The notes below the pieces were generated by a model that ran no database searches, was not told the origin of the DNA, and worked only from the letters and a program-made list of their open reading frames with translations. Position numbers and translations under genes: made by a program. 64,000 nucleotides of DNA from Nitrospira sp. (GTDB lineage Bacteria; Nitrospirota; Nitrospiria; Nitrospirales; Nitrospiraceae). Within the stretch, counting starts at the first letter, position 1. The number at the start of each line of letters is the position of its first letter. This document shows, piece by piece, positions 1 to 64,000 of the stretch. The stretch spans positions 124,001 through 188,000 of the forward strand of contig JAFEBL010000017.1 of assembly GCA_018242665.1 (NCBI GenBank), written 5' to 3'.

Positions 1-677
1 GCGTGACCGCCGTCTCCCCTACCCTCCCTGCATCCGAATTGGCACTGACGCGGCAACTCGCGACGGAAATCGGCGCACAGCATCGCGTGGTCGAGACGGA
101 CCAGCTGGAGATCCCCGACTTCGTTCGGAACGATGCCACTCGCTGCTATCACTGCAAAACGGATCTGTACTCCCTGCTCGGCTCGCTCCAGCCCGAGTAC
201 GGATCGGCCTGTATTGTCGATGGCACCAATATCGACGATTTGGGAGATGATCGACCGGGACTTAGGGCCGCGCGCGAACGTGGAGTCCGCAGCCCCTTGC
301 TGGAAGCCGGCTTCTCAAAGGCCGACATCCGCGAAGCGGCGCAATTGCTGACGCTCTCAAATTGGGACAAACCTGCCGCGGCGTGCCTCTCATCGCGTGT
401 GCCGCGCGGCATCACCATCACGCGAAGTACGCTCTCACGCGTCGAGCGTGCAGAAGCAGCCTTGATGGAGGAAGGTTTTCGTCACTGCCGAGTACGGGAC
501 TACGATGACCTCGCCCGGATCGAACTCGCCGTGGAAGACATGTCGAGAATGCTGGAGGGCGGCCAACGGGAACGGCTGGTGGCAGCCATGAAGGCGGTGG
601 GCTACCGTTTCGTCACCCTGGACTTAGAAGGGTACCGCCAGGGGGGTGTCAGTCTCCCCCCCGGCAGGATCGATTAG
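1..677 (+). CDS. larE: LarE-like ATP-dependent sacrificial sulfur transferase (5' truncated by window edge)
   Basis: C-terminal part of a LarE/ExsB-type PP-loop protein; the reading frame is open at the window edge, so the N-terminal PP-loop (SGGxDS) lies outside. Visible family motifs are RCYHCK, a DGTNxDD segment, RPGLRAARERGVRSPL and KPAAACLSSR. LarE adenylates and thiolates a pyridinium nucleotide precursor of the nickel-pincer cofactor, using a Cys or a bound sulfide as sulfur source; the Cys in AACLSSR lies in the conserved region expected to carry that function, but I could not align it. About 224 residues remain of a family of roughly 270. The stop codon overlaps the stop of the convergent atpF by 4 bases. 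No larB or larC is visible, so the substrate is uncertain. Confidence 0.8.
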   Translation, partial: VTAVSPTLPASELALTRQLATEIGAQHRVVETDQLEIPDFVRNDATRCYHCKTDLYSLLGSLQPEYGSACIVDGTNIDDLGDDRPGLRAARERGVRSPLLEAGFSKADIREAAQLLTLSNWDKPAAACLSSRVPRGITITRSTLSRVERAEAALMEEGFRHCRVRDYDDLARIELAVEDMSRMLEGGQRERLVAAMKAVGYRFVTLDLEGYRQGGVSLPPGRID

Positions 678-1183
678 TTTCGGTGATAGGCCTTCGCGAG
701 GGCGTCCAGGGCTTCGTCGGCAAGACGGCGATGGTCGCCATCGTTCAATGCGCGCCCGACGACCTTTTCCGCCACCATCATCGCCAACTCCGTCGTCTGT
801 GAGCGGATGTCCTGCACGGCCTTGCGGCGCTCCGCCTCAATTTCTCGAGTCGCATCGCCTTTGATACGCTCGGCATCCGCGGTCATGCGCTGCTCGTTTT
901 CGTCCATCATGCGCTGGGCACGGTCTTTTGCCTGGGCCAACAACCCCTCGGCTTCTTTAGCAGCGGCGGCCAGCTTCGCTTCGTATTCTTTGAGCTTGCG
1001 CTCGGCCTCTGTACGATGCCGCTCGGCCTGATCGAGACTGTCCTTGATCTTTTTCTCCCGCTCTTCCAACATGCCCAACAAGCTCGGGAACGCATACTTG
1101 TAGAGCAGAAAGAAGAGGACCCCGAAGGAGAGAATCTCCCAGAAGATCAACGACGAAAAGAAATGTGATTCAAATTGAGGCAT
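674..1183 (-). CDS. atpF: ATP synthase F0 subunit b
   Basis: 169 residues with one N-terminal membrane segment (about residues 10-30) followed by a long charged coiled coil rich in Lys, Glu, Arg and Ala, the normal peripheral-stalk architecture of subunit b. It follows atpE and atpB on the same strand, in the usual F0 order a-c-b. The subunit links the membrane sector to F1 through the delta subunit. The gene is the last of this block: after it comes the convergent larE, not atpH or atpA, so the F1 genes must lie elsewhere. Only one b-type gene is seen here. Confidence 0.93.
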   Translation of the reverse strand: MPQFESHFFSSLIFWEILSFGVLFFLLYKYAFPSLLGMLEEREKKIKDSLDQAERHRTEAERKLKEYEAKLAAAAKEAEGLLAQAKDRAQRMMDENEQRMTADAERIKGDATREIEAERRKAVQDIRSQTTELAMMVAEKVVGRALNDGDHRRLADEALDALAKAYHRN

Positions 1184-1257
1184 AGTCTGTTACCCAAATG
1201 AGTTGAGGGTTCTGAGCCGGGCATGGCCCCAGCATCAAGGCTCGACCGTCGATGCGC

Positions 1258-1488
1258 TTATTTGCGCAAGCCCATGATGATGAACGCAATGACCAGTCCG
1301 TACAAGGCGATGGCTTCGACCAACGCGAAACCGATCCACATGTACTTCCCGACGCGACCTTCCGCTTCCGGCTGCCGAGCCACGGCCTCGATCATTTTTC
1401 CAAAGATGTATCCGATCCCCACGCCGGCTCCGGCAAATCCCGCCGCCGCCAATCCCATACCCACCAACGCTGCTGCTGCTGCATCCAT
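1258..1488 (-). CDS. atpE: ATP synthase F0 subunit c
   Basis: 76-residue hairpin of two hydrophobic helices joined by the polar loop ARQPE (about residues 37-41), diagnostic of the rotor c subunit. The ion-binding carboxylate is Glu58 in ALVEAIA. The residue after it is Ala rather than Ser/Thr, and helix 1 lacks the usual Gln of sodium-binding rings, so a proton-translocating ring is inferred. It lies between atpB and atpF in one operon, with 34 bases to the end of atpB. Length and composition are typical. Confidence 0.95.
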   Translation of the reverse strand: MDAAAAALVGMGLAAAGFAGAGVGIGYIFGKMIEAVARQPEAEGRVGKYMWIGFALVEAIALYGLVIAFIIMGLRK

Positions 1489-1522
1489 TGTTTAACCTCT
1501 CCTCCGTTTATAGACAACGAAC

Positions 1523-2272
1523 CTAGTGTGCGTGCTCGCTATGACCGTGCAACGTCACGGCATCCCCTAAATAGACACAGCTCAGCACGGTAAAGATGTA
1601 GGCTTGAATAAAGGCAATGCCGACTTCCAGCCCGTTCATGGCGATCGTAAACGCAAACGGCAACCAGCCGATCAGCAACCCGCCGCTGATCGCCAGGCCG
1701 AATAACACGCCCAGGATGACGTGCCCGGCGGTCATGTTCGCAAACAACCGCACTGCCAACGAGATGGGTCGAGCCAACTGGCTGATCAACTCAATGGGAA
1801 TCATCAATGGCAGGAGCCAACCCGGCGTGCCCGGCGGAACCAGAATACCCAGGAATTTTGCGCCGTGCAGCGAAAAGCCCAGCACCAGACTGAGTCCGTA
1901 AATCCCGACTGCGAACACCGCGGTCACAATAATCTGGCTGGTGACGGTATAGGATCCGGGAATCAAACCCAGCAGATTGGCAAACAAAATGAAGAGGAAC
2001 AAGGTGGCGATCAGGGGGAAGAACTTCATACCCGCTTCGCCCATCGTGTCCAGAATGATCCCGCGAATGAACTCGACGATCAGTTCGGCCATGTTCTGCA
2101 ACTTCCCGGGAACAAGCTTGCGAGAGGCTGCGGCGGAGATCATCAAGAACGCGACCAGTCCCACCACCACCCACATGAGGATGACGGCTTTGTTGATCGA
2201 GATATCAACGCCAGCCGGAACGAGCGGAATCAGATCGTGCAACTCAAACGCATGTAACGGGCTTTCTTCCAC
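1523..2272 (-). CDS. atpB: ATP synthase F0 subunit a
   Basis: 249-residue polytopic membrane protein. The essential stator arginine is Arg175 in SLAVRLFANM. The following segment GLEVGIAFIQAYIF (about residues 214-227) is the other proton half-channel signature. The N-terminus MEESPLHAFELHDLIP is typical of short bacterial a subunits. It is the second gene of the minus-strand block, 30 bases after the atpZ-like gene. It forms the two half-channels against the c ring. Confidence 0.95.
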   Translation of the reverse strand: MEESPLHAFELHDLIPLVPAGVDISINKAVILMWVVVGLVAFLMISAAASRKLVPGKLQNMAELIVEFIRGIILDTMGEAGMKFFPLIATLFLFILFANLLGLIPGSYTVTSQIIVTAVFAVGIYGLSLVLGFSLHGAKFLGILVPPGTPGWLLPLMIPIELISQLARPISLAVRLFANMTAGHVILGVLFGLAISGGLLIGWLPFAFTIAMNGLEVGIAFIQAYIFTVLSCVYLGDAVTLHGHSEHAH

Positions 2273-2302
2273 GATGATCCTTTGTCAGTCAGACGATTCA
2301 GG

Positions 2303-2587
2303 TTAACTCTGCCACCGCTGCGCAGACCGATAGGCATTTCGCACCCCTGCGGCAGCGCCCAACCCCAACCCAATCACCAGTCCCCAGGGATTCGAATCCA
2401 GCAGGTAGGTGTCGACCACCCAGCCCAAGCCCCCGCCGACAATTAACGCAGCGAGCAGTTCCGTCCCGATCCGGACAGCTTGCCCGAGCCCCGCATATAA
2501 CGGATCTTGAGAGGGGGGCATCACGCGCTCACGTGCGGCACTCTTCAGCACAGTCGGACAGAGTGCACCCATCGGCGGGCGCGCCAT
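2303..2587 (-). CDS. atpZ: AtpZ/AtpI-type F0 accessory membrane protein
   Basis: Small protein with two predicted membrane helices (the segment with ELLAALIVGGGLGWVVDTYL and a Gly/Ala-rich second helix), matching the AtpZ/AtpI accessory family found just upstream of atpB. Family members assist c-ring assembly or cation supply to the ATP synthase. Two starts are possible: the first ATG at 2587 (94 aa) or an internal ATG at 2521 (72 aa, beginning MPPSQDPLYAGLG), which is closer to the usual family length; neither has a strong ribosome binding site. The first 22 residues look unrelated to the family, so the shorter form may be the real one. An 85-base divergent region separates it from pabB. Confidence 0.72.
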   Translation of the reverse strand: MARPPMGALCPTVLKSAARERVMPPSQDPLYAGLGQAVRIGTELLAALIVGGGLGWVVDTYLLDSNPWGLVIGLGLGAAAGVRNAYRSAQRWQS

Positions 2588-2672
2588 TCAAGCAAATTCG
2601 CTGGGGACTTGTCAAGAAGTTAGCCGCTATGACCAGGCCGTATGATGCGGTATAGTCTTTCCCTCAGGACGG

Positions 2673-4181
2673 ATGCCCTCCCGACAACCAACAACCATGA
2701 CGGATTCCTCGCACCAGGCATTTCTCCATGGGCCTCCACAGCCACTGGTCGTGGTCCGCCCACGGCCGGACGCCGACCCGTTTGAATTATACCGGCGTCT
2801 CGCTCCCGCTCACCGTGCCTCCTTTCTGCTCGAAAGCGCGAACGGCAATCGGAGTACCGCACGATACTCCTTCTTCGGCAGCGATCCCTATCTGACTCTG
2901 AGCGGTCGTGCCGGAGAATATCGCGTGGAGGAGGCGGGGCGATCGAGGGTTGTCAGCGGCTCCGCGCTTCAGGCCCTGGGTCGAATCCTCAGCACATCGG
3001 TGATCCCACGACTCGAAGGCATTCCGCCGTTTTTTGGCGGCGCTGTGGGGTATCTCAGCTACGACCTGGTCCGTTCGTTCGAATCCCTTCCCAGCTTGGC
3101 GACGGACGACACCGGCCTTCCCGACTTGCAAATGGCCTGTTTTGACCTGGTCGCGGCGGTCGACCACCTCACAGACCGGTTATATCTGATGTATTGCCCT
3201 CCCCTGTCTCGATTTGAGGCGGAGCCACGGGAGAAACTATTTCGCGAAGGCCGTGACCGGCTGGCGGAATTGGAAGCCCGCCTGACCAGTCCACGCCCTC
3301 CGGTTGTCGACCAGGCCTGGCCTTCAGGGGCAACATTGATCCCCAACCAATCACGTGAGGGCTACACGGCACGCGTCCGACGCTGCCAGGACTATATTGC
3401 CGCCGGCGACATCTACCAGGCCAACCTGTCCCATCGGTTCACCCTCAGCTTCGACGGTACGGTACCACCGCCGGAGATCAATGCCTGTGCCAGGGCGCTC
3501 TATGGCCGCATCCGCCAGGTCAATCCGTCTCCATTTGCCGGGCTCCTCCATCTTCCTGAACTCAGCCTCGTCAGCAATTCTCCCGAGCGGCTCGTGCGCC
3601 TGTCCGGAGCGGAGTCCAGCACGAGGCCCATCGCGGGAACCAGGCCGCGCGGGAGCAGACCCTGGGAAGACCAGGATTTACATGCTGAACTGCTGGCCAA
3701 TCCCAAGGAACGTGCCGAACATGTCATGCTGGTCGATCTCGCGCGCAACGATCTGGGCAAGGTCTGCCGATACGGCACGGTCCGGGTCGATGAATTCATG
3801 ACCGTCGAACAGTATTCGCATGTGCGCCATCTGGTCTCGGACGTGACCGGGACCCTGCAACCCGGAACGACGCCGCTCGACCTCGTGCGGGCCGTGTTTC
3901 CCGGAGGCACCATTACCGGGGTGCCGAAAGTCCGCTGTATGGAGATCATTGAGGAGTTGGAGCCGGTGCGCCGAGGCGTCTATACAGGAGCGTTGGGGTA
4001 CTTCTCCTGGAGCGGGGACCTGGACTTGAATATCCTGATTCGCACCTTGCTCCTCACAAAGACCCAGGGGTATTTGCAGGTCGGTGCGGGCATCGTGGCC
4101 GACTCGGACCCCGATCGGGAATATGAAGAAACGCTCGCCAAAGCGGGCGCATTTTTTAACATCCTGGAGGCTGGCAGCTAA
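2673..4181 (+). CDS. pabB: Aminodeoxychorismate/anthranilate synthase component I
   Basis: 502-residue chorismate-utilising enzyme with the N-terminal TrpE/PabB region and C-terminal chorismate-binding domain. Motifs seen: IYQANLS (about 246), PIAGTRPRG (about 317), LVDLARNDLGKV, QYSHVRHLVSDV and PGGTITGVPK (about 412). It would convert chorismate plus ammonia to 4-amino-4-deoxychorismate or to anthranilate. The PIAGT motif resembles TrpE (E. coli PabB has PIKGT), yet the next gene is a PabC-type lyase whose ATG overlaps this stop by one base, favouring a folate (pABA) role. ATG 2673 is preferred because AGGA precedes it; a second ATG at 2697 lacks a ribosome binding site. Confidence 0.82.
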   Translation: MPSRQPTTMTDSSHQAFLHGPPQPLVVVRPRPDADPFELYRRLAPAHRASFLLESANGNRSTARYSFFGSDPYLTLSGRAGEYRVEEAGRSRVVSGSALQALGRILSTSVIPRLEGIPPFFGGAVGYLSYDLVRSFESLPSLATDDTGLPDLQMACFDLVAAVDHLTDRLYLMYCPPLSRFEAEPREKLFREGRDRLAELEARLTSPRPPVVDQAWPSGATLIPNQSREGYTARVRRCQDYIAAGDIYQANLSHRFTLSFDGTVPPPEINACARALYGRIRQVNPSPFAGLLHLPELSLVSNSPERLVRLSGAESSTRPIAGTRPRGSRPWEDQDLHAELLANPKERAEHVMLVDLARNDLGKVCRYGTVRVDEFMTVEQYSHVRHLVSDVTGTLQPGTTPLDLVRAVFPGGTITGVPKVRCMEIIEELEPVRRGVYTGALGYFSWSGDLDLNILIRTLLLTKTQGYLQVGAGIVADSDPDREYEETLAKAGAFFNILEAGS

Positions 4182-5062
4182 TGTGGGTGTTCCTGAACGA
4201 TGGATTCGTGCGGAAAGAAGAAGCCGTGGTTTCCGTGTTCGACCATGGATTCCTTTATGGCGACGGCGTGTACGAAACTCTGCGCTCCTATGGAAATCGA
4301 ATCTTCATGCGCGATCAGCACCTCGCTCGGCTGCGACGATCAGCCGAAGCCATCGGCCTGACGATTCCCATTCCCGATCGGCAGTGGCCGGATCTCCTCC
4401 ACGAGGCCATGCGACGGAATGACGTGGGCACCGATCGCGTGGATGCCTACCTCCGCATCACCATCTCGCGGGGCGAAGGAGAGATCGGCCTGGACCCGTC
4501 GCTCTGTCCCCGCCCCACCGTGGTGATCATGACGAAAGCGCTGCAGGCTCCTTCACCGGACCTGTTGCGCGACGGGGTTTCGCTCACCGTCGCAGAGACC
4601 AGACGGAATCTGCCTGCCGCGTTATCCCCGCAGATCAAATCCACAAACTTTCTGAACAACATTCTGGCGAAACGCGAATCGATCGCGGCAGGAACCTTCG
4701 ACAGCCTGCTTTTGAATTGGAACGATGAACTGACCGAATGCACGATCAGCAATCTGTTTTTCATTTCCCACGGCGTCATCCATACGCCTGCGCTGGATTG
4801 CGGCATTTTAGATGGCATCACGCGAAGCATCGTCATGACGCTCGCCGCGGAAGAAGGCCTGCCGGTCCAAGAAGGCCACTATCACCTCGCCGACCTTCGC
4901 AAGGCGGAGGAATGCTTTCTCACCAATACCAGCATGGAGGTCATGCCGGTCTCACACGTCGAGACGTCCCCAATCGGAAGCGGTCGCCCCGGCCCCCTCA
5001 CGCGGAGACTCCAGGCGCGCTTCGCCGCCAGCCGAACCAAGTTTCTTGAAACAGCTCCCTAG
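4181..5062 (+). CDS. pabC: Class IV aminotransferase, probable 4-amino-4-deoxychorismate lyase
   Basis: 293-residue fold-type IV PLP enzyme. The PLP lysine is Lys153 in QIKSTNFLNNILAK. The N-terminus with FDHGFLYGDGVYETLRSY and the segment LTECTISNLFF are class IV signatures shared by PabC, IlvE and D-amino-acid transaminases. PabC releases pyruvate from aminodeoxychorismate to give p-aminobenzoate for folate. The start overlaps the pabB stop (TAATG) and a GGAGG lies just upstream, so translation is probably coupled. The lyase role rests on this context; sequence alone does not exclude branched-chain or D-amino-acid transamination. Confidence 0.75.
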   Translation: MWVFLNDGFVRKEEAVVSVFDHGFLYGDGVYETLRSYGNRIFMRDQHLARLRRSAEAIGLTIPIPDRQWPDLLHEAMRRNDVGTDRVDAYLRITISRGEGEIGLDPSLCPRPTVVIMTKALQAPSPDLLRDGVSLTVAETRRNLPAALSPQIKSTNFLNNILAKRESIAAGTFDSLLLNWNDELTECTISNLFFISHGVIHTPALDCGILDGITRSIVMTLAAEEGLPVQEGHYHLADLRKAEECFLTNTSMEVMPVSHVETSPIGSGRPGPLTRRLQARFAASRTKFLETAP

Positions 5063-5134
5063 CGGAAACGGGCAGAGTGACTGGATATCAATGGGTTATA
5101 CGTCGATTCTGCACCGAGACGCGGGGAAGGGGTT

Positions 5135-5163
5135 TTGACAGGTCGGGAGTCGGCTGCTACGGT
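5135..5163 (+). promoter_or_regulatory. Candidate sigma-70 promoter for the transglycosylase gene
   Basis: A perfect -35 hexamer TTGACA (5135-5140) is followed after 17 bases by TACGGT (5158-5163), a weak -10 match, about 43 bases before the ATG at 5206. Spacing and position fit a sigma-70-type promoter. No transcript evidence is available. Confidence 0.4.
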
Positions 5164-5205
5164 TGAACCATCGGTCGTGGATACCATTTACGCGCCTGAA
5201 CCCCG

Positions 5206-5871
5206 ATGGCCCAGTTCAATCGCACCACTCCGCTGGTCCTGCTGTCTGCAACCCTATTGCTGACAACCGCTCCGATTCATGCCGAGGTGTACCAATACAT
5301 CGATGCCAACGGCACCATCTCTTTGACCAATGTACCGAATGATTCACGATACAAACGTGTGACCAGTGACCTCCCCCGGTCCCGCAGCGTTATCTCCGCG
5401 CGCGACCTCGATCCGGTCATCGCTCGACATTCGCGCGCCCATCGCTTACATCCAGCCCTGATTCGCGCAGTGATCAAGACGGAATCCGATTTCGATCCGC
5501 TGGCGGTCTCCCATGCGGGTGCCGTCGGCTTGATGCAATTGATGCCGCAGACCGCGAGGCGCCTCGATGTACGGGACTCCTATAATCCGGATGAGAATAT
5601 CGGCGGGGGAACCAAATACCTGCGGCAGCTCCTGGATCGCTTTAATGGCAATCTACCCTTAGCCTTGGCGGCCTACAATGCGGGGGAACAGACAGTGGAA
5701 CGATACCAGGGGCTTCCCCCCATCCCGGAAACACGACAATACGTTCTCAAGGTGCTGCGCTACTACCGCACCTTCCTCACGAACGACCGGCTTTCTTCTT
5801 CCCGGTCTTACCGCGCACCGGCTCCCGGGTCGCAAGGACGAGGTCTTGCTCATTCGCTGGTATCCCGCTGA
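5206..5871 (+). CDS. Lytic transglycosylase (DUF4124 plus SLT domain)
   Basis: 221-residue exported protein. A signal peptide (about residues 1-26, ending PIHA) is followed by a short DUF4124-like region (EVYQYIDANGTISLTN) and an SLT domain of the Slt70/MltC type (about 65-190). The catalytic Glu93 lies in KTESDFDP, followed by GAVGLMQLMPQTA, and NIGGGTKYL and LALAAYNAGE complete the motif set. It would cleave peptidoglycan glycan strands to 1,6-anhydromuropeptides in the periplasm. The last 30 or so residues are a low-complexity tail that runs 95 bases into the convergent nadB gene, suggesting loss of an earlier stop. A candidate promoter lies upstream. Confidence 0.87.
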   Translation: MAQFNRTTPLVLLSATLLLTTAPIHAEVYQYIDANGTISLTNVPNDSRYKRVTSDLPRSRSVISARDLDPVIARHSRAHRLHPALIRAVIKTESDFDPLAVSHAGAVGLMQLMPQTARRLDVRDSYNPDENIGGGTKYLRQLLDRFNGNLPLALAAYNAGEQTVERYQGLPPIPETRQYVLKVLRYYRTFLTNDRLSSSRSYRAPAPGSQGRGLAHSLVSR

Positions 5872-7453
5872 CCCGCCCCTGAGCCAGGAGCAACTGGCTG
5901 TGCTGCTGCCACCCCGGTCGATTGGCCTCGGGAAAATCCGACCGATAGTGCGCCCCGACGCTGTTTTCCCGCCAGAGGGCCGCATCAGCAATACAGCGCG
6001 CCACCTGCACCATGTTTTTCACTTCAAGGGCCGCCCGTGACGAAAAGGGTTTCGTCACCATACGCGTCCATCGCACCAGCTGTGCGGAGGCACTGATCAA
6101 CGAATCTCCCGAGCGCACCAGGCCAACCTTTCCCCACATCAGGCGACGCAGAGAACTGCGCAATTTTTCCGGGTCATCGAACTCCGTTGGCCGCCCCTGC
6201 TCCAGTTCCTCAAGCGAAGGCAGGCTCGCAGGACCGGGAATATGCCCAGCGTGAGCCACCGCGGACTGCGCGGCGCGCATGCCGAAGACCAGCCCTTCCA
6301 GGAGTGAGTTACTGGCCAACCGGTTCGCCCCGTGCACGCCGCTGCAGGCCACCTCACCGGCCGCAAACAATCCCGGCAACGTCGTCGCGCCATGCACGTC
6401 CGTCCAGACCCCGCCCATCATGTAGTGCGCGCTTGGGGAAACAGGGATCCACTCTTCCGTCATGTCGATGTCATACCGCAGGCACGTGGCGTAAATGGTC
6501 GGGAACCGCCGTTTGACAAAGGCGGCGCCCAGATGCGTCACATCCAGGTACACGTGCCGGGCGCGCGTCGCCGCCATTTCAGACCAGATGGCCCGCGACA
6601 CCACATCGCGCGGAGCCAGCGCGCCGTCCGGATGATATCGCTGCATGAACAACTCGCCCTTGATGTTCCGCAGCTGTCCCCCTTCTCCGCGAATGGCCTC
6701 CGACAGCAGGAAGGGCGGACTCGACGGCAGGTACAACGAGGTGGGATGGAATTGCACGAACTCCATGTCCATCAACAACGCGCCGGCCCGCAGCGCCATC
6801 GCCATGCCGTCGCCGGTCGCATTGCCGGGATTCGTGGTGCGCGCGTAGACCTGCCCCGCGCCGCCGGTCGACAACACCACCGCGCTGGCCGGAAGGACCG
6901 TGCGCTCGCCGGTCATCTCGTTCAGCACGATCGCGCCGCAACAACGGCCGTCGACCACCACCAGATCCACCGTGAATCGCCGGTCTAACCGTTGAATGCG
7001 CTGCTGCCTGGCGGCATACGTCATCAACGCCCGGACCATCTCATTGCCGGTGGCATCCCCCCGCGCGCGGAGAATCCGGCTCCGGCTGTGCGCGGCTTCC
7101 CGCGTGTAGGCAAAGCGTTTGCCGATCTTGTCGAACTTCGCCCCCCAGGCAATCAGTTCCTGAATCCGGTCCGGCCCCTCTTCGACCAAGACCCGTACGG
7201 CTTCACGCCGGCACAGTCCATGACCGGCCTTGAGCGTATCCGCGAGATGGCTGCCGACATCATCTTCCTCGCTGAGCGCGACGGCCACCCCACCCTGGGC
7301 GTACATGGAATTGCTCTCCAACGGATGGCCTTTGGTCAGCATCAACACGCGCCCGGCACGGCTGAGCTCAATCGCCGCACGCAGGCCCGCGACACCGCTG
7401 CCGACGACGAGAAAGTCTGTTTCAATTTTGGGAGCTGTACTGCGGACTGACAT
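5777..7453 (-). CDS. nadB: L-aspartate oxidase
   Basis: 558-residue flavoprotein of the NadB/SdhA/FrdA superfamily. FAD-binding signature VVGSGVAGLRAAIELS lies at the N-terminus. GGVAVALSEEDD, the TGGAGQVYARTTNPGNATGDG stretch, MEFVQFHPTSLY, SEAIRGEGGQLRN and GLFAAGEVACSGVHGANRLA follow in order. It oxidises L-aspartate to iminoaspartate, first step of de novo NAD synthesis. An ATG further upstream would add 62 residues that overlap the preceding lipoprotein gene; the ATG at 7453 is preferred because it starts directly at the conserved domain and lies 2 bases after the upstream stop, implying coupling. nadA and nadC are not in the window. Confidence 0.93.
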   Translation of the reverse strand: MSVRSTAPKIETDFLVVGSGVAGLRAAIELSRAGRVLMLTKGHPLESNSMYAQGGVAVALSEEDDVGSHLADTLKAGHGLCRREAVRVLVEEGPDRIQELIAWGAKFDKIGKRFAYTREAAHSRSRILRARGDATGNEMVRALMTYAARQQRIQRLDRRFTVDLVVVDGRCCGAIVLNEMTGERTVLPASAVVLSTGGAGQVYARTTNPGNATGDGMAMALRAGALLMDMEFVQFHPTSLYLPSSPPFLLSEAIRGEGGQLRNIKGELFMQRYHPDGALAPRDVVSRAIWSEMAATRARHVYLDVTHLGAAFVKRRFPTIYATCLRYDIDMTEEWIPVSPSAHYMMGGVWTDVHGATTLPGLFAAGEVACSGVHGANRLASNSLLEGLVFGMRAAQSAVAHAGHIPGPASLPSLEELEQGRPTEFDDPEKLRSSLRRLMWGKVGLVRSGDSLISASAQLVRWTRMVTKPFSSRAALEVKNMVQVARCIADAALWRENSVGAHYRSDFPEANRPGWQQHSQLLLAQGRVSGIPANEQDLVLATREPVRGKTGKKKAGRS

Positions 7454-7455
7454 GG

Positions 7456-7971
7456 CTACGGTTTGGAAGGGCCGCGTGCCGGCTCTTGGCTCAAGTTGGC
7501 CCGTGAGCTCATGCCGAACGGCAGATCGCCCTGGGCCTCTCGAAGCAAAATCGATTGTATCCCGACCCAGGCCAGCCGTCCGTGGCCTCGCTGGCGCGTG
7601 CCCGCCTCGCCGGGAGTCCGTTTCCACTGGCCTTGCCAATGGACAAAGACATCGATGTTGTCGCCTTCGATCAGAATCCGTTCAATCGAAAATTCCAATT
7701 GAATATCCTGGAAGGTGTCAAAGTCGCCGTGAATCTCCCGTTGGACCTGATCCAGATTGCCGGAGGGCAACAACAAGGCTTCCAACGCATTCCGGTCCCG
7801 CTCGACGTAGGATTTCCGGAGCGACTCTACAGCCTGATCGATCCGAAGGATACGATCGTGATCGTCTTTATACTGGAGCGTTTTCCCTGAGCAACCCACC
7901 GCAAGGATCAGCAGAAACCCCAACAGCAGGCGACCGACATGCCCGCACGCAGATGTGCCACGGTGAGTCAT
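7456..7971 (-). CDS. Small lipoprotein with NTF2-like fold (unknown role)
   Basis: 171 residues with a lipoprotein signal peptide ending in the lipobox LAVGC (LLLGFLLILAVGCSG). The rest, rich in charged residues with patterns such as AVESLRKSYVERDRNALEALLL and a beta-rich middle, resembles SnoaL/NTF2-like domains; this is a fold impression, not a firm match. The ATG at 7971 gives the signal peptide directly; an upstream start would add 32 residues without signal character. It ends 2 bases before nadB and is probably co-transcribed with it. No catalytic motif is seen. Confidence 0.65.
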   Translation of the reverse strand: MTHRGTSACGHVGRLLLGFLLILAVGCSGKTLQYKDDHDRILRIDQAVESLRKSYVERDRNALEALLLPSGNLDQVQREIHGDFDTFQDIQLEFSIERILIEGDNIDVFVHWQGQWKRTPGEAGTRQRGHGRLAWVGIQSILLREAQGDLPFGMSSRANLSQEPARGPSKP

Positions 7972-8145
7972 GGCGCAGTATAGGAACCTTGCCGGAGAGA
8001 GGTCAAGCAACGGACCCATCAGCTCGCAGCCGCCCCCCGTGCAGCCGGTCATGCGGGCAAGCCACACAGCCTGCGCACAATCTTGGCTTGCATTTTGAAC
8101 TGAAACCCACTAGACTCCCGCGCCTAGCAGTTGGAGATTGAACGT

Positions 8146-8241
8146 ATGGCGAGTGTCCTCAAGAAACGCCGGAAGAAGATGCGCAAACACAAGTATAAGA
8201 AGTTGCGCCGGCGTCAGAAATTCTTGCGTCGCAAGAGCTGA
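8146..8241 (+). CDS. bS22-like / AURKAIP1-COX24 domain mini-protein
   Basis: A 31-residue, extremely basic peptide starting MASVLKKRRKKMRKHKYK and ending RRQKFLRRKS. It matches the pattern of the COX24/AURKAIP1 C-terminal domain and of the tiny ribosomal protein bS22 known from mycobacterial small subunits (which starts with a similar SVxKKRRKRM motif). Such peptides sit in rRNA near the decoding/inter-subunit region. Upstream is TTGGAGATTGAACGT, giving a GGAG 9 bases before the ATG. It is followed by the small gene at 8273 on the same strand. Confidence 0.72.
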   Translation: MASVLKKRRKKMRKHKYKKLRRRQKFLRRKS

Positions 8242-8272
8242 GCTCATCACGACATAATGGACGGAGGGATCC

Positions 8273-8491
8273 GTGCCCGAAGGAAAAAAAGTTCGCATCC
8301 GCGTTCGAACTGTGAACTGCACCTACGTCGGGGATTTCCTCATCCCGCCCATGCGTAATCGTGTATCCGATGCGATCAATGAAGAGCAGCGGCTGTTCAT
8401 CAGCCTGACTGACGTGTTGATCAATGATAAGGATCGGTCGGACTTCGTGGCGATCAACAAGAACCTGATCGAGTCCATCGCTCAGCTCTAG
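8273..8491 (+). CDS. Conserved small protein of unknown function
   Basis: 72 residues starting at GTG 8273 with a GGAGGG four bases upstream. The pattern (KKVRIRVRTVNCTYVGDFLI, then IPPMRNRVSDAINEEQRLFI and SLTDVLINDK) suggests a small beta-barrel-like domain and is reminiscent of DUF6812-type proteins, which I recall only approximately. No signal peptide or membrane segment. It lies between the bS22-like gene and an MsbA-like exporter, all on the plus strand with short gaps. Function unknown. Confidence 0.65.
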   Translation: MPEGKKVRIRVRTVNCTYVGDFLIPPMRNRVSDAINEEQRLFISLTDVLINDKDRSDFVAINKNLIESIAQL

Positions 8492-8518
8492 TGCGTCCTC
8501 ACCTCCATTACGAAGGTC

Positions 8519-10324
8519 GTGTCGTCGTCCTCTCACCCCGTTCACGGTGAAGGGCCTCGTGCCTACCCTCCTGAATCCATTGTCGTAACACCGATGTTCT
8601 CGTTTAAACGATTCTTCCCCTTCCTCAAGCCGTACGTCCCCCGGATGATCGCCGCCGCCATCATGGTCATGGCGGTCGCTGCCGTGAACCTGGCTCTGCT
8701 CCGGCTGGGAGGTACCCTGTGGGATGTCATCACCGTCCAGCACGATGCCGACCGAATGGCACAGATGATCCTGCTGCTCCTCGGTCTCGTCTTGCTGCAG
8801 GGGTTCTGTTCCATGGGACACAGTTACCTCACGGCCTGGGTGTCCCAACGAGTCATGGCCGATTTCCGAACCCATCTCTTTGCCCATCTTCAAACCTTGT
8901 CCGTGAATTTCTTCTCCAAGCGCCGGACGGGCGAATTGATGTCGCGGCTGATGAATGACGTGACCGTCATTCAAAACGTGGTGACCGACACCCCCATCGA
9001 CGCAGCCAAGCAGGTCGTCACCTTCATCGGCGGCGCTGGCTTCCTGTTTGCCATGAACTGGCAGCTCTGCCTCCTCATCCTGGTGCTGCTCCCGTTGCTG
9101 GTCGTCGTGGCGAAACTGTTCGGGCGCCGTCTGCGCGCGCTCTCGACAACGATTCAAGATCAAACGGCCTCCGTGAGCACATTGGTGGAAGAAGTGATCG
9201 CCGGCATCCGGGTCGTGAAATCCTTCGTGCAGACCAAGCGGGAAGAGCAACGCTTCGTGACGCAAGTGCAAACCGCGATGGAACTGTCTTTACGCCGCGC
9301 CACCATCATGGCCTGGTTCGTGCCGACCATCACCTTCGTGACCTTCGCCGCCGCCGCCGCCGTACTGTGGTATGGGGGCCGTCAGGTCATCGACGGGACC
9401 GTCTCTCCCGGCGATTTGTTCGCCTTTGTCCTCTTCGCCGGCATTTTGATCGGACCGTTCGGATCAGCCGCGCGTGTGTTTGCGCAAATCAAAGAAGCCC
9501 AGGGCGCGATGCAACGAGTCTTCGAAATTCTGGACACGCATGCAGAAATTGCCGACGCGCCGAATGCGGTCGAACTGCCGCCCGTGCGCGGGCACGTACG
9601 CGCGGAACACCTCAGCTTCGCCTATGATCCCCGCCAGCCCGTGTTGTCGGATGTCTCGTTCGAGGCCAAGCCAGGCGAACTCATTGCGATCGTCGGACCA
9701 ACAGGGTCCGGCAAAACGACGATCATGAACCTCCTGCATCGGTTCTATGATCCGACCTCCGGACGGCTCACGGTAGACGGTCATGACGTCAAGGACGTAC
9801 GGCTCGACAGTCTCTATCGACAGATTGCGCTCGTGCCGCAGGACACCATCCTATTCGGCGGCCCGATCCGCGACAACATTCGCTATGGCCGCGAGGACGC
9901 CACGGAAGAGGAGATTCTCGCCGCGAGCAAGGCGGCGCATGCCCACGAGTTCATTGCGGGATTTCCGGACGGGTATCAGACCATCGTCGGTGAAAAGGGC
10001 ATCAACCTGTCCGGCGGCCAACGGCAACGCGTCGCGATTGCCCGCGCGATTCTCAAGAACCCGCGTATTCTCCTGCTTGACGAAGCTACCTCCGCGCTCG
10101 ATACCGAATCGGAGCGGCTGGTGCAGGAAGCCCTGGAACGTCTCATGGTCAACCGCACCACCTTCGTGGTCGCCCATCGGCTCAGCACGATTCAACGCGC
10201 CGACCGGATTCTCGTGTTGAACAAGGGCCACATCGTCGAATCAGGGACTCATGCCGCGTTGCTGGAGCAGCAAGGCCTCTACCACTATCTCTATACGTTA
10301 CGGCTCAGCGAACTCCCGGTGTAA
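8519..10324 (+). CDS. MsbA-like ABC exporter (fused membrane and ATPase domains)
   Basis: 601 residues: an N-terminal six-helix type IV exporter domain (about 30-330) and a C-terminal nucleotide-binding domain with Walker A GPTGSGKTT, Q-loop ALVPQDTILF, signature LSGGQRQR, Walker B ILLLDEATSALD and H-loop VVAHRLSTI. Homodimeric half-transporters of this kind flip lipids (MsbA) or export drugs and peptides; the substrate cannot be told from sequence. The GTG at 8519 has GAAGG nearby; an ATG at 8594 (starting MFSFKRFFPFLKPY) is the main alternative and would remove a non-conserved 25-residue leader. The phosphoesterase gene follows after 17 bases. Confidence 0.88.
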   Translation: MSSSSHPVHGEGPRAYPPESIVVTPMFSFKRFFPFLKPYVPRMIAAAIMVMAVAAVNLALLRLGGTLWDVITVQHDADRMAQMILLLLGLVLLQGFCSMGHSYLTAWVSQRVMADFRTHLFAHLQTLSVNFFSKRRTGELMSRLMNDVTVIQNVVTDTPIDAAKQVVTFIGGAGFLFAMNWQLCLLILVLLPLLVVVAKLFGRRLRALSTTIQDQTASVSTLVEEVIAGIRVVKSFVQTKREEQRFVTQVQTAMELSLRRATIMAWFVPTITFVTFAAAAAVLWYGGRQVIDGTVSPGDLFAFVLFAGILIGPFGSAARVFAQIKEAQGAMQRVFEILDTHAEIADAPNAVELPPVRGHVRAEHLSFAYDPRQPVLSDVSFEAKPGELIAIVGPTGSGKTTIMNLLHRFYDPTSGRLTVDGHDVKDVRLDSLYRQIALVPQDTILFGGPIRDNIRYGREDATEEEILAASKAAHAHEFIAGFPDGYQTIVGEKGINLSGGQRQRVAIARAILKNPRILLLDEATSALDTESERLVQEALERLMVNRTTFVVAHRLSTIQRADRILVLNKGHIVESGTHAALLEQQGLYHYLYTLRLSELPV

Positions 10325-10341
10325 TCGATCAGGAGACCCTG

Positions 10342-11214
10342 ATGAACAGGTCAGTCTTCGCGCTCGCCTTTGCCGCACTCGTCCTCTCCTGGCCAACCAT
10401 CGGTTCAACTCAGCCGCCCTTACCCAAGCCCGACCATGTGGTGATCGTGATCGAAGAGAATCATGCCTTCGGCCAAATCATCGACTCGCCGGCCGCTCCC
10501 TACTTGAACGCACTGGCACGCAAAGGCGCCCTGCTGACCCATTCCTACGCCGTGACCCATCCGAGCCAACCGAACTACATAGCCCTCTTCGCGGGCACCA
10601 TCGACGGCGTCAACGGGAACACCTGCCCGACTTCGCTGACCGGTCCCAACTTGTCCAGCAGCCTAACTGAGGCAGGCCGCACCTTCATCGGATATGCGGA
10701 GGATCTGCCCGCCGTCGGGTCCGTGGAATGTCTCGTGGGCGCCTATGCGCGCAAACATAACCCCTGGGTCAACTGGCAATCGTCTCCTACCAACACGGTT
10801 GCCTCGGGCAACAACCGTCCGCTGACCGATTTCCCGACGGACTTCAGCACCCTGCCGGCCGTCAGTATGGTCGTACCCAATCAGCAGAACGACATGCACG
10901 ACGGTAGCGATCCCGACCGGATTCAGCGCGGTGACCAATGGCTGCAGACCCATCTTGACCGGTATGTGGAATGGGCGCAGACGCACAACAGTCTGTTGAT
11001 CATTACCTGGGACGAAGATAACGGAAAATCAGACAACCACATTCCGACAATTCTGGTGGGACCGATGGTGCGGGCAGGACGGTACGATGAGCCGACCAAT
11101 CACTACGGACTGCTGCGGACGATCACGGACATGTACGGAGCACAACCGGTCGGCCTCAGCCGCCAAGCCTCTCCCCTCACCACCATTTGGGCGGCGCCTA
11201 ACATCACACCGTAG
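10342..11214 (+). CDS. Secreted phosphoesterase family protein
   Basis: 290 residues with a signal peptide (about 1-24) and the PF04185-type phosphoesterase fold shared with phospholipase C and acid phosphatases. Supporting motifs are HVVIVIEENHAFGQI near the N-terminus, THPSQPNYIALFAG, SMVVPNQQNDMHDG and LLIITWDEDNG, placing metal-binding residues in the expected order. It probably hydrolyses phosphomonoesters or phosphodiesters in the periplasm. The ATG is preceded by AGGAGA. It is 17 bases after the ABC exporter gene and overlaps the convergent P-type ATPase gene by 11 bases at the stop. Confidence 0.82.
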   Translation: MNRSVFALAFAALVLSWPTIGSTQPPLPKPDHVVIVIEENHAFGQIIDSPAAPYLNALARKGALLTHSYAVTHPSQPNYIALFAGTIDGVNGNTCPTSLTGPNLSSSLTEAGRTFIGYAEDLPAVGSVECLVGAYARKHNPWVNWQSSPTNTVASGNNRPLTDFPTDFSTLPAVSMVVPNQQNDMHDGSDPDRIQRGDQWLQTHLDRYVEWAQTHNSLLIITWDEDNGKSDNHIPTILVGPMVRAGRYDEPTNHYGLLRTITDMYGAQPVGLSRQASPLTTIWAAPNITP

Positions 11215-13924
11215 CCTCGCGCGGCGGCGCGTTTCGCACACGGCTCCAGGCCTTCCACAGCTCCATTGCCACAAACGGCAGAATTCCGAACGCCGCGACC
11301 AGCCACCATTCATCAAATCCTAGTGGAACGACTCGAAAAATATCCTGTCCCCATGGGCTCAGCACAATCCCCGCCTGCAAAAGGGCCGAGATGAGGACCG
11401 CGACCACCAACATCCGATTGGTGGTGATGCCAATCTGAAACAGCGAGTACCGATCGTGACGGCAGGTAAAGGCATGGAGGAATTGTATCAGCACCAGCGT
11501 CGTGAATGTCATGGTGCGAGCAAACGTCAACTCGTCCTTCATGATCGCCAGCGCAACGCCGAACACCGCCAAGGTTGCTGCGGCCATCACCGCGCCTTGA
11601 ACGCACACGGTCACAAACCGTTGGCGATCCAGGAGCGGCGCTTTCGGGTCGCGCGGCGGGCGCTTCATCACATCGGGATCTTTCGGGTCGACGGCGAGGG
11701 CCAGGGCAGGAAAGCCGTCGGTCACCAGATTGATCCAGAGAATATGGATCGGCAAGAGCGGCAACGGCCATCCCAGTACCGTGCTTCCCAGCATCACGAG
11801 GATCTCACTCAAATTGCACGACAACAGATAGTGGACGGATTTGCGAATGTTCGCATAGATGCTGCGCCCTTCCTCGACCGCGGCCGCAATGGACGCAAAG
11901 TTGTCGTCGATCACGACCATGTCTGACGCATCTTTCGTCACATCCGTCCCGGTCAGGCCCATGGCGATCCCGATATCCGCTTCCCGCACCGCCGGCGCAT
12001 CATTCACCCCGTCCCCGGTCATCGCCACCACGGCCCCTTGCGCGCGCCAGGCCTTCACGATACGGAGCTTATGTGCCGCCGATACGCGCGCATACACGGA
12101 CAGGTCCCGAACCCGCGCCGCCAGGTCGGCATCGGTGAGTGCATTTAATTCCACACCGGACAGAGCTTGCGTCGGTTCACTCGCGAACCCTGCTTCGCGC
12201 GCGATGGCCAGCGCCGTCTCTTTATGGTCGCCGGTAATCATGACCGTCGCGATGCCAGCCGACCGGCACAGATCGACCGCCGCTTTCGCTTCAGGTCGCA
12301 ACGGATCTTTCATGGCGGCCAAACCTAAAAAACACAATCGCCGCTCCACCGCCTCGGGCTCAAATACCTTCGGCTCTTGATCAAGCACCCGATGGGCCAA
12401 CGCGACTACCCGCAGCGCCTGCTGCGCGAACTGCTGATTGATGGCGAGAATAGAATGGCGCACAGATTCCGTGAGAGGCTGCCGCTCGCCCGACTGTGTC
12501 ACATACTCGTCGCATCGGCCAAGCAACACATCCGGCGCGCCCTTCACATAGGCCACGGGTCGCCCTTCGAATCGTCGCACCACCGTCATCATCTTGCGCT
12601 CGGAGTCGAATGGGAGTTCACCCAACAGGGGCTGCGTCTGCTCCAATTCCTCCTTCCACCAACCGCCCTTCCCCGCCGCGACCAGCAGCGCTCCCTCCGT
12701 GGGATCCCCAACGACCGCCCACTTGTCGTCGGCCTGCGTGAGCGACGCGCCGTTGCACAAGAGGGCCGTCCGGAGCACATCGCGCAATGCCCCCTCTCGG
12801 GGATCGCCGCCGACAATCTCGCCCGTCGGCGTATACCCCTCCCCGGTCACCTGCATCACCAGGCCATCGATGGCAAGCTGCGTGACGGTCATTTCGTTCT
12901 TGGTCAAGGTCCCGGTCTTGTCGGTGCAGATCACCGTCGCCGCGCCCAGGGTTTCAACGGCCGGAAGGCGGCGGATGAGCGCATGGCGGCGCACCATGCG
13001 CATCACTCCCAGAGCCAGCGTCGTCGTCACAATGGCCGGAAGCCCTTCCGGGATCGCCGCCACCGCCAAGCTGACTGACGTGAGGAACATGCTGAACAGG
13101 GGCTCGCCCCGCCACACTCCAAGCCCGAACACCACCAGCACAATTCCCAGCGACAGCACCAACAGGACATGGCCGAATTGCTCCAGGCGACGTTGTAGCG
13201 GGGTCGGCTCAACCGGCATCGCCGTCAGCAACGTCGCAATCCGTCCCAATTCCGTCGCGCTGCCGGTCGCGACAATCACCGCCCGCCCCTTGCCGCCGGT
13301 GACGGTGGTCCCCATGAACAGCATGTTCCGCTGGTCGGCCACAGGCAGATCGTCGTCAGGCAAGACCCCAATCAGCTTTTCCACCGGCGTGGATTCCCCG
13401 GTCAACGCGGCTTCCTGCGTGCGCAAGGCAGCGGCGTGACAGAGACGAGCATCAGCCGGAACGTGGTCTCCCGCCTCCACCTCGATCATGTCGCCTGGAA
13501 CCAATTCCGTGGACGACAGATTGAGTCGTGTGCCATCGCGCAGGACTCGCGCATACGTCACAGCCATGGTGCGCAAGGCGGCCAACGATTGTTCCGCTCG
13601 ATATTCCTGGACGAATCCCAGCAGCCCGTTCAACAACACGATGGCGAGAATGGCGCCGGCATCGATCCATTCACCCAACAGGCCGGATACCACTGCGGCA
13701 CCAACCAGAACCCAGACGATGAGGTTCGTGAATTGCGCGGCCAGCATATGCCAGGGAGAAGGCGGTGGCGCGTCAGGCAACTCGTTCCGCCCATGTACCG
13801 ACAGGCGGCGCGCGGCTTCCTGCCCACTGAGCCCCCGGGCCAGATCGACCACAAGCTCGCGCTGGACCTGCTCCTGAGAGAGGGTCTGCCAGCGCGGTCC
13901 CGAATTCTGTTGTTGGTCAGGCAT
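11204..13924 (-). CDS. Cation P-type ATPase, type IIA (calcium-pump-like)
   Basis: About 906 residues with the full P-type set: actuator motif TGES, phosphorylation motif CTDKTGTLT (around residue 335), nucleotide-binding KGAPD, TGDH and hinge GDGVNDAP, plus ten predicted membrane helices including AAIPEGLPAIVTTTLALG in M4 and a C-terminal cation-ATPase domain. The N-terminal region and M4 resemble the SERCA/PMR1 class, so Ca2+ (possibly Mn2+) export is inferred. The ATG at 13924 (MPDQQQNSG) is preferred; an upstream start would add 31 residues of non-family sequence. It is one of three P-type ATPases of different subclass within 31 kb. Confidence 0.88.
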   Translation of the reverse strand: MPDQQQNSGPRWQTLSQEQVQRELVVDLARGLSGQEAARRLSVHGRNELPDAPPPSPWHMLAAQFTNLIVWVLVGAAVVSGLLGEWIDAGAILAIVLLNGLLGFVQEYRAEQSLAALRTMAVTYARVLRDGTRLNLSSTELVPGDMIEVEAGDHVPADARLCHAAALRTQEAALTGESTPVEKLIGVLPDDDLPVADQRNMLFMGTTVTGGKGRAVIVATGSATELGRIATLLTAMPVEPTPLQRRLEQFGHVLLVLSLGIVLVVFGLGVWRGEPLFSMFLTSVSLAVAAIPEGLPAIVTTTLALGVMRMVRRHALIRRLPAVETLGAATVICTDKTGTLTKNEMTVTQLAIDGLVMQVTGEGYTPTGEIVGGDPREGALRDVLRTALLCNGASLTQADDKWAVVGDPTEGALLVAAGKGGWWKEELEQTQPLLGELPFDSERKMMTVVRRFEGRPVAYVKGAPDVLLGRCDEYVTQSGERQPLTESVRHSILAINQQFAQQALRVVALAHRVLDQEPKVFEPEAVERRLCFLGLAAMKDPLRPEAKAAVDLCRSAGIATVMITGDHKETALAIAREAGFASEPTQALSGVELNALTDADLAARVRDLSVYARVSAAHKLRIVKAWRAQGAVVAMTGDGVNDAPAVREADIGIAMGLTGTDVTKDASDMVVIDDNFASIAAAVEEGRSIYANIRKSVHYLLSCNLSEILVMLGSTVLGWPLPLLPIHILWINLVTDGFPALALAVDPKDPDVMKRPPRDPKAPLLDRQRFVTVCVQGAVMAAATLAVFGVALAIMKDELTFARTMTFTTLVLIQFLHAFTCRHDRYSLFQIGITTNRMLVVAVLISALLQAGIVLSPWGQDIFRVVPLGFDEWWLVAAFGILPFVAMELWKAWSRVRNAPPREATV

Positions 13925-14216
13925 GGGCTCCGGCGTTGCGTTCCAGTTTTTTCCGTTCGATTCCCTACGTAGAGTTCCCTCTGCTTCGCCTGCGCGAACA
14001 GATACGGGTATTTCCAATGGAAAATCGAAGACTTCGGTCCAGGTCGCCCACGGGAGGGAAGAAATTTTCTATACCCGGACGGCCTGGGACTCAATCCCGG
14101 CGCAAAGTCGCCGATACAGTATGCACACAGGACGGAGCGCGGCCCGATGAGGGCATCATTCCTATGGTAGGGACAGCCGTCGCGTGAATCCGTGGATTTG
14201 TGAGAACTGGTGACCT

Positions 14217-14666
14217 ATGACACGCTCCTCCTGGTCGACTCCGCATCCGCTTCCAGAGAACCTCCGCCGCAGCCTCAAGGACCTTCGCCACGGTCTGCTC
14301 GGCTTGCACAAATCCCTGATCGTCTCGGAACAGGTCACCTATGAACGCATCTACGGACGAATCGACTCGGCAGGACAACTCCTGCAGTTGGTGATGAACG
14401 ATCCCTGGTTCGCCTGGCTCCATCCCTTGTCGCACCTCGTCGTCCGTATCGATGTCGTGCTCGAAGACCATGACGAGACCACGATTGAAATTGCCCAAGA
14501 TCTGCTGGTGGAAGCACGCCACATGCTGCGTCCGTCCGAGGAAGGCGATGGCTTTGAGCGCAGCTACTACGAAGCCCTGCAGCGGACCCCGGATGTCGTC
14601 CTGGCACATGCGAGCGTCAAGAAATTGCTCAGCACCGCCACCACGGACGCCGCCGCCGCAGCCTGA
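14217..14666 (+). CDS. Hypothetical protein, mostly helical
   Basis: 149 residues with no signal peptide or membrane segment. It is rich in amphipathic helix (LRRSLKDLRHGLLGLHKSLI, then GQLLQLVMNDPWFAWLHPLS and VVRIDVVLEDHDE) and ends in an Ala-rich tail. The motif NDPxFAWLxPLSxLxVxID looks like a conserved core and I believe similar proteins occur in other bacteria, but I cannot name the family. It stands alone, divergent from the P-type ATPase and convergent with the next gene. Confidence 0.6.
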   Translation: MTRSSWSTPHPLPENLRRSLKDLRHGLLGLHKSLIVSEQVTYERIYGRIDSAGQLLQLVMNDPWFAWLHPLSHLVVRIDVVLEDHDETTIEIAQDLLVEARHMLRPSEEGDGFERSYYEALQRTPDVVLAHASVKKLLSTATTDAAAAA

Positions 14667-14688
14667 CCTTCTTCACCCGGCCGTCCAC

Positions 14689-15306
14689 TTAGAAGAGCGG
14701 ATGGTGCGGAGAAGAAGAAAAGGGTGCCGAGCGGGGCGCGTTTCCACGATTCCCCAGAAATCGCCAGCCCTGCTCCTCTCGAACGAGATAGTGCACCTCC
14801 TGAAACCAACTATCCAGTGTCACACGGGCGCCTGACTGCAGCTCGGTCCCATACAGACCTCCGGTGCAGGTCAGCTCCACGCGAGTCCCCTCCTCGGTCT
14901 GCACGACCTTCATCTCGGAAAACAGATGCGTCGACGACAGGGCGCGATAGTGTTCGAACACTTCACTCCAGATACGCTCCACATCCGCCACATGCAGGCC
15001 ATGGTAATTGTAGGTCGAGGCATAAAACTGCAGCAGGGCGGCACGATCCTGCTTCTCCAGAGCGTGCTCAGCGCGACGGAACGCCTTCAGGACCTCTTTG
15101 ACGGTAGGATCGGCCTGAACTGCCTTCGCCCCGCGGATGGTCTGCTCCCCACGCGTCAGCACCATATCAGGAAGCACCTGCACGGCCGCGTGAGCATGCG
15201 CTCCACCCAGCCAGATCACGACCGCTGCTGAGAGCCCGAGCATCTGCCCTGCCCACCGGAGCGCGCCTTCAACGAACCTGCCTTTCGTTCCCCGCGATTC
15301 ATGCAT
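14689..15306 (-). CDS. Exported NTF2-like domain protein
   Basis: 205 residues. An N-terminal hydrophobic segment (LGLSAAVVIWLGGAHAHAAV) looks like a long signal peptide. The region from about 65 to 190 has an SnoaL/NTF2-like pattern: a helical start (TVKEVLKAFRRAEHALEKQD), an ALLQFYASTYNYHG segment, and a beta-rich end (QEVHYLVREEQGWRFLGNRG) typical of domains with a Trp-Arg-Phe finish. Such domains may be enzymatic or binding; no active site is clear. GAGAGGA lies upstream of the ATG. It is divergent from the TPR gene. Confidence 0.62.
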   Translation of the reverse strand: MHESRGTKGRFVEGALRWAGQMLGLSAAVVIWLGGAHAHAAVQVLPDMVLTRGEQTIRGAKAVQADPTVKEVLKAFRRAEHALEKQDRAALLQFYASTYNYHGLHVADVERIWSEVFEHYRALSSTHLFSEMKVVQTEEGTRVELTCTGGLYGTELQSGARVTLDSWFQEVHYLVREEQGWRFLGNRGNAPRSAPFSSSPHHPLF

Positions 15307-15485
15307 GATAGGTGTCCTCTCGTGATCTGGCGACAGCGCATCGAGACAGACTTACATCCTTACGAACGACGATGCAACGCCCGCTTTTGTACTTTTTCTT
15401 GGGCGGCCGCCGTGAGAACGATAGACTACAGTCACCATCTCTCTTCGCCATGCAACGCAGCAGACCTGGCATCCTGTCGCTCTCA

Positions 15486-16463
15486 ATGAAGCCGAATGTC
15501 GTCATCGCGATCCTCCTGCTCCTGGTCGTCATCGGGCCCGCCCTCGCAGAGGAGCATCACCAGCCCGTGACGCTTGCCCTCATCGACAAACCCTGGGCGA
15601 TGCGCCTCGATGTCAGCGGATTCCGGATTCAGGCCGACGGCGTCAAACCGGACGGCCGGCGATATCTGTTGGCGATCGACGAGGCCCGTTCGATTCACCT
15701 TTCCGTGACGCTCGAAACGGTGCAGGGAGCGGCCACCGAAGAGGGCTGCATCCGCCACCTTGAGCACGCCGCCCGGACGGCCTCGCCGGGAGGAGCTCAG
15801 GGCCCTTGGCGTGATCACGACCGCCGCCTCTTCCTACTCGAATACAGACTTCCCGCGGCAGGCAAGGCGCAAGCCGAAGAGCTCCATCTTCTGGCTTGCA
15901 CGGTGAACGACGACGTCTATGCCGACATCCATCTTTCGCAAGGACGCGGCCAGGGCGGTGACGCGTCATCGCTCCGCGCGCTGTTACACAGCCTCGCGTT
16001 TGTCGCGGCGCCGACACCCAGCAGCCTCGACCATTTCCGCGCGGGAAGCGCCCCATTTTTATCAGGTCAATTCGCCCTCGCCATTCCGCATTATGAACAG
16101 GCGCTCGTTCTCGAACAGGCCAATCCCGTGCTGGACCGGACACTCTGGCACCTGCTGATTCACAACCTCGGTATGGCCTACGGCCGGATCGGCAACCTCG
16201 CGAAGGCGAAAGCGACGTTCGACTATGGGCTCTCGAAAGATCCAGCGAATCCGATGTGGCACTATGAGCTTGCGCGCATCTATGCGGGGATGAACGACCG
16301 GGATAAGCTGATGCAATCCCTGAACGCCGCATTTTTCTACCACCGCAACAGGCACGGCGACGAACATATGCCGGACCCCCGGCAGGATGTCTCATTCGGC
16401 CGATTCATGTTGGATCCGGTCTTTCGACGATTGACGGAATCTCTCGTGCAACCGGCGATCTGA
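15486..16463 (+). CDS. Exported TPR-containing protein
   Basis: 325 residues with a signal peptide (MKPNVVIAILLLLVVIGPALA). The first two thirds form a beta-rich domain without a known match; the C-terminal third contains about two tetratricopeptide repeats (segments beginning GQFALAIPHYEQALVLE and GRIGNLAKAKATFDYGLSKD). It probably mediates protein contacts in the periplasm. Start chosen at 15486 because the signal peptide begins there; upstream in-frame starts add sequence without signal character, and no strong ribosome binding site marks any of them. Confidence 0.65.
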   Translation: MKPNVVIAILLLLVVIGPALAEEHHQPVTLALIDKPWAMRLDVSGFRIQADGVKPDGRRYLLAIDEARSIHLSVTLETVQGAATEEGCIRHLEHAARTASPGGAQGPWRDHDRRLFLLEYRLPAAGKAQAEELHLLACTVNDDVYADIHLSQGRGQGGDASSLRALLHSLAFVAAPTPSSLDHFRAGSAPFLSGQFALAIPHYEQALVLEQANPVLDRTLWHLLIHNLGMAYGRIGNLAKAKATFDYGLSKDPANPMWHYELARIYAGMNDRDKLMQSLNAAFFYHRNRHGDEHMPDPRQDVSFGRFMLDPVFRRLTESLVQPAI

Positions 16464-16510
16464 GTACGATCGCCACCGCGTTACCGCAGCACATCAAGGA
16501 AGGATAGGGA

Positions 16511-16879
16511 ATGGCCAAGCGGAAGAGCACCAGGGTGGAAATGAATCGACCGATCGAGGTACAGGGCGCGCGAGGAGCCAGCCAGGGCGTCGTGCGGGAT
16601 TTTTCTCCCGGAGGTTGCCGAATTCAACAGGCCGATGCGAAGGTGAATTGCGGGATGCGGTTGACGTTGCGAATCTCACTCCCGGACCGCATCGACCCGA
16701 TCGAAATCAAACCCGCTGTGGTGACCTGGGTCGGCAAGGACGCCTTCGGGGTGGAATTCCTCGCCCTGACCCCGGAGACCAGGGCACGAGTTAAAGCCGT
16801 CTACGACCTTCTCCTCGAAGCCCAAACCGCACAGGAATCCGAGCGGGTCATCTCTCTTCCCGGCGTCTCCTGGTCCTGA
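16511..16879 (+). CDS. PilZ domain protein
   Basis: 122-residue single-domain PilZ protein. The c-di-GMP-binding RxxxR motif is Arg4-Arg8 in KRKSTR, and the second motif [DN]xSxxG is DFSPGG near residue 33. The C-terminal beta-strand pattern (AVVTWVGKDAFGVEFLAL) is typical. It likely senses cyclic di-GMP and alters motility, polysaccharide output or a partner's activity. A GAAGGATAGGGA stretch precedes the ATG. The hybrid kinase downstream is convergent. Confidence 0.85.
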   Translation: MAKRKSTRVEMNRPIEVQGARGASQGVVRDFSPGGCRIQQADAKVNCGMRLTLRISLPDRIDPIEIKPAVVTWVGKDAFGVEFLALTPETRARVKAVYDLLLEAQTAQESERVISLPGVSWS

Positions 16880-16897
16880 GCCCCGCAGCCCCTGGAA

Positions 16898-18421
16898 TCA
16901 ATCCTTGGGTGCACGGCCCTGCAAGAGTAGCTCAGCCACTTTGTCGATGACGGCCTGGGGCAAAAACGGCTTCTGCAGATAGGCCGCCTGCGCATCGACC
17001 CCATGCGCTCCCAACATGTCTCCGGCATACCCCGAGATGTACAGCACCTTGATGTCGGGGAACATGGTCCTAGCCCCCTGAGCCAGCACCGCGGCCTTCA
17101 TTCGAGGCAGGATGACATCGGTAATGAGCAGGTCGCAGCCGCCCTTGCGGAGCTGTAACATTTGCAACGCCTCGACCCCGTCGGCCGCGGCCAAGACCTC
17201 ATACCCTTGGTCGCGAAGCACCGCCGACACGAGGCGGCGGATACCTTCGTCATCTTCCACCAGGAGAATGGTGGCAGAGGTCTCCGGTTTCGGACGCGGC
17301 ACGGCCACCTGTTCGGCTTCCGCAGTCTGTGACAGAACCCGCGGGAACATGGCCGTGAACCGGGAGCCTTTGCCCAGTTGGCTGGTCACATCGATGTATC
17401 CGCGGCTTTCCTTCACAATGCCATACACCGTCGCGAGCCCCAGGCCCGTCCCCTTATCGGAGGCCTTGGTGCTGAAGAACGGTTCAAAAATGTGGGACAG
17501 GGTCTCGGCATCGATTCCGGAGCCGGTGTCTTCGACCACAAGCTTGACGTACGGCCCTGGCACCGCGCCCGGATGCGCGCGGACATAGGCCTCATCCACA
17601 TCGGCGTTGCCTGTTTCAATGGTCAGGATGCCGCCGTCGGCCATGGCGTCGCGAGCATTCAGCGCCAGGTTCAGCAGCACCTGTTCAATCTGCACCGGAT
17701 CCCCCAACACGTGCCCTGCCTGGGGATCGAGCACGATGACCGTCTGGATCTGCTCCCCGATCAACCGGCGCAGGATATCCTCCATGTCGCCAATCAAGGT
17801 GTTGAGCGGCACATCCCGTTGCTCCAAGACCTGGCGACGGCTGAAGGTCAACAGTTTCTTGGTCAGGGCCGCGGCGCGCGTGCCGGCCTGGCCGATCATT
17901 TCGACCTCGTGGTGCAACGGATGCGATCCCAATTGCTGCGCGACGCGGTGCGCATGGCCGATGACGACCATGAGCAAATTATTGAAGTCATGCGCAATGC
18001 CCGCGGCCAATCGCCCCAGAGCTTCCATTTTTTGCGACTGCCGCAGGGTCTGTTCGTCCTGCTTGCGCTGTGTCAGATCCACAATCGTTTCGATGACATG
18101 CACCCGCCCGTCAACGGTAGGCGCCTTGGCCCAGTGGAGCAGAAGTCGGCGGCCGTCCGGCATGTCCACCTGTTCGGATACCACCCCGTCTTTGCGCAGA
18201 GACTCGGGCATACGGCAAAATTCACAGGGCGCCGCCTTCCCCGCGATTTTTTCATAACAATGCGCGCCGGCCATGTCGCCGAAGGTACCCAAGCTGACGT
18301 GATTTTGAAATTGCACGGCATGGTCGGCGGGGTCGATCACCGTGACCACCACCGGCTGCGAGTTCAGCAGCACCTGCGGATCATATGCACGGCGATCGGA
18401 CGAGTGCGGAGAGCCGGTCAT
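16898..18421 (-). CDS. Hybrid sensor histidine kinase (PAS-HisKA-HATPase-receiver)
   Basis: 507 residues. A PAS-like sensor (about 15-125) contains a cysteine cluster (HCYEKIAGKAAPCEFC), suggesting a redox or metal-sensing site. Next are a HisKA with phosphorylated His in IAHDFNNLL, an ATPase domain with the N box LNLALNARDAM, G1 DTGSGI and G2 GTGLGLATVYG, and a C-terminal receiver whose Asp lies in LITDVILPR. The kinase has no membrane segment, so it is cytoplasmic. GCGAGG six bases before the ATG supports this start. No partner response regulator is adjacent; the output may go through phosphotransfer to an unlinked protein. Confidence 0.88.
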   Translation of the reverse strand: MTGSPHSSDRRAYDPQVLLNSQPVVVTVIDPADHAVQFQNHVSLGTFGDMAGAHCYEKIAGKAAPCEFCRMPESLRKDGVVSEQVDMPDGRRLLLHWAKAPTVDGRVHVIETIVDLTQRKQDEQTLRQSQKMEALGRLAAGIAHDFNNLLMVVIGHAHRVAQQLGSHPLHHEVEMIGQAGTRAAALTKKLLTFSRRQVLEQRDVPLNTLIGDMEDILRRLIGEQIQTVIVLDPQAGHVLGDPVQIEQVLLNLALNARDAMADGGILTIETGNADVDEAYVRAHPGAVPGPYVKLVVEDTGSGIDAETLSHIFEPFFSTKASDKGTGLGLATVYGIVKESRGYIDVTSQLGKGSRFTAMFPRVLSQTAEAEQVAVPRPKPETSATILLVEDDEGIRRLVSAVLRDQGYEVLAAADGVEALQMLQLRKGGCDLLITDVILPRMKAAVLAQGARTMFPDIKVLYISGYAGDMLGAHGVDAQAAYLQKPFLPQAVIDKVAELLLQGRAPKD

Positions 18422-18566
18422 GAAGAGCCTCGCGTGAATCGAAAGATGCCAGGGTAAGAAGACGAGGGTGCTTCTTTGGTTGTACTACATCGTTGCGTAC
18501 AGTCAAGGAGATGGTCGATTGGCTTGCGACGGACTGTAGGAATTCATGAAAACCGGCCGGCGTCAC

Positions 18567-21104
18567 TCACCTCCCGTTCTCCGCATTGCGATAGAACCAA
18601 AACTTCGCTGCCTCTGCCGCGCCGATGTAGGCGACGAGAATGCCGATCAGCGCCGCCCCAAACACCGGCGGTAACGGCTCGAAACCCAGCATTACCCCGG
18701 CTGGTGTGATCGGCAACAGCATCGTGGCCACTCCCACCAGCAAGGTCGAGAGCCACAATCCCCGTGAGGGACGGCTGGTCGTACAGGGTCGCCGAGTGCG
18801 GATCACCAGCACGATGACCGAGGCGGAGAGCACCGACTCGACAAACCAGCCGGTGCGAAACTGGCCGGTCGTCGCATGCAAGACCAGGAGCAAGACGGCG
18901 AAGGTGAGGTAATCAAAGAACGAGCTGACGAGTCCAAAGGTCAACATGAAGCGGCGAATAAAGGGAATGTCCCATCGCCTCGGCCGGTCGATCAGCTCTG
19001 GATCGACGTGATCGGTGGCAATGGTCATTTCCGGAATATCGGTCAGCACGTTCGTCAGCAGGATCTGTTTGGGCAGCAACGGAAGGAAGGAAAGGAACAG
19101 GGACGCGCCGGCCATGCTGAACATATTCCCGAAATTCGCGCTCGTGGCCATGAAGACATACTTCAGCGTATTCGCAAAGGTCTTGCGCCCCTCACGCACG
19201 CCTTCCACCAGGACGCTCAGATCCTGTTCCAGCAAGACCAGGTCAGCGGCTTCCTTGGCGACATCGACGGCGCCATCGACTGAAATACCGACGTCTGCCG
19301 CGTGGAGGGCCGGCGCATCGTTGATTCCGTCGCCGAGATAGCCGACCACGTGGCCGGAGGCGCGCAGCGCCCGGATGATCCGCTCTTTTTGATTCGGTTC
19401 GATTTCGGCGAAGATGTCGATCTCGTCAGCCCTAGCGCGTAGCGCCTCCTCGCTCATCCCGCGCAGGTCGTTTCCGGTCAGCACATGCGGATCCGCCAAG
19501 CCAACCTCACGCCCCACATGGGCCGCCACGAGCGCCTGATCTCCTGTCACGATCTTGAGTGTCACGCCAAGCCGTCTGAGCGCCTCCACGGTCTCGGCCA
19601 TGCCGGTCTTGGGAGGGTCGGCAAACACCAGGAGGCCAAGAAAGGTCATCTCGGCCTCGTGCTCCTTCGAGACCCGGTCGAGGCCTCCCATGTCGCGCAC
19701 GGCGAGGCCGAGGGTACGAAATCCCTGTCCGCTCGCTGTGCGAATCTGTGCTCGCACCGACTGACGCACCTGGTCGATCGGTACCAGCGCACCATCGCGC
19801 CGTTCCGCATGGTGGCAAATGGCCAGCATGTTCTCGACCGCGCCTTTGGTAATGAGCAGATGGGTCTGCGGGGTCGACACCAGCACCGAGAGACGCTTCC
19901 GCACGAAGTCATATGGCTCTTCTTCCAACTTGTGGTAACCCGTAAGATCGAAGGAACGATGGCAGCGCACCGCCTCGTCCAGCGGATTGGGAAACCCGGT
20001 TTCGAACATCGCGTTCAGATACCCGAGAAACAGTACGCGCTCACTGTTGCCACCCTCCACGTCGAGAGCCGCCTGCAGGGTCATCGACCCTGCAGTCAAC
20101 GTGCCGGTCTTGTCGGAGCACAACACGGTCATGCTGCCGAAGTTCTCGATCGAGGCGAGGCGCTTGACGACGACTTGCCGCTCCGCCATCCGCCTCGCGC
20201 CATGCGAAAGGTTCACACTGATGATGGCCGGCAACAATTGGGGCGTCAGGCCCACCGCCAAGGCCATGGAGAACAGAAACGATTCGAGGACCGGACGTTC
20301 GAGATAGACGTTCACGGCAAAAATGCCGAACACAAGGAGCAGGGTGACCTCCAGCAGAAGATATCCGAATCGCCGCACACCGCGTTCAAATTCCGTCTCC
20401 GGCGGCCGGACAACCATCCTGTGGGCGATGCGACCGAATTCCGTCTCCTTGCCGACCCTCACGATCACCACACGAGCCTGTCCACTCACCACGTGGGTGC
20501 CCAGAAACAGGCTATTGGTGCGTTTCTGTAGCGGCGCGTCATCGGGCAACGTCGCCACCGATTTCTCGACCGGATAGGTCTCCCCCGTCAACGTCGCCTC
20601 ATCGACAAAGAGATCCTTTGCCTCCAACAGTCGCGCATCGCCGGGGAGGCTAGACCCGGCAGACAATTCCACGACATCGCCGGGCACGACGCTATTCGCA
20701 GGAATCTCGATCACCTGCCCCTCTCGCCAGACACGAGCCGTGACTTGCACAAGCGCAAGCAGCCCGGCCACGGCGCGCGCCGCACGATATTCCTGACGAA
20801 AGCTTAAGAGGGCGCTGGCCAGGATGATCCCAAGGATAATCAACGCATCACTGCGCTCCGCCAGAAACAGCGACACTCCTGACGCGAACAGGAGAATAAG
20901 GATGATGGGACTACGGAACTGCGCGAGCAGCAAGCGAACCGGGTGACTGTCATGCGCGGGCTTCAACCTGGAAGGCAACGCAACGGCCTGTCGGCGCTCT
21001 GCTTCGGCGGCGGACAGCCCTTCCCGCGTGACTGCCAGTTCACGGAGCAGCACATCCCCGGGAAGAGCCCAGAAGGATCGTTCGTTCAGCATGGCACCTG
21101 ACAT
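18567..21104 (-). CDS. mgtA: Magnesium-type P-type ATPase (MgtA/MgtB-like)
   Basis: 845 residues of the P3B class. Motifs: TGETYPVEK in the actuator, CSDKTGTLT near residue 330, KGAVENML in the nucleotide domain, TGD, and GDGINDAPAL. The M4 signature GLTPQLLPAIISVNLSHGAR is typical of Mg2+-importing MgtA/MgtB, and the C-terminal block LTNVLTDIPEMTIATDHVD is also characteristic. It would import Mg2+ with ATP hydrolysis. The ATG at 21104 or one at 21092 (MLNERSFWALPG) may be used. A tandem Usp gene follows upstream on the same strand, with about 315 bases between. Confidence 0.88.
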   Translation of the reverse strand: MSGAMLNERSFWALPGDVLLRELAVTREGLSAAEAERRQAVALPSRLKPAHDSHPVRLLLAQFRSPIILILLFASGVSLFLAERSDALIILGIILASALLSFRQEYRAARAVAGLLALVQVTARVWREGQVIEIPANSVVPGDVVELSAGSSLPGDARLLEAKDLFVDEATLTGETYPVEKSVATLPDDAPLQKRTNSLFLGTHVVSGQARVVIVRVGKETEFGRIAHRMVVRPPETEFERGVRRFGYLLLEVTLLLVFGIFAVNVYLERPVLESFLFSMALAVGLTPQLLPAIISVNLSHGARRMAERQVVVKRLASIENFGSMTVLCSDKTGTLTAGSMTLQAALDVEGGNSERVLFLGYLNAMFETGFPNPLDEAVRCHRSFDLTGYHKLEEEPYDFVRKRLSVLVSTPQTHLLITKGAVENMLAICHHAERRDGALVPIDQVRQSVRAQIRTASGQGFRTLGLAVRDMGGLDRVSKEHEAEMTFLGLLVFADPPKTGMAETVEALRRLGVTLKIVTGDQALVAAHVGREVGLADPHVLTGNDLRGMSEEALRARADEIDIFAEIEPNQKERIIRALRASGHVVGYLGDGINDAPALHAADVGISVDGAVDVAKEAADLVLLEQDLSVLVEGVREGRKTFANTLKYVFMATSANFGNMFSMAGASLFLSFLPLLPKQILLTNVLTDIPEMTIATDHVDPELIDRPRRWDIPFIRRFMLTFGLVSSFFDYLTFAVLLLVLHATTGQFRTGWFVESVLSASVIVLVIRTRRPCTTSRPSRGLWLSTLLVGVATMLLPITPAGVMLGFEPLPPVFGAALIGILVAYIGAAEAAKFWFYRNAENGR

Positions 21105-21418
21105 CCCGTCGCACCCACCTCCTCCCGTCAGAAGCGCAATCAGACACCGACCGCCAGACCGGCACAGGGCACCATCTCGCCGGTGTCGCCGGACAGCACC
21201 GGGACGTGATTCATCTTATGAATGGCCATGTGTCGATACGCTAGCCTATGGTCTCTGCTGTTCTCACAAACAGCAGGGACCATGCCACGGAAGAAACGAG
21301 AATTCGGGAGAAGCCACAAGCTATCGCAGCGTTTTGCTACGCTGCTGGAAAGGGGAACGGGGTGAAATGCCACAGCCGGCAGATCCACCCCGATGATACG
21401 GTGCAGGACCAGCCGTCC

Positions 21419-22273
21419 TTAGCGGACTACCAGCACCGAGCAATGGCTATGTTGAACGACCTTCGTCGACACACTGCCGAGGAGAAACCGCGCGACTGCG
21501 CCCATGCCTTTCGCGCCGGTCACAATCAGGTCGACCTTTTTCTTCGAGGCCACCTTCAAAATCTCATCAGCCGGCTTGCCGAGCTGCACGACCTCATCCA
21601 CCACATACCCGGCCTTGATGAGTTTGTTCGCGCATTGCTCGACCAGACGAGCGCCGGCTTCCTTGACCTCGGGATACTTCAAGAAGGGCATGGCATGCAT
21701 CACCACCACATCGATGGGTTCCAACCCTTCCCGCGCTTCCGGCTGGAGCTTGGTGAGGAGAAACCGCAGGGCCTTCTCCGACGCTTTCGACCCGTCTGCT
21801 GCAAAGAGAATCCGGCTCAACGGGCGCGGCTCTTCCTTCACGATCAGCACAGAACAAGGGGCATGCAACGTGATCTGCGTCGACACACTCCCGAGCATGA
21901 GCCGGTCCAACGCATCCAACCCGCGACTTCCGATCGCCACCAAACCATCCCGTTGAGGGGCCCGTTCCAAAATGGTGGGGCCAGTCGCGCCGCGCTCGGA
22001 GATCAATTTGCCCTTGAATTTGAGAGCAGCCATCTGGGCTTTGGCCTCGGCCATGGTCGTCTTTGCGCGCGCTTCGATCCGTTTGATTTCCTCCTGAATG
22101 AACGGCTCATTCCCGATCACCACCGGTTGAAACATGAACGGCGCGCGCAAGGCCTCCACATCGGTCACATGCAGCACGGTCACATCCGGCTTCTCCGCAA
22201 GGGGCATCCGCGCCATCCATTCCGTCGCCCACTTGCCATACTTCGATCCATCGGTTGCAATCAACACTTTCAT
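21419..22273 (-). CDS. Universal stress protein, two Usp domains
   Basis: 284 residues made of two tandem UspA domains. Domain 1 starts MKVLIATDGSKYGKWATEWM and ends with a GSRGLDALDRLMLGSVS nucleotide-binding loop; domain 2 starts SRILFAADGSKASEKALRFL and ends GAKGMGAVARFLLGSVSTKV. Both have the G2xG9xG(S/T)-type ATP-binding pattern, suggesting an ATP-binding Usp. AAAGGGG precedes the ATG. It lies upstream of, and in the same orientation as, the MgtA-like gene. A similar protein is at 38439. Usp proteins act in survival under starvation, oxidative or energy stress. Confidence 0.9.
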   Translation of the reverse strand: MKVLIATDGSKYGKWATEWMARMPLAEKPDVTVLHVTDVEALRAPFMFQPVVIGNEPFIQEEIKRIEARAKTTMAEAKAQMAALKFKGKLISERGATGPTILERAPQRDGLVAIGSRGLDALDRLMLGSVSTQITLHAPCSVLIVKEEPRPLSRILFAADGSKASEKALRFLLTKLQPEAREGLEPIDVVVMHAMPFLKYPEVKEAGARLVEQCANKLIKAGYVVDEVVQLGKPADEILKVASKKKVDLIVTGAKGMGAVARFLLGSVSTKVVQHSHCSVLVVR

Positions 22274-22927
22274 AGGTCGCCCCTTTGCATTCGATCTGTC
22301 GTCTCTCTACACATAGCCAGCAAGCGATGTGCCAGCCTGCCGCATCTTCGCTGCAACAGATCGTCGGGTCAATAGGGTACGTTGAAAAGAAGAGTGAACC
22401 AGGAAAGGCTCGGGTGGGCAAGCGGCGCTGTTCGGCCGATACCGGTCAACTGATGCAGCGGACTAGTTCGGGCGTCCGTAGACAGCGGTCGAGCGAGGGG
22501 CGGCACAACCGAAGGAGCCCTGCCTCCAGGCACATCGTCTAGGCTGCTCTCCCTCGGTCCGGCGCCAGGCCACAGAGCAGAACAGCGACCAGACCGATCG
22601 GAGAAACGCCCAACTGAACACACCGGGTGGGTCCGTCATCCTGCCGACGTGACACCAGGAATTCCACAATCCTGCACGCACCCTCCGCGATGCCCCCATC
22701 CCGTCAATCCGTTGCTGCATCCTCATCTGGCTGATCTCCATCCCGTGCACAGCAGCGACCGCCGGGCCCGCATCAGGCACGCAGTCATGTCATGACGGTA
22801 CCATGCAGCCTTGATCGGCCCAAATGGATTTCACATTGATGCGCGCGCTCGACGGGACCACTCATGCCGCACGCTGCTTTAGTTTCGACGCAGAAGAACC
22901 GAGACAGCAGAGAGTGACTCTCCCATC
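22274..22927 (+). other. Intergenic region without a recognised gene
   Basis: About 650 bases between the Usp gene (minus) and the methyltransferase-like gene (plus), so it must hold both promoters. Several short open frames occur on both strands, but none has a plausible ribosome binding site, family motif or signal peptide. I saw no repeat, tRNA or obvious hairpin. A decayed gene or a small RNA cannot be excluded. Confidence 0.5.
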
Positions 22928-23773
22928 ATGGCGATGACACCTTCCGCACCGCGACGACACCGTGAACAACCCCACTCCGACCCGGCCCCAAGGGACGATG
23001 GAGCCTACACCTGTGCTCAACGATGGCGTTCACGTTATCACGCGATATGGTTTCAACTGTCCGAGCGCATGCGCTGGTCGAGAAGGCCCTACCATGAAAC
23101 ACCGGTCGGCCGGCTCTCCGGTCTCGCTCCATGGCAGGTGACGCGCGTGGAGGCCTTACAGGCGCGATATGATGTCCGCTTTGAATCCTGCTATGGACAC
23201 CACATTGCGCTGGCCAACTATGCCTATCTCGATCTGCTGGACCAAGCCTGGACCGCGACGGGTCGTCCGATTCCACAGGACGGCTTGGTCACGGACGTGG
23301 GCTGTGCCAACTTCTGGTATGCACACACGCTCCACCGGTTTTTTCGCCCAGCTGCCTTGATGGGGGTGGATGTGGAGGGATACCGGCTCTACCCGACCGG
23401 CTACAGCCGATATGACGCCGCGGCCGGATATATTGCAGGCCTGCCGCATACGTCATTCGTAGTCGCCGATTATAGCGAGGTGGAAGAACGGGTCGACGTC
23501 ATCACCGCCTGGTTTCCATTCGTCACGCCTGCCCCGGTTCTGGCTTGGCGACTCCCCCTGACACTGTTTTCGCCCGAACGATTGTTTCTCCGCATCGCGC
23601 GCAATCTAAGGAAAGGCGGCACCTTCTTCATGGTGAGCCAGGGAAGAGAGGAAGCGGAGATCGCCGCGGAATATGCTCGCCGAACGGGACTTCGTTCACA
23701 GGGACAGTGGGGCCACCCCCGCCCCTTGCGCCCAAGACCGCATCCCCCGGTTGCTTCCTGGTGGACGATCTAA
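22928..23773 (+). CDS. SAM-dependent methyltransferase-like protein
   Basis: 281 residues. The segment GLVTDVGCANFWYAHTLHRF resembles motif I (GxGxG-like loop) of class I methyltransferases, and the following GVDVEGYRLY supplies the acidic residue that binds the ribose of SAM. Later VVADYSEVEERVDVITAWFP and a hydrophobic beta strand fit motifs II and III. The N-terminal 60 residues are charged and probably non-conserved. Substrate unknown. Two close ATGs (22928, 22934) are possible. The end (HPPVASWWTI) is compositionally odd but fits a terminal beta strand. Confidence 0.65.
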   Translation: MAMTPSAPRRHREQPHSDPAPRDDGAYTCAQRWRSRYHAIWFQLSERMRWSRRPYHETPVGRLSGLAPWQVTRVEALQARYDVRFESCYGHHIALANYAYLDLLDQAWTATGRPIPQDGLVTDVGCANFWYAHTLHRFFRPAALMGVDVEGYRLYPTGYSRYDAAAGYIAGLPHTSFVVADYSEVEERVDVITAWFPFVTPAPVLAWRLPLTLFSPERLFLRIARNLRKGGTFFMVSQGREEAEIAAEYARRTGLRSQGQWGHPRPLRPRPHPPVASWWTI

Positions 23774-23825
23774 CCCCTGACGCTCTCTGCTGCCGACGAC
23801 GGTACCGGTCATACCAGGGTGCAGA

Positions 23826-24146
23826 TCATTTTGAACGCGCCGCCCCGCGATCGGAGTGCGAAGTCTGGGCAATCTTCACGATGTTGACAATTTGGTCGTC
23901 GAGATCGACTTCGATACGTACGAGGTCACCCTTCGCAAACGACTCCCGCTTCATCTCCACGGACTGAGCGACCCGGAATATCCGCACTTGCCCGTCCTGC
24001 GTTTTGAACGTGAGGACGTGGTTCCGTGAATCCACGTGCTCAATCGAACTGACTGGAAAGACTGCCGCGGTTTGGAATCCCTGAACCAGGCTGGCGGTGC
24101 CGATTCCCCCCACAAATATGAGAGTCGCCAGGATTTGCCGTTCCAT
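23826..24146 (-). CDS. Small exported hypothetical protein
   Basis: 106 residues with an N-terminal hydrophobic segment (QILATLIFVGGIGTASLVQG) that may act as a signal peptide or anchor. The remainder is a beta-rich domain of about 65 residues (SSIEHVDSRNHVLTFKTQDG, then VRIFRVAQSVEMKRESFAKG and DLVRIEVDLDDQIV), resembling small periplasmic OB-like/SH3-like sensors of copper-related and cytochrome-linked families, but no family is certain. ATG 24146 has an AGGAGG five bases upstream. It stands alone, convergent with the methyltransferase-like gene. Confidence 0.62.
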   Translation of the reverse strand: MERQILATLIFVGGIGTASLVQGFQTAAVFPVSSIEHVDSRNHVLTFKTQDGQVRIFRVAQSVEMKRESFAKGDLVRIEVDLDDQIVNIVKIAQTSHSDRGAARSK

Positions 24147-24320
24147 CATGACCTCCTCTCCCATGCCATTGCACGACCAGGCGTGGATTACTTACAAACT
24201 CCCTCACTCTATCCCCGGCATGCAGGGGAGTCTGTCGCCGCTGGTGCTAATTCCTAGTGGAATCTCTGCCGCAACGTGAGGTCGTCTGTGCTACGCAGAA
24301 GTATTACATTGTTGCGAGAG

Positions 24321-24345
24321 GGAGGGAGTTGCAGGAACTCCCTCC
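24321..24345 (-). terminator. Terminator-like hairpin after the GMC gene
   Basis: Perfect 10-bp inverted repeat GGAGGGAGTT / AACTCCCTCC with a 5-base loop, 20 bases past the stop of the minus-strand GMC gene. There is no T-run after it on the minus strand, so a rho-independent terminator is only suggested; it may protect mRNA ends instead. Confidence 0.35.
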
Positions 24346-24364
24346 TCAGGGTTTGCCTCTCCCT

Positions 24365-26818
24365 CTACAACATCCTCCACTGAATGCGCCGAAATAGCAC
24401 GATGCCGGTATGGGTCTGGAGGCCGATAAAACGCGGCTGTCCCGGCATGGACGGGAGCCCGCGTTGGGGTGACTGCGGATCCCCGGTGAAGTGGAAGCGA
24501 TTGACGACTTGCCCGTTCAGGGCAACGGTGATGTCCGGGCCGTCCACGGTGATCTCGTACTGGTTCCATTCGCCGACCGGATGGACCAGCAGCGGCCCGT
24601 CCGTCGGCCCCTTGAACGAGTAGATCGCGCCGGTACGATGGATCAGCGCATGGTCGGGACGCGCCAGTTCGTCGATCTGAATTTCAAACCCGAAATTGAC
24701 GCCGACGTAGGCCGCGTTGTCGTAGTTCTGCCCTTCGGGGTCGGGAAACGCAATGAAGACTCCGGAGTTGTCGTCCGGTGCCGTCATCATCCATTCGAGG
24801 CGCAGGAGATATCGCAATGGCGTTGGCCGTGCGAGCCACAAGAGGCCGAGATCGGTGCCGGGATGCGCCTCCAACGCGCCGCGTCGAATCAGAAACTTGC
24901 CGGGATTGTCGCGACCCGGCTGATTGCGGATGGTCGACATCCGCCAGTCCCCGAACGTGACACCATCAAACAGGGTCTCGAACCCCGCGTCGGCAACGAA
25001 CGCGGGCGGCATCATGATCCTGTCCCCCGTGCGCCGCGCCAGCGCGACCCCGGTGAGCATCGGATTGGGCGACCCGATGCTGGGGAAAAGGCAGGGTCCG
25101 GCGGCATAGAGATTGTCGGTGTAATGGAACCGCCCGTCCTCGGCGGTCACGCTCGTCGCGGGATCCGTGCCCATCCATAAGGTTCCCGCTTCGTGATGGG
25201 TAGTACCGAGGCCGTCGCGATTGTTCTGCACAACTTCCATCGGCTGGCCATTGGCGAAGAGACTTGCGACCTCAGCCATCGTCGCGTCCATGGCATTCCA
25301 CAGATCATCCTCTCGCTGAGTCGTGGTCAGCGTCACGGCGGCCCGGCGTATGCCGTATTCGTCAGTCCCCGGATCGAGGTCGACGCGGCTCGGATGGGCT
25401 CCGAGGTTGGTGAAGTCGGCCGCCGCGATTTCGCCGATGCCGCGAATGGCAATGGCAATGTTGGTATCGGTCGACATCCGCAGCTGGTCGAGAAAGTCGA
25501 TGTCGGGGATCTTGCGGAACAGCTCGTCCTCAGACCCCACCGTATTGCTCCCGCCCGTCGCGGTGATCTGGAGGTGGAAGTAACCGAGGAGATCCCCGTT
25601 CGGTTTCGTCGCGCGGCACTTGACGAACAGCGACGAGGACTGCAGTTCGTTCGTCGCGGGAGAGAGGCCTGGTATCGCGGTGCGGGGCACGCGGAAGACC
25701 AGATTGGAGCGGAGATGCGCCATCAGATTCTTGCCCATGAGCGGCCACGTCGGAATGCCGGTTCCATCGAACGAAACCAGTCCGAGGCGGGCACTCTCGA
25801 TCGTCCCGAGGCCGATGACCGCCACCCCTCCCGGCGCGAGTTCGATGAAACCATTGCTCGTATCGACCCCGATGATGCGCCAGACGCCGGCAGCTGTTTG
25901 CGTCTTGCGTAGCGACAACACATGGGTGCCCGGAAGCACCATGAACTCTTTCTTTGAGTCGTCGCCGTTCGAGTCGGAAAAAGCCGTGCGTGCCGCTTTC
26001 ATGAGCAGCGGCACCACGCTGAATTTGTTCATCGGGAAGAAACCGGCGTGCGGTGCGCGAGCCTGCACGGCCAGCGGGGCTTCGAGCTTCAGCATGTTCA
26101 GAAGGTCGGCCGGGGTGAGGCTCCCGGCGGACGTCAGGCCAAGCAGCTGCAGCGGATCGGCACCGGGTTTCAACAACGGCGACGGCGGCAGGTCTTTTAA
26201 CTGAATCGCCCCGCTCACCGCGCCGATCTTGTCGAAGAGGCGTGCGCGCAAGGCATTATGCAATTCACCGAAGATAAAATCGTTTGTATCGTCGACGCCG
26301 ATCTGCCTCGTGCTCTCGTCGAAGTAGCGGGCCTTCAGATCGGCCACCGCAGCAGGCGGCCAGGTTGCCATCTCTTCATCGAGCAGCCGAGGCGACCATC
26401 CGCCCCAATAGACCGAGCGCCCGCCCACGGCATAGGCAAGCCCCTTGAATGCCAGAGACGACTTCCATGGAATTCCCCACACCTCATTGCGCGGCGGCTC
26501 CGGCTGAGGGGCATTCTCGTTGAGAAAGAAGGGCGCGGCAGGGTCAGCGAAGCCCTGGATGCCGGTATTCTGGACATGCTCCGGAACGGTGAACAACCCA
26601 GCCTCGATGACGAGCGTGCGCAGCCCGCCGCCTGTCTGCTTCTGTCTGAACCAGATGTGTTCGGCAAGGGCGGGACCGAAGGTTCCTCCCCCGATGACGA
26701 TCACATCGAAGGGGCGCCCTCCATTGTTCTTCCATGCATTGACCTCGCTGATGTTATTGCACAGATATCGACCCTCGATATCCTTCGTGAACGACGTCTG
26801 TTCTGTTTGGATTGCCAT
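24365..26818 (-). CDS. GMC-family flavoprotein fused to a C-terminal DUF1080 domain
   Basis: 817 residues with no signal peptide. Residues about 35-600 form a GMC oxidoreductase: FAD-binding VIVIGGGTFGPALAEHIW and LVIEAG, YWGGWSP, the active-site-region segment THHEAGTLWMG, and the C-terminal GMC signature SIGSPNPMLTGVALARRTGD. Residues about 625-817 form a DUF1080/3-keto-disaccharide hydrolase-type jelly roll (FETLFDGVTFGDW to GLQTHTGIVLFRRIQW). GMC enzymes oxidise sugar alcohol groups, and PF06439 members include hydrolases of 3-keto-disaccharides, so a single protein could oxidise and then cleave a glycoside. GAGAGG five bases before the ATG at 26818 supports this start. It is 40 bases after the GH13 gene, in one operon. 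Substrate unknown. Confidence 0.8.
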   Translation of the reverse strand: MAIQTEQTSFTKDIEGRYLCNNISEVNAWKNNGGRPFDVIVIGGGTFGPALAEHIWFRQKQTGGGLRTLVIEAGLFTVPEHVQNTGIQGFADPAAPFFLNENAPQPEPPRNEVWGIPWKSSLAFKGLAYAVGGRSVYWGGWSPRLLDEEMATWPPAAVADLKARYFDESTRQIGVDDTNDFIFGELHNALRARLFDKIGAVSGAIQLKDLPPSPLLKPGADPLQLLGLTSAGSLTPADLLNMLKLEAPLAVQARAPHAGFFPMNKFSVVPLLMKAARTAFSDSNGDDSKKEFMVLPGTHVLSLRKTQTAAGVWRIIGVDTSNGFIELAPGGVAVIGLGTIESARLGLVSFDGTGIPTWPLMGKNLMAHLRSNLVFRVPRTAIPGLSPATNELQSSSLFVKCRATKPNGDLLGYFHLQITATGGSNTVGSEDELFRKIPDIDFLDQLRMSTDTNIAIAIRGIGEIAAADFTNLGAHPSRVDLDPGTDEYGIRRAAVTLTTTQREDDLWNAMDATMAEVASLFANGQPMEVVQNNRDGLGTTHHEAGTLWMGTDPATSVTAEDGRFHYTDNLYAAGPCLFPSIGSPNPMLTGVALARRTGDRIMMPPAFVADAGFETLFDGVTFGDWRMSTIRNQPGRDNPGKFLIRRGALEAHPGTDLGLLWLARPTPLRYLLRLEWMMTAPDDNSGVFIAFPDPEGQNYDNAAYVGVNFGFEIQIDELARPDHALIHRTGAIYSFKGPTDGPLLVHPVGEWNQYEITVDGPDITVALNGQVVNRFHFTGDPQSPQRGLPSMPGQPRFIGLQTHTGIVLFRRIQWRML

Positions 26819-26858
26819 ATGGACCTCTCTATGGACGGTCATTCGTCGATCGTCAATG

Positions 26859-28739
26859 CTACTGTGCCGTCCAAATCCGGCCGTAGTGCGACGGGATTGT
26901 GAGCGGCGTTTCCTGGAACGGCACGATACTCTTCAGGCTAAGATCACCGCCGTGGAGCTCCTCCTTGTAGTCGCCCCCAATCGGAAACCAAAACGGCACG
27001 GTCTGTTCGGTATCGCCGGTGTTCACGGCCACCAGCGTGTATTGGGGACCGTTGTATCGCGCGAACAGCAGGACGCCCCGCGAGAGGTAGCGGTCCCAAT
27101 GGTTAAAAAAGAAGTATGAACCGCGACGAAGCTGCGGCCGCTGTCGCCGGATCAAGAGAAGCTTCCGCACCAGTCCAACCAGCGAACGGCCCGCATCGTC
27201 ATAGAAGTAGTCCCAGCGCAGCGGCCGGAGCAATCCGACACGCCCGGCGCCGAAGTCTGGCAGGTAGTAGTTTTCTCCGAACTCCTCCCCCTGCCACAGC
27301 ATCGGGATGCCTTTGCTCATCAGGGTCGCAATCAGAAAGGGCTGCAGTGAATACCAGCGGCTGCGGTCTCCCTCCAGAAACAGCGGATTCCCGGCCTCGT
27401 CGGGGTTTGTCAGGCCGAAATTGCACAGAAACCGTTCGTGATCGTGGTTTTCAATGTACTGCAGTGCCGCTTTCGGGATGATGTCGCCGTTGGCATTCTC
27501 TTCCTCCGTGTAGCCGAACAGGCCGAGCGAGAGCCCGAAATCGACCAGCCGCCCCTGATCGCCCCGCGCTGCGGCCTTCGCCGCGTCGAACGTCCGGTTC
27601 TGCCAGGTGCTGTTTGAATACGTCGTACGGAGAATTTCCTCGGGACCTTCCAGTTGCTCGGCGCACTGGATCAATCTGATCGAGGCGTCGACCCCGGCGC
27701 CAAAACGATTCCAGTAGGGCTTGTTCAGCGCAATATTGCTCTTGGTGAGCTGGTACGTCTCGAAGACGAGGCTTGCATAGCCGACTCCCAACGGTCCGTC
27801 CCAATAGTTCGGTACGCAGTCGTAGCGAAATCCATCGACGTGATAGACCTCCAGCCAATGGTGATTGACGCTGAAGAAATAGTCTCGCGTGAATTGCCGA
27901 TTGAAATCGGTACTCTTGCCGAAGTTGCTGAAGTAATCCTTGGCAAAGGGCCCCATAAAGGGGTTCTCGCGAAAGCGGAGACGCGTGTAGGCATCGAAAT
28001 ATGGGAAGTCGATACCTGTATGGCCGTACACTGCGTCGATCACCACCGCGATACCGTGCTGATGCGCAACGTCAACGAGCTGCTGAAAATCAGATCTCTT
28101 TCCAAACCGTTCATCCACTCCGAAGTAACCGATCGGAAGATACCCCCAGTCGACTGAGCTCGCCACGTTGGAGAGCGGCATCACCTCGATCGCATTCACT
28201 CCGAGGTCATTGAGATAGGCCATGAGATTGCGTGCGCGCTCGAGGTCTCCGCCGAATTCTGCAATATTGATCTCGTAGAGGACCAGATCAGCAAGCTCCG
28301 GCACTCGCCAAGCGCTCTCGGCTGCGCTCCAGGCATAGGGCTGATACCCGAGCGTAAACGCCGAGAGTTTTCCCACCCCGAATTCGCGGGCGCAGGGATC
28401 GATGATCCAATCCAAGCTGCCGACGTTGGGATTGTCGATGCGATAGCGATAGAGGTACCGGCCGCCCGTCCCCCAAGCAGAGCCGGCCGTCGGAGCCGGC
28501 GATCCGGCGATCGGCACCGAAACGGACCAAAAGTCGCCGTAGGGAGCCCGGACCATATGCGTCATAGGGAATTCGCTCGGCGAGATATGTTGTTGAAACT
28601 GATCCTGCTCGTGAATGATTTTGACGGTGACGGCGTTCCCGTCGGCCGCAGAAACCCACGGCAGCCAAAGCCCGAATGTGACAATCCCGTTTTTTTCGAC
28701 CGCTCCGAGATCACCGAGCGGCAACAGCGCAGATGCCAC
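26859..28739 (-). CDS. GH13-family glycoside hydrolase (alpha-amylase superfamily)
   Basis: 626 residues. Residues about 1-130 look like an N-terminal beta-sandwich (CBM48/E-set), and 150-550 form the catalytic barrel, with a C-terminal beta domain. The three catalytic residues are Asp307 (GFRYD), Glu361 (CAEQLEG) and Asp433 (ENHDHERF), and region I VIDAVYGHTG is present. The domain plan resembles branching, debranching and maltooligosyl-trehalose trehalohydrolase enzymes; specificity is not clear. GTG at 28739 has GAGAGGG seven bases upstream. It lacks a signal peptide, so acts in the cytoplasm. It is the first gene of an operon with the GMC-DUF1080 gene. Confidence 0.85.
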   Translation of the reverse strand: MASALLPLGDLGAVEKNGIVTFGLWLPWVSAADGNAVTVKIIHEQDQFQQHISPSEFPMTHMVRAPYGDFWSVSVPIAGSPAPTAGSAWGTGGRYLYRYRIDNPNVGSLDWIIDPCAREFGVGKLSAFTLGYQPYAWSAAESAWRVPELADLVLYEINIAEFGGDLERARNLMAYLNDLGVNAIEVMPLSNVASSVDWGYLPIGYFGVDERFGKRSDFQQLVDVAHQHGIAVVIDAVYGHTGIDFPYFDAYTRLRFRENPFMGPFAKDYFSNFGKSTDFNRQFTRDYFFSVNHHWLEVYHVDGFRYDCVPNYWDGPLGVGYASLVFETYQLTKSNIALNKPYWNRFGAGVDASIRLIQCAEQLEGPEEILRTTYSNSTWQNRTFDAAKAAARGDQGRLVDFGLSLGLFGYTEEENANGDIIPKAALQYIENHDHERFLCNFGLTNPDEAGNPLFLEGDRSRWYSLQPFLIATLMSKGIPMLWQGEEFGENYYLPDFGAGRVGLLRPLRWDYFYDDAGRSLVGLVRKLLLIRRQRPQLRRGSYFFFNHWDRYLSRGVLLFARYNGPQYTLVAVNTGDTEQTVPFWFPIGGDYKEELHGGDLSLKSIVPFQETPLTIPSHYGRIWTAQ

Positions 28740-28900
28740 GGCAAGCCCTCTCGTTCAAGTCAAAGAGAATGAGCAAGGCATGTGCCGGAAGGATCCAGGA
28801 GAATCTCCATTACGAATATTCAGGACACGGCTCTGGAACACGATCGAAGAATGAAGTCTTGAAAGCAAACAATGTCGAGGGAGGATGCACCTTCTCGAAA

Positions 28901-28924
28901 CGGATACATCGTTCTAAGTATCCG
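28901..28924. promoter_or_regulatory. Inverted repeat CGGATAC-(10)-GTATCCG, possible operator
   Basis: 7-bp arms CGGATAC and GTATCCG are separated by 10 bases, about 165 bases upstream of the GH13 start. The spacing between half-site centres (about 17 bases) is compatible with a dimeric regulator contacting adjacent helical turns. The same half-site recurs at 29128-29153. Confidence 0.45.
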
Positions 28925-29127
28925 ATTACAATGGCGCAGTGAGGACGATGGTCCATGAGAAGCAGAAACCAACTGTCGCGAAAAACACGACGGGGCTGGG
29001 CTGAGATGTGATTAGGTTATTCAGATTGTGTGCGGAAACGATCGAACAACGGTTGTCCTACGACGGAGGCTGAAATGCATCTCTCTTTCTCGCCACGAAG
29101 ACAGAGTCGCGACGCCATATCGAAATA

Positions 29128-29153
29128 GATACATATTGTATCCGTGAGGATAC
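29128..29153. promoter_or_regulatory. Nested palindromes built from GGATAC/GTATCC
   Basis: GATAC-ATATT-GTATC overlaps GTATCC-GTGA-GGATAC, giving three alternating half-sites within 26 bases, about 390 bases upstream of GH13 and 100 bases left-hand of the end of the intergenic region. With the pair at 28901-28924 this makes five copies in one intergenic region. They look like binding sites for an unidentified regulator. Confidence 0.45.
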
Positions 29154-29228
29154 TGGTTTCACAGGTCTGGCATTCCTCAGACCGAACAGTCCCTGCGCTC
29201 ATCTCAGTTCTGACGCGAGAGAGTACGG

Positions 29229-29750
29229 CTAATTGCGAGAACGAATCAGCGCCACGATCCGATCTGCAGCGGCGTCTGGAGACGTGACCGTGGTATCAAT
29301 CGACAATGCCGGCGAGGCTGGCGCTTCATAGGCCTCCTGCAGCCCTGGCACGGTGGATGACTCCCCTTGCAGTCCCCGCCGGTAGGTGCCCTTCTTGTCA
29401 CGCGCCATACAGACCTCCAGTGGGCACTCGACCGACACCTCCAGCAGGTCGGGAATCAAGCTGCGCGTAAATTCCCGATAGGCCCGACGGCTCGCGGTCG
29501 CATCAAAGATCACATTCACCCCGTGCGTCAGCAGTCTGGCGCCCATGAGCCCGATGGCCCGGTAGAACAGATCCCGCTCTTCCCGCGAGTAGCTGGCGTC
29601 CGGCGTCAACACACGGCGGAGGGCATCGGACTCCAACACCTCCACGGCCATGCCCAGCGTCGAAAGTTTGGGAAGCAGCTGCTCAACGATCGAGCTTTTC
29701 CCCGAAGCCGGGAGACCGGTGAGCCAGACGGCGAAAGGCGCACGTGTCAT
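29229..29750 (-). CDS. cysC: APS-kinase-like P-loop kinase
   Basis: 173 residues of the CysC fold: P-loop GLPASGKSS, a central GVNVIFDAT segment, and the substrate region CPLEVCMARDKKGTYRR with the later YEAP motif. Classical APS kinases have LDGD and an ISPxRxxR stretch; here these are LESD and TASRRAYREF, so it is a divergent member whose substrate might not be adenylylsulfate. It would phosphorylate a nucleotide-linked substrate with ATP. It lies 18 bases after the APH-like gene and no sulfate-assimilation gene is nearby. The start has only a weak ribosome binding site. Confidence 0.7.
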   Translation of the reverse strand: MTRAPFAVWLTGLPASGKSSIVEQLLPKLSTLGMAVEVLESDALRRVLTPDASYSREERDLFYRAIGLMGARLLTHGVNVIFDATASRRAYREFTRSLIPDLLEVSVECPLEVCMARDKKGTYRRGLQGESSTVPGLQEAYEAPASPALSIDTTVTSPDAAADRIVALIRSRN

Positions 29751-29768
29751 CGTGGAACCATCAATTTC

Positions 29769-30854
29769 CTATCGGTAATACCGATGCACATCAGCCGGAT
29801 CGAATCGTGGTTCGGCCAACACATTTTCGATGAAGCGGAAGATCGTTTTTCGCACCCCGACGGACAACTTCGGATACCAGAGTGGACTGGCCAACACCAG
29901 TCCGCGAAATGCAAAGAACGGCGCCGTGGTTGCCAGCACGCCCTGATCCCGACTTTTCGCAAGATACCGCTCCCAGAACGTCTGAAAGACAACGTCCAGC
30001 GCCCCCTTCAGCCGTCCATGCCGGCAGAGCGAAAAAAACAAATAGTTGATCGACATCGACGTGACGTCGTCAGCCGGCTCGCCCCATTCCCCGCGCGATC
30101 GATCCAGCACCGAGAAGTCTGCTCCGCGGCGAAACAATACATTCCAGGGATGAAAATCCCCGTGCACTTGCGAGAGACGCGCATGTTGGCTGCGCAATCG
30201 CCAGCGCCAGGCATTGCAAGCCGTTTCAATCCGTTGCAGCAGCGCGTCCGTGATAAACGCAAACCGATCCGGGTAACTGTCCGTCAGCCCCATGATGCAT
30301 TCACCGTGGCCCAGCAACTCGCGCAACCGTCGACGGTACAGCTGCGGGTCCTTGTGTGTTGTGCGGTGAATCGTCGCCAAGTAGTCCGCGAGCGCAGTAG
30401 TCCGCTTCCGATCAAGGGCAGTGGGACGCGCCGCGCCGGCAAGCCGTTCGAGATCCTTGTGATAGGTCTCGCCTTCGGACCATTGGGTCAACAGGAAATA
30501 TTCTTTGGCCTCGGCCACCGAGACCAACCGGCCGTCTTCCGTAAACGCGCCCACATCCAGGGCGGCGATGTGCCGTGGCAGGCGACCGTAACAGTCATAG
30601 TCCCACAACATGGCTTGCGCGCGGTCGGCCGAATGCTCATGACCGAACGGACCGGGACTCATCGTGCCTAACACGACTTGCTGGCTCTTCCCCTTCGCCT
30701 GAAACGTTAAGCGAACCGGCGCGCCATACCCATATTGTTTGTAGCGGGCCCCGCTGGTTTCCTTTCCAATCGGGCCATAGCTGGTGAGCTCCACCGTCGA
30801 GCCAAACCGGGCCTGGAGATAAGACTCCAGGGCAGATTTTTTCAACACCGGCAT
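29769..30854 (-). CDS. APH-family phosphotransferase
   Basis: 361 residues of the aminoglycoside phosphotransferase/choline kinase superfamily. Catalytic loop QVHGDFHPWNVLF (about residue 230) and metal-binding VLDRSRGEWGEPADDVTS are complete, so the protein is probably active. The N-terminal ATP-binding lobe is less conserved. GAGGG six bases before the ATG supports this start. The substrate is unknown; with the APS-kinase-like gene 18 bases downstream it forms a two-kinase operon. Resistance to aminoglycosides is not implied. Confidence 0.82.
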   Translation of the reverse strand: MPVLKKSALESYLQARFGSTVELTSYGPIGKETSGARYKQYGYGAPVRLTFQAKGKSQQVVLGTMSPGPFGHEHSADRAQAMLWDYDCYGRLPRHIAALDVGAFTEDGRLVSVAEAKEYFLLTQWSEGETYHKDLERLAGAARPTALDRKRTTALADYLATIHRTTHKDPQLYRRRLRELLGHGECIMGLTDSYPDRFAFITDALLQRIETACNAWRWRLRSQHARLSQVHGDFHPWNVLFRRGADFSVLDRSRGEWGEPADDVTSMSINYLFFSLCRHGRLKGALDVVFQTFWERYLAKSRDQGVLATTAPFFAFRGLVLASPLWYPKLSVGVRKTIFRFIENVLAEPRFDPADVHRYYR

Positions 30855-31137
30855 GCCTCACCCTCACGCAAGACATGTTCCCGAAAATGCCATACAAAGA
30901 CGGCGCAATTGTGTGTTGCAGTGGCGCATTGAGCTTCAGCCTGGCCCTGGCCACTGAGGAATTTTGCGCCAGTCTCCACACCATGCGGATCCGGCGCGCC
31001 GACGATCATCCAGCAAACCCCTCACTTTCAGCCGATTCACGAGCCATTTCATCTTGCCTGTGTGTCCTGTGGAAGGCATGTGCCTTGCTGAGACAACGCG
31101 TGGATAGTCCCCTGAGGTGAGACGAGAGGAGGCACAC

Positions 31138-31683
31138 ATGAACCTGGAAGTCGAGGCCCGCAATATCGACATGACCCCGCGCTGGAAAACCGAGATCGAA
31201 GAGCGGATGGCCGCCCTGCAACGTGGCCATGACGATATCATCCACGGGCGCGTCACCCTGACAAAAAACCGCCACCACAAGAAGCTGGACAATGTCGCCG
31301 AGGCGCTCGTCCTCGTGACGGTACCGACTCGACAGACAATCACCTCACGCAAGGAGGACAAGACCTTCGAGGAAGCGATCCGGGCGGCCTTCGACGCGGT
31401 GGCGATCGAGCTGAGGAAATTTCGTGAAAAACGCGCCGACAAAGTGGGGCGAATCGAACCCCTGCCGCAGCTCCGCGGCGTCGTCAGCAAGGTGTTTCAA
31501 AACCAGGGCTACGGCTTCATCCAGGAGGACGGAGGCGGCGAAATCTATTTTCATAAGAACGCGCTGAAAGGCATTTCCTTCGACGGCATACAAGACGGGT
31601 TGGAGGTGCTCTTCGAGAGCGAGCCCGGCGAGAAGGGCCTGCACGCGACCATCGTGCAGCCGCCTCACCTGTTGAGCCGGTAG
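31138..31683 (+). CDS. Ribosome hibernation factor domain fused to a cold-shock domain
   Basis: 181 residues. Residues about 1-100 resemble HPF/RaiA (MNLEVEARNIDMTPRWKTEI, then DDIIHGRVTLTKNRHHKK, and the AFDAVAIELRKFREKR helix). Residues about 108-175 are a cold-shock domain with the RNP-1-like GYGFIQEDGG and an IYFHKNAL segment. HPF proteins dimerise or inactivate ribosomes in stationary phase; CSDs bind single-stranded RNA. The fusion could target hibernation to structured or specific RNA. A GAGGAGG seven bases before the ATG at 31138 marks the start. The zinc-ribbon and cytochrome c genes follow. Confidence 0.85.
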   Translation: MNLEVEARNIDMTPRWKTEIEERMAALQRGHDDIIHGRVTLTKNRHHKKLDNVAEALVLVTVPTRQTITSRKEDKTFEEAIRAAFDAVAIELRKFREKRADKVGRIEPLPQLRGVVSKVFQNQGYGFIQEDGGGEIYFHKNALKGISFDGIQDGLEVLFESEPGEKGLHATIVQPPHLLSR

Positions 31684-31882
31684 GAGCGGAACCGATGCCG
31701 GACAAGCATACAAGGACCGCACGTTGAGGGTGAATTGGCAGGGCGAGGTCGTCGGCCAAGTCAACAGATCATCCGGCTACTCACTCGGCAACTCTGCCTG
31801 AGGAGGAGAACGTCACGGTCACCGAGTGGGAGGAATGTCGCCGCACGGTCTCCGATGGAGCCCTTGCCATACGAGGTTCCCC

Positions 31883-32047
31883 ATGCCCATGTATGACTAT
31901 ACCTGCCTGGAGTGCGGGAAAGAGTCCCTCATCGTGGTGACGTTGAAGCAGCACGAGCACGGCGAGGTGCAATGCCCGGCCTGCGGCAGCAGCAAACTCC
32001 AGCAGCACTTCTCCTCCTTCATCGCCCACACGACGAAAAAAAGTTGA
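31883..32047 (+). CDS. FmdB-type zinc ribbon protein
   Basis: 54 residues with two CxxC knuckles, Cys8-Cys11 in YTCLECG and Cys31-Cys34 in QCPACG, typical of FmdB/putative regulatory zinc ribbons that begin MPxYDYxC. The ATG at 31883 gives exactly that family start. The C-terminal half (SSKLQQHFSSFIAHTTKK) is the usual short helix. Role unknown; members have been proposed as regulators or structural zinc proteins. The cytochrome c gene starts 15 bases later. Confidence 0.85.
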   Translation: MPMYDYTCLECGKESLIVVTLKQHEHGEVQCPACGSSKLQQHFSSFIAHTTKKS

Positions 32048-32062
32048 GGAGCGGGAAGACCG

Positions 32063-32446
32063 ATGTTCATTGTCACGACGCATGACCTGCGCACAGGCCT
32101 TCTTCTTGGCGCAGTCGCCGCGGCCCTCGCCATGCTTCCCGCTCGCTCAGCCGCACAGGACTTTCCCGCGGATGTCACCCGGGGCCACGCCATCTATGCG
32201 CGTCACTGCCTCAGCTGCCATGGTGCAGGTGGACGGGGGGACGGCCCTGACGCCGCCACCCTGAGGGTCCCGCCTGCCAATTTTCACCGCTTCAAATCCT
32301 TTCTGAAATCGGACGAAGAGCTGCTCCGCACCATCGAGCACGGTATCGTGTTCAGTCCAATGCATTCATGGCAGGGCCAGTTGACTGAAACCGAGAGACA
32401 AGACGCGCTCGCCTACATCAGGCTGCTGGTGCAGCAAGGACAATAG
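32063..32446 (+). CDS. Monoheme class I cytochrome c
   Basis: 127 residues with a signal peptide (about 1-31, ending SAAQ) and a single heme-binding CLSCH, then GPDAATLRVPPANF and a distal Met candidate in VFSPMHSW. The C-terminal helix ERQDALAYIRLLV is standard. It should carry electrons in the periplasm; partner unknown. GGAG precedes the ATG. It is followed by the nicotinamidase gene, so an operon of stress and redox functions is possible. Confidence 0.9.
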   Translation: MFIVTTHDLRTGLLLGAVAAALAMLPARSAAQDFPADVTRGHAIYARHCLSCHGAGGRGDGPDAATLRVPPANFHRFKSFLKSDEELLRTIEHGIVFSPMHSWQGQLTETERQDALAYIRLLVQQGQ

Positions 32447-32479
32447 AAGTCAGGACGGACCGGCTCTGCACAAGGCATC

Positions 32480-33061
32480 ATGAATTACCTTCGACCAGGC
32501 GACGCGCTGCTCGTGGTGGACGTGCAGAACGATTTTCTTCCCGATGGGACATGTGCGGTACCGGATGGTCAGGCAGTGATTCCCGCTCTGCAGCAGTATC
32601 TCGAGGTCTTTACGGAAGCGACGGCGCCCGTCTTCGCCACGCGGGATTGGCATCCGACCAACCATTGTTCGTTCCAGGCACAAGGCGGACCCTGGCCCGC
32701 GCATTGCGTAGCAGAGACCCACGGAGCCGCATTTCCATCGTCGCTCCATCTGCCCCCTTCCACCATCGTGATCTCCAAAGGCACGGCCCCGGCGCCTGAT
32801 GCCTATTCGGGATTCCAGGACACGTCGCTGCATGAGCATTTGCAGGCGGCCGGCGTCACGAGACTGTTTATCGGAGGTCTGGCGATGGACTATTGTGTCC
32901 TCCACACCGTGAATGACGCCCGCCGGCTCAACTATGGGGTCTATCTGCTCGTTGACGCCATACGGGCCGTGAACGTCCTTCCAGAAGACGGCGCACGCGC
33001 CGAAGAATCCATGGTGTCGGCTGGAGCGATCCCGCTCCATTGGGAGCAACTGGTCGTATGA
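32480..33061 (+). CDS. pncA: Nicotinamidase
   Basis: 193-residue isochorismatase-fold enzyme with the PncA triad: Asp14 (VVDVQNDF), Lys100 (ISKGT) and Cys139 (MDYCV). The metal site is Asp56-x-His58 with His62 (DWHPTNH). It hydrolyses nicotinamide to nicotinate for NAD salvage. The start codon of pncB overlaps its stop by 4 bases (ATGA), so the two salvage steps are translationally coupled. Length and all key residues match functional enzymes. Confidence 0.93.
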   Translation: MNYLRPGDALLVVDVQNDFLPDGTCAVPDGQAVIPALQQYLEVFTEATAPVFATRDWHPTNHCSFQAQGGPWPAHCVAETHGAAFPSSLHLPPSTIVISKGTAPAPDAYSGFQDTSLHEHLQAAGVTRLFIGGLAMDYCVLHTVNDARRLNYGVYLLVDAIRAVNVLPEDGARAEESMVSAGAIPLHWEQLVV

Positions 33062-34392
33062 ACGCACTCTCCGAGATGCTTCTCACGGACCTGTACGAAT
33101 TCACCATGGCCCAGGCCTACATTGCCCAGGACATGACGGGCGAGGCCGTCTTCGAATGGTTTGTCCGCAAGCTGCCGCCGCACCGGAATTTCCTGATGGC
33201 CGCAGGATTGGAGCAAGTCCTTACCTACCTGGAAACGTTTCACTTTACCGAACCCGATATCGACTGGCTCGGGCAGACGGGCACGTTCACTGTCGCGACA
33301 CTTTCCGCGCTCCGCGCCATGCGCTTTACGGGCGATGTCCACGCCATGCCGGAGGGCACGATCTTTTTTCCACACGAGCCCATCCTCCGCATTACCGCAC
33401 CTCTCCCACAAGCGCAGCTCGTTGAAACCAGGGTGATGAACCTCCTCAATTTCCAGACGATGGTCGCCTCCAAGGCCTGCCGCTCCGTCCTGGCGGCACA
33501 GGGGAGACCGCTGATCGATTTCGGCCTGCGTCGTGCGCACGGCGCTGAAGCCGGACTGTTGGCCGCCCGCGCCAGTTACCTCGCGGGATTCGCCGGGACG
33601 TCCAATGTCCTGGCCGGCGCACGATTCGCCATTCCCATCTACGGCACGATGGCTCATGCGTGTGTGCAGGCCCATGAGGACGAAGCCGAGGCCTTCCTCC
33701 ACATTGCCCAGGCACACCCTCGTCATGTGGTCCTCCTCATCGACACCTATGACACCGAAGCTGCCGCAGAAAAGGTGGTCGCGCTGGCGGCTCGCTTGAA
33801 GAACCAGGGTATGTCGATCCATGGAGTGCGTCTCGATAGTGGAGATCTTGCCGAGCATGCACGGAAGGTCCGGAAGATTTTGGATCGGGGAGGGCTTAGG
33901 GATGCCAAGATCCTGGCCAGCGGGAACCTTGATGAGGAGCGTGTCGGCATGCTGGTGCGGAGCGGAGCGCCGATTGACCGATTTGCGGTCGGGACGGCGA
34001 TGACCACCTCGGCAGACGCGCCCTCCCTGGATTGCGCCTATAAACTCCAGGAATATGCCGGGAGACCCTGCCGCAAGCGATCCGAGGGGAAAGCCACCTG
34101 GCCAGGAAGAAAACAGGTCTATCGACGGCTTGGACGCGATGGACGATTGGATGGCGACATCATCACTCTCGAAAGCGAGACTCAGTCAGGCTTGCCTCTC
34201 CTCCGGCCCGTCATGCAGCAGGGGCGTCGAGTGACTCCGAGCCCCTCTATGCAGGACATTCGTACACAGGCAGAGTTGGCGTTGGCTGAACTTCCGGATA
34301 GACTACGCCGGTTGGATCAGGCCGCGCCCTATGAAGCCCGGATCGCCGACGCATTGCACTCGTTAGCACAACTGGCCGACCGGCATACATGA
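33058..34392 (+). CDS. pncB: Nicotinate phosphoribosyltransferase
   Basis: 444 residues of the NAPRTase family: an N-terminal MLLTDLYEFTMAQAY typical of the family, DFGLRRAHGAEAGL, GTMAHACVQAHEDEAEAF and LIDTYDTEAAAEKV with the HGVRLDSGDL phosphoribosyl/PRPP-binding segment. It makes nicotinate mononucleotide, feeding NAD synthesis. The ATG at 33058 overlaps the pncA stop (ATGA). Together with nadB at 5.8-7.5 kb the organism has both de novo and salvage NAD routes. Confidence 0.93.
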   Translation: MNALSEMLLTDLYEFTMAQAYIAQDMTGEAVFEWFVRKLPPHRNFLMAAGLEQVLTYLETFHFTEPDIDWLGQTGTFTVATLSALRAMRFTGDVHAMPEGTIFFPHEPILRITAPLPQAQLVETRVMNLLNFQTMVASKACRSVLAAQGRPLIDFGLRRAHGAEAGLLAARASYLAGFAGTSNVLAGARFAIPIYGTMAHACVQAHEDEAEAFLHIAQAHPRHVVLLIDTYDTEAAAEKVVALAARLKNQGMSIHGVRLDSGDLAEHARKVRKILDRGGLRDAKILASGNLDEERVGMLVRSGAPIDRFAVGTAMTTSADAPSLDCAYKLQEYAGRPCRKRSEGKATWPGRKQVYRRLGRDGRLDGDIITLESETQSGLPLLRPVMQQGRRVTPSPSMQDIRTQAELALAELPDRLRRLDQAAPYEARIADALHSLAQLADRHT

Positions 34393-34458
34393 CCCGATGC
34401 GAACAACCCCGCCGCTGCAGCCCACAGCGATTCCACCGCCCGTGAAGGAGGCTCTTTG

Positions 34459-35901
34459 ATGAATCAGCATTCCCTGTCTCTTACCCTTGTCGCGAGTTGT
34501 GTACTTGTGATGCTCCTCTCGCTCTCGGCCGAGGTGCAGGCCGCGGCGAAATCCGCGGCGAAGCCGGCGCCAAAACCCGCGACGGCTCCGACCTGTGAAA
34601 GCCCCTTCAAGCGCCAACGTCCGGCCGCGAAGCAATTCGACAAGATCCTGCAATCCCATGCGCGCTGGCTTGAAGATCGTGACTCCGCCGAGGGCCGCCG
34701 CGCCAATCTCTGTCATACGGACTTACGGCAACTTCGACTGGTGGGAGCCAACCTCGAGCGTATCAACCTGGAAGGGGCGACTCTCACCAGCACGAATTTA
34801 CGGACTGCCAGTCTGGTGCAAGCACACCTCAAGGGTGCCAACCTGTCCCAGGCGATGCTCGACGATGCCAACCTGGAGGGAGCGGATCTCCGCAAGGGCC
34901 TGCTGGTTAAGGCCCATCTCAACCGCGTGGCCGCCGACGAGGCGGCATTTTACGGGGCGAATCTGCAGGGGGCGCAGCTCAAGGAAGCGCTCTTGGAACG
35001 ATCGCACTTTGAAGATGCCGATTTGCAACTGGCCGATCTGAGCGGCGCCACGTTGCTGGACGGCTATTTCTACGGAGCCAATCTGTCGAGAGCCAACTTA
35101 ACGGACGCCGACCTGGCGGGCGCGGATCTGCGCCGCGCCAATCTCCGGCAGGCCACACTGCGCCGCGCCAATCTGCAGGGAGCCTTGCTGGACAACGCGG
35201 CTTTCGATGGCGCCTCACTGGTGGAGGCCGATCTGGAGAGTGCCTATCTGGATGATGCCTCCTTGGTGAACGCGGATCTGCATGAGGCGAGCCTGCGCGG
35301 GGCAGATCTTCGCTATACCCGCCTTGACGGCGCCAACCTACAGCGGACGAATCTGGAGAATGCGAATTTGGAAGGCGCGCATCTCCTCAACGCCCGGCTC
35401 GATTCAGCCACACTCACGATGACGGTGCTGTACAAGGCCAATCTGGACAACGCCAATCTACACGGTGCAGGGCTTCATCATGCCGTACTGATTGACACGC
35501 ACCTGTCACAGGCCGATCTCCGGAAAGCCGACCTCACGGAAATTTATGCTCCGAAAGCCCGCCTGCAACAGGCACGGCTCAGCGAAGCCAACCTGGAACT
35601 GGCCAACCTCGTCGCCGCCGACTTGAGTCAGGCCGATCTCAGTCACGCCGTCGTGGTTCAGACCAATCTGCAGGAAGCCACTCTTCGCGGCGCCAACTTC
35701 AGCGCTGCCGACTTGACGGGAGCCCAACTGAACAACGCCGACTTGCAGCAAACAAACTTCCGCGGGGCCAACCTCAGCGGCGCGCTGGGACTCGTCCAAG
35801 CGCAACTAGACCAGGCCTGCCTGGATGCGACCACACGCATTCCTGCGGATCTGCAGCGGCCGAAGGCCTGCCAGTCACCGCAGCCGCGGCGGAAACCCTG
35901 A
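34459..35901 (+). CDS. Exported pentapeptide-repeat protein
   Basis: 480 residues. A signal peptide (about 1-29) and an Ala/Lys/Pro-rich linker precede roughly 60 consecutive A(D/N)LxX pentapeptide repeats (about residues 85-465), which form a right-handed quadrilateral beta helix. A GAAGGAGG seven bases before the ATG fixes the start (a TTG codon immediately upstream is not needed). Repeats start NLCHTDLRQL and end FRGANLSGAL. Function unknown; because it is exported, a cytoplasmic DNA-mimic/quinolone role is unlikely, and it may be a periplasmic binding scaffold. Confidence 0.85.
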   Translation: MNQHSLSLTLVASCVLVMLLSLSAEVQAAAKSAAKPAPKPATAPTCESPFKRQRPAAKQFDKILQSHARWLEDRDSAEGRRANLCHTDLRQLRLVGANLERINLEGATLTSTNLRTASLVQAHLKGANLSQAMLDDANLEGADLRKGLLVKAHLNRVAADEAAFYGANLQGAQLKEALLERSHFEDADLQLADLSGATLLDGYFYGANLSRANLTDADLAGADLRRANLRQATLRRANLQGALLDNAAFDGASLVEADLESAYLDDASLVNADLHEASLRGADLRYTRLDGANLQRTNLENANLEGAHLLNARLDSATLTMTVLYKANLDNANLHGAGLHHAVLIDTHLSQADLRKADLTEIYAPKARLQQARLSEANLELANLVAADLSQADLSHAVVVQTNLQEATLRGANFSAADLTGAQLNNADLQQTNFRGANLSGALGLVQAQLDQACLDATTRIPADLQRPKACQSPQPRRKP

Positions 35902-36113
35902 CATGAACCTCTTCATTCCTTTTCCGGTCTCACAATCAAGGCCTGGGCCATACCTGGGCGTATCCGGGCTCATTCACGTTGCAGATCCACAAGATTGGAG
36001 GACTTAGGGTCGCCCCCCTTCTGAACTAGGTATATCGCCAGGGTCTCGCGATGAACCGCGCGCGCCATGATGAACCAGGCACAGATCCCTGGCGCGAACG
36101 AAGGGAGGACGCC

Positions 36114-36533
36114 ATGAACAGCCTACGAGCCGGTTGGGTGGCGGCGTTGTTGGTTCTTTGCCTGATGTGGCCGATCGCCGCTGTTGCTGAGACTCCGATT
36201 CCCGATGAACCGGGAGATGAATTCCTGCTCGAGCAAACCTACAATCTTGCCGTGGGATTGTTGTTTCGAGGCTATTCACTGCATGCCACTGGCCATGTGG
36301 ACTATCGCACAGCCCGCCACATTCTCGGCATCACCTACGACGATCCTGCTTCGGAAGAACCGGAGGTGGCCGCACATCCTCTCTTCTATTGGTACGATCG
36401 TTACCAGGACGGCCAGTGGGAATTGTGGATCGATCGCGAAGAAGAGGGCGATCTCGTCGATGTGACGCGTTACGATTGGCGGCAGGGAGACGATCTCGTC
36501 ACGCTCTACCCGAATTTACGGAATCCCACATGA
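36114..36533 (+). CDS. Exported hypothetical protein
   Basis: 139 residues with a clear signal peptide (MNSLRAGWVAALLVLCLMWP, ending AVAE). The mature part is acidic and aromatic (GHVDYRTARHILGITYDDP, HPLFYWYDRYQDGQWELWID, EEEGDLVDVTRYDW) with no family I recognise. AGGGAGG six bases before the ATG supports the start at 36114; an earlier start at 36051 adds a non-signal N-terminus. It lies between the pentapeptide gene and a convergent CBS gene. Confidence 0.72.
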   Translation: MNSLRAGWVAALLVLCLMWPIAAVAETPIPDEPGDEFLLEQTYNLAVGLLFRGYSLHATGHVDYRTARHILGITYDDPASEEPEVAAHPLFYWYDRYQDGQWELWIDREEEGDLVDVTRYDWRQGDDLVTLYPNLRNPT

Positions 36534-36604
36534 CGGCAGTGAATGATGATTGTGACTCTTCGTGTTCGTGAACAAGGAAGGTGATTGCCCTGCGCGACGA
36601 CCGG

Positions 36605-37039
36605 TTAGGACCAATAGGCTGACGCCTTCATGTACCCGTGCAAAAGATCGCGTCGCGCCACGACACCGACGAGCTTCTTCTCCCGCACCACCGGGAGACG
36701 AGTCACATACCGATCCTGAAACAGGTTGGCGACCTCGCTGAGCGACATGCCCTCCCGAGCCGTCAGTGGTTGCGTCGTCATGATTTCGGACGCAAGTACC
36801 TTGCGCAAATCCCGCCCGTCGATCATCGCTTGCAGCAGATCGTACTCCGTGACCAGCCCGAGCAACGTGCCGTCGTCCGCGACCACGGGCAAGCCGCCGA
36901 AGTTTTGTTTGGTCATGAGACGACCGATAGTGAGGGCATCCGTGCGAGAGGTGCAGCTGAATACGGCATCCTGCATGACTTGCCCCACCGTCAGCTGGTT
37001 CGGGTCGCAAGCCTGCGTCAATAGATCAATCCGGCGCAT
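36605..37039 (-). CDS. CBS-pair protein
   Basis: 144 residues forming a single CBS (Bateman) pair. Motif blocks: QDAVFSCTSRTDALTIGRLM with PVVADDGTLLGLVTEYDLL, and EIMTTQPLTAREGMSLSEVA with RLPVVREKKLVGVVARRDLL. Such modules bind adenosine nucleotides and gauge energy charge. GAGAGGA before the ATG marks the start. It resembles the CBS protein at 51002 in sequence and length, so the two are probably paralogues. It acts alone here, without an enzyme domain. Confidence 0.87.
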   Translation of the reverse strand: MRRIDLLTQACDPNQLTVGQVMQDAVFSCTSRTDALTIGRLMTKQNFGGLPVVADDGTLLGLVTEYDLLQAMIDGRDLRKVLASEIMTTQPLTAREGMSLSEVANLFQDRYVTRLPVVREKKLVGVVARRDLLHGYMKASAYWS

Positions 37040-37083
37040 ACGTCTTCCTCTCTCCGTCTCGGGCGAATGACCGGCCTGCGTGC

Positions 37084-37551
37084 TTACCGACGCCGTTTCA
37101 CACCAGCACGAAGCACCGTCCGCACCACATCGCGACGGGCCACGACGCCCAGAAACCGGTTGGACCCATTCACCACCGGGGCCGAAAGGAGATCGCTCTC
37201 CGTCAGCACATGTACCAACGTCGGGAGCGTGGTCTCGGGCCGCACGGAATAGGGGTTGGTGGTCATCAGCTCGTTGGCCTGCTGCTCCTTCCAGACACGG
37301 CCGGCATCAAGCGCCGACAGCAGATCATGTTCGCTGACAACGCCGAGGAGCCGCCGTGCCCTATCCACCACTGGAACGGCGTAGCCCTGCTTCACCAACA
37401 AGGCTGCCACTTTGTCGCCCTTCATCTCAGGACGCGCGGGCTGCACACGTGTGTTGAGAATATCCTTCACCGTCAGCTGCTCAAACCCTGTGCCGGCGAG
37501 TCTCTGCCCAGCCCTTCGTGTCGCCGGAGTCGCCTTTCCTGTCTTCGCCAT
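37084..37551 (-). CDS. CBS-pair protein
   Basis: 155 residues: a basic N-terminal tail, then one CBS pair (TVKDILNTRVQPARPEM with VPVVDRARRLLGVVSEHDLL, and NELMTTNPYSVRPETTLPTL with APVVNGSNRFLGVVARRDVV). AAGGAGG six bases before the ATG at 37551 fixes the start; a longer start would add 36 residues with no family character. It directly follows, on the same strand, the small exported-protein gene, and the next CBS gene is 44 bases further on, so the three may be an operon. Confidence 0.87.
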   Translation of the reverse strand: MAKTGKATPATRRAGQRLAGTGFEQLTVKDILNTRVQPARPEMKGDKVAALLVKQGYAVPVVDRARRLLGVVSEHDLLSALDAGRVWKEQQANELMTTNPYSVRPETTLPTLVHVLTESDLLSAPVVNGSNRFLGVVARRDVVRTVLRAGVKRRR

Positions 37552-37582
37552 GGAGCCTCCTTGGCCGTCTGTACCGCTGCGG

Positions 37583-38125
37583 CTACGATTCCGGCCCCGC
37601 TTCAGCGGGTAGCGGGGGACTCCGGTCCTCCGCCCAACGGATGTGCTGTGTCGTGACATGGCCGCGCCGGATTGCCACGCTCTTCATGGTGTGCGTCACG
37701 CCTCCCAGCGATGCCACCACCTCGTAGGCTCCCTCCGGCAGGTCGATGAACAGCCATGGCCCTGTGCTCTGCTCTCGAGGGATGGTCAACACCGCCGCAC
37801 CCTTGGCGTTTCGCACGGTGACTCCGACACCGGTCACAAAGGGTTTGCCGCCCGCCGTGAAGACCAGCTTCAAGGCGAACGGCGGATAGGCCGCCTCGCG
37901 CTCGACCTGCCCGATACCGGCGCTGAAGTAGCGAATCGTGCCGCTCTGAAACAACGGGATGACCTCTTTTTGCGACCCGGCATCGGCAGGAAACTCTAAT
38001 TCAATTCCGTCCCCCGTCGGCAGCACCCGTGCCACTGCCGTCCCAGCGACGGCGTTCGCACCAGTAATCCACAACATCATCGCCACAATCCCGCTCAACA
38101 ACCCCGCACGATTGGTCCGTCTCAT
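37583..38125 (-). CDS. Exported hypothetical protein
   Basis: 180 residues with a signal peptide (MRRTNRAGLLSGIVAMMLWI, ending NAVAG). The mature domain is beta-rich (GIELEFPADAGSQKEVIPLF, then FALKLVFTAGGKPFVTGVGV and the PWLFIDLPEGAYEVVASLGG segment) and looks like an Ig-like/carboxypeptidase-regulatory-type beta sandwich. AGGGAGG before the ATG at 38125 sets the start. It is divergent from the Usp gene with a 313-base control region between, and precedes two CBS genes in the same direction. Confidence 0.65.
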   Translation of the reverse strand: MRRTNRAGLLSGIVAMMLWITGANAVAGTAVARVLPTGDGIELEFPADAGSQKEVIPLFQSGTIRYFSAGIGQVEREAAYPPFALKLVFTAGGKPFVTGVGVTVRNAKGAAVLTIPREQSTGPWLFIDLPEGAYEVVASLGGVTHTMKSVAIRRGHVTTQHIRWAEDRSPPLPAEAGPES

Positions 38126-38438
38126 CTGCTCGTCCTCCCTCTGACTCATCACGCAATGGTAATGCCCGGGCCCTGCCGGATGCCGTGGCTCATGGTGGCG
38201 GGGAAACCGCAGAGGCCAACCCATAGCCGGTCGCATCGACCGGCATGTCACTGAGGCCAATTACCCCAACGAGAAGGCGGAGACTGCTGCAAAACGCCGC
38301 AATTCCAGAGCCATACACCCTGGTGTCAGATGCGGAGCATCCACACGGCCTGAAAATGGGAGACTAGATTCCATGCCGGTCCAGGCACATCCGATGCAAC
38401 CCACAGCTCAGGATCGACACCATCCTGGAGACTGACAC
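38126..38438 (+). other. Divergent control region between two stress genes
   Basis: 313 bases between the exported hypothetical gene (minus) and the Usp gene (plus). It holds a perfect palindrome (annotated at 38226). No convincing -35/-10 pair was identified and no small gene is called. Confidence 0.45.
38226..38244. promoter_or_regulatory. Palindrome in the divergent region, possible operator
   Basis: GCCGGTCG-CAT-CGACCGGC, 8-bp perfect arms with a 3-base spacer, about 100 bases upstream of the minus-strand gene start and 195 bases upstream of the plus-strand one. It could be an operator for both. Confidence 0.35.
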
Positions 38439-39344
38439 ATGAAGATGTTGATTGCTGTGGACGGATCGGAATTCGCCGAATGGAGCGTGCAGATGTTGGA
38501 GGCCATCGCCGGTCGACCGCCGGACCGCGTGACGCTGCTGCACGTCGTGGACAGCGCCGCGTTGAAATCCTCCGCTCGCAAACATGCGACCCTGTCCAAA
38601 CAAGCCATCGCCGCCATGACGAAAGCCGGCGACCAGATGTTGCGGCGCTTCGAAGGGTTGGCGAAGCTCGCACTGAAGCAGGCCACCACGAAGCCTCGCA
38701 CCGAGATCGACACCATGCTCGCGCACGGCCGCGTGGCCGACACCATTGCAAAAGTCGCGAAGCAGAAAAAGGCCGACCTGCTCGTCGTCGGCTCCCGGGG
38801 CCTGACCGATGCGGAGCACTATCTGCTCGGCAGTGTCTCGCGCAAAGTCAGCGCTCTGGCTGCGTGTCCGGTGCTCGTCGTCAAGCGGCCGTTGACAGCC
38901 CTCACGCAGGTCCTGTTTGCTGCCGACAGGTCCACACATTCCCAGGGAGCCTGCAGCTTTCTGTGCAAACGGTTTCTGCCGGATTCGGCCCATGTCGTCG
39001 TCACCTCCGTGGTCGAACCCCCGGTCACGGAACTCGCCACCAAATACCTCTCGCGGGACCAGGTGGAACAGATTACCGCCCCCAAGCGCGTAGCGGCAGA
39101 ACAGATGGTGGAAAAACTTCGAACCCGATTCATTGCCGACAACTACGCCGTCACCGCCAAGGTCCAACTCGATCATGTCACAGACGCGCTCCTTCGACAG
39201 GCCGCCTCACGCGACATCGATCTCCTGGTCGCCGGCTCGCGAGGGCTGACGGGGTCCGAGCGGCTGCAGTTGGGAAGCGTCTCGGAAACGTTGCTCAAAT
39301 ACGCGCCCTGCTCGGTGCTCATTGTGCGAGGATGGCGTGCCTGA
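38439..39344 (+). CDS. Universal stress protein, two Usp domains
   Basis: 301 residues made of two Usp domains. Domain 1: MKMLIAVDGSEFAEWSVQML to VVGSRGLTDAEHYLLGSVSR, with the ATP-binding G-loop intact. Domain 2: TQVLFAADRSTHSQGACSFL to VAGSRGLTGSERLQLGSVSE. In domain 2 the first motif reads ADRS rather than the usual DGS, perhaps weakening nucleotide binding. GGAGA precedes the ATG. The last 8 bases overlap the start of the P-type ATPase gene, implying coupled translation. Confidence 0.9.
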   Translation: MKMLIAVDGSEFAEWSVQMLEAIAGRPPDRVTLLHVVDSAALKSSARKHATLSKQAIAAMTKAGDQMLRRFEGLAKLALKQATTKPRTEIDTMLAHGRVADTIAKVAKQKKADLLVVGSRGLTDAEHYLLGSVSRKVSALAACPVLVVKRPLTALTQVLFAADRSTHSQGACSFLCKRFLPDSAHVVVTSVVEPPVTELATKYLSRDQVEQITAPKRVAAEQMVEKLRTRFIADNYAVTAKVQLDHVTDALLRQAASRDIDLLVAGSRGLTGSERLQLGSVSETLLKYAPCSVLIVRGWRA

Positions 39345-42126
39345 CCTGTCTGCACTTGAGATCTGTCGCCTGGCGCCCAGCCAAGTGTTTCGCGCTCTCA
39401 CGACGAGCCCTCAGGGACTGTCGTCGGACGACGTCCGGCGGCGGACCATCCGGGACGGGCCGAATAGCCTGCAGGCGCTGCGCCGCACTCCGTTGATCGG
39501 CCGGTTCGCGCGTCAGTTTACGCACTTTCTCGCACTCCTCCTCTGGGTCGCCGCGGGGTTGGCGTTCCTCGCCGACGCGCTGCATCAAGGCCAGGGTATG
39601 GCCACCCTCGGATGGGCGATTCTCGGCGTCATTCTCATCAATGCGGTGTTTGCATTTCTGCAGGAGTACAAAGCCGAACGTGCCGTCCAGGCCTTACGCG
39701 TCATGTTGCCGGCCAAGGCCTGGGTGATTCGCGACGGGCAGCAACAACAGATCGCCCGGAGCGAGCTCGTGCCCGGCGACGTGCTCGTGCTGGAAGAAGG
39801 CGAACAAGTGCCTGCCGATGCGCGGCTCACGGAGGCCGTCGGCCTGCGTGTCGACAACTCATCGCTCACAGGCGAATCGAAGCCCCAATCTCGAATGGCC
39901 GATGCCGTGACCGACGGCCATCCACTCGACATCGCCAATCTGGTCTTTGCCGGCACCACGGTGTTGTCCGGACATGGCCAGGGCGTGGTCTTTGCCACCG
40001 GGCTCAAAACCGAATTCGGCAAGATTGCGCGCCTCACCACATCAGTCCAGACGGGATTGAGCCCACTCCAGCAGGAGATCGTGAAAGTGACCCACGTGGT
40101 CGCCGGACTCTCGCTGGTCATGGGACTGATCTTTTTTACCATCGGCGTGGGAATGGGATTGGGTTTTTGGACTAGTGCGATTTTCGGCATCGGCATCATC
40201 GTTGCGAATGTCCCCGAAGGTCTGCTCCCGACAGTCACGCTGGCCCTCGCCATGGGCAGCCAGCGGATGGCGGCGCGCAACGCACTCATCAAGCACCTGG
40301 CCTCTGTCGAAACTCTGGGCTGCACGACCGTGATTTGCACCGACAAGACCGGCACGTTGACGGAAAACCGGATGCACGTGGACAAGCTGTACGTCGATGA
40401 CGTGATTGTAGAATCCCGAGAGGGCTGTCTCTTCAGCAGGAACCGCCTCATCAGCGCCGCCGAGGCTGAACGCTGGCGCCCGCTCTTCGATGCCATGGTG
40501 CACTGCAACAACGCCAAGCGCACGCGCCGCCCGGACGGCCGCAGCCAAGCCACCGGCGATCCCACTGAAACCGCGCTGTTGGAGTTTGCCGCCGACCACG
40601 GACTTCTCCATCGAACGCCGCTGCGTCGTATGGGGGAACTGGCGTTCGACGCGGACCGCAAACGCATGACCACGCTCCATTGGAGTGAAGGACGCCTCCT
40701 CGCCTTTACCAAAGGTGCGCCGGAATCGGTGTTGCCCCTGTGCACCAAACAGCAGGGTTCCTCGACGGCCACGACACTCACACTCGACGGGCGCAAGAAA
40801 ATCCTGACCCAAGGGCAAGCCTTTGCCCAGCAAGCCTATCGAGTGCTGGCCCTGGCGATGCGCGACGTGGAACAGGGGGTCGAGACCTTGGAAGCCGACA
40901 ACCTCGAACATGGGCTGACCTTCCTCGGGCTCGTCGCCATGATGGATCCGCCACACCGGGAGGTGCCCGACGCCATCGCCACATGCCGGCGGGCCGGAGT
41001 CCGCGTCATCATGATCACGGGCGACCATCCCTTGACCGCTCTGGCGATTGCGCGAAAGATCGGCCTGGCACAGGCATCGGTAGTGACGGACCCTGGGCGA
41101 TTTGTGCCGGTCATCGAAGGCGCGCAGATCGACGCCTTCAGCGAGGACCAGCTCCGCCGCCTGCTCACGCCCACGTCACCGGGAGAATTCGATCCGATCT
41201 TCGCCCGCATGGCGCCGCGGCACAAACTCCGTATCGTGTCGACGCTCAAGGAGATGCGCCAAGTGGTCGCCGTCACCGGCGACGGCGTGAACGATGCTCC
41301 GGCATTGAAGGCGGCGGACATCGGCATCGCCATGGGCGTCGCCGGCACGGATGTGGCCAAGGAGACGGCGTCGATGATCCTCCTGGATGACAACTTCGCC
41401 ACGATTGTCAGCGCCATCGAAGAGGGCCGGGCCGTGTTCACGAATATCCGCAAATTCATGACCTACGTCCTTGCCAGCAACGTGCCGGAAGTGGTCCCCT
41501 ATCTGGCATTCGGTCTTTCGTCCGCGCCGCTGGCCCTGACGGTTCCGCAAATTCTCGCCGTGGATCTGGGGACCGACATGGTGCCGGCGCTGGCCCTCGC
41601 GGCGGAACCTCCCCAGGGCAATGTGATGGAGGAACCGCCACGGCCCAGAACGGAACGGCTGCTCAACCGTCCCGTGCTGGTGAGAGCCTATGGCTTCCTG
41701 GGTGTGATCGAAACCACCATTGCCATGGGGGGATTTTTCCTGTATCTGCAGAGCGAGGGCTGGACATGGGGAAGCCCGCTCGATTGGAATTCGACTCTCT
41801 ACAAGGAGGCCACGACCGTCACCTTCGCCGGGATTGTCGCCGCGCAGGCAGCCAACGTGTTTGCCTGCCGGTCCGACCGCATCTCCGCGTTTCGTCTCGG
41901 TTGGTTCAGCAATCCGTGGATTGTGATCGGGCTATTCGTGGAGATCACCCTGCTGCTGATCCTCACCTATAGCCCGGTGGGACACTGGGTCCTGGGCACC
42001 GCGTCCCTCCCCGGCTGGATTTTCGTTCCTTTGATCGTGGGAGCCGTGGGACTGCTACTCGCCGACGAACTATACAAACTCATCGGCCGTCGCAGCACCA
42101 TCAGACAACCTGTGCCGGCGAAGTAA
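39337..42126 (+). CDS. Cation P-type ATPase, type IIC (Na/K-pump-like)
   Basis: 929 residues with an actuator TGESKPQ, phosphorylation ICTDKTGTLT (Asp near 336), KGAPESVL, TGDHPLTALAI and GDGVNDAPALKAAD, ten predicted helices and a C-terminal cation-ATPase domain. The M4 signature VANVPEGLLPTVTLALAMGS is characteristic of Na+,K+- or H+,K+-ATPase-type pumps, so monovalent cation transport is inferred. The GTG at 39337, after GAGGA, is favoured as start; a TTG at 39322 also opens the frame. It overlaps the Usp gene by 8 bases. A four-CBS protein follows after about 100 bases. Confidence 0.85.
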   Translation: MPDLSALEICRLAPSQVFRALTTSPQGLSSDDVRRRTIRDGPNSLQALRRTPLIGRFARQFTHFLALLLWVAAGLAFLADALHQGQGMATLGWAILGVILINAVFAFLQEYKAERAVQALRVMLPAKAWVIRDGQQQQIARSELVPGDVLVLEEGEQVPADARLTEAVGLRVDNSSLTGESKPQSRMADAVTDGHPLDIANLVFAGTTVLSGHGQGVVFATGLKTEFGKIARLTTSVQTGLSPLQQEIVKVTHVVAGLSLVMGLIFFTIGVGMGLGFWTSAIFGIGIIVANVPEGLLPTVTLALAMGSQRMAARNALIKHLASVETLGCTTVICTDKTGTLTENRMHVDKLYVDDVIVESREGCLFSRNRLISAAEAERWRPLFDAMVHCNNAKRTRRPDGRSQATGDPTETALLEFAADHGLLHRTPLRRMGELAFDADRKRMTTLHWSEGRLLAFTKGAPESVLPLCTKQQGSSTATTLTLDGRKKILTQGQAFAQQAYRVLALAMRDVEQGVETLEADNLEHGLTFLGLVAMMDPPHREVPDAIATCRRAGVRVIMITGDHPLTALAIARKIGLAQASVVTDPGRFVPVIEGAQIDAFSEDQLRRLLTPTSPGEFDPIFARMAPRHKLRIVSTLKEMRQVVAVTGDGVNDAPALKAADIGIAMGVAGTDVAKETASMILLDDNFATIVSAIEEGRAVFTNIRKFMTYVLASNVPEVVPYLAFGLSSAPLALTVPQILAVDLGTDMVPALALAAEPPQGNVMEEPPRPRTERLLNRPVLVRAYGFLGVIETTIAMGGFFLYLQSEGWTWGSPLDWNSTLYKEATTVTFAGIVAAQAANVFACRSDRISAFRLGWFSNPWIVIGLFVEITLLLILTYSPVGHWVLGTASLPGWIFVPLIVGAVGLLLADELYKLIGRRSTIRQPVPAK

Positions 42127-42228
42127 ACGCGGCCCCGTGCCTGGAAGAAGCAGGGCTCTGCATAGCCGACCACCGGTATGCGCCCGACTTTGCCGCAGCG
42201 AAACGTTCGTTGAAGAAAAGGAGCGCGT

Positions 42229-43074
42229 ATGACAACCGCATCAGGCCAACAGGTCAGCGACTACATGCACCGCCAACTGGAAGTCGTCCCCCAAGACACC
42301 TCAGTCGTCAGTGTCGCCGCGAGAATGAGAACCCACAGCATCGGGTCTGTCCTGATCGAATCCTTCGATCGCCCGCATAACGATTGCCGTATCGCCGGCA
42401 TCGTCACCGAAACCGACCTGGTCTCGAAAGTCCTGGCACAAGGCCGAGTCCCGTCCCGCACCAGCGTGGCGGACATCATGAGCAGCCCGCTCATCACCAT
42501 CGCCCCGAACCGTCCGATGGTCGATGCCAGCCATGTCATGCAAACCAAGAACGTGCGGCACCTGGTCGTGACCGAAGGGGCGGACGTGCTTGGCGTCATC
42601 TCAATCCGCGACCTGGTGCGGCACTTCGTCGATGCCGACGGGGGACCGGTACAGGCGCTGACGAATGTCTACCGCCCGCTGAGCGTCCTGATGAAAACTG
42701 CCATTGAGACCATCGGCAGCGAGGACACCGCGCTGGCCGCAGCTCAGCGCATGACTGAGAAACATATCGGCGCCCTCTTCGTCATCGAGGCCGATGAATT
42801 GGTGGGCATCATCACCGAGGGCGATCTGGTCCGCAAACTCCTCGCCTATCAGCTTGACCCGGAGGCGATGCGCGTCGGCGCGCTGATGAACTCGCCGCTC
42901 CTCGATATCGACATCAATCGCACGATCCGGGACGCCAGTGAGCGGATGGCGGCGAAACGCATCCGGCATCTGGCCGTCACTGAGCATGAGAAGGTCGTCG
43001 GGGTGCTCTCGATCCGGGACCTGGTCAAGATGGTCGCGATTCGGGACCGTCCGGATTTCCTCCGCCGAGCCTGA
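42229..43074 (+). CDS. Four-CBS-domain protein
   Basis: 281 residues consisting of two Bateman modules (four CBS domains). Repeated blocks are VSDYMHRQLEVVPQDTSVVS, SIRDLVRHFVDADG, SVLMKTAIETIGSEDTALAA and RHLAVTEHEKVVGVLSIRDL, each with the IxTExDLV- or SIRDLV-type nucleotide-contact segment. It probably senses AMP/ATP ratio. AAGAAAAGGAG precedes the ATG. Position just after the Usp-ATPase pair suggests that it reports energy status to that module. A terminator-like hairpin follows. Confidence 0.87.
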   Translation: MTTASGQQVSDYMHRQLEVVPQDTSVVSVAARMRTHSIGSVLIESFDRPHNDCRIAGIVTETDLVSKVLAQGRVPSRTSVADIMSSPLITIAPNRPMVDASHVMQTKNVRHLVVTEGADVLGVISIRDLVRHFVDADGGPVQALTNVYRPLSVLMKTAIETIGSEDTALAAAQRMTEKHIGALFVIEADELVGIITEGDLVRKLLAYQLDPEAMRVGALMNSPLLDIDINRTIRDASERMAAKRIRHLAVTEHEKVVGVLSIRDLVKMVAIRDRPDFLRRA

Positions 43075-43080
43075 TCCGCC

Positions 43081-43109
43081 GGCCGCAAGGATCATGGCTC
43101 CTTGCGGCC
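43081..43109 (+). terminator. Terminator-like hairpin after the four-CBS gene
   Basis: Perfect 11-bp inverted repeat GGCCGCAAGGA / TCCTTGCGGCC with a 7-base loop starting 7 bases after the stop. No clear T-run follows directly (TTTTGATT is about 21 bases further), so a factor-independent terminator is likely but not certain. Confidence 0.5.
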
Positions 43110-43243
43110 GCATTCGGCTCGGACCCATGTTTTGATTGCGCCCGCCAGCCGTGAACGGTAGACTTCCCCTATACGTGTTGTTCCCAGGCCTTCGCGCAGA
43201 CGGACCGAATCACTCGCCCCCTCTTGAATGAATGGAGCCGCAG

Positions 43244-43999
43244 ATGCTGGACTGGCTTGCCAATCCCGAAGTATGGATCGCCTTGGGCACGCTCACCGCA
43301 CTCGAAATCGTGCTGGGCATCGACAACATCATTTTCCTGTCCGTTCTCGTGGGTCGCCTGCCGGAGTCGCAACGGGCCGTGGCGCGCAAAGTGGGGCTGG
43401 GTCTCGCGATGATGGCCCGCCTCGGCTTGCTGTTTTCGATTTCCTTTGTGATGGGATTGACCAAACCCTGGGTCACGGTCTTCGGGCACGGGGTGTCGGG
43501 CCGTGATCTGATTTTGGTCGGGGGCGGGCTATTCCTCATGGCAAAAGCCACGCACGAAATTCACAACAGCCTGGAAGGCGTCGAAGAAGGCCATAGTCCC
43601 TCCGCCGCCGGCGGCCTCGGGATGGTGCTGCTCCAGATCGCGCTCCTGGACATCGTCTTTTCGTTGGATTCCGTCATCACCGCCGTGGGCCTAGTCGAGC
43701 ATGTGTCGATCATGGCGGTGGCAATCATCCTGGCCGTGGTGGTGATGTTGATGGCCGCGAAGGCGATCGGCGATTTCGTGGAAGCGCATCCCACGATCAA
43801 GATTCTCGCCCTGTCGTTTTTGATTCTGGTCGGCGTGACGTTGATGGTGGAGGGCTTCGATGTGCACGTGCCGAAAGGCTACATCTACTTCTCGATGGCC
43901 TTTTCGGTGACGGTGGAAATGCTGAACATTCGCATGCGCAAGAAACGCGCGGCGCCGATCAAGTTGCACAGCCGGTATGCGGAAGAGCCGCGGCGATAA
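43244..43999 (+). CDS. TerC-family integral membrane protein
   Basis: 251 residues and seven predicted membrane helices. N-terminal signature TALEIVLGIDNIIFLSVLVG with the conserved Glu and Asp, and the matching IALLDIVFSLDSVITAVGLV in the second half, define the TerC/Alx family. Members transport or efflux metal ions (tellurite resistance, Mn2+ export). The ATG at 43244 has GGAG upstream; an ATG at 43232 is four codons earlier. No riboswitch upstream was recognised; the intergenic segment is 130 bases. Confidence 0.85.
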   Translation: MLDWLANPEVWIALGTLTALEIVLGIDNIIFLSVLVGRLPESQRAVARKVGLGLAMMARLGLLFSISFVMGLTKPWVTVFGHGVSGRDLILVGGGLFLMAKATHEIHNSLEGVEEGHSPSAAGGLGMVLLQIALLDIVFSLDSVITAVGLVEHVSIMAVAIILAVVVMLMAAKAIGDFVEAHPTIKILALSFLILVGVTLMVEGFDVHVPKGYIYFSMAFSVTVEMLNIRMRKKRAAPIKLHSRYAEEPRR

Positions 44000-44028
44000 C
44001 AGGGTACATCGGTTCGTTCCCTGCCGGC

Positions 44029-44571
44029 CTATTCCCCATGGAGACCTTCGGGGACGGAGAGCAGATAATTGGCATCCACCGATTCTTCCCATGCGCCTTT
44101 TCCCTTTGCCGTTCCCATGGTCCAGCCGCGCATGAACACAAGGGTCAACACCGGCTCACTCGGCGGCCCTGCTGTCGGCCTCGGCTCCTTCTGATCCATC
44201 ATGCGCCCCACCACCGTCACACGCGCCCACTGTTTCCAGTTGGGAGGCAAGAGGGAGACGTCAGGCGCGACCACCCAGTAGTATCCCGCTTCCGGGCCTT
44301 CGTTGATGGTCGGACGATGAGGCCGATAGTCCTTGTCCAATGGACGGTTTTTCAGGCGGAGCCAGAGACGAGTCCCGTCCGGTATCTCTTCAACCACGAC
44401 ACCACCGAGAATCACGGTCTTCCCTTGATAGGCGCGTGGCGATTCGGTGAGGGCCGTCATCGTGACGTCAGGCTCCGCTTGGCGAATGTACTGAGCGGGC
44501 ACTGCGCCGCATCCGGTGACCAACGCCAGCGTGAGGAGTCCGGCCAACAGCAGAGTTCGTCGACGGTTCAC
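44029..44571 (-). CDS. Slp-family outer-membrane lipoprotein
   Basis: 180 residues with a lipoprotein signal (LLLAGLLTLALVTGCGAVPA, lipobox VTGC). The mature sequence (YIRQAEPDVTMTALTESPRA, YQGKTVILGGVVVEEIPDGT, RLWLRLKNRPLDKDYRPHRP) has the Slp pattern: a beta domain ending in a PLDxxxRP motif. Slp proteins are starvation-inducible lipoproteins of the outer membrane. Translation begins at GTG 44571 with GGGAGG five bases upstream. It ends 29 bases past the TerC stop, convergent. Confidence 0.8.
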   Translation of the reverse strand: MNRRRTLLLAGLLTLALVTGCGAVPAQYIRQAEPDVTMTALTESPRAYQGKTVILGGVVVEEIPDGTRLWLRLKNRPLDKDYRPHRPTINEGPEAGYYWVVAPDVSLLPPNWKQWARVTVVGRMMDQKEPRPTAGPPSEPVLTLVFMRGWTMGTAKGKGAWEESVDANYLLSVPEGLHGE

Positions 44572-44612
44572 ATCATCCTCCCCTTTTGACGACCTGCATG
44601 GGTGGTAGTGGC

Positions 44613-45410
44613 TCAGCGTTTCCCTGGCTTCCAGCCGCTAATCGCGCAACGCTGCGCCAGCAATGGCCGCATGCGCTCGAGGTCGACGGAGACACGGGTC
44701 ATCACCGCATCGGCCAACCCTGCATCGTCGAAACATTCATAGGCATCATCCAGAAATCCGCCCCGCAGGAGCGGGTGCTGAAGAAATGCCGGGCCGGCCC
44801 CGCTCGCCACCTCAAGCGGCCGCTCGATCACGTCGATCCGTTCCATCTTCAGTCGTTCGAGCCAACCGCGAGCCTCCGCTGCCGACGGGCGCTCCGCTAC
44901 ATGCGCCGCCAGTCGTTCACGCTCCATGGTCAATCCATGCCGGCTCATCTCTTCATCGATACGCTGCCAGATGGAATCGAAGGTTCCCAGCGACGGAAAA
45001 GTCAGCACGACCTGGCCGCCTGGGTTCAGATGATCGAGCAGGCCACACATCGCTTCAAACCGGTGTGGCCGCAGGAACATGACTGAGAGATTGCCGGTGA
45101 TGCGCTGAAACGTGGGGACGGAGGCGGGCAAGGCGCGCATATCGAGGCACTCGAAGCGCAACCAGGGCAGCGCATCCCCTTGAATCACGCGGGCAGCAGC
45201 CACCTGGTTGCGACTGGCATCGATCCCGATCACGGAGCCGGTCGGCCCCACTTGCTCCGCCAGGTAGAAGGCCGGAATGCCATGGCCGGAGGCGATGTCG
45301 AGGATCGTCAGCCCGGGACGGAGGTCAAGTTGCTCCAGCAGGACCTCGGCGAACGGCGTCGACCAGTCATCCTGCGCAGGGAGCGGCCATGTCTTCGTTT
45401 GCCCCTTCAT
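44613..45410 (-). CDS. Class I SAM-dependent methyltransferase
   Basis: 265 residues with motif I LTILDIASGHGIPAFYLA, the acidic VIGIDAS loop, motif II NLSVMFLRPHRFEAMCGLLD and the GGQVVLTFPS strand. It binds SAM and methylates an unknown substrate. An earlier ATG (45455) would add 15 residues; the ATG at 45410 starts just before the family core and seems more natural. It is divergent from no gene: both it and the SHOCT lipoprotein (91 bases upstream) read leftwards, so they may share a transcript. Confidence 0.8.
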   Translation of the reverse strand: MKGQTKTWPLPAQDDWSTPFAEVLLEQLDLRPGLTILDIASGHGIPAFYLAEQVGPTGSVIGIDASRNQVAAARVIQGDALPWLRFECLDMRALPASVPTFQRITGNLSVMFLRPHRFEAMCGLLDHLNPGGQVVLTFPSLGTFDSIWQRIDEEMSRHGLTMERERLAAHVAERPSAAEARGWLERLKMERIDVIERPLEVASGAGPAFLQHPLLRGGFLDDAYECFDDAGLADAVMTRVSVDLERMRPLLAQRCAISGWKPGKR

Positions 45411-45500
45411 GCCACGGCATCTTACTCGAAGAGGCAGGGGCAAGTCAGGACTCATGCAGCCCGGATCGATCGCAGATTCATACCCAACAGCACGCCGCCA

Positions 45501-46310
45501 CTACAATCGATCCAACAATTGTTGCTTCTTCAACCGGTAGTCTTCGTCCGTGATCAACCCCTGCTCATAGAGCCGCTTGAGGATAGCAAGCCGTTCCTCC
45601 ACTGTCGCCGCCGAAGGCGGCGTGGCCGTGGCGGCCGGGGCAGCCGGCGCTGCCTCCTCACGCCGGCCGGCATAATCGATCACGAGTTCCGGCTGATCAG
45701 AGCGAAACAGACTCAGGCCATCGGACGAGGTGGGCACCAAGGCCTGGCGGTCTCCCGGCACGAGTTCATAGAGTGCTCCGGCTTGCGTAAACAGCGGGTC
45801 TTTCCAGATTTGCCTTCTGATCGACGGCAGCGTCACCGCGACCCGACAATTGGCCAGGCGGAGATGGAAGTTCCCGGCCTCGACAAACCAGGCTCCGGAG
45901 GTCACCTGAGTCACGCCGGTTTCCAGTGGGCGGGCCAAGGCAAACAAGATCTGGTCATCGGCCGTGGCGTCCTGAAAGGCCCGCTGGAGCGACGCCCCCA
46001 GGTACCGGACGTCTTCGTCGGCAAACACCGGCTCGATGGCACCACGATACGACACCCCCAGCAATGGCTGATGAATGCTTCGCACCATGACGGTCCGTAG
46101 AAGCTGCTCCCATTCGTGGCTGTCCAATCGGGCAGATTTGGCTGCGCCCTCGTTCGGCTTGGCGGTCACCCCGGGTGTGCGCGCGGTCACCCGGACCAAT
46201 CGCTGGTCGTCACAGGCAACACAAAGAGGTGCGGGCTGCGGCGTGACGGCCGTACAACCGGCTGTCAGCAGGCACACCCACACCCATCCGAATCCCAGAC
46301 TCCTTCGCAT
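45501..46310 (-). CDS. Lipoprotein with C-terminal SHOCT domain
   Basis: 269 residues with a lipobox LTAGC after a hydrophobic leader (SLGFGWVWVCLLTAGC). The middle, about 50-210, is unknown and rich in beta strands. The last 30 residues (EERLAILKRLYEQGLITDED) are a SHOCT motif, a short helical region that often mediates oligomerisation, preceded by an Ala/Pro linker. AAAGGGC before the ATG at 46310 marks the start. It ends the run after the Cyc2-like gene, 38 bases further on. Function unknown. Confidence 0.7.
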   Translation of the reverse strand: MRRSLGFGWVWVCLLTAGCTAVTPQPAPLCVACDDQRLVRVTARTPGVTAKPNEGAAKSARLDSHEWEQLLRTVMVRSIHQPLLGVSYRGAIEPVFADEDVRYLGASLQRAFQDATADDQILFALARPLETGVTQVTSGAWFVEAGNFHLRLANCRVAVTLPSIRRQIWKDPLFTQAGALYELVPGDRQALVPTSSDGLSLFRSDQPELVIDYAGRREEAAPAAPAATATPPSAATVEERLAILKRLYEQGLITDEDYRLKKQQLLDRL

Positions 46311-46348
46311 GCCCTTTCCCTCACCAATGCCAGCCGTCGCCACCCGCC

Positions 46349-47818
46349 TCAGTAGGCAAAGTCCAATCCGACCAGCATGGTTTGCCCCTTCAAATCCCCA
46401 CCGTTTGGACCAACCGACTGCGTACGGTAGCTATTATATTCTGCATGCAACGCCAAATCGGTGCGTGTCGAATGGTGAATGAAGTATCTGGCGAGGACCG
46501 TATGCGAATCGACGTCGTTATAGTTGCCTTTGAAGACATCGGTGTTACCGTCGCCATGCCGGTCGTTGCGAATCACATCATACCGGTAGGCAAAAAACCA
46601 GTCCGGCATATCGAAGAACAGGGCCGGCGCATAGTCCAATTCGACAAACGCGCCGTTCCAGGAGGCATTCTGCGGGGTCGGAATGCCCTGGGACGCGAAC
46701 AATTGCGCGCTGTCATGTCCATGCATGATCGCGCCGAACACATTCCACTCTCCGTTGAAGGTGAGGCTCACGTCGATGCCAATTCGCGTGAACGGCTTCC
46801 CGCTGCCCGCCACACCTTGGCAGGTGGGACAGGTGGCATTCACCATCGTGGGCGCTTGGCCGTAGGCGCCGAAGATGCCCACTCGATTGCCGGTCACGAT
46901 TCCGTAGCCGCCGAACGATTGCGTGATGTGACCATAAAAATTCACGTTGCGCCCGCCGGTGCCGCAGGGCGTATTGGGAGGGCAGCCGCCCAAGGGACCT
47001 GAAAAGGAGTTGGTGGCCAGCGCGGTCAAGGAATACCGAAGGTAGCCTTCGGTAGACGGCGTTTTCATGAGGCCCGACAATTCTCCGCCGGGCTGGTTGT
47101 CCCCGAGCAGGAACGAATTCGGATTGAGGTAGGAACTGGTGGAGGTCCCGCCGATCGTCGCGGTGTACGGTACACCCGGCGTGTAGTGGTACATCACAAA
47201 GGGCGTATTCAGGGTCGGACTGCGCTTCTCGCTGAACGGAAGGTCCAGTTCGAATTTTCCCACGCGCAGGTTCAACAGGTAGTTGCCGGGCTCCGACTTG
47301 ACGCCGAAGTACCGTTCTAATCGCATCAGGCGTACGAAGGCGCTTTCAAGGTCCCCGTCCGACGCACCGGTACCGAAGCCCGCGCTGCCAAGCCCCGGCG
47401 TGTAGACGACTCCGAAGGCAATGTCGCGGTGCAACGTCCCGAAACTCAGCAGATCCAGCCCGGTGAACCCGAATCCTCCGGTGCTCAGGCCGCTGCCTTC
47501 CGTCCGCACCTGGGCGGCTTGATAGCCCACCGTCGCCCGGATCGACACGGGCCAGTATCCCATGCCGATGCCCTCATACACCGGTGAATCTGCATCGGAT
47601 CCCAATTGATACCCACGATCTCGGAACAGATTTCCGAAGTCGTTCAGTTTGGGGAACCCCGGCACGTGGCACACGTTACACTTGAAATCATACTTACGTG
47701 CAAACGCCGGAATAGCCTCGGCCTTTTGCACGAGCCCGCTCAATTCATAGCTCACCAGGGCGAATAAGACGAGCAACGCCGCGATGCCCGCCCTGGCATG
47801 GATGTGTGTACATTTCAT
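46349..47818 (-). CDS. Outer-membrane monoheme cytochrome fused to a beta-barrel (Cyc2-like)
   Basis: 489 residues. After a signal peptide (about 1-35) the mature start AIPAFARKYDFKCNVCH carries one heme CxxCH (residues 47-51), followed by FPKLNDFGNLFRDRGYQL. From about residue 85 the sequence alternates aromatic and polar residues in beta strands, ends in DFAY, and looks like a 14-16-stranded outer-membrane barrel. N-terminal heme plus FPxLxxFGxxFxxxGY plus porin barrel is the plan of Cyc2-type iron-oxidising cytochromes, though Cyc2 identity is not proven. GGGGAGGGGATGAGGCG lies upstream. A cupredoxin-like protein gene lies 77 bases upstream. Electron entry or exit through the outer membrane is inferred. 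Confidence 0.72.
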   Translation of the reverse strand: MKCTHIHARAGIAALLVLFALVSYELSGLVQKAEAIPAFARKYDFKCNVCHVPGFPKLNDFGNLFRDRGYQLGSDADSPVYEGIGMGYWPVSIRATVGYQAAQVRTEGSGLSTGGFGFTGLDLLSFGTLHRDIAFGVVYTPGLGSAGFGTGASDGDLESAFVRLMRLERYFGVKSEPGNYLLNLRVGKFELDLPFSEKRSPTLNTPFVMYHYTPGVPYTATIGGTSTSSYLNPNSFLLGDNQPGGELSGLMKTPSTEGYLRYSLTALATNSFSGPLGGCPPNTPCGTGGRNVNFYGHITQSFGGYGIVTGNRVGIFGAYGQAPTMVNATCPTCQGVAGSGKPFTRIGIDVSLTFNGEWNVFGAIMHGHDSAQLFASQGIPTPQNASWNGAFVELDYAPALFFDMPDWFFAYRYDVIRNDRHGDGNTDVFKGNYNDVDSHTVLARYFIHHSTRTDLALHAEYNSYRTQSVGPNGGDLKGQTMLVGLDFAY

Positions 47819-47894
47819 CGCCTCATCCCCTCCCCTCACCTCTCCAACGATTGATCGCTCATCGAATCTGTTCCCGGCTTGACTCCATGCCCGG

Positions 47895-48758
47895 TTATTC
47901 AGGCGGGAGTTCATCGCCGCCGCCGGCTATTTTCCATTCGACGTCGACCGGCCGGACGGGAAATTCAAAGCGAGATTCGACCTGGGCGTTCGAACCGATT
48001 TCGAGCGGCTGCCGCATGACATGGGGTTCGTCATACACGGGACGAGAGGCATTGAACTTGACGATATTGAACCCGGGATGCCAGGCGACCAGCGTGTAGG
48101 AACCGGGAGGAATGCCGGCGATTTCGAATTTTCCCTGTTCATCAGTCACGGCAAAATAGGGATGGTCGAGGGCTGCCGCCCAGGCATTCATATGCACATG
48201 CACATCGCACTGCAGCCGCAAGCCGACCCCGCGCGCCCGGACCATCGTGGCTGCGATTTCGCGGTTCGCCGTCGGCATCGCAAGATTGAAGAGGCTTTGT
48301 TTGTCGCTGAACAGGTGCGGATTGTGGAGGATCGGTTCGAAATTGATCAGCGCCACTTCTGCCGTACGGACAAACGGCATCGTGTACCGTTCGAACTGGC
48401 AGGCCCGCCCCGTGGGATGTGAGGCGCTTTTTCCCATACGCAGCGGATACGCCGAAGCGGCGGGCTTACCCCGTTCGACTCGTTCGAGATACACGAGGAC
48501 TTCCTGTACGCCGTTCGTGCCCGGATCGATTCGCAGCGCCGGTGACGGCACCTGCGTGCCGCAGGAATCCAGATCCGCAAACACCTTGAGCGGCGGCAGC
48601 TTCGGAATACTTCCCTTCCAGACCGCCTGACCTTTGACCGTGCCGCCATCAGACACGTCAATCACTTCGTAATCCGCATATCCGCTGGTGGCGGGGAGAA
48701 GCCATGCCAGACAGCACAGGAGCAAAAAGGGGGAATGGCGATGTCGTCGTGGAGACAT
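47895..48758 (-). CDS. Exported cupredoxin/carboxypeptidase-regulatory-like protein
   Basis: 287 residues with a signal peptide (about 1-28). The N-terminal half (GGTVKGQAVWKGSIPKLPPL) is an Ig-like sandwich. The second half holds a LQCDVHVHMNAWAAALDHPY stretch, in which Cys, two His and Met suit a copper site, followed by the carboxypeptidase-regulatory motif YFAVTDEQGKFEIAGIPPGS. Proteins of this kind (plastocyanin-like, methylamine-utilisation type) often accompany outer-membrane or periplasmic electron transfer. GAGG six bases before ATG 48758 supports the start. It precedes the Cyc2-like gene in the same orientation, suggesting a shared role. Confidence 0.68.
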   Translation of the reverse strand: MSPRRHRHSPFLLLCCLAWLLPATSGYADYEVIDVSDGGTVKGQAVWKGSIPKLPPLKVFADLDSCGTQVPSPALRIDPGTNGVQEVLVYLERVERGKPAASAYPLRMGKSASHPTGRACQFERYTMPFVRTAEVALINFEPILHNPHLFSDKQSLFNLAMPTANREIAATMVRARGVGLRLQCDVHVHMNAWAAALDHPYFAVTDEQGKFEIAGIPPGSYTLVAWHPGFNIVKFNASRPVYDEPHVMRQPLEIGSNAQVESRFEFPVRPVDVEWKIAGGGDELPPE

Positions 48759-48804
48759 GCAGGACCTCATCGACATACCGAGGGCCGGATCGCCCAGGGT
48801 GGTG

Positions 48805-48844
48805 AAAAGAAAAAAGCCCGAACCTCCGCGAGGAGATTCGGGCT
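48805..48844 (-). terminator. Rho-independent terminator of the O-methyltransferase gene
   Basis: On the minus strand a stem AGCCCGAA / TTCGGGCT (48815-48844, extended by an inner CTCC/GGAG pairing) is followed by a run of T (48805-48815). It lies between the O-methyltransferase stop (48968) and the cupredoxin-like gene start (48758), so it ends the upstream minus-strand transcript. Confidence 0.85.
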
Positions 48845-48967
48845 CTAGAGCTGATCGCTCGTTGGCCTCAATATGTGTGCACGCGGCGCAGCGTAATGAA
48901 CCGTGCTCCGCCCTGTCAAGTACCCATCGGCCGTTCAGAAGGCGAGCCTACCGAAGAGGGTTGCCAG

Positions 48968-49981
48968 CTATTTGATACCGATGACCATGGAGTCCGGCCC
49001 GGCCAGCGGTTCCACTTTGGTGCGCCGGAACCCGGCCTGCTTCATCCAGTTCCGGCAATCCGCACCGGTAAAGTCAAACCCGCCGTGTGTCTCGATCAGC
49101 ATGTTCAAACTCATCAGCAAGCCGAACGCGTTCTGCCTCCGCCCATCGTCGATCAAGGCTTCATGGACGATCAACGCGCCCCCGCTCGGCAATGCCGCAT
49201 GCGCTTTGCGCAACAGCATCATTTTTTCTGTGAGATCCCAGTCGTGCAGGATGTGTCCCATGATGAGCACATCCGCTTTCGGCAACGGTTCCTTGAAGAA
49301 ATCCCCTGGATGAAACGTTACGCGCTTCTGCACCCGTTGACTCTTGGTATAGGCCTCGAAGACCGGCTGCACAACCGGGAGATCCATGCCCTGCCCGGTC
49401 AGATGCCGGTGCGCCAGCGCGATCTCCACCGCCACGCCACCCTGAGCGCACCCGATATCGACGAAGGATTGATAGCGCTGCCAGGGAAACTGTGCAGCCA
49501 TGGCACGCGCCGTGCCCCGGCTGAGACCCGTCATGGCCTTGAGGAATCCTTCCAGCCTCCGGGGATCAGCGTAGAGCGTGCCAAAAAAATCTTCGCCCGT
49601 TTTCACCTCGTTCTGGGGCTTGCCGGTCTGCAGGGCCTCCGTCAAAGAGCCCCAAAACCGGTACAGCCTGGCATTGGCCATTTCAAGGATGCCGCCGACA
49701 TAGGTTGGCTTGGTGCGATCCAAAAACAGCGCGGTCTCCGCCGTGTTCGCATAACGTGCGCCAGCCCGCTTCAACAGACCAAGCGCTACCAGCGCATCGA
49801 AAAAGTCCCACGCGCTCCGTGGATGCAGTTTGAGCCGCGCGGCCAACGCCTTTCCCTCAAGCTGCCCCTTGGCCAACTCGGTGAAGAGGCCAAGTTCTAC
49901 CGCCGTCAGTAACGTTTTTGAGCCCCAAAATCCGAACCCGATTTGCAGCAGTCGATCAGGAACCAACGGACGACCGGCCAT
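48968..49981 (-). CDS. O-methyltransferase (dimerisation plus SAM domain)
   Basis: 337 residues of the plant-type methyltransferase-2 family. Residues about 1-100 form a winged-helix dimerisation domain ([20 protein letters not shown]). The SAM domain has [19 protein letters not shown] as motif [35 protein letters not shown] with the catalytic-type His/Asp pair, and [11 protein letters not shown]. Substrates of relatives are phenols, hydroxy-indoles or polyketides; none can be named here. AAAGGA precedes the ATG. It is followed by a strong terminator. Confidence 0.85.
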
Positions 49982-50167
49982 GATGCCATCCTTTCCATAT
50001 AGAGTCTCTTACAGATCGCCCTGGGACACACCGGCGCGGCGCCGATTCAGACTGCCGGAGTCAACGGTCGGCGACTCCACGACTTCACCGTCAGCGAGAA
50101 AGTGCCGGACGCATTGGAACTGGGTGGGCTATGGTCTTCGGAAGGTCGGGCCAGGCCCAGGTCGATC

Positions 50168-50616
50168 TTATTTCAGATCAAACCCTCCGCCGCCTTCACC
50201 ACCCCCGCCTGGCCCGACACCCGGCTGCCATTCGACCGCGCCGATATCGCACTGCGCTCCGTCGCGCCCATCGCCATCGACAGGCCGCGCTCCACCGCGC
50301 TGATCCGTCGCATAGCCGCCGCCGCCGGCATCGATGACCAGACTCCCTTCTATCGGCAGCAGGCTCTCCGTCGTGCCACCATTGAGCGCAAGACTTCCGC
50401 TCAGTTCGGGGTCTCGTGGGTCGGCGTTGCTGCCGGTCAAATCACTGGCCTGTGCCTCCAGGCCGCATCCGTCTCTCGTGCCGATCAGGCGGCACGTAGC
50501 GAGCATTGAGAGCCGCCTTGCGACAGATTGGTATCGCAGAAGCCGTCGCCGATCTGTGCGTCATGCCCGTCCACCAGCGTATTGACGGTAAAGGAGGCAA
50601 CGATTTGATACCCGGT
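50168..50616 (-). pseudogene. Decayed CSLREA-domain (beta-helix) protein gene
   Basis: The minus strand carries two pieces in different frames. Up to about 50598 there is an N-terminal SFTVNTLVDGHDAQIGDGFC segment continuing to QCSLRAA, which is the CSLREA motif, ended by a stop (TGA at 50487-50485). Overlapping it, 50506-50168 reads DLTGSNADPRDPELSGSLAL to IDAG and YATDQRGGARPVDGDG, the usual C-terminus (CDIGAVEW). The hundreds of residues of beta helix that normally lie between are missing, and there is no signal peptide or good start. Deletion plus frameshift is inferred. Confidence 0.65.
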
Positions 50617-50968
50617 CAGGCGCAGGTCAGAACCAGCGAGAGCCCTTGTCTTCTCCTCCTCGGACTGGAAACAACTCGGATATGGTGCAACATGGCAGCT
50701 CCTCCACATTCGACGGACCGGGGCATCTTGATCCGAAGGTGAGGCGGTTTCAAGCAAACAGCCGCGAAGCACTGCGTATGGGCGTGCCCTCGTGACTGCG
50801 GAGAATTTCCGCAGCGCCGGGGCTCGGAACTGGCGCAAATGGCCACAGGCACATGGGCTGCCGGCCTACCGAGTGCCCAATCACTGGCGCAAAGTCGCGG
50901 GCATCGGGCTTGCTTTCATTCTGATGGAAGACACGGACGGTGCATCCGAGTCAGTACCTCTGCTGACG
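50617..50968 (+). other. Stretch without a recognised gene
   Basis: Roughly 350 bases between the decayed CSLREA gene and the palindrome before the CBS gene. No frame with a plausible ribosome binding site or motif was found. It probably contains the promoter of the CBS gene. Confidence 0.45.
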
Positions 50969-50988
50969 TCCACTCTCTGGAGAGTGGA
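50969..50988. promoter_or_regulatory. Perfect palindrome next to the CBS ribosome binding site
   Basis: TCCACTCTC-TG-GAGAGTGGA, 9-bp arms with a 2-base centre, ends directly before the AAGGAGG of the CBS gene at 51002. In DNA it could be a repressor site; in RNA a tight 2-base loop is strained, so a hairpin would open to a shorter stem. Either could control translation or transcription of the gene. Confidence 0.45.
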
Positions 50989-51001
50989 GAAGGAGGGCCC
51001 T

Positions 51002-51439
51002 ATGCGAGCCTCAGAATACTTCGTTCACGGCTGCGATCCCGCGACGTTGGTCGTTCGGCAGATCATGGAGGACTCGGTCACGACGGTCAGTCCCATGTCT
51101 AAGGCGATGGCGGTGGCGGAACTCCTGAGTGAACACAACTTTGGAAGCGTCCCTGTCGTGGAGAAGGACTACACGCTTCGCGGGTTGGTGACGGAATTTG
51201 ACCTCCTGAAGGCTGTTGAACAGGGGAAAGATCTTCGGGAAGTCACCGCGGCAGACATCATGACCCGGGATGTCGTGACGACCACGGAAGACATGACATT
51301 GATGAACCTGATTCATCTGTTCCAGGAACGGCACCTGATCCGCGTGCCGGTCGTGAAAGATCATCGCCTCGTCGGCATGGTCGCACGGCGCGATGTCGTC
51401 TTCGGCTACGTCAAGGCACGAGCCATCTACTGGCCATAG
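51002..51439 (+). CDS. CBS-pair protein
   Basis: 145 residues with one CBS pair: MEDSVTTVSPMSKAMAVAEL with VPVVEKDYTLRGLVTEFDLL, and DIMTRDVVTTTEDMTLMNLI with VPVVKDHRLVGMVARRDVVF. AAGGAGG six bases before the ATG at 51002 fixes the start; the open frame upstream has no CBS character. It is a paralogue of the protein at 36605 with the same CDPxxLxVxQxM lead-in. A perfect palindrome lies just upstream of the ribosome binding site. Confidence 0.87.
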   Translation: MRASEYFVHGCDPATLVVRQIMEDSVTTVSPMSKAMAVAELLSEHNFGSVPVVEKDYTLRGLVTEFDLLKAVEQGKDLREVTAADIMTRDVVTTTEDMTLMNLIHLFQERHLIRVPVVKDHRLVGMVARRDVVFGYVKARAIYWP

Positions 51440-51465
51440 CCACAGGAAGGGGGGCATTCAAGACG

Positions 51466-52128
51466 TCACGGGGCGAGACGCGATCGTTCTGCCGCATCGG
51501 CGACCCTCGCGGTTCCTATCCAACCGGTCACCGTCATGGCCACGACGGAGCCCGCAAAGGCCGCCGCCATATCCTTCTGTGCGTCCCATTCGTCACCTTG
51601 CGTGCCGAGATACATGCTGCCCAAATCCGGGCTGACGACCATCGCCACCATCGCCTCCACCATCTCGAAAAACCCACTCTGTGCCAGGATGCCACTCACC
51701 GGCAGAAAGTAAGACCACCCTCCCCGCACACCGGCCAGGCGGACAAGCACCTCGCGCAGCGGATAGACCAACAACAACCCATAGGCAAAGTGGACGAGCC
51801 GGTCGAAGGGATTCCGGCTCAACGCCAACAGGTCCTTGAGCCAAAATCCAAACGGGACTTCTGAATAGGTGTAATGGGCGCCGATCGCATGCAGCACCAT
51901 GAAGGTCGTGATGAGCACGTAAGATGGAAGTGAAAACGAAAACCGGCGATAGGTGGACACCAGCCCCATCACCAGCCCGAAGGCCAGCAGATTTTCGAGC
52001 AGCCAGTCGTGGCGATTGACCGGGGCAATGGCCAATAGAGCCCACAACAGCCCATAGCCGAGCAACAGCCTCAGCACAATACGGCGTTCTGCCTCGCCCT
52101 GGCCCTCTGCGTTCACTGCTAGACGCAT
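51466..52128 (-). CDS. DUF2238 membrane protein
   Basis: 220 residues with about six membrane helices. Conserved features of the DUF2238 (YjdF-like) family are visible: LITTFMVLHAIGAHYTYSEV, PFDRLVHFAYGLLLVYPLRE, and YLGTQGDEWDAQKDMAAAFA with the charged GDxWDAQKD motif. Function unknown. The ATG at 52128 is chosen because it starts 11 bases after the upstream gene stop and no earlier start is plausible. The neighbour is its paralogue, so this is a tandem duplication. Confidence 0.83.
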   Translation of the reverse strand: MRLAVNAEGQGEAERRIVLRLLLGYGLLWALLAIAPVNRHDWLLENLLAFGLVMGLVSTYRRFSFSLPSYVLITTFMVLHAIGAHYTYSEVPFGFWLKDLLALSRNPFDRLVHFAYGLLLVYPLREVLVRLAGVRGGWSYFLPVSGILAQSGFFEMVEAMVAMVVSPDLGSMYLGTQGDEWDAQKDMAAAFAGSVVAMTVTGWIGTARVADAAERSRLAP

Positions 52129-52138
52129 GGCGCACCGG

Positions 52139-52777
52139 CTATTCCGAGAACGCCGCCTCCGACTCCAGCGCCGTCTCCGCTCCTCGCAACGCACGCACCA
52201 CCAGCAAGAGCGTCATGGAGAGCAGCGCGCCGTAGAGTGCCGCGGCCATATCCTTTTGCGCGTCCCAGATATCCCCTTGCGATCCCAGATAGGTGACGCC
52301 CAATTCCGGATGGAGCGCGCGAGCCACCCACGATTCGATGATCTCCCAGAGCCCGCTCAATCCCAGCACCGTCATGACCGGAAGGTAATACACCACCCAC
52401 CCGCGGATGCTGGCACTCAGGCGGAACAACTCTTCCATTGGATAGGCCAGGAGAAAACCGAAACTGAAATGCACCACCCGGTCGAAATGATTGCGCCCGA
52501 GGTGCAGGACCTGATCCAGCCAGAGCCCGATGGGTACCTCCGCATAGGTGTAGTGTACTCCGACCGTGTGCAACGTGAGGAAGGCGGTAATCAGCGCATA
52601 CGATGTGTGAGAAAGAGGGAGAAACCGATGTGTCGCGACCAGGAGGACAACAAAGGCGGCGGGCAAGATGCTCGCGATCAACCAGAACTGCGGATCAACC
52701 GGAGCTTGCGCCATCCACACCGACACCGCCAGATACCACAGCAGCAGTCCGATCGAGAGCAGCTTGTTTCGACCCAC
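52139..52777 (-). CDS. DUF2238 membrane protein, tandem paralogue
   Basis: 212 residues and about six membrane helices. Same motif set as its neighbour: TAFLTLHTVGVHYTYAEVPI, NHFDRVVHFSFGFLLAYPME and YLGSQGDIWDAQKDMAAALY. The GTG at 52777 has AAGGAG seven bases upstream and is preferred over the ATG at 52795, which lacks a ribosome binding site (this would add six residues). The two proteins share roughly the same layout and presumably arose by duplication; function unknown. Confidence 0.82.
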   Translation of the reverse strand: MGRNKLLSIGLLLWYLAVSVWMAQAPVDPQFWLIASILPAAFVVLLVATHRFLPLSHTSYALITAFLTLHTVGVHYTYAEVPIGLWLDQVLHLGRNHFDRVVHFSFGFLLAYPMEELFRLSASIRGWVVYYLPVMTVLGLSGLWEIIESWVARALHPELGVTYLGSQGDIWDAQKDMAAALYGALLSMTLLLVVRALRGAETALESEAAFSE

Positions 52778-53087
52778 CAGGTGTCTCCTTCTCATCGTGG
52801 TACAGGAAGGATCTGTCTTCGCACCCTGTGCGGAGCAGCTCAAATTACTCTACTGAATGGATCGCCGTCCTGCAACCGCCTCTTCGCCTCCGCTGAACTC
52901 GCACCACGCGTCGTGGGGAGCCTATCCATCTCGCGCATCGGATCGAGCCGGAACTCAGGCGGCACTGCAGATAGAGAGGGGAAACGAGACAGGCCGGTGG
53001 CGGGAGGATTGCGCCAAGGGACGGAGTGGATCGTGAGCCTGTGCTCCGGCAGATCGAACGTCGTGCCGGCGATCGAACGGGGTGCGA

Positions 53088-53258
53088 CTAAGCGGAAGGC
53101 CTGGCGTGACACTCCGGATCTTCGATCACCGCCCCGCATTCGAGGCATCGATAGCGAGGAGGATCCTCGTCGTGTTCGGAACGGATGCGATCGATGAGTC
53201 GCATGTGGAGGCAGGTGAGTGTCCGTGTCATGGTCGGATCGAGTTGAGGACTCTGCAT
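53088..53258 (-). CDS. Small zinc-ribbon protein
   Basis: 56 residues. A helical N-terminus is followed by RYRCLECGAVIEDPECHA, giving a CxxC knuckle and a later Cys/His pair. GGGGAGG five bases before the ATG at 53258 favours this start over one 29 codons earlier. No family name is certain. It is the last gene of the exosortase block, 166 bases after the deacetylase stop, though co-transcription is uncertain. Confidence 0.6.
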   Translation of the reverse strand: MQSPQLDPTMTRTLTCLHMRLIDRIRSEHDEDPPRYRCLECGAVIEDPECHARPSA

Positions 53259-53423
53259 AAGAACCTCCCCGAATCGCGGCGGACGTAGATATGTGAGAGC
53301 GATCCCCGGCTGAATTCGGTCCAACCCTAGCAGATTTCTCAACACTTGACACGACGAATATTACACAGGCCCACGCCAGATATTCACTGACACAACTATT
53401 CGGGGGGGCATGCTGTCGCTATG

Positions 53424-54488
53424 TCAATATATAGGCATAGTCCCCAAGAGGACCTCAGATCCATCACGTGAATGTGCACGAGACAGATCGAAGGGTTTCG
53501 GCGAAGCGCCGCCTGTTGCCGGGGCAACCATTTTCGACAGGGGTGTGCAGGTGACCCCCTCCATGCTCACCAGCTCAAGAAACGTCTTGAGGGTCTTGAG
53601 AAAGCGTTGCTCGCCGGCGCTCGTACGGACAAACGGCCCACACCCGCTCATGAGTGCAGACGAATGGAACACCAGATTCAGCACCCGGTAGCCTTGCCTC
53701 CGCATCTGACGAACGAGCTGCAGCATCATGGCCGGAGTTTCGATCTCCGGCGAGAGCCACACTTTCCGCAACAGATGCAATCGCGAGAGCAGGCCGCCGA
53801 GCCGGAGCCGGCGGTACGGACTCCGCCGGAGTCGTCGCGCCAGCGTCGCACAGGCCTGAAATTCTCCATGGAGATAGCCAATACTGACCGGGACTTCCGC
53901 GAGCGCCCCGTGCGAACGTCGATCACTGAACGGCTCCTGGGCAACGGCATAGGGGCGCGGAGAGATGTGGGAAAAATCAGGGCCAGAGTCCCGTGTCCAT
54001 GAGGTATAGGGCGTGACGGAACTGTCGATACGATATCCGAGCCGGAGCAGGTTCATCGCAACTTCGGAATCGAACCCCCAACGCCCGCTCCGGAATGCGA
54101 TGGGCGCCAGGTCAAAGGTCTCGTGAATGGCATCATGCAAACATTGTAGCTTTTCATATTGCAAGCCGACCGGCAGGTTGCAGAGCATGCTATTGTAGAC
54201 ATTCCGACGTTCCCCGTGCGGGGGCGTATTCCATGGATGACAATGCGCCCCGATTTCACAGGCGCCGGCATCAAGCAAGTCACGCAGCATGGCCGCTGCA
54301 CGCTCATCGCCGACGACTGGATAGGTGAGGAGATAGGTCGGTACAACCCCGAACTCGTCGAACAACGTCTGCAGAAGAGGAAGGCGGTACACGTTGTTGA
54401 CGGTTGCGCGGCAGGGCGGCGTGATGCCCCATTGATCTTCCTCCACATCAACCGTCACCACCAATTTCATAGGCACGCGTTCTTGCAT
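53424..54488 (-). CDS. Polysaccharide deacetylase family protein
   Basis: 354 residues with NodB-homology motifs: VTVDVEEDQWG (motif 1 catalytic Asp), GAHCHPW (metal-binding His-x-His), FRSGRWGFDSEV (motif 3 Arg and Trp) and LVFHSSALMSG (motif 5 His). It probably removes acetyl groups from an exopolysaccharide in the exosortase locus. ATG 54488 overlaps the preceding gene by none and another ATG (54470, MKLVVTVDVEEDQW) is also possible; neither has a strong ribosome binding site. Similar deacetylases occur in PEP-CTERM/exopolysaccharide clusters. Confidence 0.8.
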   Translation of the reverse strand: MQERVPMKLVVTVDVEEDQWGITPPCRATVNNVYRLPLLQTLFDEFGVVPTYLLTYPVVGDERAAAMLRDLLDAGACEIGAHCHPWNTPPHGERRNVYNSMLCNLPVGLQYEKLQCLHDAIHETFDLAPIAFRSGRWGFDSEVAMNLLRLGYRIDSSVTPYTSWTRDSGPDFSHISPRPYAVAQEPFSDRRSHGALAEVPVSIGYLHGEFQACATLARRLRRSPYRRLRLGGLLSRLHLLRKVWLSPEIETPAMMLQLVRQMRRQGYRVLNLVFHSSALMSGCGPFVRTSAGEQRFLKTLKTFLELVSMEGVTCTPLSKMVAPATGGASPKPFDLSRAHSRDGSEVLLGTMPIY

Positions 54489-54501
54489 GGGTCGTGGCCT
54501 G

Positions 54502-55632
54502 CTATCTGACCAGGATTTTGATCGCCTGCTTGGCACTCTCCAGCAGCTTGAGCGTGACCGCCCTCGCAGACCGGTTGTACACCCGCAGGGTCATCAACCG
54601 TCGGAGATCGGTCGCCCATGCGAGCTTGTACGGTTGTGCACCCTGCAACAGATCGATAGTCTTCACCCCATCACGAATGGCCTGCTCAATTCGGTGATGC
54701 AGCAGCAGCATGCCAGGGCTGGACCTTGGAACGGCGGCCGGATCGAATCCTGGCAGATAAAAGTCATACGTATCCCCATAGACAAACCCATAGATGGCCG
54801 CAATCGGTCGCCCCTCCAACTCCAGCCAGTCAAGGCTCACGCGACCTCGTTCGCTCAAAACCTGCACCACCTCCCGGTGAAACCGTTTGGGCATCTCCTT
54901 GGCAAACACCCCGCCATCAGCCCGGGCAGTCCATCGCTGTTGGTGGAGCGTCATCAATGATTCGAGGGCGGCCTCGACCTCGGCAGGACTCGTGGCGCGT
55001 CTGTACCGTATGTCGCCCGCCTGTTGAAGGCACTTCGTCTTCCGTTGCAGCGTATAGCGTGTGTTCCGCCCAAGGCCGGCACGATAGGCATCGACCGTTC
55101 CGGGCAGACGGATGACGGGGCAGCAAGCCGTGGCGGTCATTTCGCCGACCTTGCCCGTCTCGCCGAACCACTCGTTCCACAGATCCAGGGTGGTGGACTC
55201 GGCAGGCATATCCGAGAGCGTAAGAATGTCCCACTCGTTCCGCGCGTCGGTGAACAGGTAGCGGGAGAGACTCTGTAGCAAGGCCGGTTTATGGTGGCCG
55301 CTCGCTATCAGATCGAGATAGGACGAGCCGACGCCGTCGCTGCCCAGAAATCGCCATTCTCGGAACCAGTTGAAGCCGAGGCCCGGAATGCCGGTCCGAC
55401 GGGCATAGAACGGCGCGATGCCGACCACACGTTCGCGATCGTCGAACGCCAGCAGAATCTTGAGACACCCATCACCCAAGTAATGTTTCGACCAGTAGTA
55501 CAACCACTCCCACGTGAGAAAGACACTATGCCCTGGCACGGAGTGAAGCAGTTGCTCCCATTCACAAGCCAGTCCCTTGAATTCCTTCAACGAGGTGACT
55601 GCGCGAATAGTCAAGGGAGCTGCGTTCGTCAT
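54502..55632 (-). CDS. FemAB/CelD-like GNAT-fold acyltransferase
   Basis: 376 residues with the PF13480-type fold: EWEQLLHSVPGHSVFLTWEW at the N-terminus, then HQQRWTARADGG, LDWLELEGRPIAAIYGFVYG and LLHHRIEQAIRDGVKTIDLL with the terminal YKLAWA. FemAB and CelD-like proteins attach amino acids or acyl groups to sugars or peptidoglycan; here a role in modifying the extracellular polymer is likely. Its ATG overlaps the exosortase stop (ATGA), so the two are translated together. The deacetylase gene starts 13 bases later. Confidence 0.85.
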   Translation of the reverse strand: MTNAAPLTIRAVTSLKEFKGLACEWEQLLHSVPGHSVFLTWEWLYYWSKHYLGDGCLKILLAFDDRERVVGIAPFYARRTGIPGLGFNWFREWRFLGSDGVGSSYLDLIASGHHKPALLQSLSRYLFTDARNEWDILTLSDMPAESTTLDLWNEWFGETGKVGEMTATACCPVIRLPGTVDAYRAGLGRNTRYTLQRKTKCLQQAGDIRYRRATSPAEVEAALESLMTLHQQRWTARADGGVFAKEMPKRFHREVVQVLSERGRVSLDWLELEGRPIAAIYGFVYGDTYDFYLPGFDPAAVPRSSPGMLLLHHRIEQAIRDGVKTIDLLQGAQPYKLAWATDLRRLMTLRVYNRSARAVTLKLLESAKQAIKILVR

Positions 55633-57215
55633 GGCACATACTCTTGCAGGAGAGGAAAAACGAGGCCGGCAAATTCTTCAGGTGCTGTCCACGCATCTGC
55701 GTCCTGAACAATCCGAGGCTCCGCCGACACCAGCACCAGGGCACCATCGGTGCGCCCGTGCCGGAACACCTGCATGATCGTCGCCAGCTTGGCCTGAAAA
55801 CGGCCCGCATAACTCCTGCCATCGATGTGATACCAGAACAGGGCCGGGACGGGCCGGTGGCTCCTGTCGAGCATGGTGCGATTCGCTGATACCGTCCGCT
55901 CCCCCACCAGTAGGGCCGCGGCGAGGGCCTGCTCATGGAGCGGCGCCGTCTGCATCCCCACCAGTTCTTTTCCCTGACGTTGGGCTTTCGTATACGCCAC
56001 AGAGAGATTCACGCGACGGCCATCAGGTGCGCGATAGGTCCGCGCCAGTGATGCGTCCGCATCCAGCAGGTTAATCAATGATCCGGTGTTCGACTGACGG
56101 TCGATAACCCAATCACCGATCTCGGCGGGAAATGTTGCCAGGTCCTTTTTGAGTCCTGTAGTCCCGTGATGAAGCCAGGACAGAACCAGCGTCGCACCGG
56201 CAAGGGTGGCGCAAGCCAACCACCAGGCTCGGCGCCATGCCGGGACTGGCGAGAGTACGACGCCGGACACGCCTTCCGGTTCCGGCAACAGCGAGGTCGG
56301 CGCTCTCCGTTCCAGTTTGCTCAGGAGCCAAGCCCCCATGAACAGAAATCCGAACGCAACCCAATCGACAAACAAGCCCTGTAGCATATGATACGGCCCA
56401 TGCAGGTCTTTGCCCCCCGCTTGCGCATAGAGGCCCATAACTGTCACCCGCAGCCAGTTGGCCATGATGGCCATCAGGACCGACGACAACACAAGCGTGA
56501 CCCGGCTCCACCACATCCGCAGCGTGAGATGGGCCAGCGGTAACCCGACGGCCAGCACGGCGATGAGCAATCCAGCCCCGCTACATTCGCGCGCCACTTC
56601 CAACGTGACCGTGGGCAGGAGGATGAAGATACGGTGTTCCAGGATCACGGGAATGCCGATCGCCTGCAGCATGGAGGCAGACATGTTGGCGGTGAGGAGT
56701 TGAAAGGGCCATTCCAGCGGTTCGGTCAGGACATCCAAGACGGGCGTCATGAAGATCAGATAGGCGAGCGGAAAGGCCATCGCCTTGAGATACGTAAACC
56801 CACACAGGAGCAGGACGAGTCCCGCCAGGACCAGGATCAACGCGAGGCTTTCGATGGTCATGACGCCGGCCACGTCACTCGCCATGAGTAGGAGCGTCGC
56901 ACTCACGAGCCAGAGCGCACCCGGCACGAGCGCCGGTTGAACCGGAATCCGTTTCAAGTCCGGCCATTGAAGCCAAGTCAGATACAGACTAACCAACGGG
57001 ACAAGAAATCCGTGAGAAAAGCCGTAGCGATTCCACCACAATTCCCAAAGATCGCCCCAGGCGCGCGCGGAGAGCAGCCAGAACAACAGACCGAGTCCGA
57101 GAACCCGCAGCGTCAACGGATCGACGCCGAACCATCTCGTACTCCGGCCCATCAAGGAAGACCGTGGCTGCAGAACGGTTCCCCTTTCGGACGTATGGCT
57201 GAGCGAATGTTCCAC
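55629..57215 (-). CDS. Exosortase with fused EpsI-type C-terminal domain
   Basis: 528 residues. Residues about 30-310 form an eight-helix exosortase: catalytic Cys in ARECSGAG, Arg in NWLRVTVMG and His in GPYHMLQG, the conserved triad. Residues about 320-528 form an EpsI-type domain (FPAEIGDWVIDRQ, then VAYTKAQRQGKELVG and WYHIDGRSYAGRFQ). Exosortases cut and sort PEP-CTERM proteins to the cell surface. Start at GTG 57215 one base past the TPR stop with GAGGAG upstream is preferred; ATG 57152 (MGRSTRWFGVDP) would be the alternative and lacks a ribosome binding site. Confidence 0.85.
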   Translation of the reverse strand: MEHSLSHTSERGTVLQPRSSLMGRSTRWFGVDPLTLRVLGLGLLFWLLSARAWGDLWELWWNRYGFSHGFLVPLVSLYLTWLQWPDLKRIPVQPALVPGALWLVSATLLLMASDVAGVMTIESLALILVLAGLVLLLCGFTYLKAMAFPLAYLIFMTPVLDVLTEPLEWPFQLLTANMSASMLQAIGIPVILEHRIFILLPTVTLEVARECSGAGLLIAVLAVGLPLAHLTLRMWWSRVTLVLSSVLMAIMANWLRVTVMGLYAQAGGKDLHGPYHMLQGLFVDWVAFGFLFMGAWLLSKLERRAPTSLLPEPEGVSGVVLSPVPAWRRAWWLACATLAGATLVLSWLHHGTTGLKKDLATFPAEIGDWVIDRQSNTGSLINLLDADASLARTYRAPDGRRVNLSVAYTKAQRQGKELVGMQTAPLHEQALAAALLVGERTVSANRTMLDRSHRPVPALFWYHIDGRSYAGRFQAKLATIMQVFRHGRTDGALVLVSAEPRIVQDADAWTAPEEFAGLVFPLLQEYVP

Positions 57216-57216
57216 G

Positions 57217-59388
57217 TTACTCCTCGATCTTATTCGCCGCCACCATGCGGGCCGCACGGTCAGACTCCGCGAAATGACCGGGCAGCAGCAGGGCCTGCTT
57301 CAATTCGGCCAACGCGTCGTCCTGCTTGCCGATCTTCGAAAGCGTCATCGCGTGGTGATAGCGCACGACCGGGTGCTGAGGCAGTGCCGTCGACGCTTCA
57401 GCCAATAACCGCTGAGCGTCGGCGAACCGTTCCTTCTTAAAATAAATCCACCCCAGCGTATCCTTGATAGCGGGATTCGCGGGCGCTCGATCGAGCGCAG
57501 CCAGGGCCAACCCGAGAGCATCATCAAGATCCTGCCGCTCGCTCAGATCCGCGGCGAGATTGTTCGCGGCGACGACATTGCCCGGATCCAGTTGAACGGC
57601 CCGGCGATACTGCGTATTGGCCGCATCGAGCTGCCCCTGCGACGCCAGCGTCATGCCTAAGGCCGTGTGGAACTCCGAATTGGTTTCTTCCTTCTTGAGC
57701 GCAACCTGAAAGGCAGACTGGGCCGCAGACAGCTGATGTCGGTAGAGATAGAACTGGCCCAGTTCATAGTGCGTCAAGGCTACGTCCGGCGCGAGGGCCC
57801 TGGCTTTCCGGAAGGCCCTCTCGGCTTGATCCAGTGCGTGCTGAGCCACATACCATCGCCCTGCGAGACGCCAGATGTTCGGATCGTGCGGAGCCTGGGC
57901 CACATGCAGGTTAAGCATGCGCTCTGCTTGCGGACCTTGGTTCGATTCGGCCAGGGCTCTGAGAGAGTCCTGGAGAATCGCGAGATCGCCTGGCGCACGT
58001 GCGAGCGCCTCTGAGAGGAGCACCGCCGCTTCGGCCGGTCGTCCTTGCAGTGACCGCAGGCCCGCCAGCTTCACGTAGCCGATCGATTGTCCGGGAAGTT
58101 GCCGGAGGATCTCGCCGAATACGTCTTCGGCCTTGGTCCACTGTTTCGCCTGGGTCAATGCATCGCCGGCCAGCAGCGCGCCTTCGGGATTGGAAGGGTC
58201 TGACCGCAAGGCCTGCCAGGCTTCATGTTCGGCCTCGGACGATTTGTGCTGCCCAAGATACAACCTCGCCAGCGCCAGATGGGCCGTGCCGTTCTCCGGC
58301 CGGAGTTTCACCGCCTCACGTAGCGCGTCTTCCGCCTGTCCCGCACGGCCCTGCGCCATTCGCGCTATTCCCAGGTAGAGATGGGAAGCGGACAGGGTCG
58401 CGTCCCGTCCGATGGAGCGTTCGAACAGGGAGACGGCTTCAAGCAGATCATTGCCTGCCAGGGCAATGCGGCCTTTGAAATAGAGGCCCATGGCATCATG
58501 TTCATCCGCCTCGAGAATGGGCTTCGCGAGCCCTTTCGCCGCTTCCACCTGCCCGGCGGCCAGCTTGAGTTCGATGAGCGCGTTCCGGGCCTTCTGGGAA
58601 TTCCTGTCGGCCATGAGTCCGGTCAATTCACGTTCCGCGTCATCTCGTTTTCCGAGCGCACGATACCGGTCCGCCAGCAGCAGCCTGACGAGTTCCTGGT
58701 CGTGGCTCAATTCCACTGCTTGGTCAAATTCTCGCCTGCCTTCATCGACCGAACCGGTCGCACACAAAAAATATCCGTGAGCGAGGCGCGCCTCCACGGA
58801 CCGGGGATCAGCCGCCACCGCGCGGGCATACCATTCGCCCGCCGCGCTGAGATCCTGCCGCGTGAAGTACAGGTTGGCGAGGCCGAGGAGCGGTCGCAGC
58901 ATGGTGGGATCAAGGTCGGCCGCTTGCTGAAGGAAGGCGATCGCGTCCGCGACACGGTCTTCGCCAAGCGCGACGCCGGCACGCAGAAGATACCCGGCGG
59001 GATGGCGGGGATGCTCGGAGATCAGCCCTTCTGCCAGTTTGGCAGCCTCATCGACTCTTCTAGCCGCCAGGTACAGATCGCCAAGTGACCAGCGTGCATC
59101 GACATGAGCGGGATCAAGCTGGACGACACGCTTCAGTGCCGTGAAGGCGGTAGGAATATCGCGAGAGTTCGATGCGGCTGAGGCGAGCTTCCAGTGCACA
59201 TGGGCACGATCAGGACTGTCCCGCGCAGCGTTCTTGTACTCGATCACCGCCTCGCGGAATTGCGCCTGTTGCACGTACGCATCTCCGCGGCGCTCGTGCC
59301 GAGCGGCCCGGTCGCTCGAAGACTCTGAGCAGGAAAGCAGCAGAGGCTCGAGGATCAGAAGACAGCACAACGCAATCCACTTTTCCAT
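57217..59388 (-). CDS. TPR lipoprotein of the exosortase system (PrsT-like)
   Basis: 723 residues with a lipoprotein leader (lipobox LLSC near residue 19) and about 19 tetratricopeptide repeats, many with the pattern A.xxL.xAV.L.P (for example ALREAVKLRPENGTAHLALA). In PEP-CTERM systems a large TPR protein (PrsT) helps assembly or export of the surface polymer; length is smaller than the usual 900 residues. It lies directly upstream of the exosortase, whose GTG is one base after the stop. Two in-frame ATGs are near; 59388 starts the leader. Confidence 0.8.
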   Translation of the reverse strand: MEKWIALCCLLILEPLLLSCSESSSDRAARHERRGDAYVQQAQFREAVIEYKNAARDSPDRAHVHWKLASAASNSRDIPTAFTALKRVVQLDPAHVDARWSLGDLYLAARRVDEAAKLAEGLISEHPRHPAGYLLRAGVALGEDRVADAIAFLQQAADLDPTMLRPLLGLANLYFTRQDLSAAGEWYARAVAADPRSVEARLAHGYFLCATGSVDEGRREFDQAVELSHDQELVRLLLADRYRALGKRDDAERELTGLMADRNSQKARNALIELKLAAGQVEAAKGLAKPILEADEHDAMGLYFKGRIALAGNDLLEAVSLFERSIGRDATLSASHLYLGIARMAQGRAGQAEDALREAVKLRPENGTAHLALARLYLGQHKSSEAEHEAWQALRSDPSNPEGALLAGDALTQAKQWTKAEDVFGEILRQLPGQSIGYVKLAGLRSLQGRPAEAAVLLSEALARAPGDLAILQDSLRALAESNQGPQAERMLNLHVAQAPHDPNIWRLAGRWYVAQHALDQAERAFRKARALAPDVALTHYELGQFYLYRHQLSAAQSAFQVALKKEETNSEFHTALGMTLASQGQLDAANTQYRRAVQLDPGNVVAANNLAADLSERQDLDDALGLALAALDRAPANPAIKDTLGWIYFKKERFADAQRLLAEASTALPQHPVVRYHHAMTLSKIGKQDDALAELKQALLLPGHFAESDRAARMVAANKIEE

Positions 59389-59463
59389 GTGAGCCCCGAT
59401 GAACCCGCATCCCCTCAAGCTCTCAAGCTATCCGGGCTTGCCTACAATGCCAGCGGGCACCCT

Positions 59464-60320
59464 TTACGATGCCTGCGCGGGCCTGATCGACCGACCTTTC
59501 CACAGCAATCCGACGACCCCGCTGCTCAACAAGAGGAACATCGCCGGCTCCGGCGCACCCGCCGCCGCAGACTTTGGCTCGGCGTAAATGAAGTCGTCCA
59601 TGGCCACCACGTCGATGGCACCGCCGTCGTTCGGCCCCAGGATCGCATTGCCGGTGGTGATGGACACCCGGCTGATCAGCTCGTCGCCGTCGAACTTGAC
59701 GCCCAAAAACGACAGACCATTGTTCGCGGCTAGTACATAGAATTTGCCCAACGATTGGTTATTGGCCCCGAACATTCGATCGACGTGGTCCGCGCTCGAT
59801 CGACGTCCGTGAAGACGGCGCCGAATGCGGTCGTGACCGCGGGGATGGTCTTGTTCGATCCTGGCTGAAAGAAGAGTTGCTCCGTGACGATGCTGTTGGT
59901 CGGCGCGAAAATGCGGGGACTGCTGAACGAGGTGAAGGTGGCGGGATAGGTGGAATTGATGTTGCCGAACCACGTCAGCGTGGCGTCATTGGGAGCGGCT
60001 TGACCGCTGATGGAGAAGGTGGTGGCCGCCGGCTCGTAGAACGCGCCCCGGTTGTTGAGGAACAAATCCTTGGGCATGTTGACCAACGGCGGAGCAGCGG
60101 CTCCACCTCCGTCCCAATTGATCTCCCGGCGGCCTGTGGTGAACGGCCCCGGCGCATTGCCGTTGTTGGCGCCCCCGATCGCGGATCGAAACGCATCGAC
60201 CGTATCCAGAATCGCACCGAAGTCCGAAAAGACAATCGAGCCGGCAGCCGCCAGCGAGGGCAGCGACAGAAACGCACCCAGCACGATCATCATCAGGCGG
60301 CGCATCGATAGCTTGTGCAT
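59464..60320 (-). pseudogene. PEP-CTERM protein gene interrupted by a frameshift
   Basis: The gene starts at 60320 (GAAGGAGG before ATG) with a signal peptide ending SLAAAG. The first frame reads to GAVFTDVDRARTTSIE and then loses sense; the sequence resumes one frame over as FGANNQSLGKFYVLAANNGL, LGVKFDGDELISRVSITTGN and the sorting signal PEPAMFLLLSSGVVGLLWKG. Together they match a common PEP-CTERM family (FTDVDxxxTTSIEFFDxNNQSLG). A single-base deletion near 59773 explains both halves. Either a real loss, phase variation or a sequencing error. It lies in the exosortase operon, and a repaired form would be its substrate. Confidence 0.75.
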
Positions 60321-60428
60321 GTCATCCTCCTTCGTCGTAGGGTCACGCACCTGAACCCTACGCTGGGACCTGACTTGCCGGCATCGTCGCCATACGAGGG
60401 CATACCCGCATGCAGGACAGGTGCAGAC

Positions 60429-61832
60429 CTACGGACACAAAGACGGTGGCTGCGCCGTGTGGTCTTCACCGCGTCCTCGGCTCCGCCGACGCATCCGTGC
60501 CATCAACCCGATGAATCCTGATCCGACCAGCAACAGCGTCCCCGGCTCCGGCGCTGACGCGGCGGACGCGACGATCGTATAGGAAAACGCCGTCCCGCCA
60601 TTCGTGAGTTCGCTGCTCCAGGAGAGCCCCGATGACAGTGACGGTAACCCGACGCCTCCGCTAAACAACGAACCGCCATGTGCACCGGTGCAGCCCAGTG
60701 AACAGGTCAGCAGGTCGAATCGATAACCCAGTCCGGGTGTAAAGTTGTTGATGAGCCTCAAGGACAGACTCCCGCCGAAGACACCGGACCCGGTGACCTT
60801 GAGCACGTCATATTGAGAGCCGGCCAGTAATCCGCCGAGCTTCAGATCCAACCGCCCGGCGGGACCTTGTACGTAGTTGGCGAGTGTCAGCACCCCAGGC
60901 TGGACGGCAGTCCCCGGTTGAACCACCCCTCCGGTATTCGTCACGGTTCCGGTGATCGTCCCGGCCCCGCTCAACGTCCCGGCCTGCAGACTGAGATTGT
61001 GCACAAACGTCCCATTGACGATGGTCTGGGACACCGCGGTGGTTTGGGCATAACTTCCAGTGCCCGTCACCTGCCCCAGCCTTCCAACCTCGAATGTTCC
61101 CGCATTGACCATGGTGCCATCATTGGCGAGGGTGCCCGCACCATTCACCGCGATCTGAACCGTTCCGGAATTGACCACGCTACCCTGATTGGTGAAGGTC
61201 CCTGCACTGACCAACGCGCTGCCCGCATTGGTAAAGGTGCCGGTATTCAGCGTCGTGGATAACACCGGAGCGAACTTGTTAAATGCCTGGAGATAGGTCC
61301 CAGTCGTCCCGATTGTGATGGCACCCGCGTTCTCCACATGGGCACCACCGATCTGAAACGTACCTTCAATGTGGGTAGTGCCGCCGGCCTGCTGGATATA
61401 CTGCGCGACAGGTGGGATCCGGTTGGAAAAGCTGCCGAACGACGTCCCCTCGCCGATACGCACCGTACCCGCATTCGTCACTGTGCCGCTATTGCTCATC
61501 GCGGGCGTGAGCGATCCGCCGGGAGTCAGTTCTTGAATATACTGCCCTGTGGCTGCCACGGAGAACGCGCCGGCATTGGAAATCCCGCCGATGTTGTCAA
61601 ACCGACTCGCGTTGGACAGAGACGCGGATGGTTGAATGTTGATGGTGCCCACATTGCTGAAGGGGACAAGATTCTCTACCGGGACCGATGGCGAGATGAT
61701 AATCGTGTTCCCGTCTGGATTCGGATTGGGGGCGATCTGAATGGCATACAGGTCATCCGGCGCCACCGTCAGTACCGTCAGGATTTGGAGAAACAAGATG
61801 AAGACACGGATGGTGGCACAGGAAGGGATCAT
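60429..61832 (-). CDS. PEP-CTERM surface protein with Gly/Thr-rich beta-helix repeats
   Basis: 467 residues. After a signal peptide (MIPSCATIRVFILFLQILTV) come many short repeats with TNAGT, FTNQGSVVNSGTV and GTFEVGRLG motifs, the beta-helix style of autotransporter and filamentous adhesins. The C-terminus carries the PEP-CTERM sorting signal APEPGTLLLVGSGFIGLMAR followed by basic residues. It should be exported and anchored or released by the exosortase encoded at 55629. AAGGAGGT six bases before ATG 61832 sets the start. It probably forms part of a surface layer or biofilm matrix. Confidence 0.85.
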   Translation of the reverse strand: MIPSCATIRVFILFLQILTVLTVAPDDLYAIQIAPNPNPDGNTIIISPSVPVENLVPFSNVGTINIQPSASLSNASRFDNIGGISNAGAFSVAATGQYIQELTPGGSLTPAMSNSGTVTNAGTVRIGEGTSFGSFSNRIPPVAQYIQQAGGTTHIEGTFQIGGAHVENAGAITIGTTGTYLQAFNKFAPVLSTTLNTGTFTNAGSALVSAGTFTNQGSVVNSGTVQIAVNGAGTLANDGTMVNAGTFEVGRLGQVTGTGSYAQTTAVSQTIVNGTFVHNLSLQAGTLSGAGTITGTVTNTGGVVQPGTAVQPGVLTLANYVQGPAGRLDLKLGGLLAGSQYDVLKVTGSGVFGGSLSLRLINNFTPGLGYRFDLLTCSLGCTGAHGGSLFSGGVGLPSLSSGLSWSSELTNGGTAFSYTIVASAASAPEPGTLLLVGSGFIGLMARMRRRSRGRGEDHTAQPPSLCP

Positions 61833-62006
61833 CTTCGACCTCCTTGTAAAACAGCTGCCGGCTTCTGCGCTGTTCAGGCAAACGGTCACGGTCGCATGCG
61901 AGAGATACCCTATCCGAGATGCTGCCGCCGGGAAACTGGGAGGTCTACTTGAATTGCTCTACTTAAATCCCTGGCATCATGAGATCCACCACCGCGCCAG
62001 TCGCGA

Positions 62007-62678
62007 TCACAGACGGGCGAGCCCCTCAGCAATGGCACATTTTGTGAGCGCGACCGTGGAATGGAGATTCAGTTGGTCCATAATGCGAAACTTATGGAAC
62101 TCGACGGTCTTGACGGCAATGTTCAGCAGTCTGGCTACTTCCTTGGTCCCTCGCCCCTCAGCGATCAATTGCAGCACCTCACGCTGGCGCGGCGTGAGAG
62201 AAGACACGGACACAGGGGCCTGTGCCGCGCCGCTCTGGACGCTCTGATTGGTCGCCATGACGCTCTTGGTGAGCAGAGACGTCAGGAAGTAGGCTCCCCG
62301 TTGCACGGCCTCAATGGCTTGACGCAATTCAGGGGCAGGCGAACGTTTGAGCAGATAGGCTGCCGCCCCGAGCTTAAACGCATCGGCCACCTGCCTGGTG
62401 CTTTCCTGAACCGTCAAGAACACCAGGCGACTCGCCGGGACTATTCTGGCGAGCTGCCGTGCCGCATCCAATCCATTGAGCAACGGGAGTAGCACCTCCA
62501 TCACAATCACGTCAGGCCGGACCCGCTCTGCCTCTGCCAGCAGCGACCGACCATCCTCAACGATGCCGACGACATCGCAGTACCGCTCGATCAGTGCCCG
62601 AATCCCTGCGGCCACGATCACCTGCTCATCAGCAAGCAGGACTCGACATCGACCCGGTTTGTGATCGGCACAGAGCAT
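62007..62678 (-). CDS. LuxR-type response regulator with Glu at the phospho-acceptor
   Basis: 223 residues: an N-terminal receiver (about 10-125) and a C-terminal LuxR/NarL helix-turn-helix (LTPRQREVLQLIAEGRGTKE to KTVEFHKFRIMDQL). Receiver contacts are mostly kept: Asp17-Glu18 (LLADEQ), a Thr in VFLTVQES and Lys in LLKRS. The acceptor position reads VIVMEVLLP, so Glu61 replaces the usual Asp. Glu can mimic the phosphorylated state, so the protein may be constitutively active or respond to other inputs. No kinase adjoins. It is the first gene of the minus-strand exosortase block and probably regulates it. Start at 62678 avoids a 15-residue non-conserved lead. Confidence 0.82.
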   Translation of the reverse strand: MLCADHKPGRCRVLLADEQVIVAAGIRALIERYCDVVGIVEDGRSLLAEAERVRPDVIVMEVLLPLLNGLDAARQLARIVPASRLVFLTVQESTRQVADAFKLGAAAYLLKRSPAPELRQAIEAVQRGAYFLTSLLTKSVMATNQSVQSGAAQAPVSVSSLTPRQREVLQLIAEGRGTKEVARLLNIAVKTVEFHKFRIMDQLNLHSTVALTKCAIAEGLARL

Positions 62679-63070
62679 AGCCCACCCCCCACCCCTCCGC
62701 CCTCCATGACGTTCACCGGGCACGGACCACGATGAATGCCAGGAGCCGGTTGGTCGAACATCTACGAATCAAAGCAAGTAAGTTGCCATCCCTTTGCCGG
62801 CAACCGGCACATCTCACTTCGGGGCTATTGATGAGTTTCACGAGCGACTGCGATGTGGATCACGATGGAAGGGGAAGAGTCTGTGGCGAGCCTCCCCAAT
62901 ACCTCATTCGCAGATAGGGGCAATTGGGGGCAGTGTACAGAGACCATGGGACAGCACATTCACCAGGGGGACGTTTAGATCGCGCCAGGCGCCGGCTCAG
63001 AGTCGCCATTGTGTTCCCGGCCACAGCACGGCATACTCTCTTGGAGCCTTCCACCTTGAGGACAGACACC
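62679..63070 (+). other. Divergent intergenic region
   Basis: About 390 bases between the regulator gene (minus) and a cytochrome c gene (plus). It must hold both promoters and would be the natural site of regulator binding. I see no clear -35/-10 pair, palindrome or small gene. An in-frame upstream extension of the cytochrome frame was discounted for lack of family sequence. Confidence 0.45.
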
Positions 63071-63505
63071 ATGCGCTCACACCGCTTGCTCCACGGATTG
63101 ATGCGACTGCTCCTGCTCAGCCTCGTCCTGGCAGGCAGCGACGCCGCTGCCGGCGACACCGGCGCCATGAAGAGTGACAGCACAAACGGTCACGTACTCT
63201 TCAACGGCAAGGGCATTTGCCACTACTGTCACGGCGTGGATGGTGTCATCGACAAGAAACCTGCTCTCAAGCCTGACACCCTGGCGGCCATCGAGAAATA
63301 CGCCGTTTCCGCACCGGATCTGCGCAATCGTGCGGCGCAGAAGCTGAAAGACAACAAGGCTCGTTTTCGGGCGATTCGGGAAGGCCATCCCGGGAGCGGC
63401 ATGTTCCCGGATTCAACCCTGAGCGATCAGGACATCTCGGATCTCGTGGCCTATCTGGCAACCCTCAGGCAGAGCGCCTCGGCTCCCAGCAAGAGTCCGT
63501 ACTGA
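63071..63505 (+). CDS. Monoheme class I cytochrome c
   Basis: 144 residues with a signal peptide (MRSHRLLHGLMRLLLLSLVL, ending DAAAG) and a heme-binding CHYCH. A Met ligand candidate is in GSGMFPDSTLSD, and the C-terminal helix DQDISDLVAYLATL fits cytochrome c-type folds. A Lys-rich region (KPALKPDTLAAIEKYA) follows the heme. It should carry electrons in the periplasm. ATG 63071 begins the signal peptide; the upstream frame has no conserved residues. Electron partner unknown. Confidence 0.88.
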   Translation: MRSHRLLHGLMRLLLLSLVLAGSDAAAGDTGAMKSDSTNGHVLFNGKGICHYCHGVDGVIDKKPALKPDTLAAIEKYAVSAPDLRNRAAQKLKDNKARFRAIREGHPGSGMFPDSTLSDQDISDLVAYLATLRQSASAPSKSPY

Positions 63506-63535
63506 GTGGTGAGGAGCCGCTCCTGCGGCCTACGA

Positions 63536-63925
63536 TCAGCTCAATCGGTGCAGATGCCGGGAGACATCGTGATACCGGGCCGGGGTCACGCGATAGCAGT
63601 AGTCAAACAGCCGGTCCGCCGCCTCTGCGGCAATCCCTCGCTCCCGATCCTGAAGCATCTCCATGAACCGATTCATGCTTCGATAGACCGCTTCGCCTTC
63701 GCCCAAATCCAGGTACCCTCGTACGGTCGCCAATTGCGCGACATAGGGCGCGAATCGGTCTGCGACTCCGTCCTCCTTCGCCTGCTCAGTCAGGACCGCC
63801 TGCACCATCGCGTCAAGCCACTCTTCGCCCGCGCCGGCGACCGCCACGATGCCTGGCATGGCCATCACGCTCGCGAGCAACAAAAACGATACCGCCCGCC
63901 GCTTCATGTTTTGAGTAATTCGCAT
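63536..63925 (-). CDS. Small exported hypothetical protein
   Basis: 129 residues with a signal peptide (about 1-30, ending AVAGA). The mature part is largely helical and acidic (EEWLDAMVQAVLTEQAKEDG, ATVRGYLDLGEGEAVYRSMN) and ends VTPARYHDVSRHLHRL. No family recognised. GAGGAGGGGATC before ATG 63925 supports the start. It converges with the cytochrome c gene with 30 bases between. Function unknown. Confidence 0.68.
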   Translation of the reverse strand: MRITQNMKRRAVSFLLLASVMAMPGIVAVAGAGEEWLDAMVQAVLTEQAKEDGVADRFAPYVAQLATVRGYLDLGEGEAVYRSMNRFMEMLQDRERGIAAEAADRLFDYCYRVTPARYHDVSRHLHRLS

Positions 63926-64000
63926 GATCCCCTCCTCGGATAGACCACGGACTCCAGTCCCACCAGCTCCAATGTAAATACACAGCATAGGCCATGCCAA

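Follow-up and report, generated by a model that had tools for sequence, protein, structure and literature searches.

Cyc2 is a leading marker of neutrophilic iron oxidation, and its periplasmic acceptor has not been established outside Acidithiobacillus. Members of the family carry the motif AXPXFAR[Q/K][T/Y], then CXXCH, with PXL four residues on, in a protein of at least 365 aa that ends in a porin, a 16-strand outer-membrane barrel (Keffer et al., PMC8406198), and much of the electron chain downhill of Cyc2 has been called unknown (PMC8406198). The described systems that come closest to the locus considered here are Cyt572 of the acidophile Leptospirillum, which belongs to Cyc2 Cluster 3, the Cluster 1 Cyc2 proteins of the neutrophilic iron oxidisers Gallionella, Sideroxydans and Mariprofundus, and the rus operon of Acidithiobacillus (cyc2-cyc1-cup-...-rus). 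Closer to the host, Nitrospirales are reported to have Cyc2 homologues, for which a role in oxidising Mn(II) has been proposed in Manganitrophus (PMC9040806), and further homologues are reported from sand-filter MAGs of Nitrospira (PMC12070406). The available excerpts of these two papers describe Cyc2 homologues in Ca. Manganitrophus and other Nitrospirota, as here, and no cupredoxin partner (PMC9040806, PMC12070406).

The locus lies in a window of 64,000 nucleotides from Nitrospira sp., by which we mean the whole stretch of DNA that was analysed. It encodes a Cyc2-family monoheme cytochrome-porin beside an exported, predicted type-1 cupredoxin. Since Cyc2 homologues have already been reported in Nitrospirales and in Nitrospira MAGs, the porin adds to a known kind of Cyc2; the literature searched, which covers part of the field, yielded no description of a cupredoxin of this architecture beside Cyc2-family genes. 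The pair resembles the rus operon in combining a cytochrome-porin with a periplasmic copper protein, a likeness of gene content, but it has no linked oxidase genes and its cupredoxin appears to be set in a carboxypeptidase-regulatory-like domain.

Organisation of the locus

An earlier note on this DNA, made from the sequence alone, had placed a Cyc2-like cytochrome-porin and a cupredoxin-like neighbour at 46349-48758, and both ORFs were confirmed, on the reverse strand. The porin gene (46349..47818) encodes 489 aa with a signal peptide at about residues 1-34, and is supported by the ORF and its ribosome-binding site, by congener orthologues, and by the motif, profile and fold evidence given below. 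Its longest ORF runs from 47914; the ATG at 47818 is preferred because a purine-rich ribosome-binding site precedes it and because this start is common to the orthologues. The cupredoxin gene lies upstream on the same strand at 47895..48776, with 76 bp between the two, and encodes 293 aa; an alternative inner start is found at 48758.

Only 5 bp past the porin gene, again on the reverse strand, is a gene for a predicted lipoprotein (45501..46343) with a lipobox-like LTAGC and a C-terminal SHOCT domain, the latter matched by Pfam SHOCT above the cut-off. This gene is syntenic in most congeners. On the other side, a hairpin resembling an intrinsic terminator, with 15 pairs and then a T-rich tail (48813..48846, reverse strand), separates the cupredoxin/porin operon from an O-methyltransferase gene upstream of it (48968-49981, reverse strand). 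As the hairpin sits past the O-methyltransferase gene, the cupredoxin, porin and SHOCT lipoprotein genes look like a transcription unit of their own, and they may well be co-transcribed.

The cytochrome-porin

The N-terminal region of the porin reads AIPAFARKY-DFK-CNVCH-VPGF-PKL, an exact match to the Cyc2 family motif. AIPAFARKY (47690..47716, residues 35-43) corresponds to AXPXFAR[Q/K][T/Y], CNVCH (47666..47680, residues 47-51) is the heme c attachment site, and PKL (47645..47653, residues 56-58) is the PXL found four residues past CxxCH, all three on the reverse strand and the first and last assigned by the published definition (PMC8406198). CNVCH is the sole CxxCH of the protein and stands near the mature N-terminus. 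The spacing from AIPAFARKY to CXXCH equals that of Gallionella Cyc2, and the length of 489 aa compares with a family minimum of 365 aa. The sequence features from which the earlier note had started are all present, namely the heme CxxCH at the mature N-terminus (CNVCH, read at 47680-47666), the FPxLxxFGxxFxxxGY pattern, which occurs as FPKLNDFGNLFRDRGY, and an aromatic C-terminal residue, the sequence ending in ...GLDFAY.

In 21 congeners there are full-length orthologues at 79-96% identity, and in a further congener the gene is truncated by a contig end. Loss of the CxxCH among orthologues had been named beforehand as an outcome that would speak against a Cyc2; the site is kept in all full-length orthologues examined. 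Purifying selection acts on the gene (dN/dS 0.03-0.13), and a profile of the window porin family and its paralogues was matched in 119 of 296 Nitrospirota genomes. Conservation of this kind, together with the shuffled controls described below, lies far outside what chance would produce. Scans of the cytochrome-porin with Pfam and NCBIfam matched no model. Proteins of the classic-Cyc2 type and of the Leptospirillum type are likewise without a Pfam match, so the silence of Pfam says nothing against a Cyc2 reading. With phmmer, neither the porin nor the cupredoxin had a meaningful match among PDB sequences, and a scan of viral contigs found no relative.

The AlphaFold model of the porin, built from a 32-row alignment, is made of beta hairpins, and the modest confidence of this model and of that of the cupredoxin is due to shallow alignments. 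As to the beta-barrel proposed in the earlier note, the PDB matches of the model are outer-membrane porins, PorB first, together with OmpF and OprP/OprO (E down to 4e-8, from a model of low confidence), but only 13 strands are formed against the expected 16, at a mean pLDDT of 53. PorB is also the fold match reported for Cyt572 (PMC10654088), and OprP/OprO that reported for Cyc2 (PMC8406198). As these are general porins, the fold would suit an ordinary solute porin whose heme site has a structural role or arose by accident. Across distant relatives, however, CxxCH and the surrounding FAR/PXL motif are conserved more strongly than the rest of the protein, and they are common to the Cyc2 of iron oxidisers, so that an ordinary porin seems extremely improbable. 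A Cyc2-family protein is preferred, probably located in the outer membrane and presumably loaded with heme at CNVCH.

Placement within the Cyc2 family

The earlier note had called the porin Cyc2-like and had held that silence of a Cyc2 HMM would count against this; the family motif is present and self-built Cyc2 profiles do match. A Cluster 1-type profile, drawn from 80 named loci, mostly of Gallionella and Sideroxydans, that were gathered with a two-row classic-Cyc2 alignment, matches the porin at 44.9 bits (E 4e-10, Z 1e6), significantly only over residues 29-71, which are the cytochrome part. None of 20 shuffled versions of the porin matched this profile. The Leptospirillum-type, Cyt572-like profile matches over the full length, barrel included, at 142.8 bits (E 7e-40), again with no match from shuffled porin, and comparison of the window-porin profile with the Leptospirillum-type profile gives E 2.5e-49 over 457 columns.

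The Leptospirillum-type set is a single Nitrospirota family whose attribution to Leptospirillum is inferred, partly through family-specific residue spacing. Its proteins are about 555-570 aa long and have A-Y-[PA]-G-F-[AS]-R-[KNS]-Y ahead of CxFCH. No other family agrees as well with the published spacing of aromatic residues and glycines in Cyt572, and spacing-tolerant matching alone singled this one out; the position numbers printed for Cyt572 gave no direct match to any locus.

In the tree, the window clade and the Leptospirillum-type set stand together against Cluster 1 and an Acidobacteriota group (support 100/99), and the Cluster 1 rows fall on their own side of a branch without the window clade (99/99), which places the porin outside Cluster 1. 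A tree in which the porin is made to group with Cluster 1 loses 9.8 log units, but the AU test does not quite reject it (p 0.055). From the profile matches and the tree, the porin is most reasonably classed as a Cyt572-type, Cluster 3-like Cyc2 homologue, by reference to a set that probably comes from Leptospirillum. This placement agrees with a published similarity network, in which Cyt572 is derived from a cluster that includes homologues of Nitrospira and Acidobacteria (PMC10654088).

Like Cyt572, the porin is a predicted monoheme cytochrome-barrel fusion with a FARKY-type heme motif; it matches the Leptospirillum-type set along its full length, and the models of both resemble PorB. It is shorter (489 aa against about 555-570 aa), its host belongs to a genus of neutral-pH nitrite oxidisers whereas Leptospirillum is an acidophile, and it has a cupredoxin neighbour, unlike the Leptospirillum-type loci examined. 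With Cluster 1 Cyc2 it shares the signal peptide, FAR motif, CxxCH, PXL and, as predicted, a C-terminal barrel, but Cluster 1 has FARQT in place of FARKY, aligns significantly in residues 29-71 only and lies on the opposite side of a well-supported branch. As a separate observation, a probable Leptospirillum genome (loci L209 and L208) has several Cyt572-like genes, one of which is followed by a small monoheme cytochrome.

The cupredoxin neighbour

The Cys/His/Met-rich site that the earlier note had suspected of binding copper proved to be real. The cupredoxin was aligned with 14 relatives, 12 of which are only 21-31% identical to it, and in these 15 sequences eleven residues are invariant, including H151, C190, H193 and M196, which make up the His/Cys/His/Met ligand set typical of type-1 copper. 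The predicted ligand His151 is encoded at 48324..48326, and Cys190, His193 and Met196 lie in CDVHVHM (48189..48209), where C-x2-H-x2-M is invariant, both on the reverse strand. With this set conserved, the protein is expected to carry copper. Its gene, too, is under purifying selection (dN/dS 0.12-0.16).

In Pfam, the window protein matches CarboxypepD_reg/fn3_3 only, which is the carboxypeptidase-regulatory-like part, and gives no match to Copper-bind (PF00127); a relative in a Ca. Sulfotelmatobacter record (L177:5411-5989) matches Copper-bind above the cut-off. Residues ~105-204 of the structural model (pLDDT 59.6) match plastocyanins, amicyanin and pseudoazurin, with Z up to 9.7 over 84-93 residues and rmsd 2.2-2.6, and the outer part of the model, residues ~39-55 and 205-275, matches rhamnogalacturonan-lyase and carboxypeptidase D domains. 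Because the inner residues match cupredoxins and the outer ones match lyase and carboxypeptidase D domains, the protein is probably a carboxypeptidase-regulatory-like domain (about residues 39-55 and 205-275) that is interrupted by a plastocyanin-like one (about residues 91-204). Conservation of the ligands, the fold match and the relative's Copper-bind match together support the earlier description of this neighbour as cupredoxin-like.

A cupredoxin with additional domains has been described in Sideroxydans lithotrophicus ES-1. According to the available part of that report, Slit_1816 has adhesin- and polysaccharide-lyase-like domains and is induced during magnetite oxidation (PMC12016527). 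The window cupredoxin also matches a polysaccharide-lyase domain, fn3_3, a likeness by description only; Slit_1816, however, is given in the same part of the report as significantly larger, clustered with two multicopper-oxidase-motif proteins and not adjoining cyc2 (PMC12016527).

Linkage of the porin and cupredoxin genes

The porin and cupredoxin genes are syntenic in 22 congeners. About seven genes of the cupredoxin family occur in this 4.06 Mb genome, most of them away from Cyc2-like genes, and each of the two Cyc2-like genes of the genome has one family member less than 1 kb away. Given seven copies in 4.06 Mb, we estimate that chance would place a cupredoxin within 1 kb of about one gene in two hundred. 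The second Cyc2-family gene (G000:C13:97223-100159, locus L185:4110-7178) is found in the order cytochrome-porin, diheme cytochrome c (Cytochrom_C), cupredoxin, which is the order of cyc2-cyc1-cup in Acidithiobacillus (PMC10654088), and the spacing between its cytochrome-porin and cupredoxin recurs in congeners. More widely, a member of the cupredoxin family was found within ~4 kb either side of the Cyc2-family gene at 8 of 57 Nitrospirota loci, which were picked for spread and are partly non-independent, against about one expected by our estimate. At four Acidobacteriota loci a family member lies directly downstream of the Cyc2-family gene.

The earlier note had also advised a search for downstream periplasmic cytochromes. 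No other CxxCH protein is encoded near the window operon, but the paralogous cluster does supply the diheme cytochrome c, and at Cyc2-family loci without a cupredoxin a mono- or diheme cytochrome c is often found in that place. As one or the other recurs in the same position, the slot beside Cyc2-family genes may be that of an interchangeable periplasmic one-electron carrier, for which this pattern is support and not proof.

Close relatives of the porin in neighbouring genera (L186-L191) have no cupredoxin neighbour, so the pairing is not obligatory, and a wider role for the cupredoxin is possible since most of its approximately seven copies do not adjoin Cyc2-like genes. Porins retained without a cupredoxin in related genera, and further copies of the cupredoxin family in the genome, are both consistent with the two genes being mere neighbours, with the porin using another carrier and the cupredoxin belonging to another chain. 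This is, however, decidedly unlikely: the arrangement is syntenic in 22 congeners, both genes are under strong purifying selection, and porin and cupredoxin genes are found together independently in the paralogous cluster, elsewhere in the Nitrospirota and among Acidobacteriota.

A possible route for electrons into the cell

We think it probable, with moderate confidence, that the pair is an electron-inlet module, in which the Cyc2-family (Cyt572-type) porin oxidises an external donor and passes the electrons to the periplasmic cupredoxin. The outer-membrane monoheme cytochrome-barrel would oxidise a dissolved donor of single electrons, either at the pore or within it; Fe(II) would be the simplest donor and Mn(II) a possible one. 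The electron would then pass from the porin to the type-1 cupredoxin, whose gene immediately precedes that of the porin in the operon, and from there through the periplasmic cytochrome pool to a terminal oxidase. Gene order, motif, homology, ligand conservation, selection and the recurrent gene pair are observed for this module, and we infer the electron transfer between its two proteins, the donor and the direction. To our knowledge, the genus is known for nitrite oxidation and not for iron oxidation, which counts against an inlet, as do the low confidence of the models (porin 53, cupredoxin 59.6), the relatives L186-L191 without a cupredoxin and the AU p of 0.055.

The same proteins could run outward, the cupredoxin reducing the outer-membrane heme and electrons being released to an extracellular acceptor. 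Direction is not fixed by sequence, and the potentials of type-1 copper and monoheme cytochrome c permit both directions in principle, which counts in favour of such a route. Against it, the characterised Cyc2-family proteins in the cited literature are Fe(II) oxidases (PMC8406198, PMC7029218), and Mariprofundus Cyc2, at +208 mV, is poorly suited to mineral reduction; an outward flow of electrons is very improbable on these grounds.

Alternatively, the porin may serve to hold metal, in the periplasm or on the pore side, at a useful redox state, for acquisition or detoxification of iron or copper, with the cupredoxin as its copper-handling partner and no energy gained from an external donor. 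Several observations fit: the host group makes its living from nitrite, cupredoxins of this kind form a multicopy family with members elsewhere in the genome, and a fragment matching Pfam CopB (copper resistance; L232:1-300, G022:C10) lies a few kb from a congener's 411-aa Cyc2-family gene. The recurrent partner is nevertheless a one-electron carrier, either cupredoxin or cytochrome c, and such a partner is more in keeping with electron transfer than with metal storage; we hold a role in metal homeostasis to be unlikely.

If electrons do enter by this route, the finding bears on whether Nitrospira can draw electrons from metals. Where water treatment removes iron and manganese, Nitrospira predominate among the nitrite oxidisers. 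A conserved cupredoxin partner in several lineages is moreover a concrete candidate for the acceptor of Cyc2 electrons. A bolder reading, which we offer tentatively and regard as rather doubtful, is that porin and cupredoxin form a general, as yet unnamed electron-inlet cassette of Nitrospirota and Acidobacteriota, that the cupredoxin fills the place of the periplasmic acceptor still wanting for Cyc2-family proteins, and that nitrite-oxidising Nitrospira could draw part of their living from Fe(II), Mn(II) or electrodes.

The host and other features of the window

Congeners carry NxrA in one or two copies, the best copy being 96-98% identical to the query, and the genus is therefore that of the Nitrospira nitrite oxidisers. 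In the window's own assembly no nxrA was found, and no Molybdopterin ORF of NxrA length. A host without nitrite oxidoreductase was considered and rejected, as most congeners tested have nxrA and other fragmented assemblies lose part of it where a contig ends. For that reason its absence here is put down to the assembly, probably through collapsed repeats, complete congeners having two similar copies. The ammonia monooxygenase family had no match in the host genome, and the control genomes were likewise unmatched.

Elsewhere in the window, three large P-type cation ATPases (11204-14017, 18567-21104 and 39322-42126) lie among universal-stress and CBS-domain proteins at 11204-42126, a concentration that looks unusual by eye only. 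An exosortase-like gene is found at 55629-57257. At 59464-60350 on the reverse strand, two overlapping ORFs in different frames, one with a signal peptide (59730-60350) and the other with a PEP-CTERM-like end (59464-59973), look like a single PEP-CTERM protein split by a frameshift.
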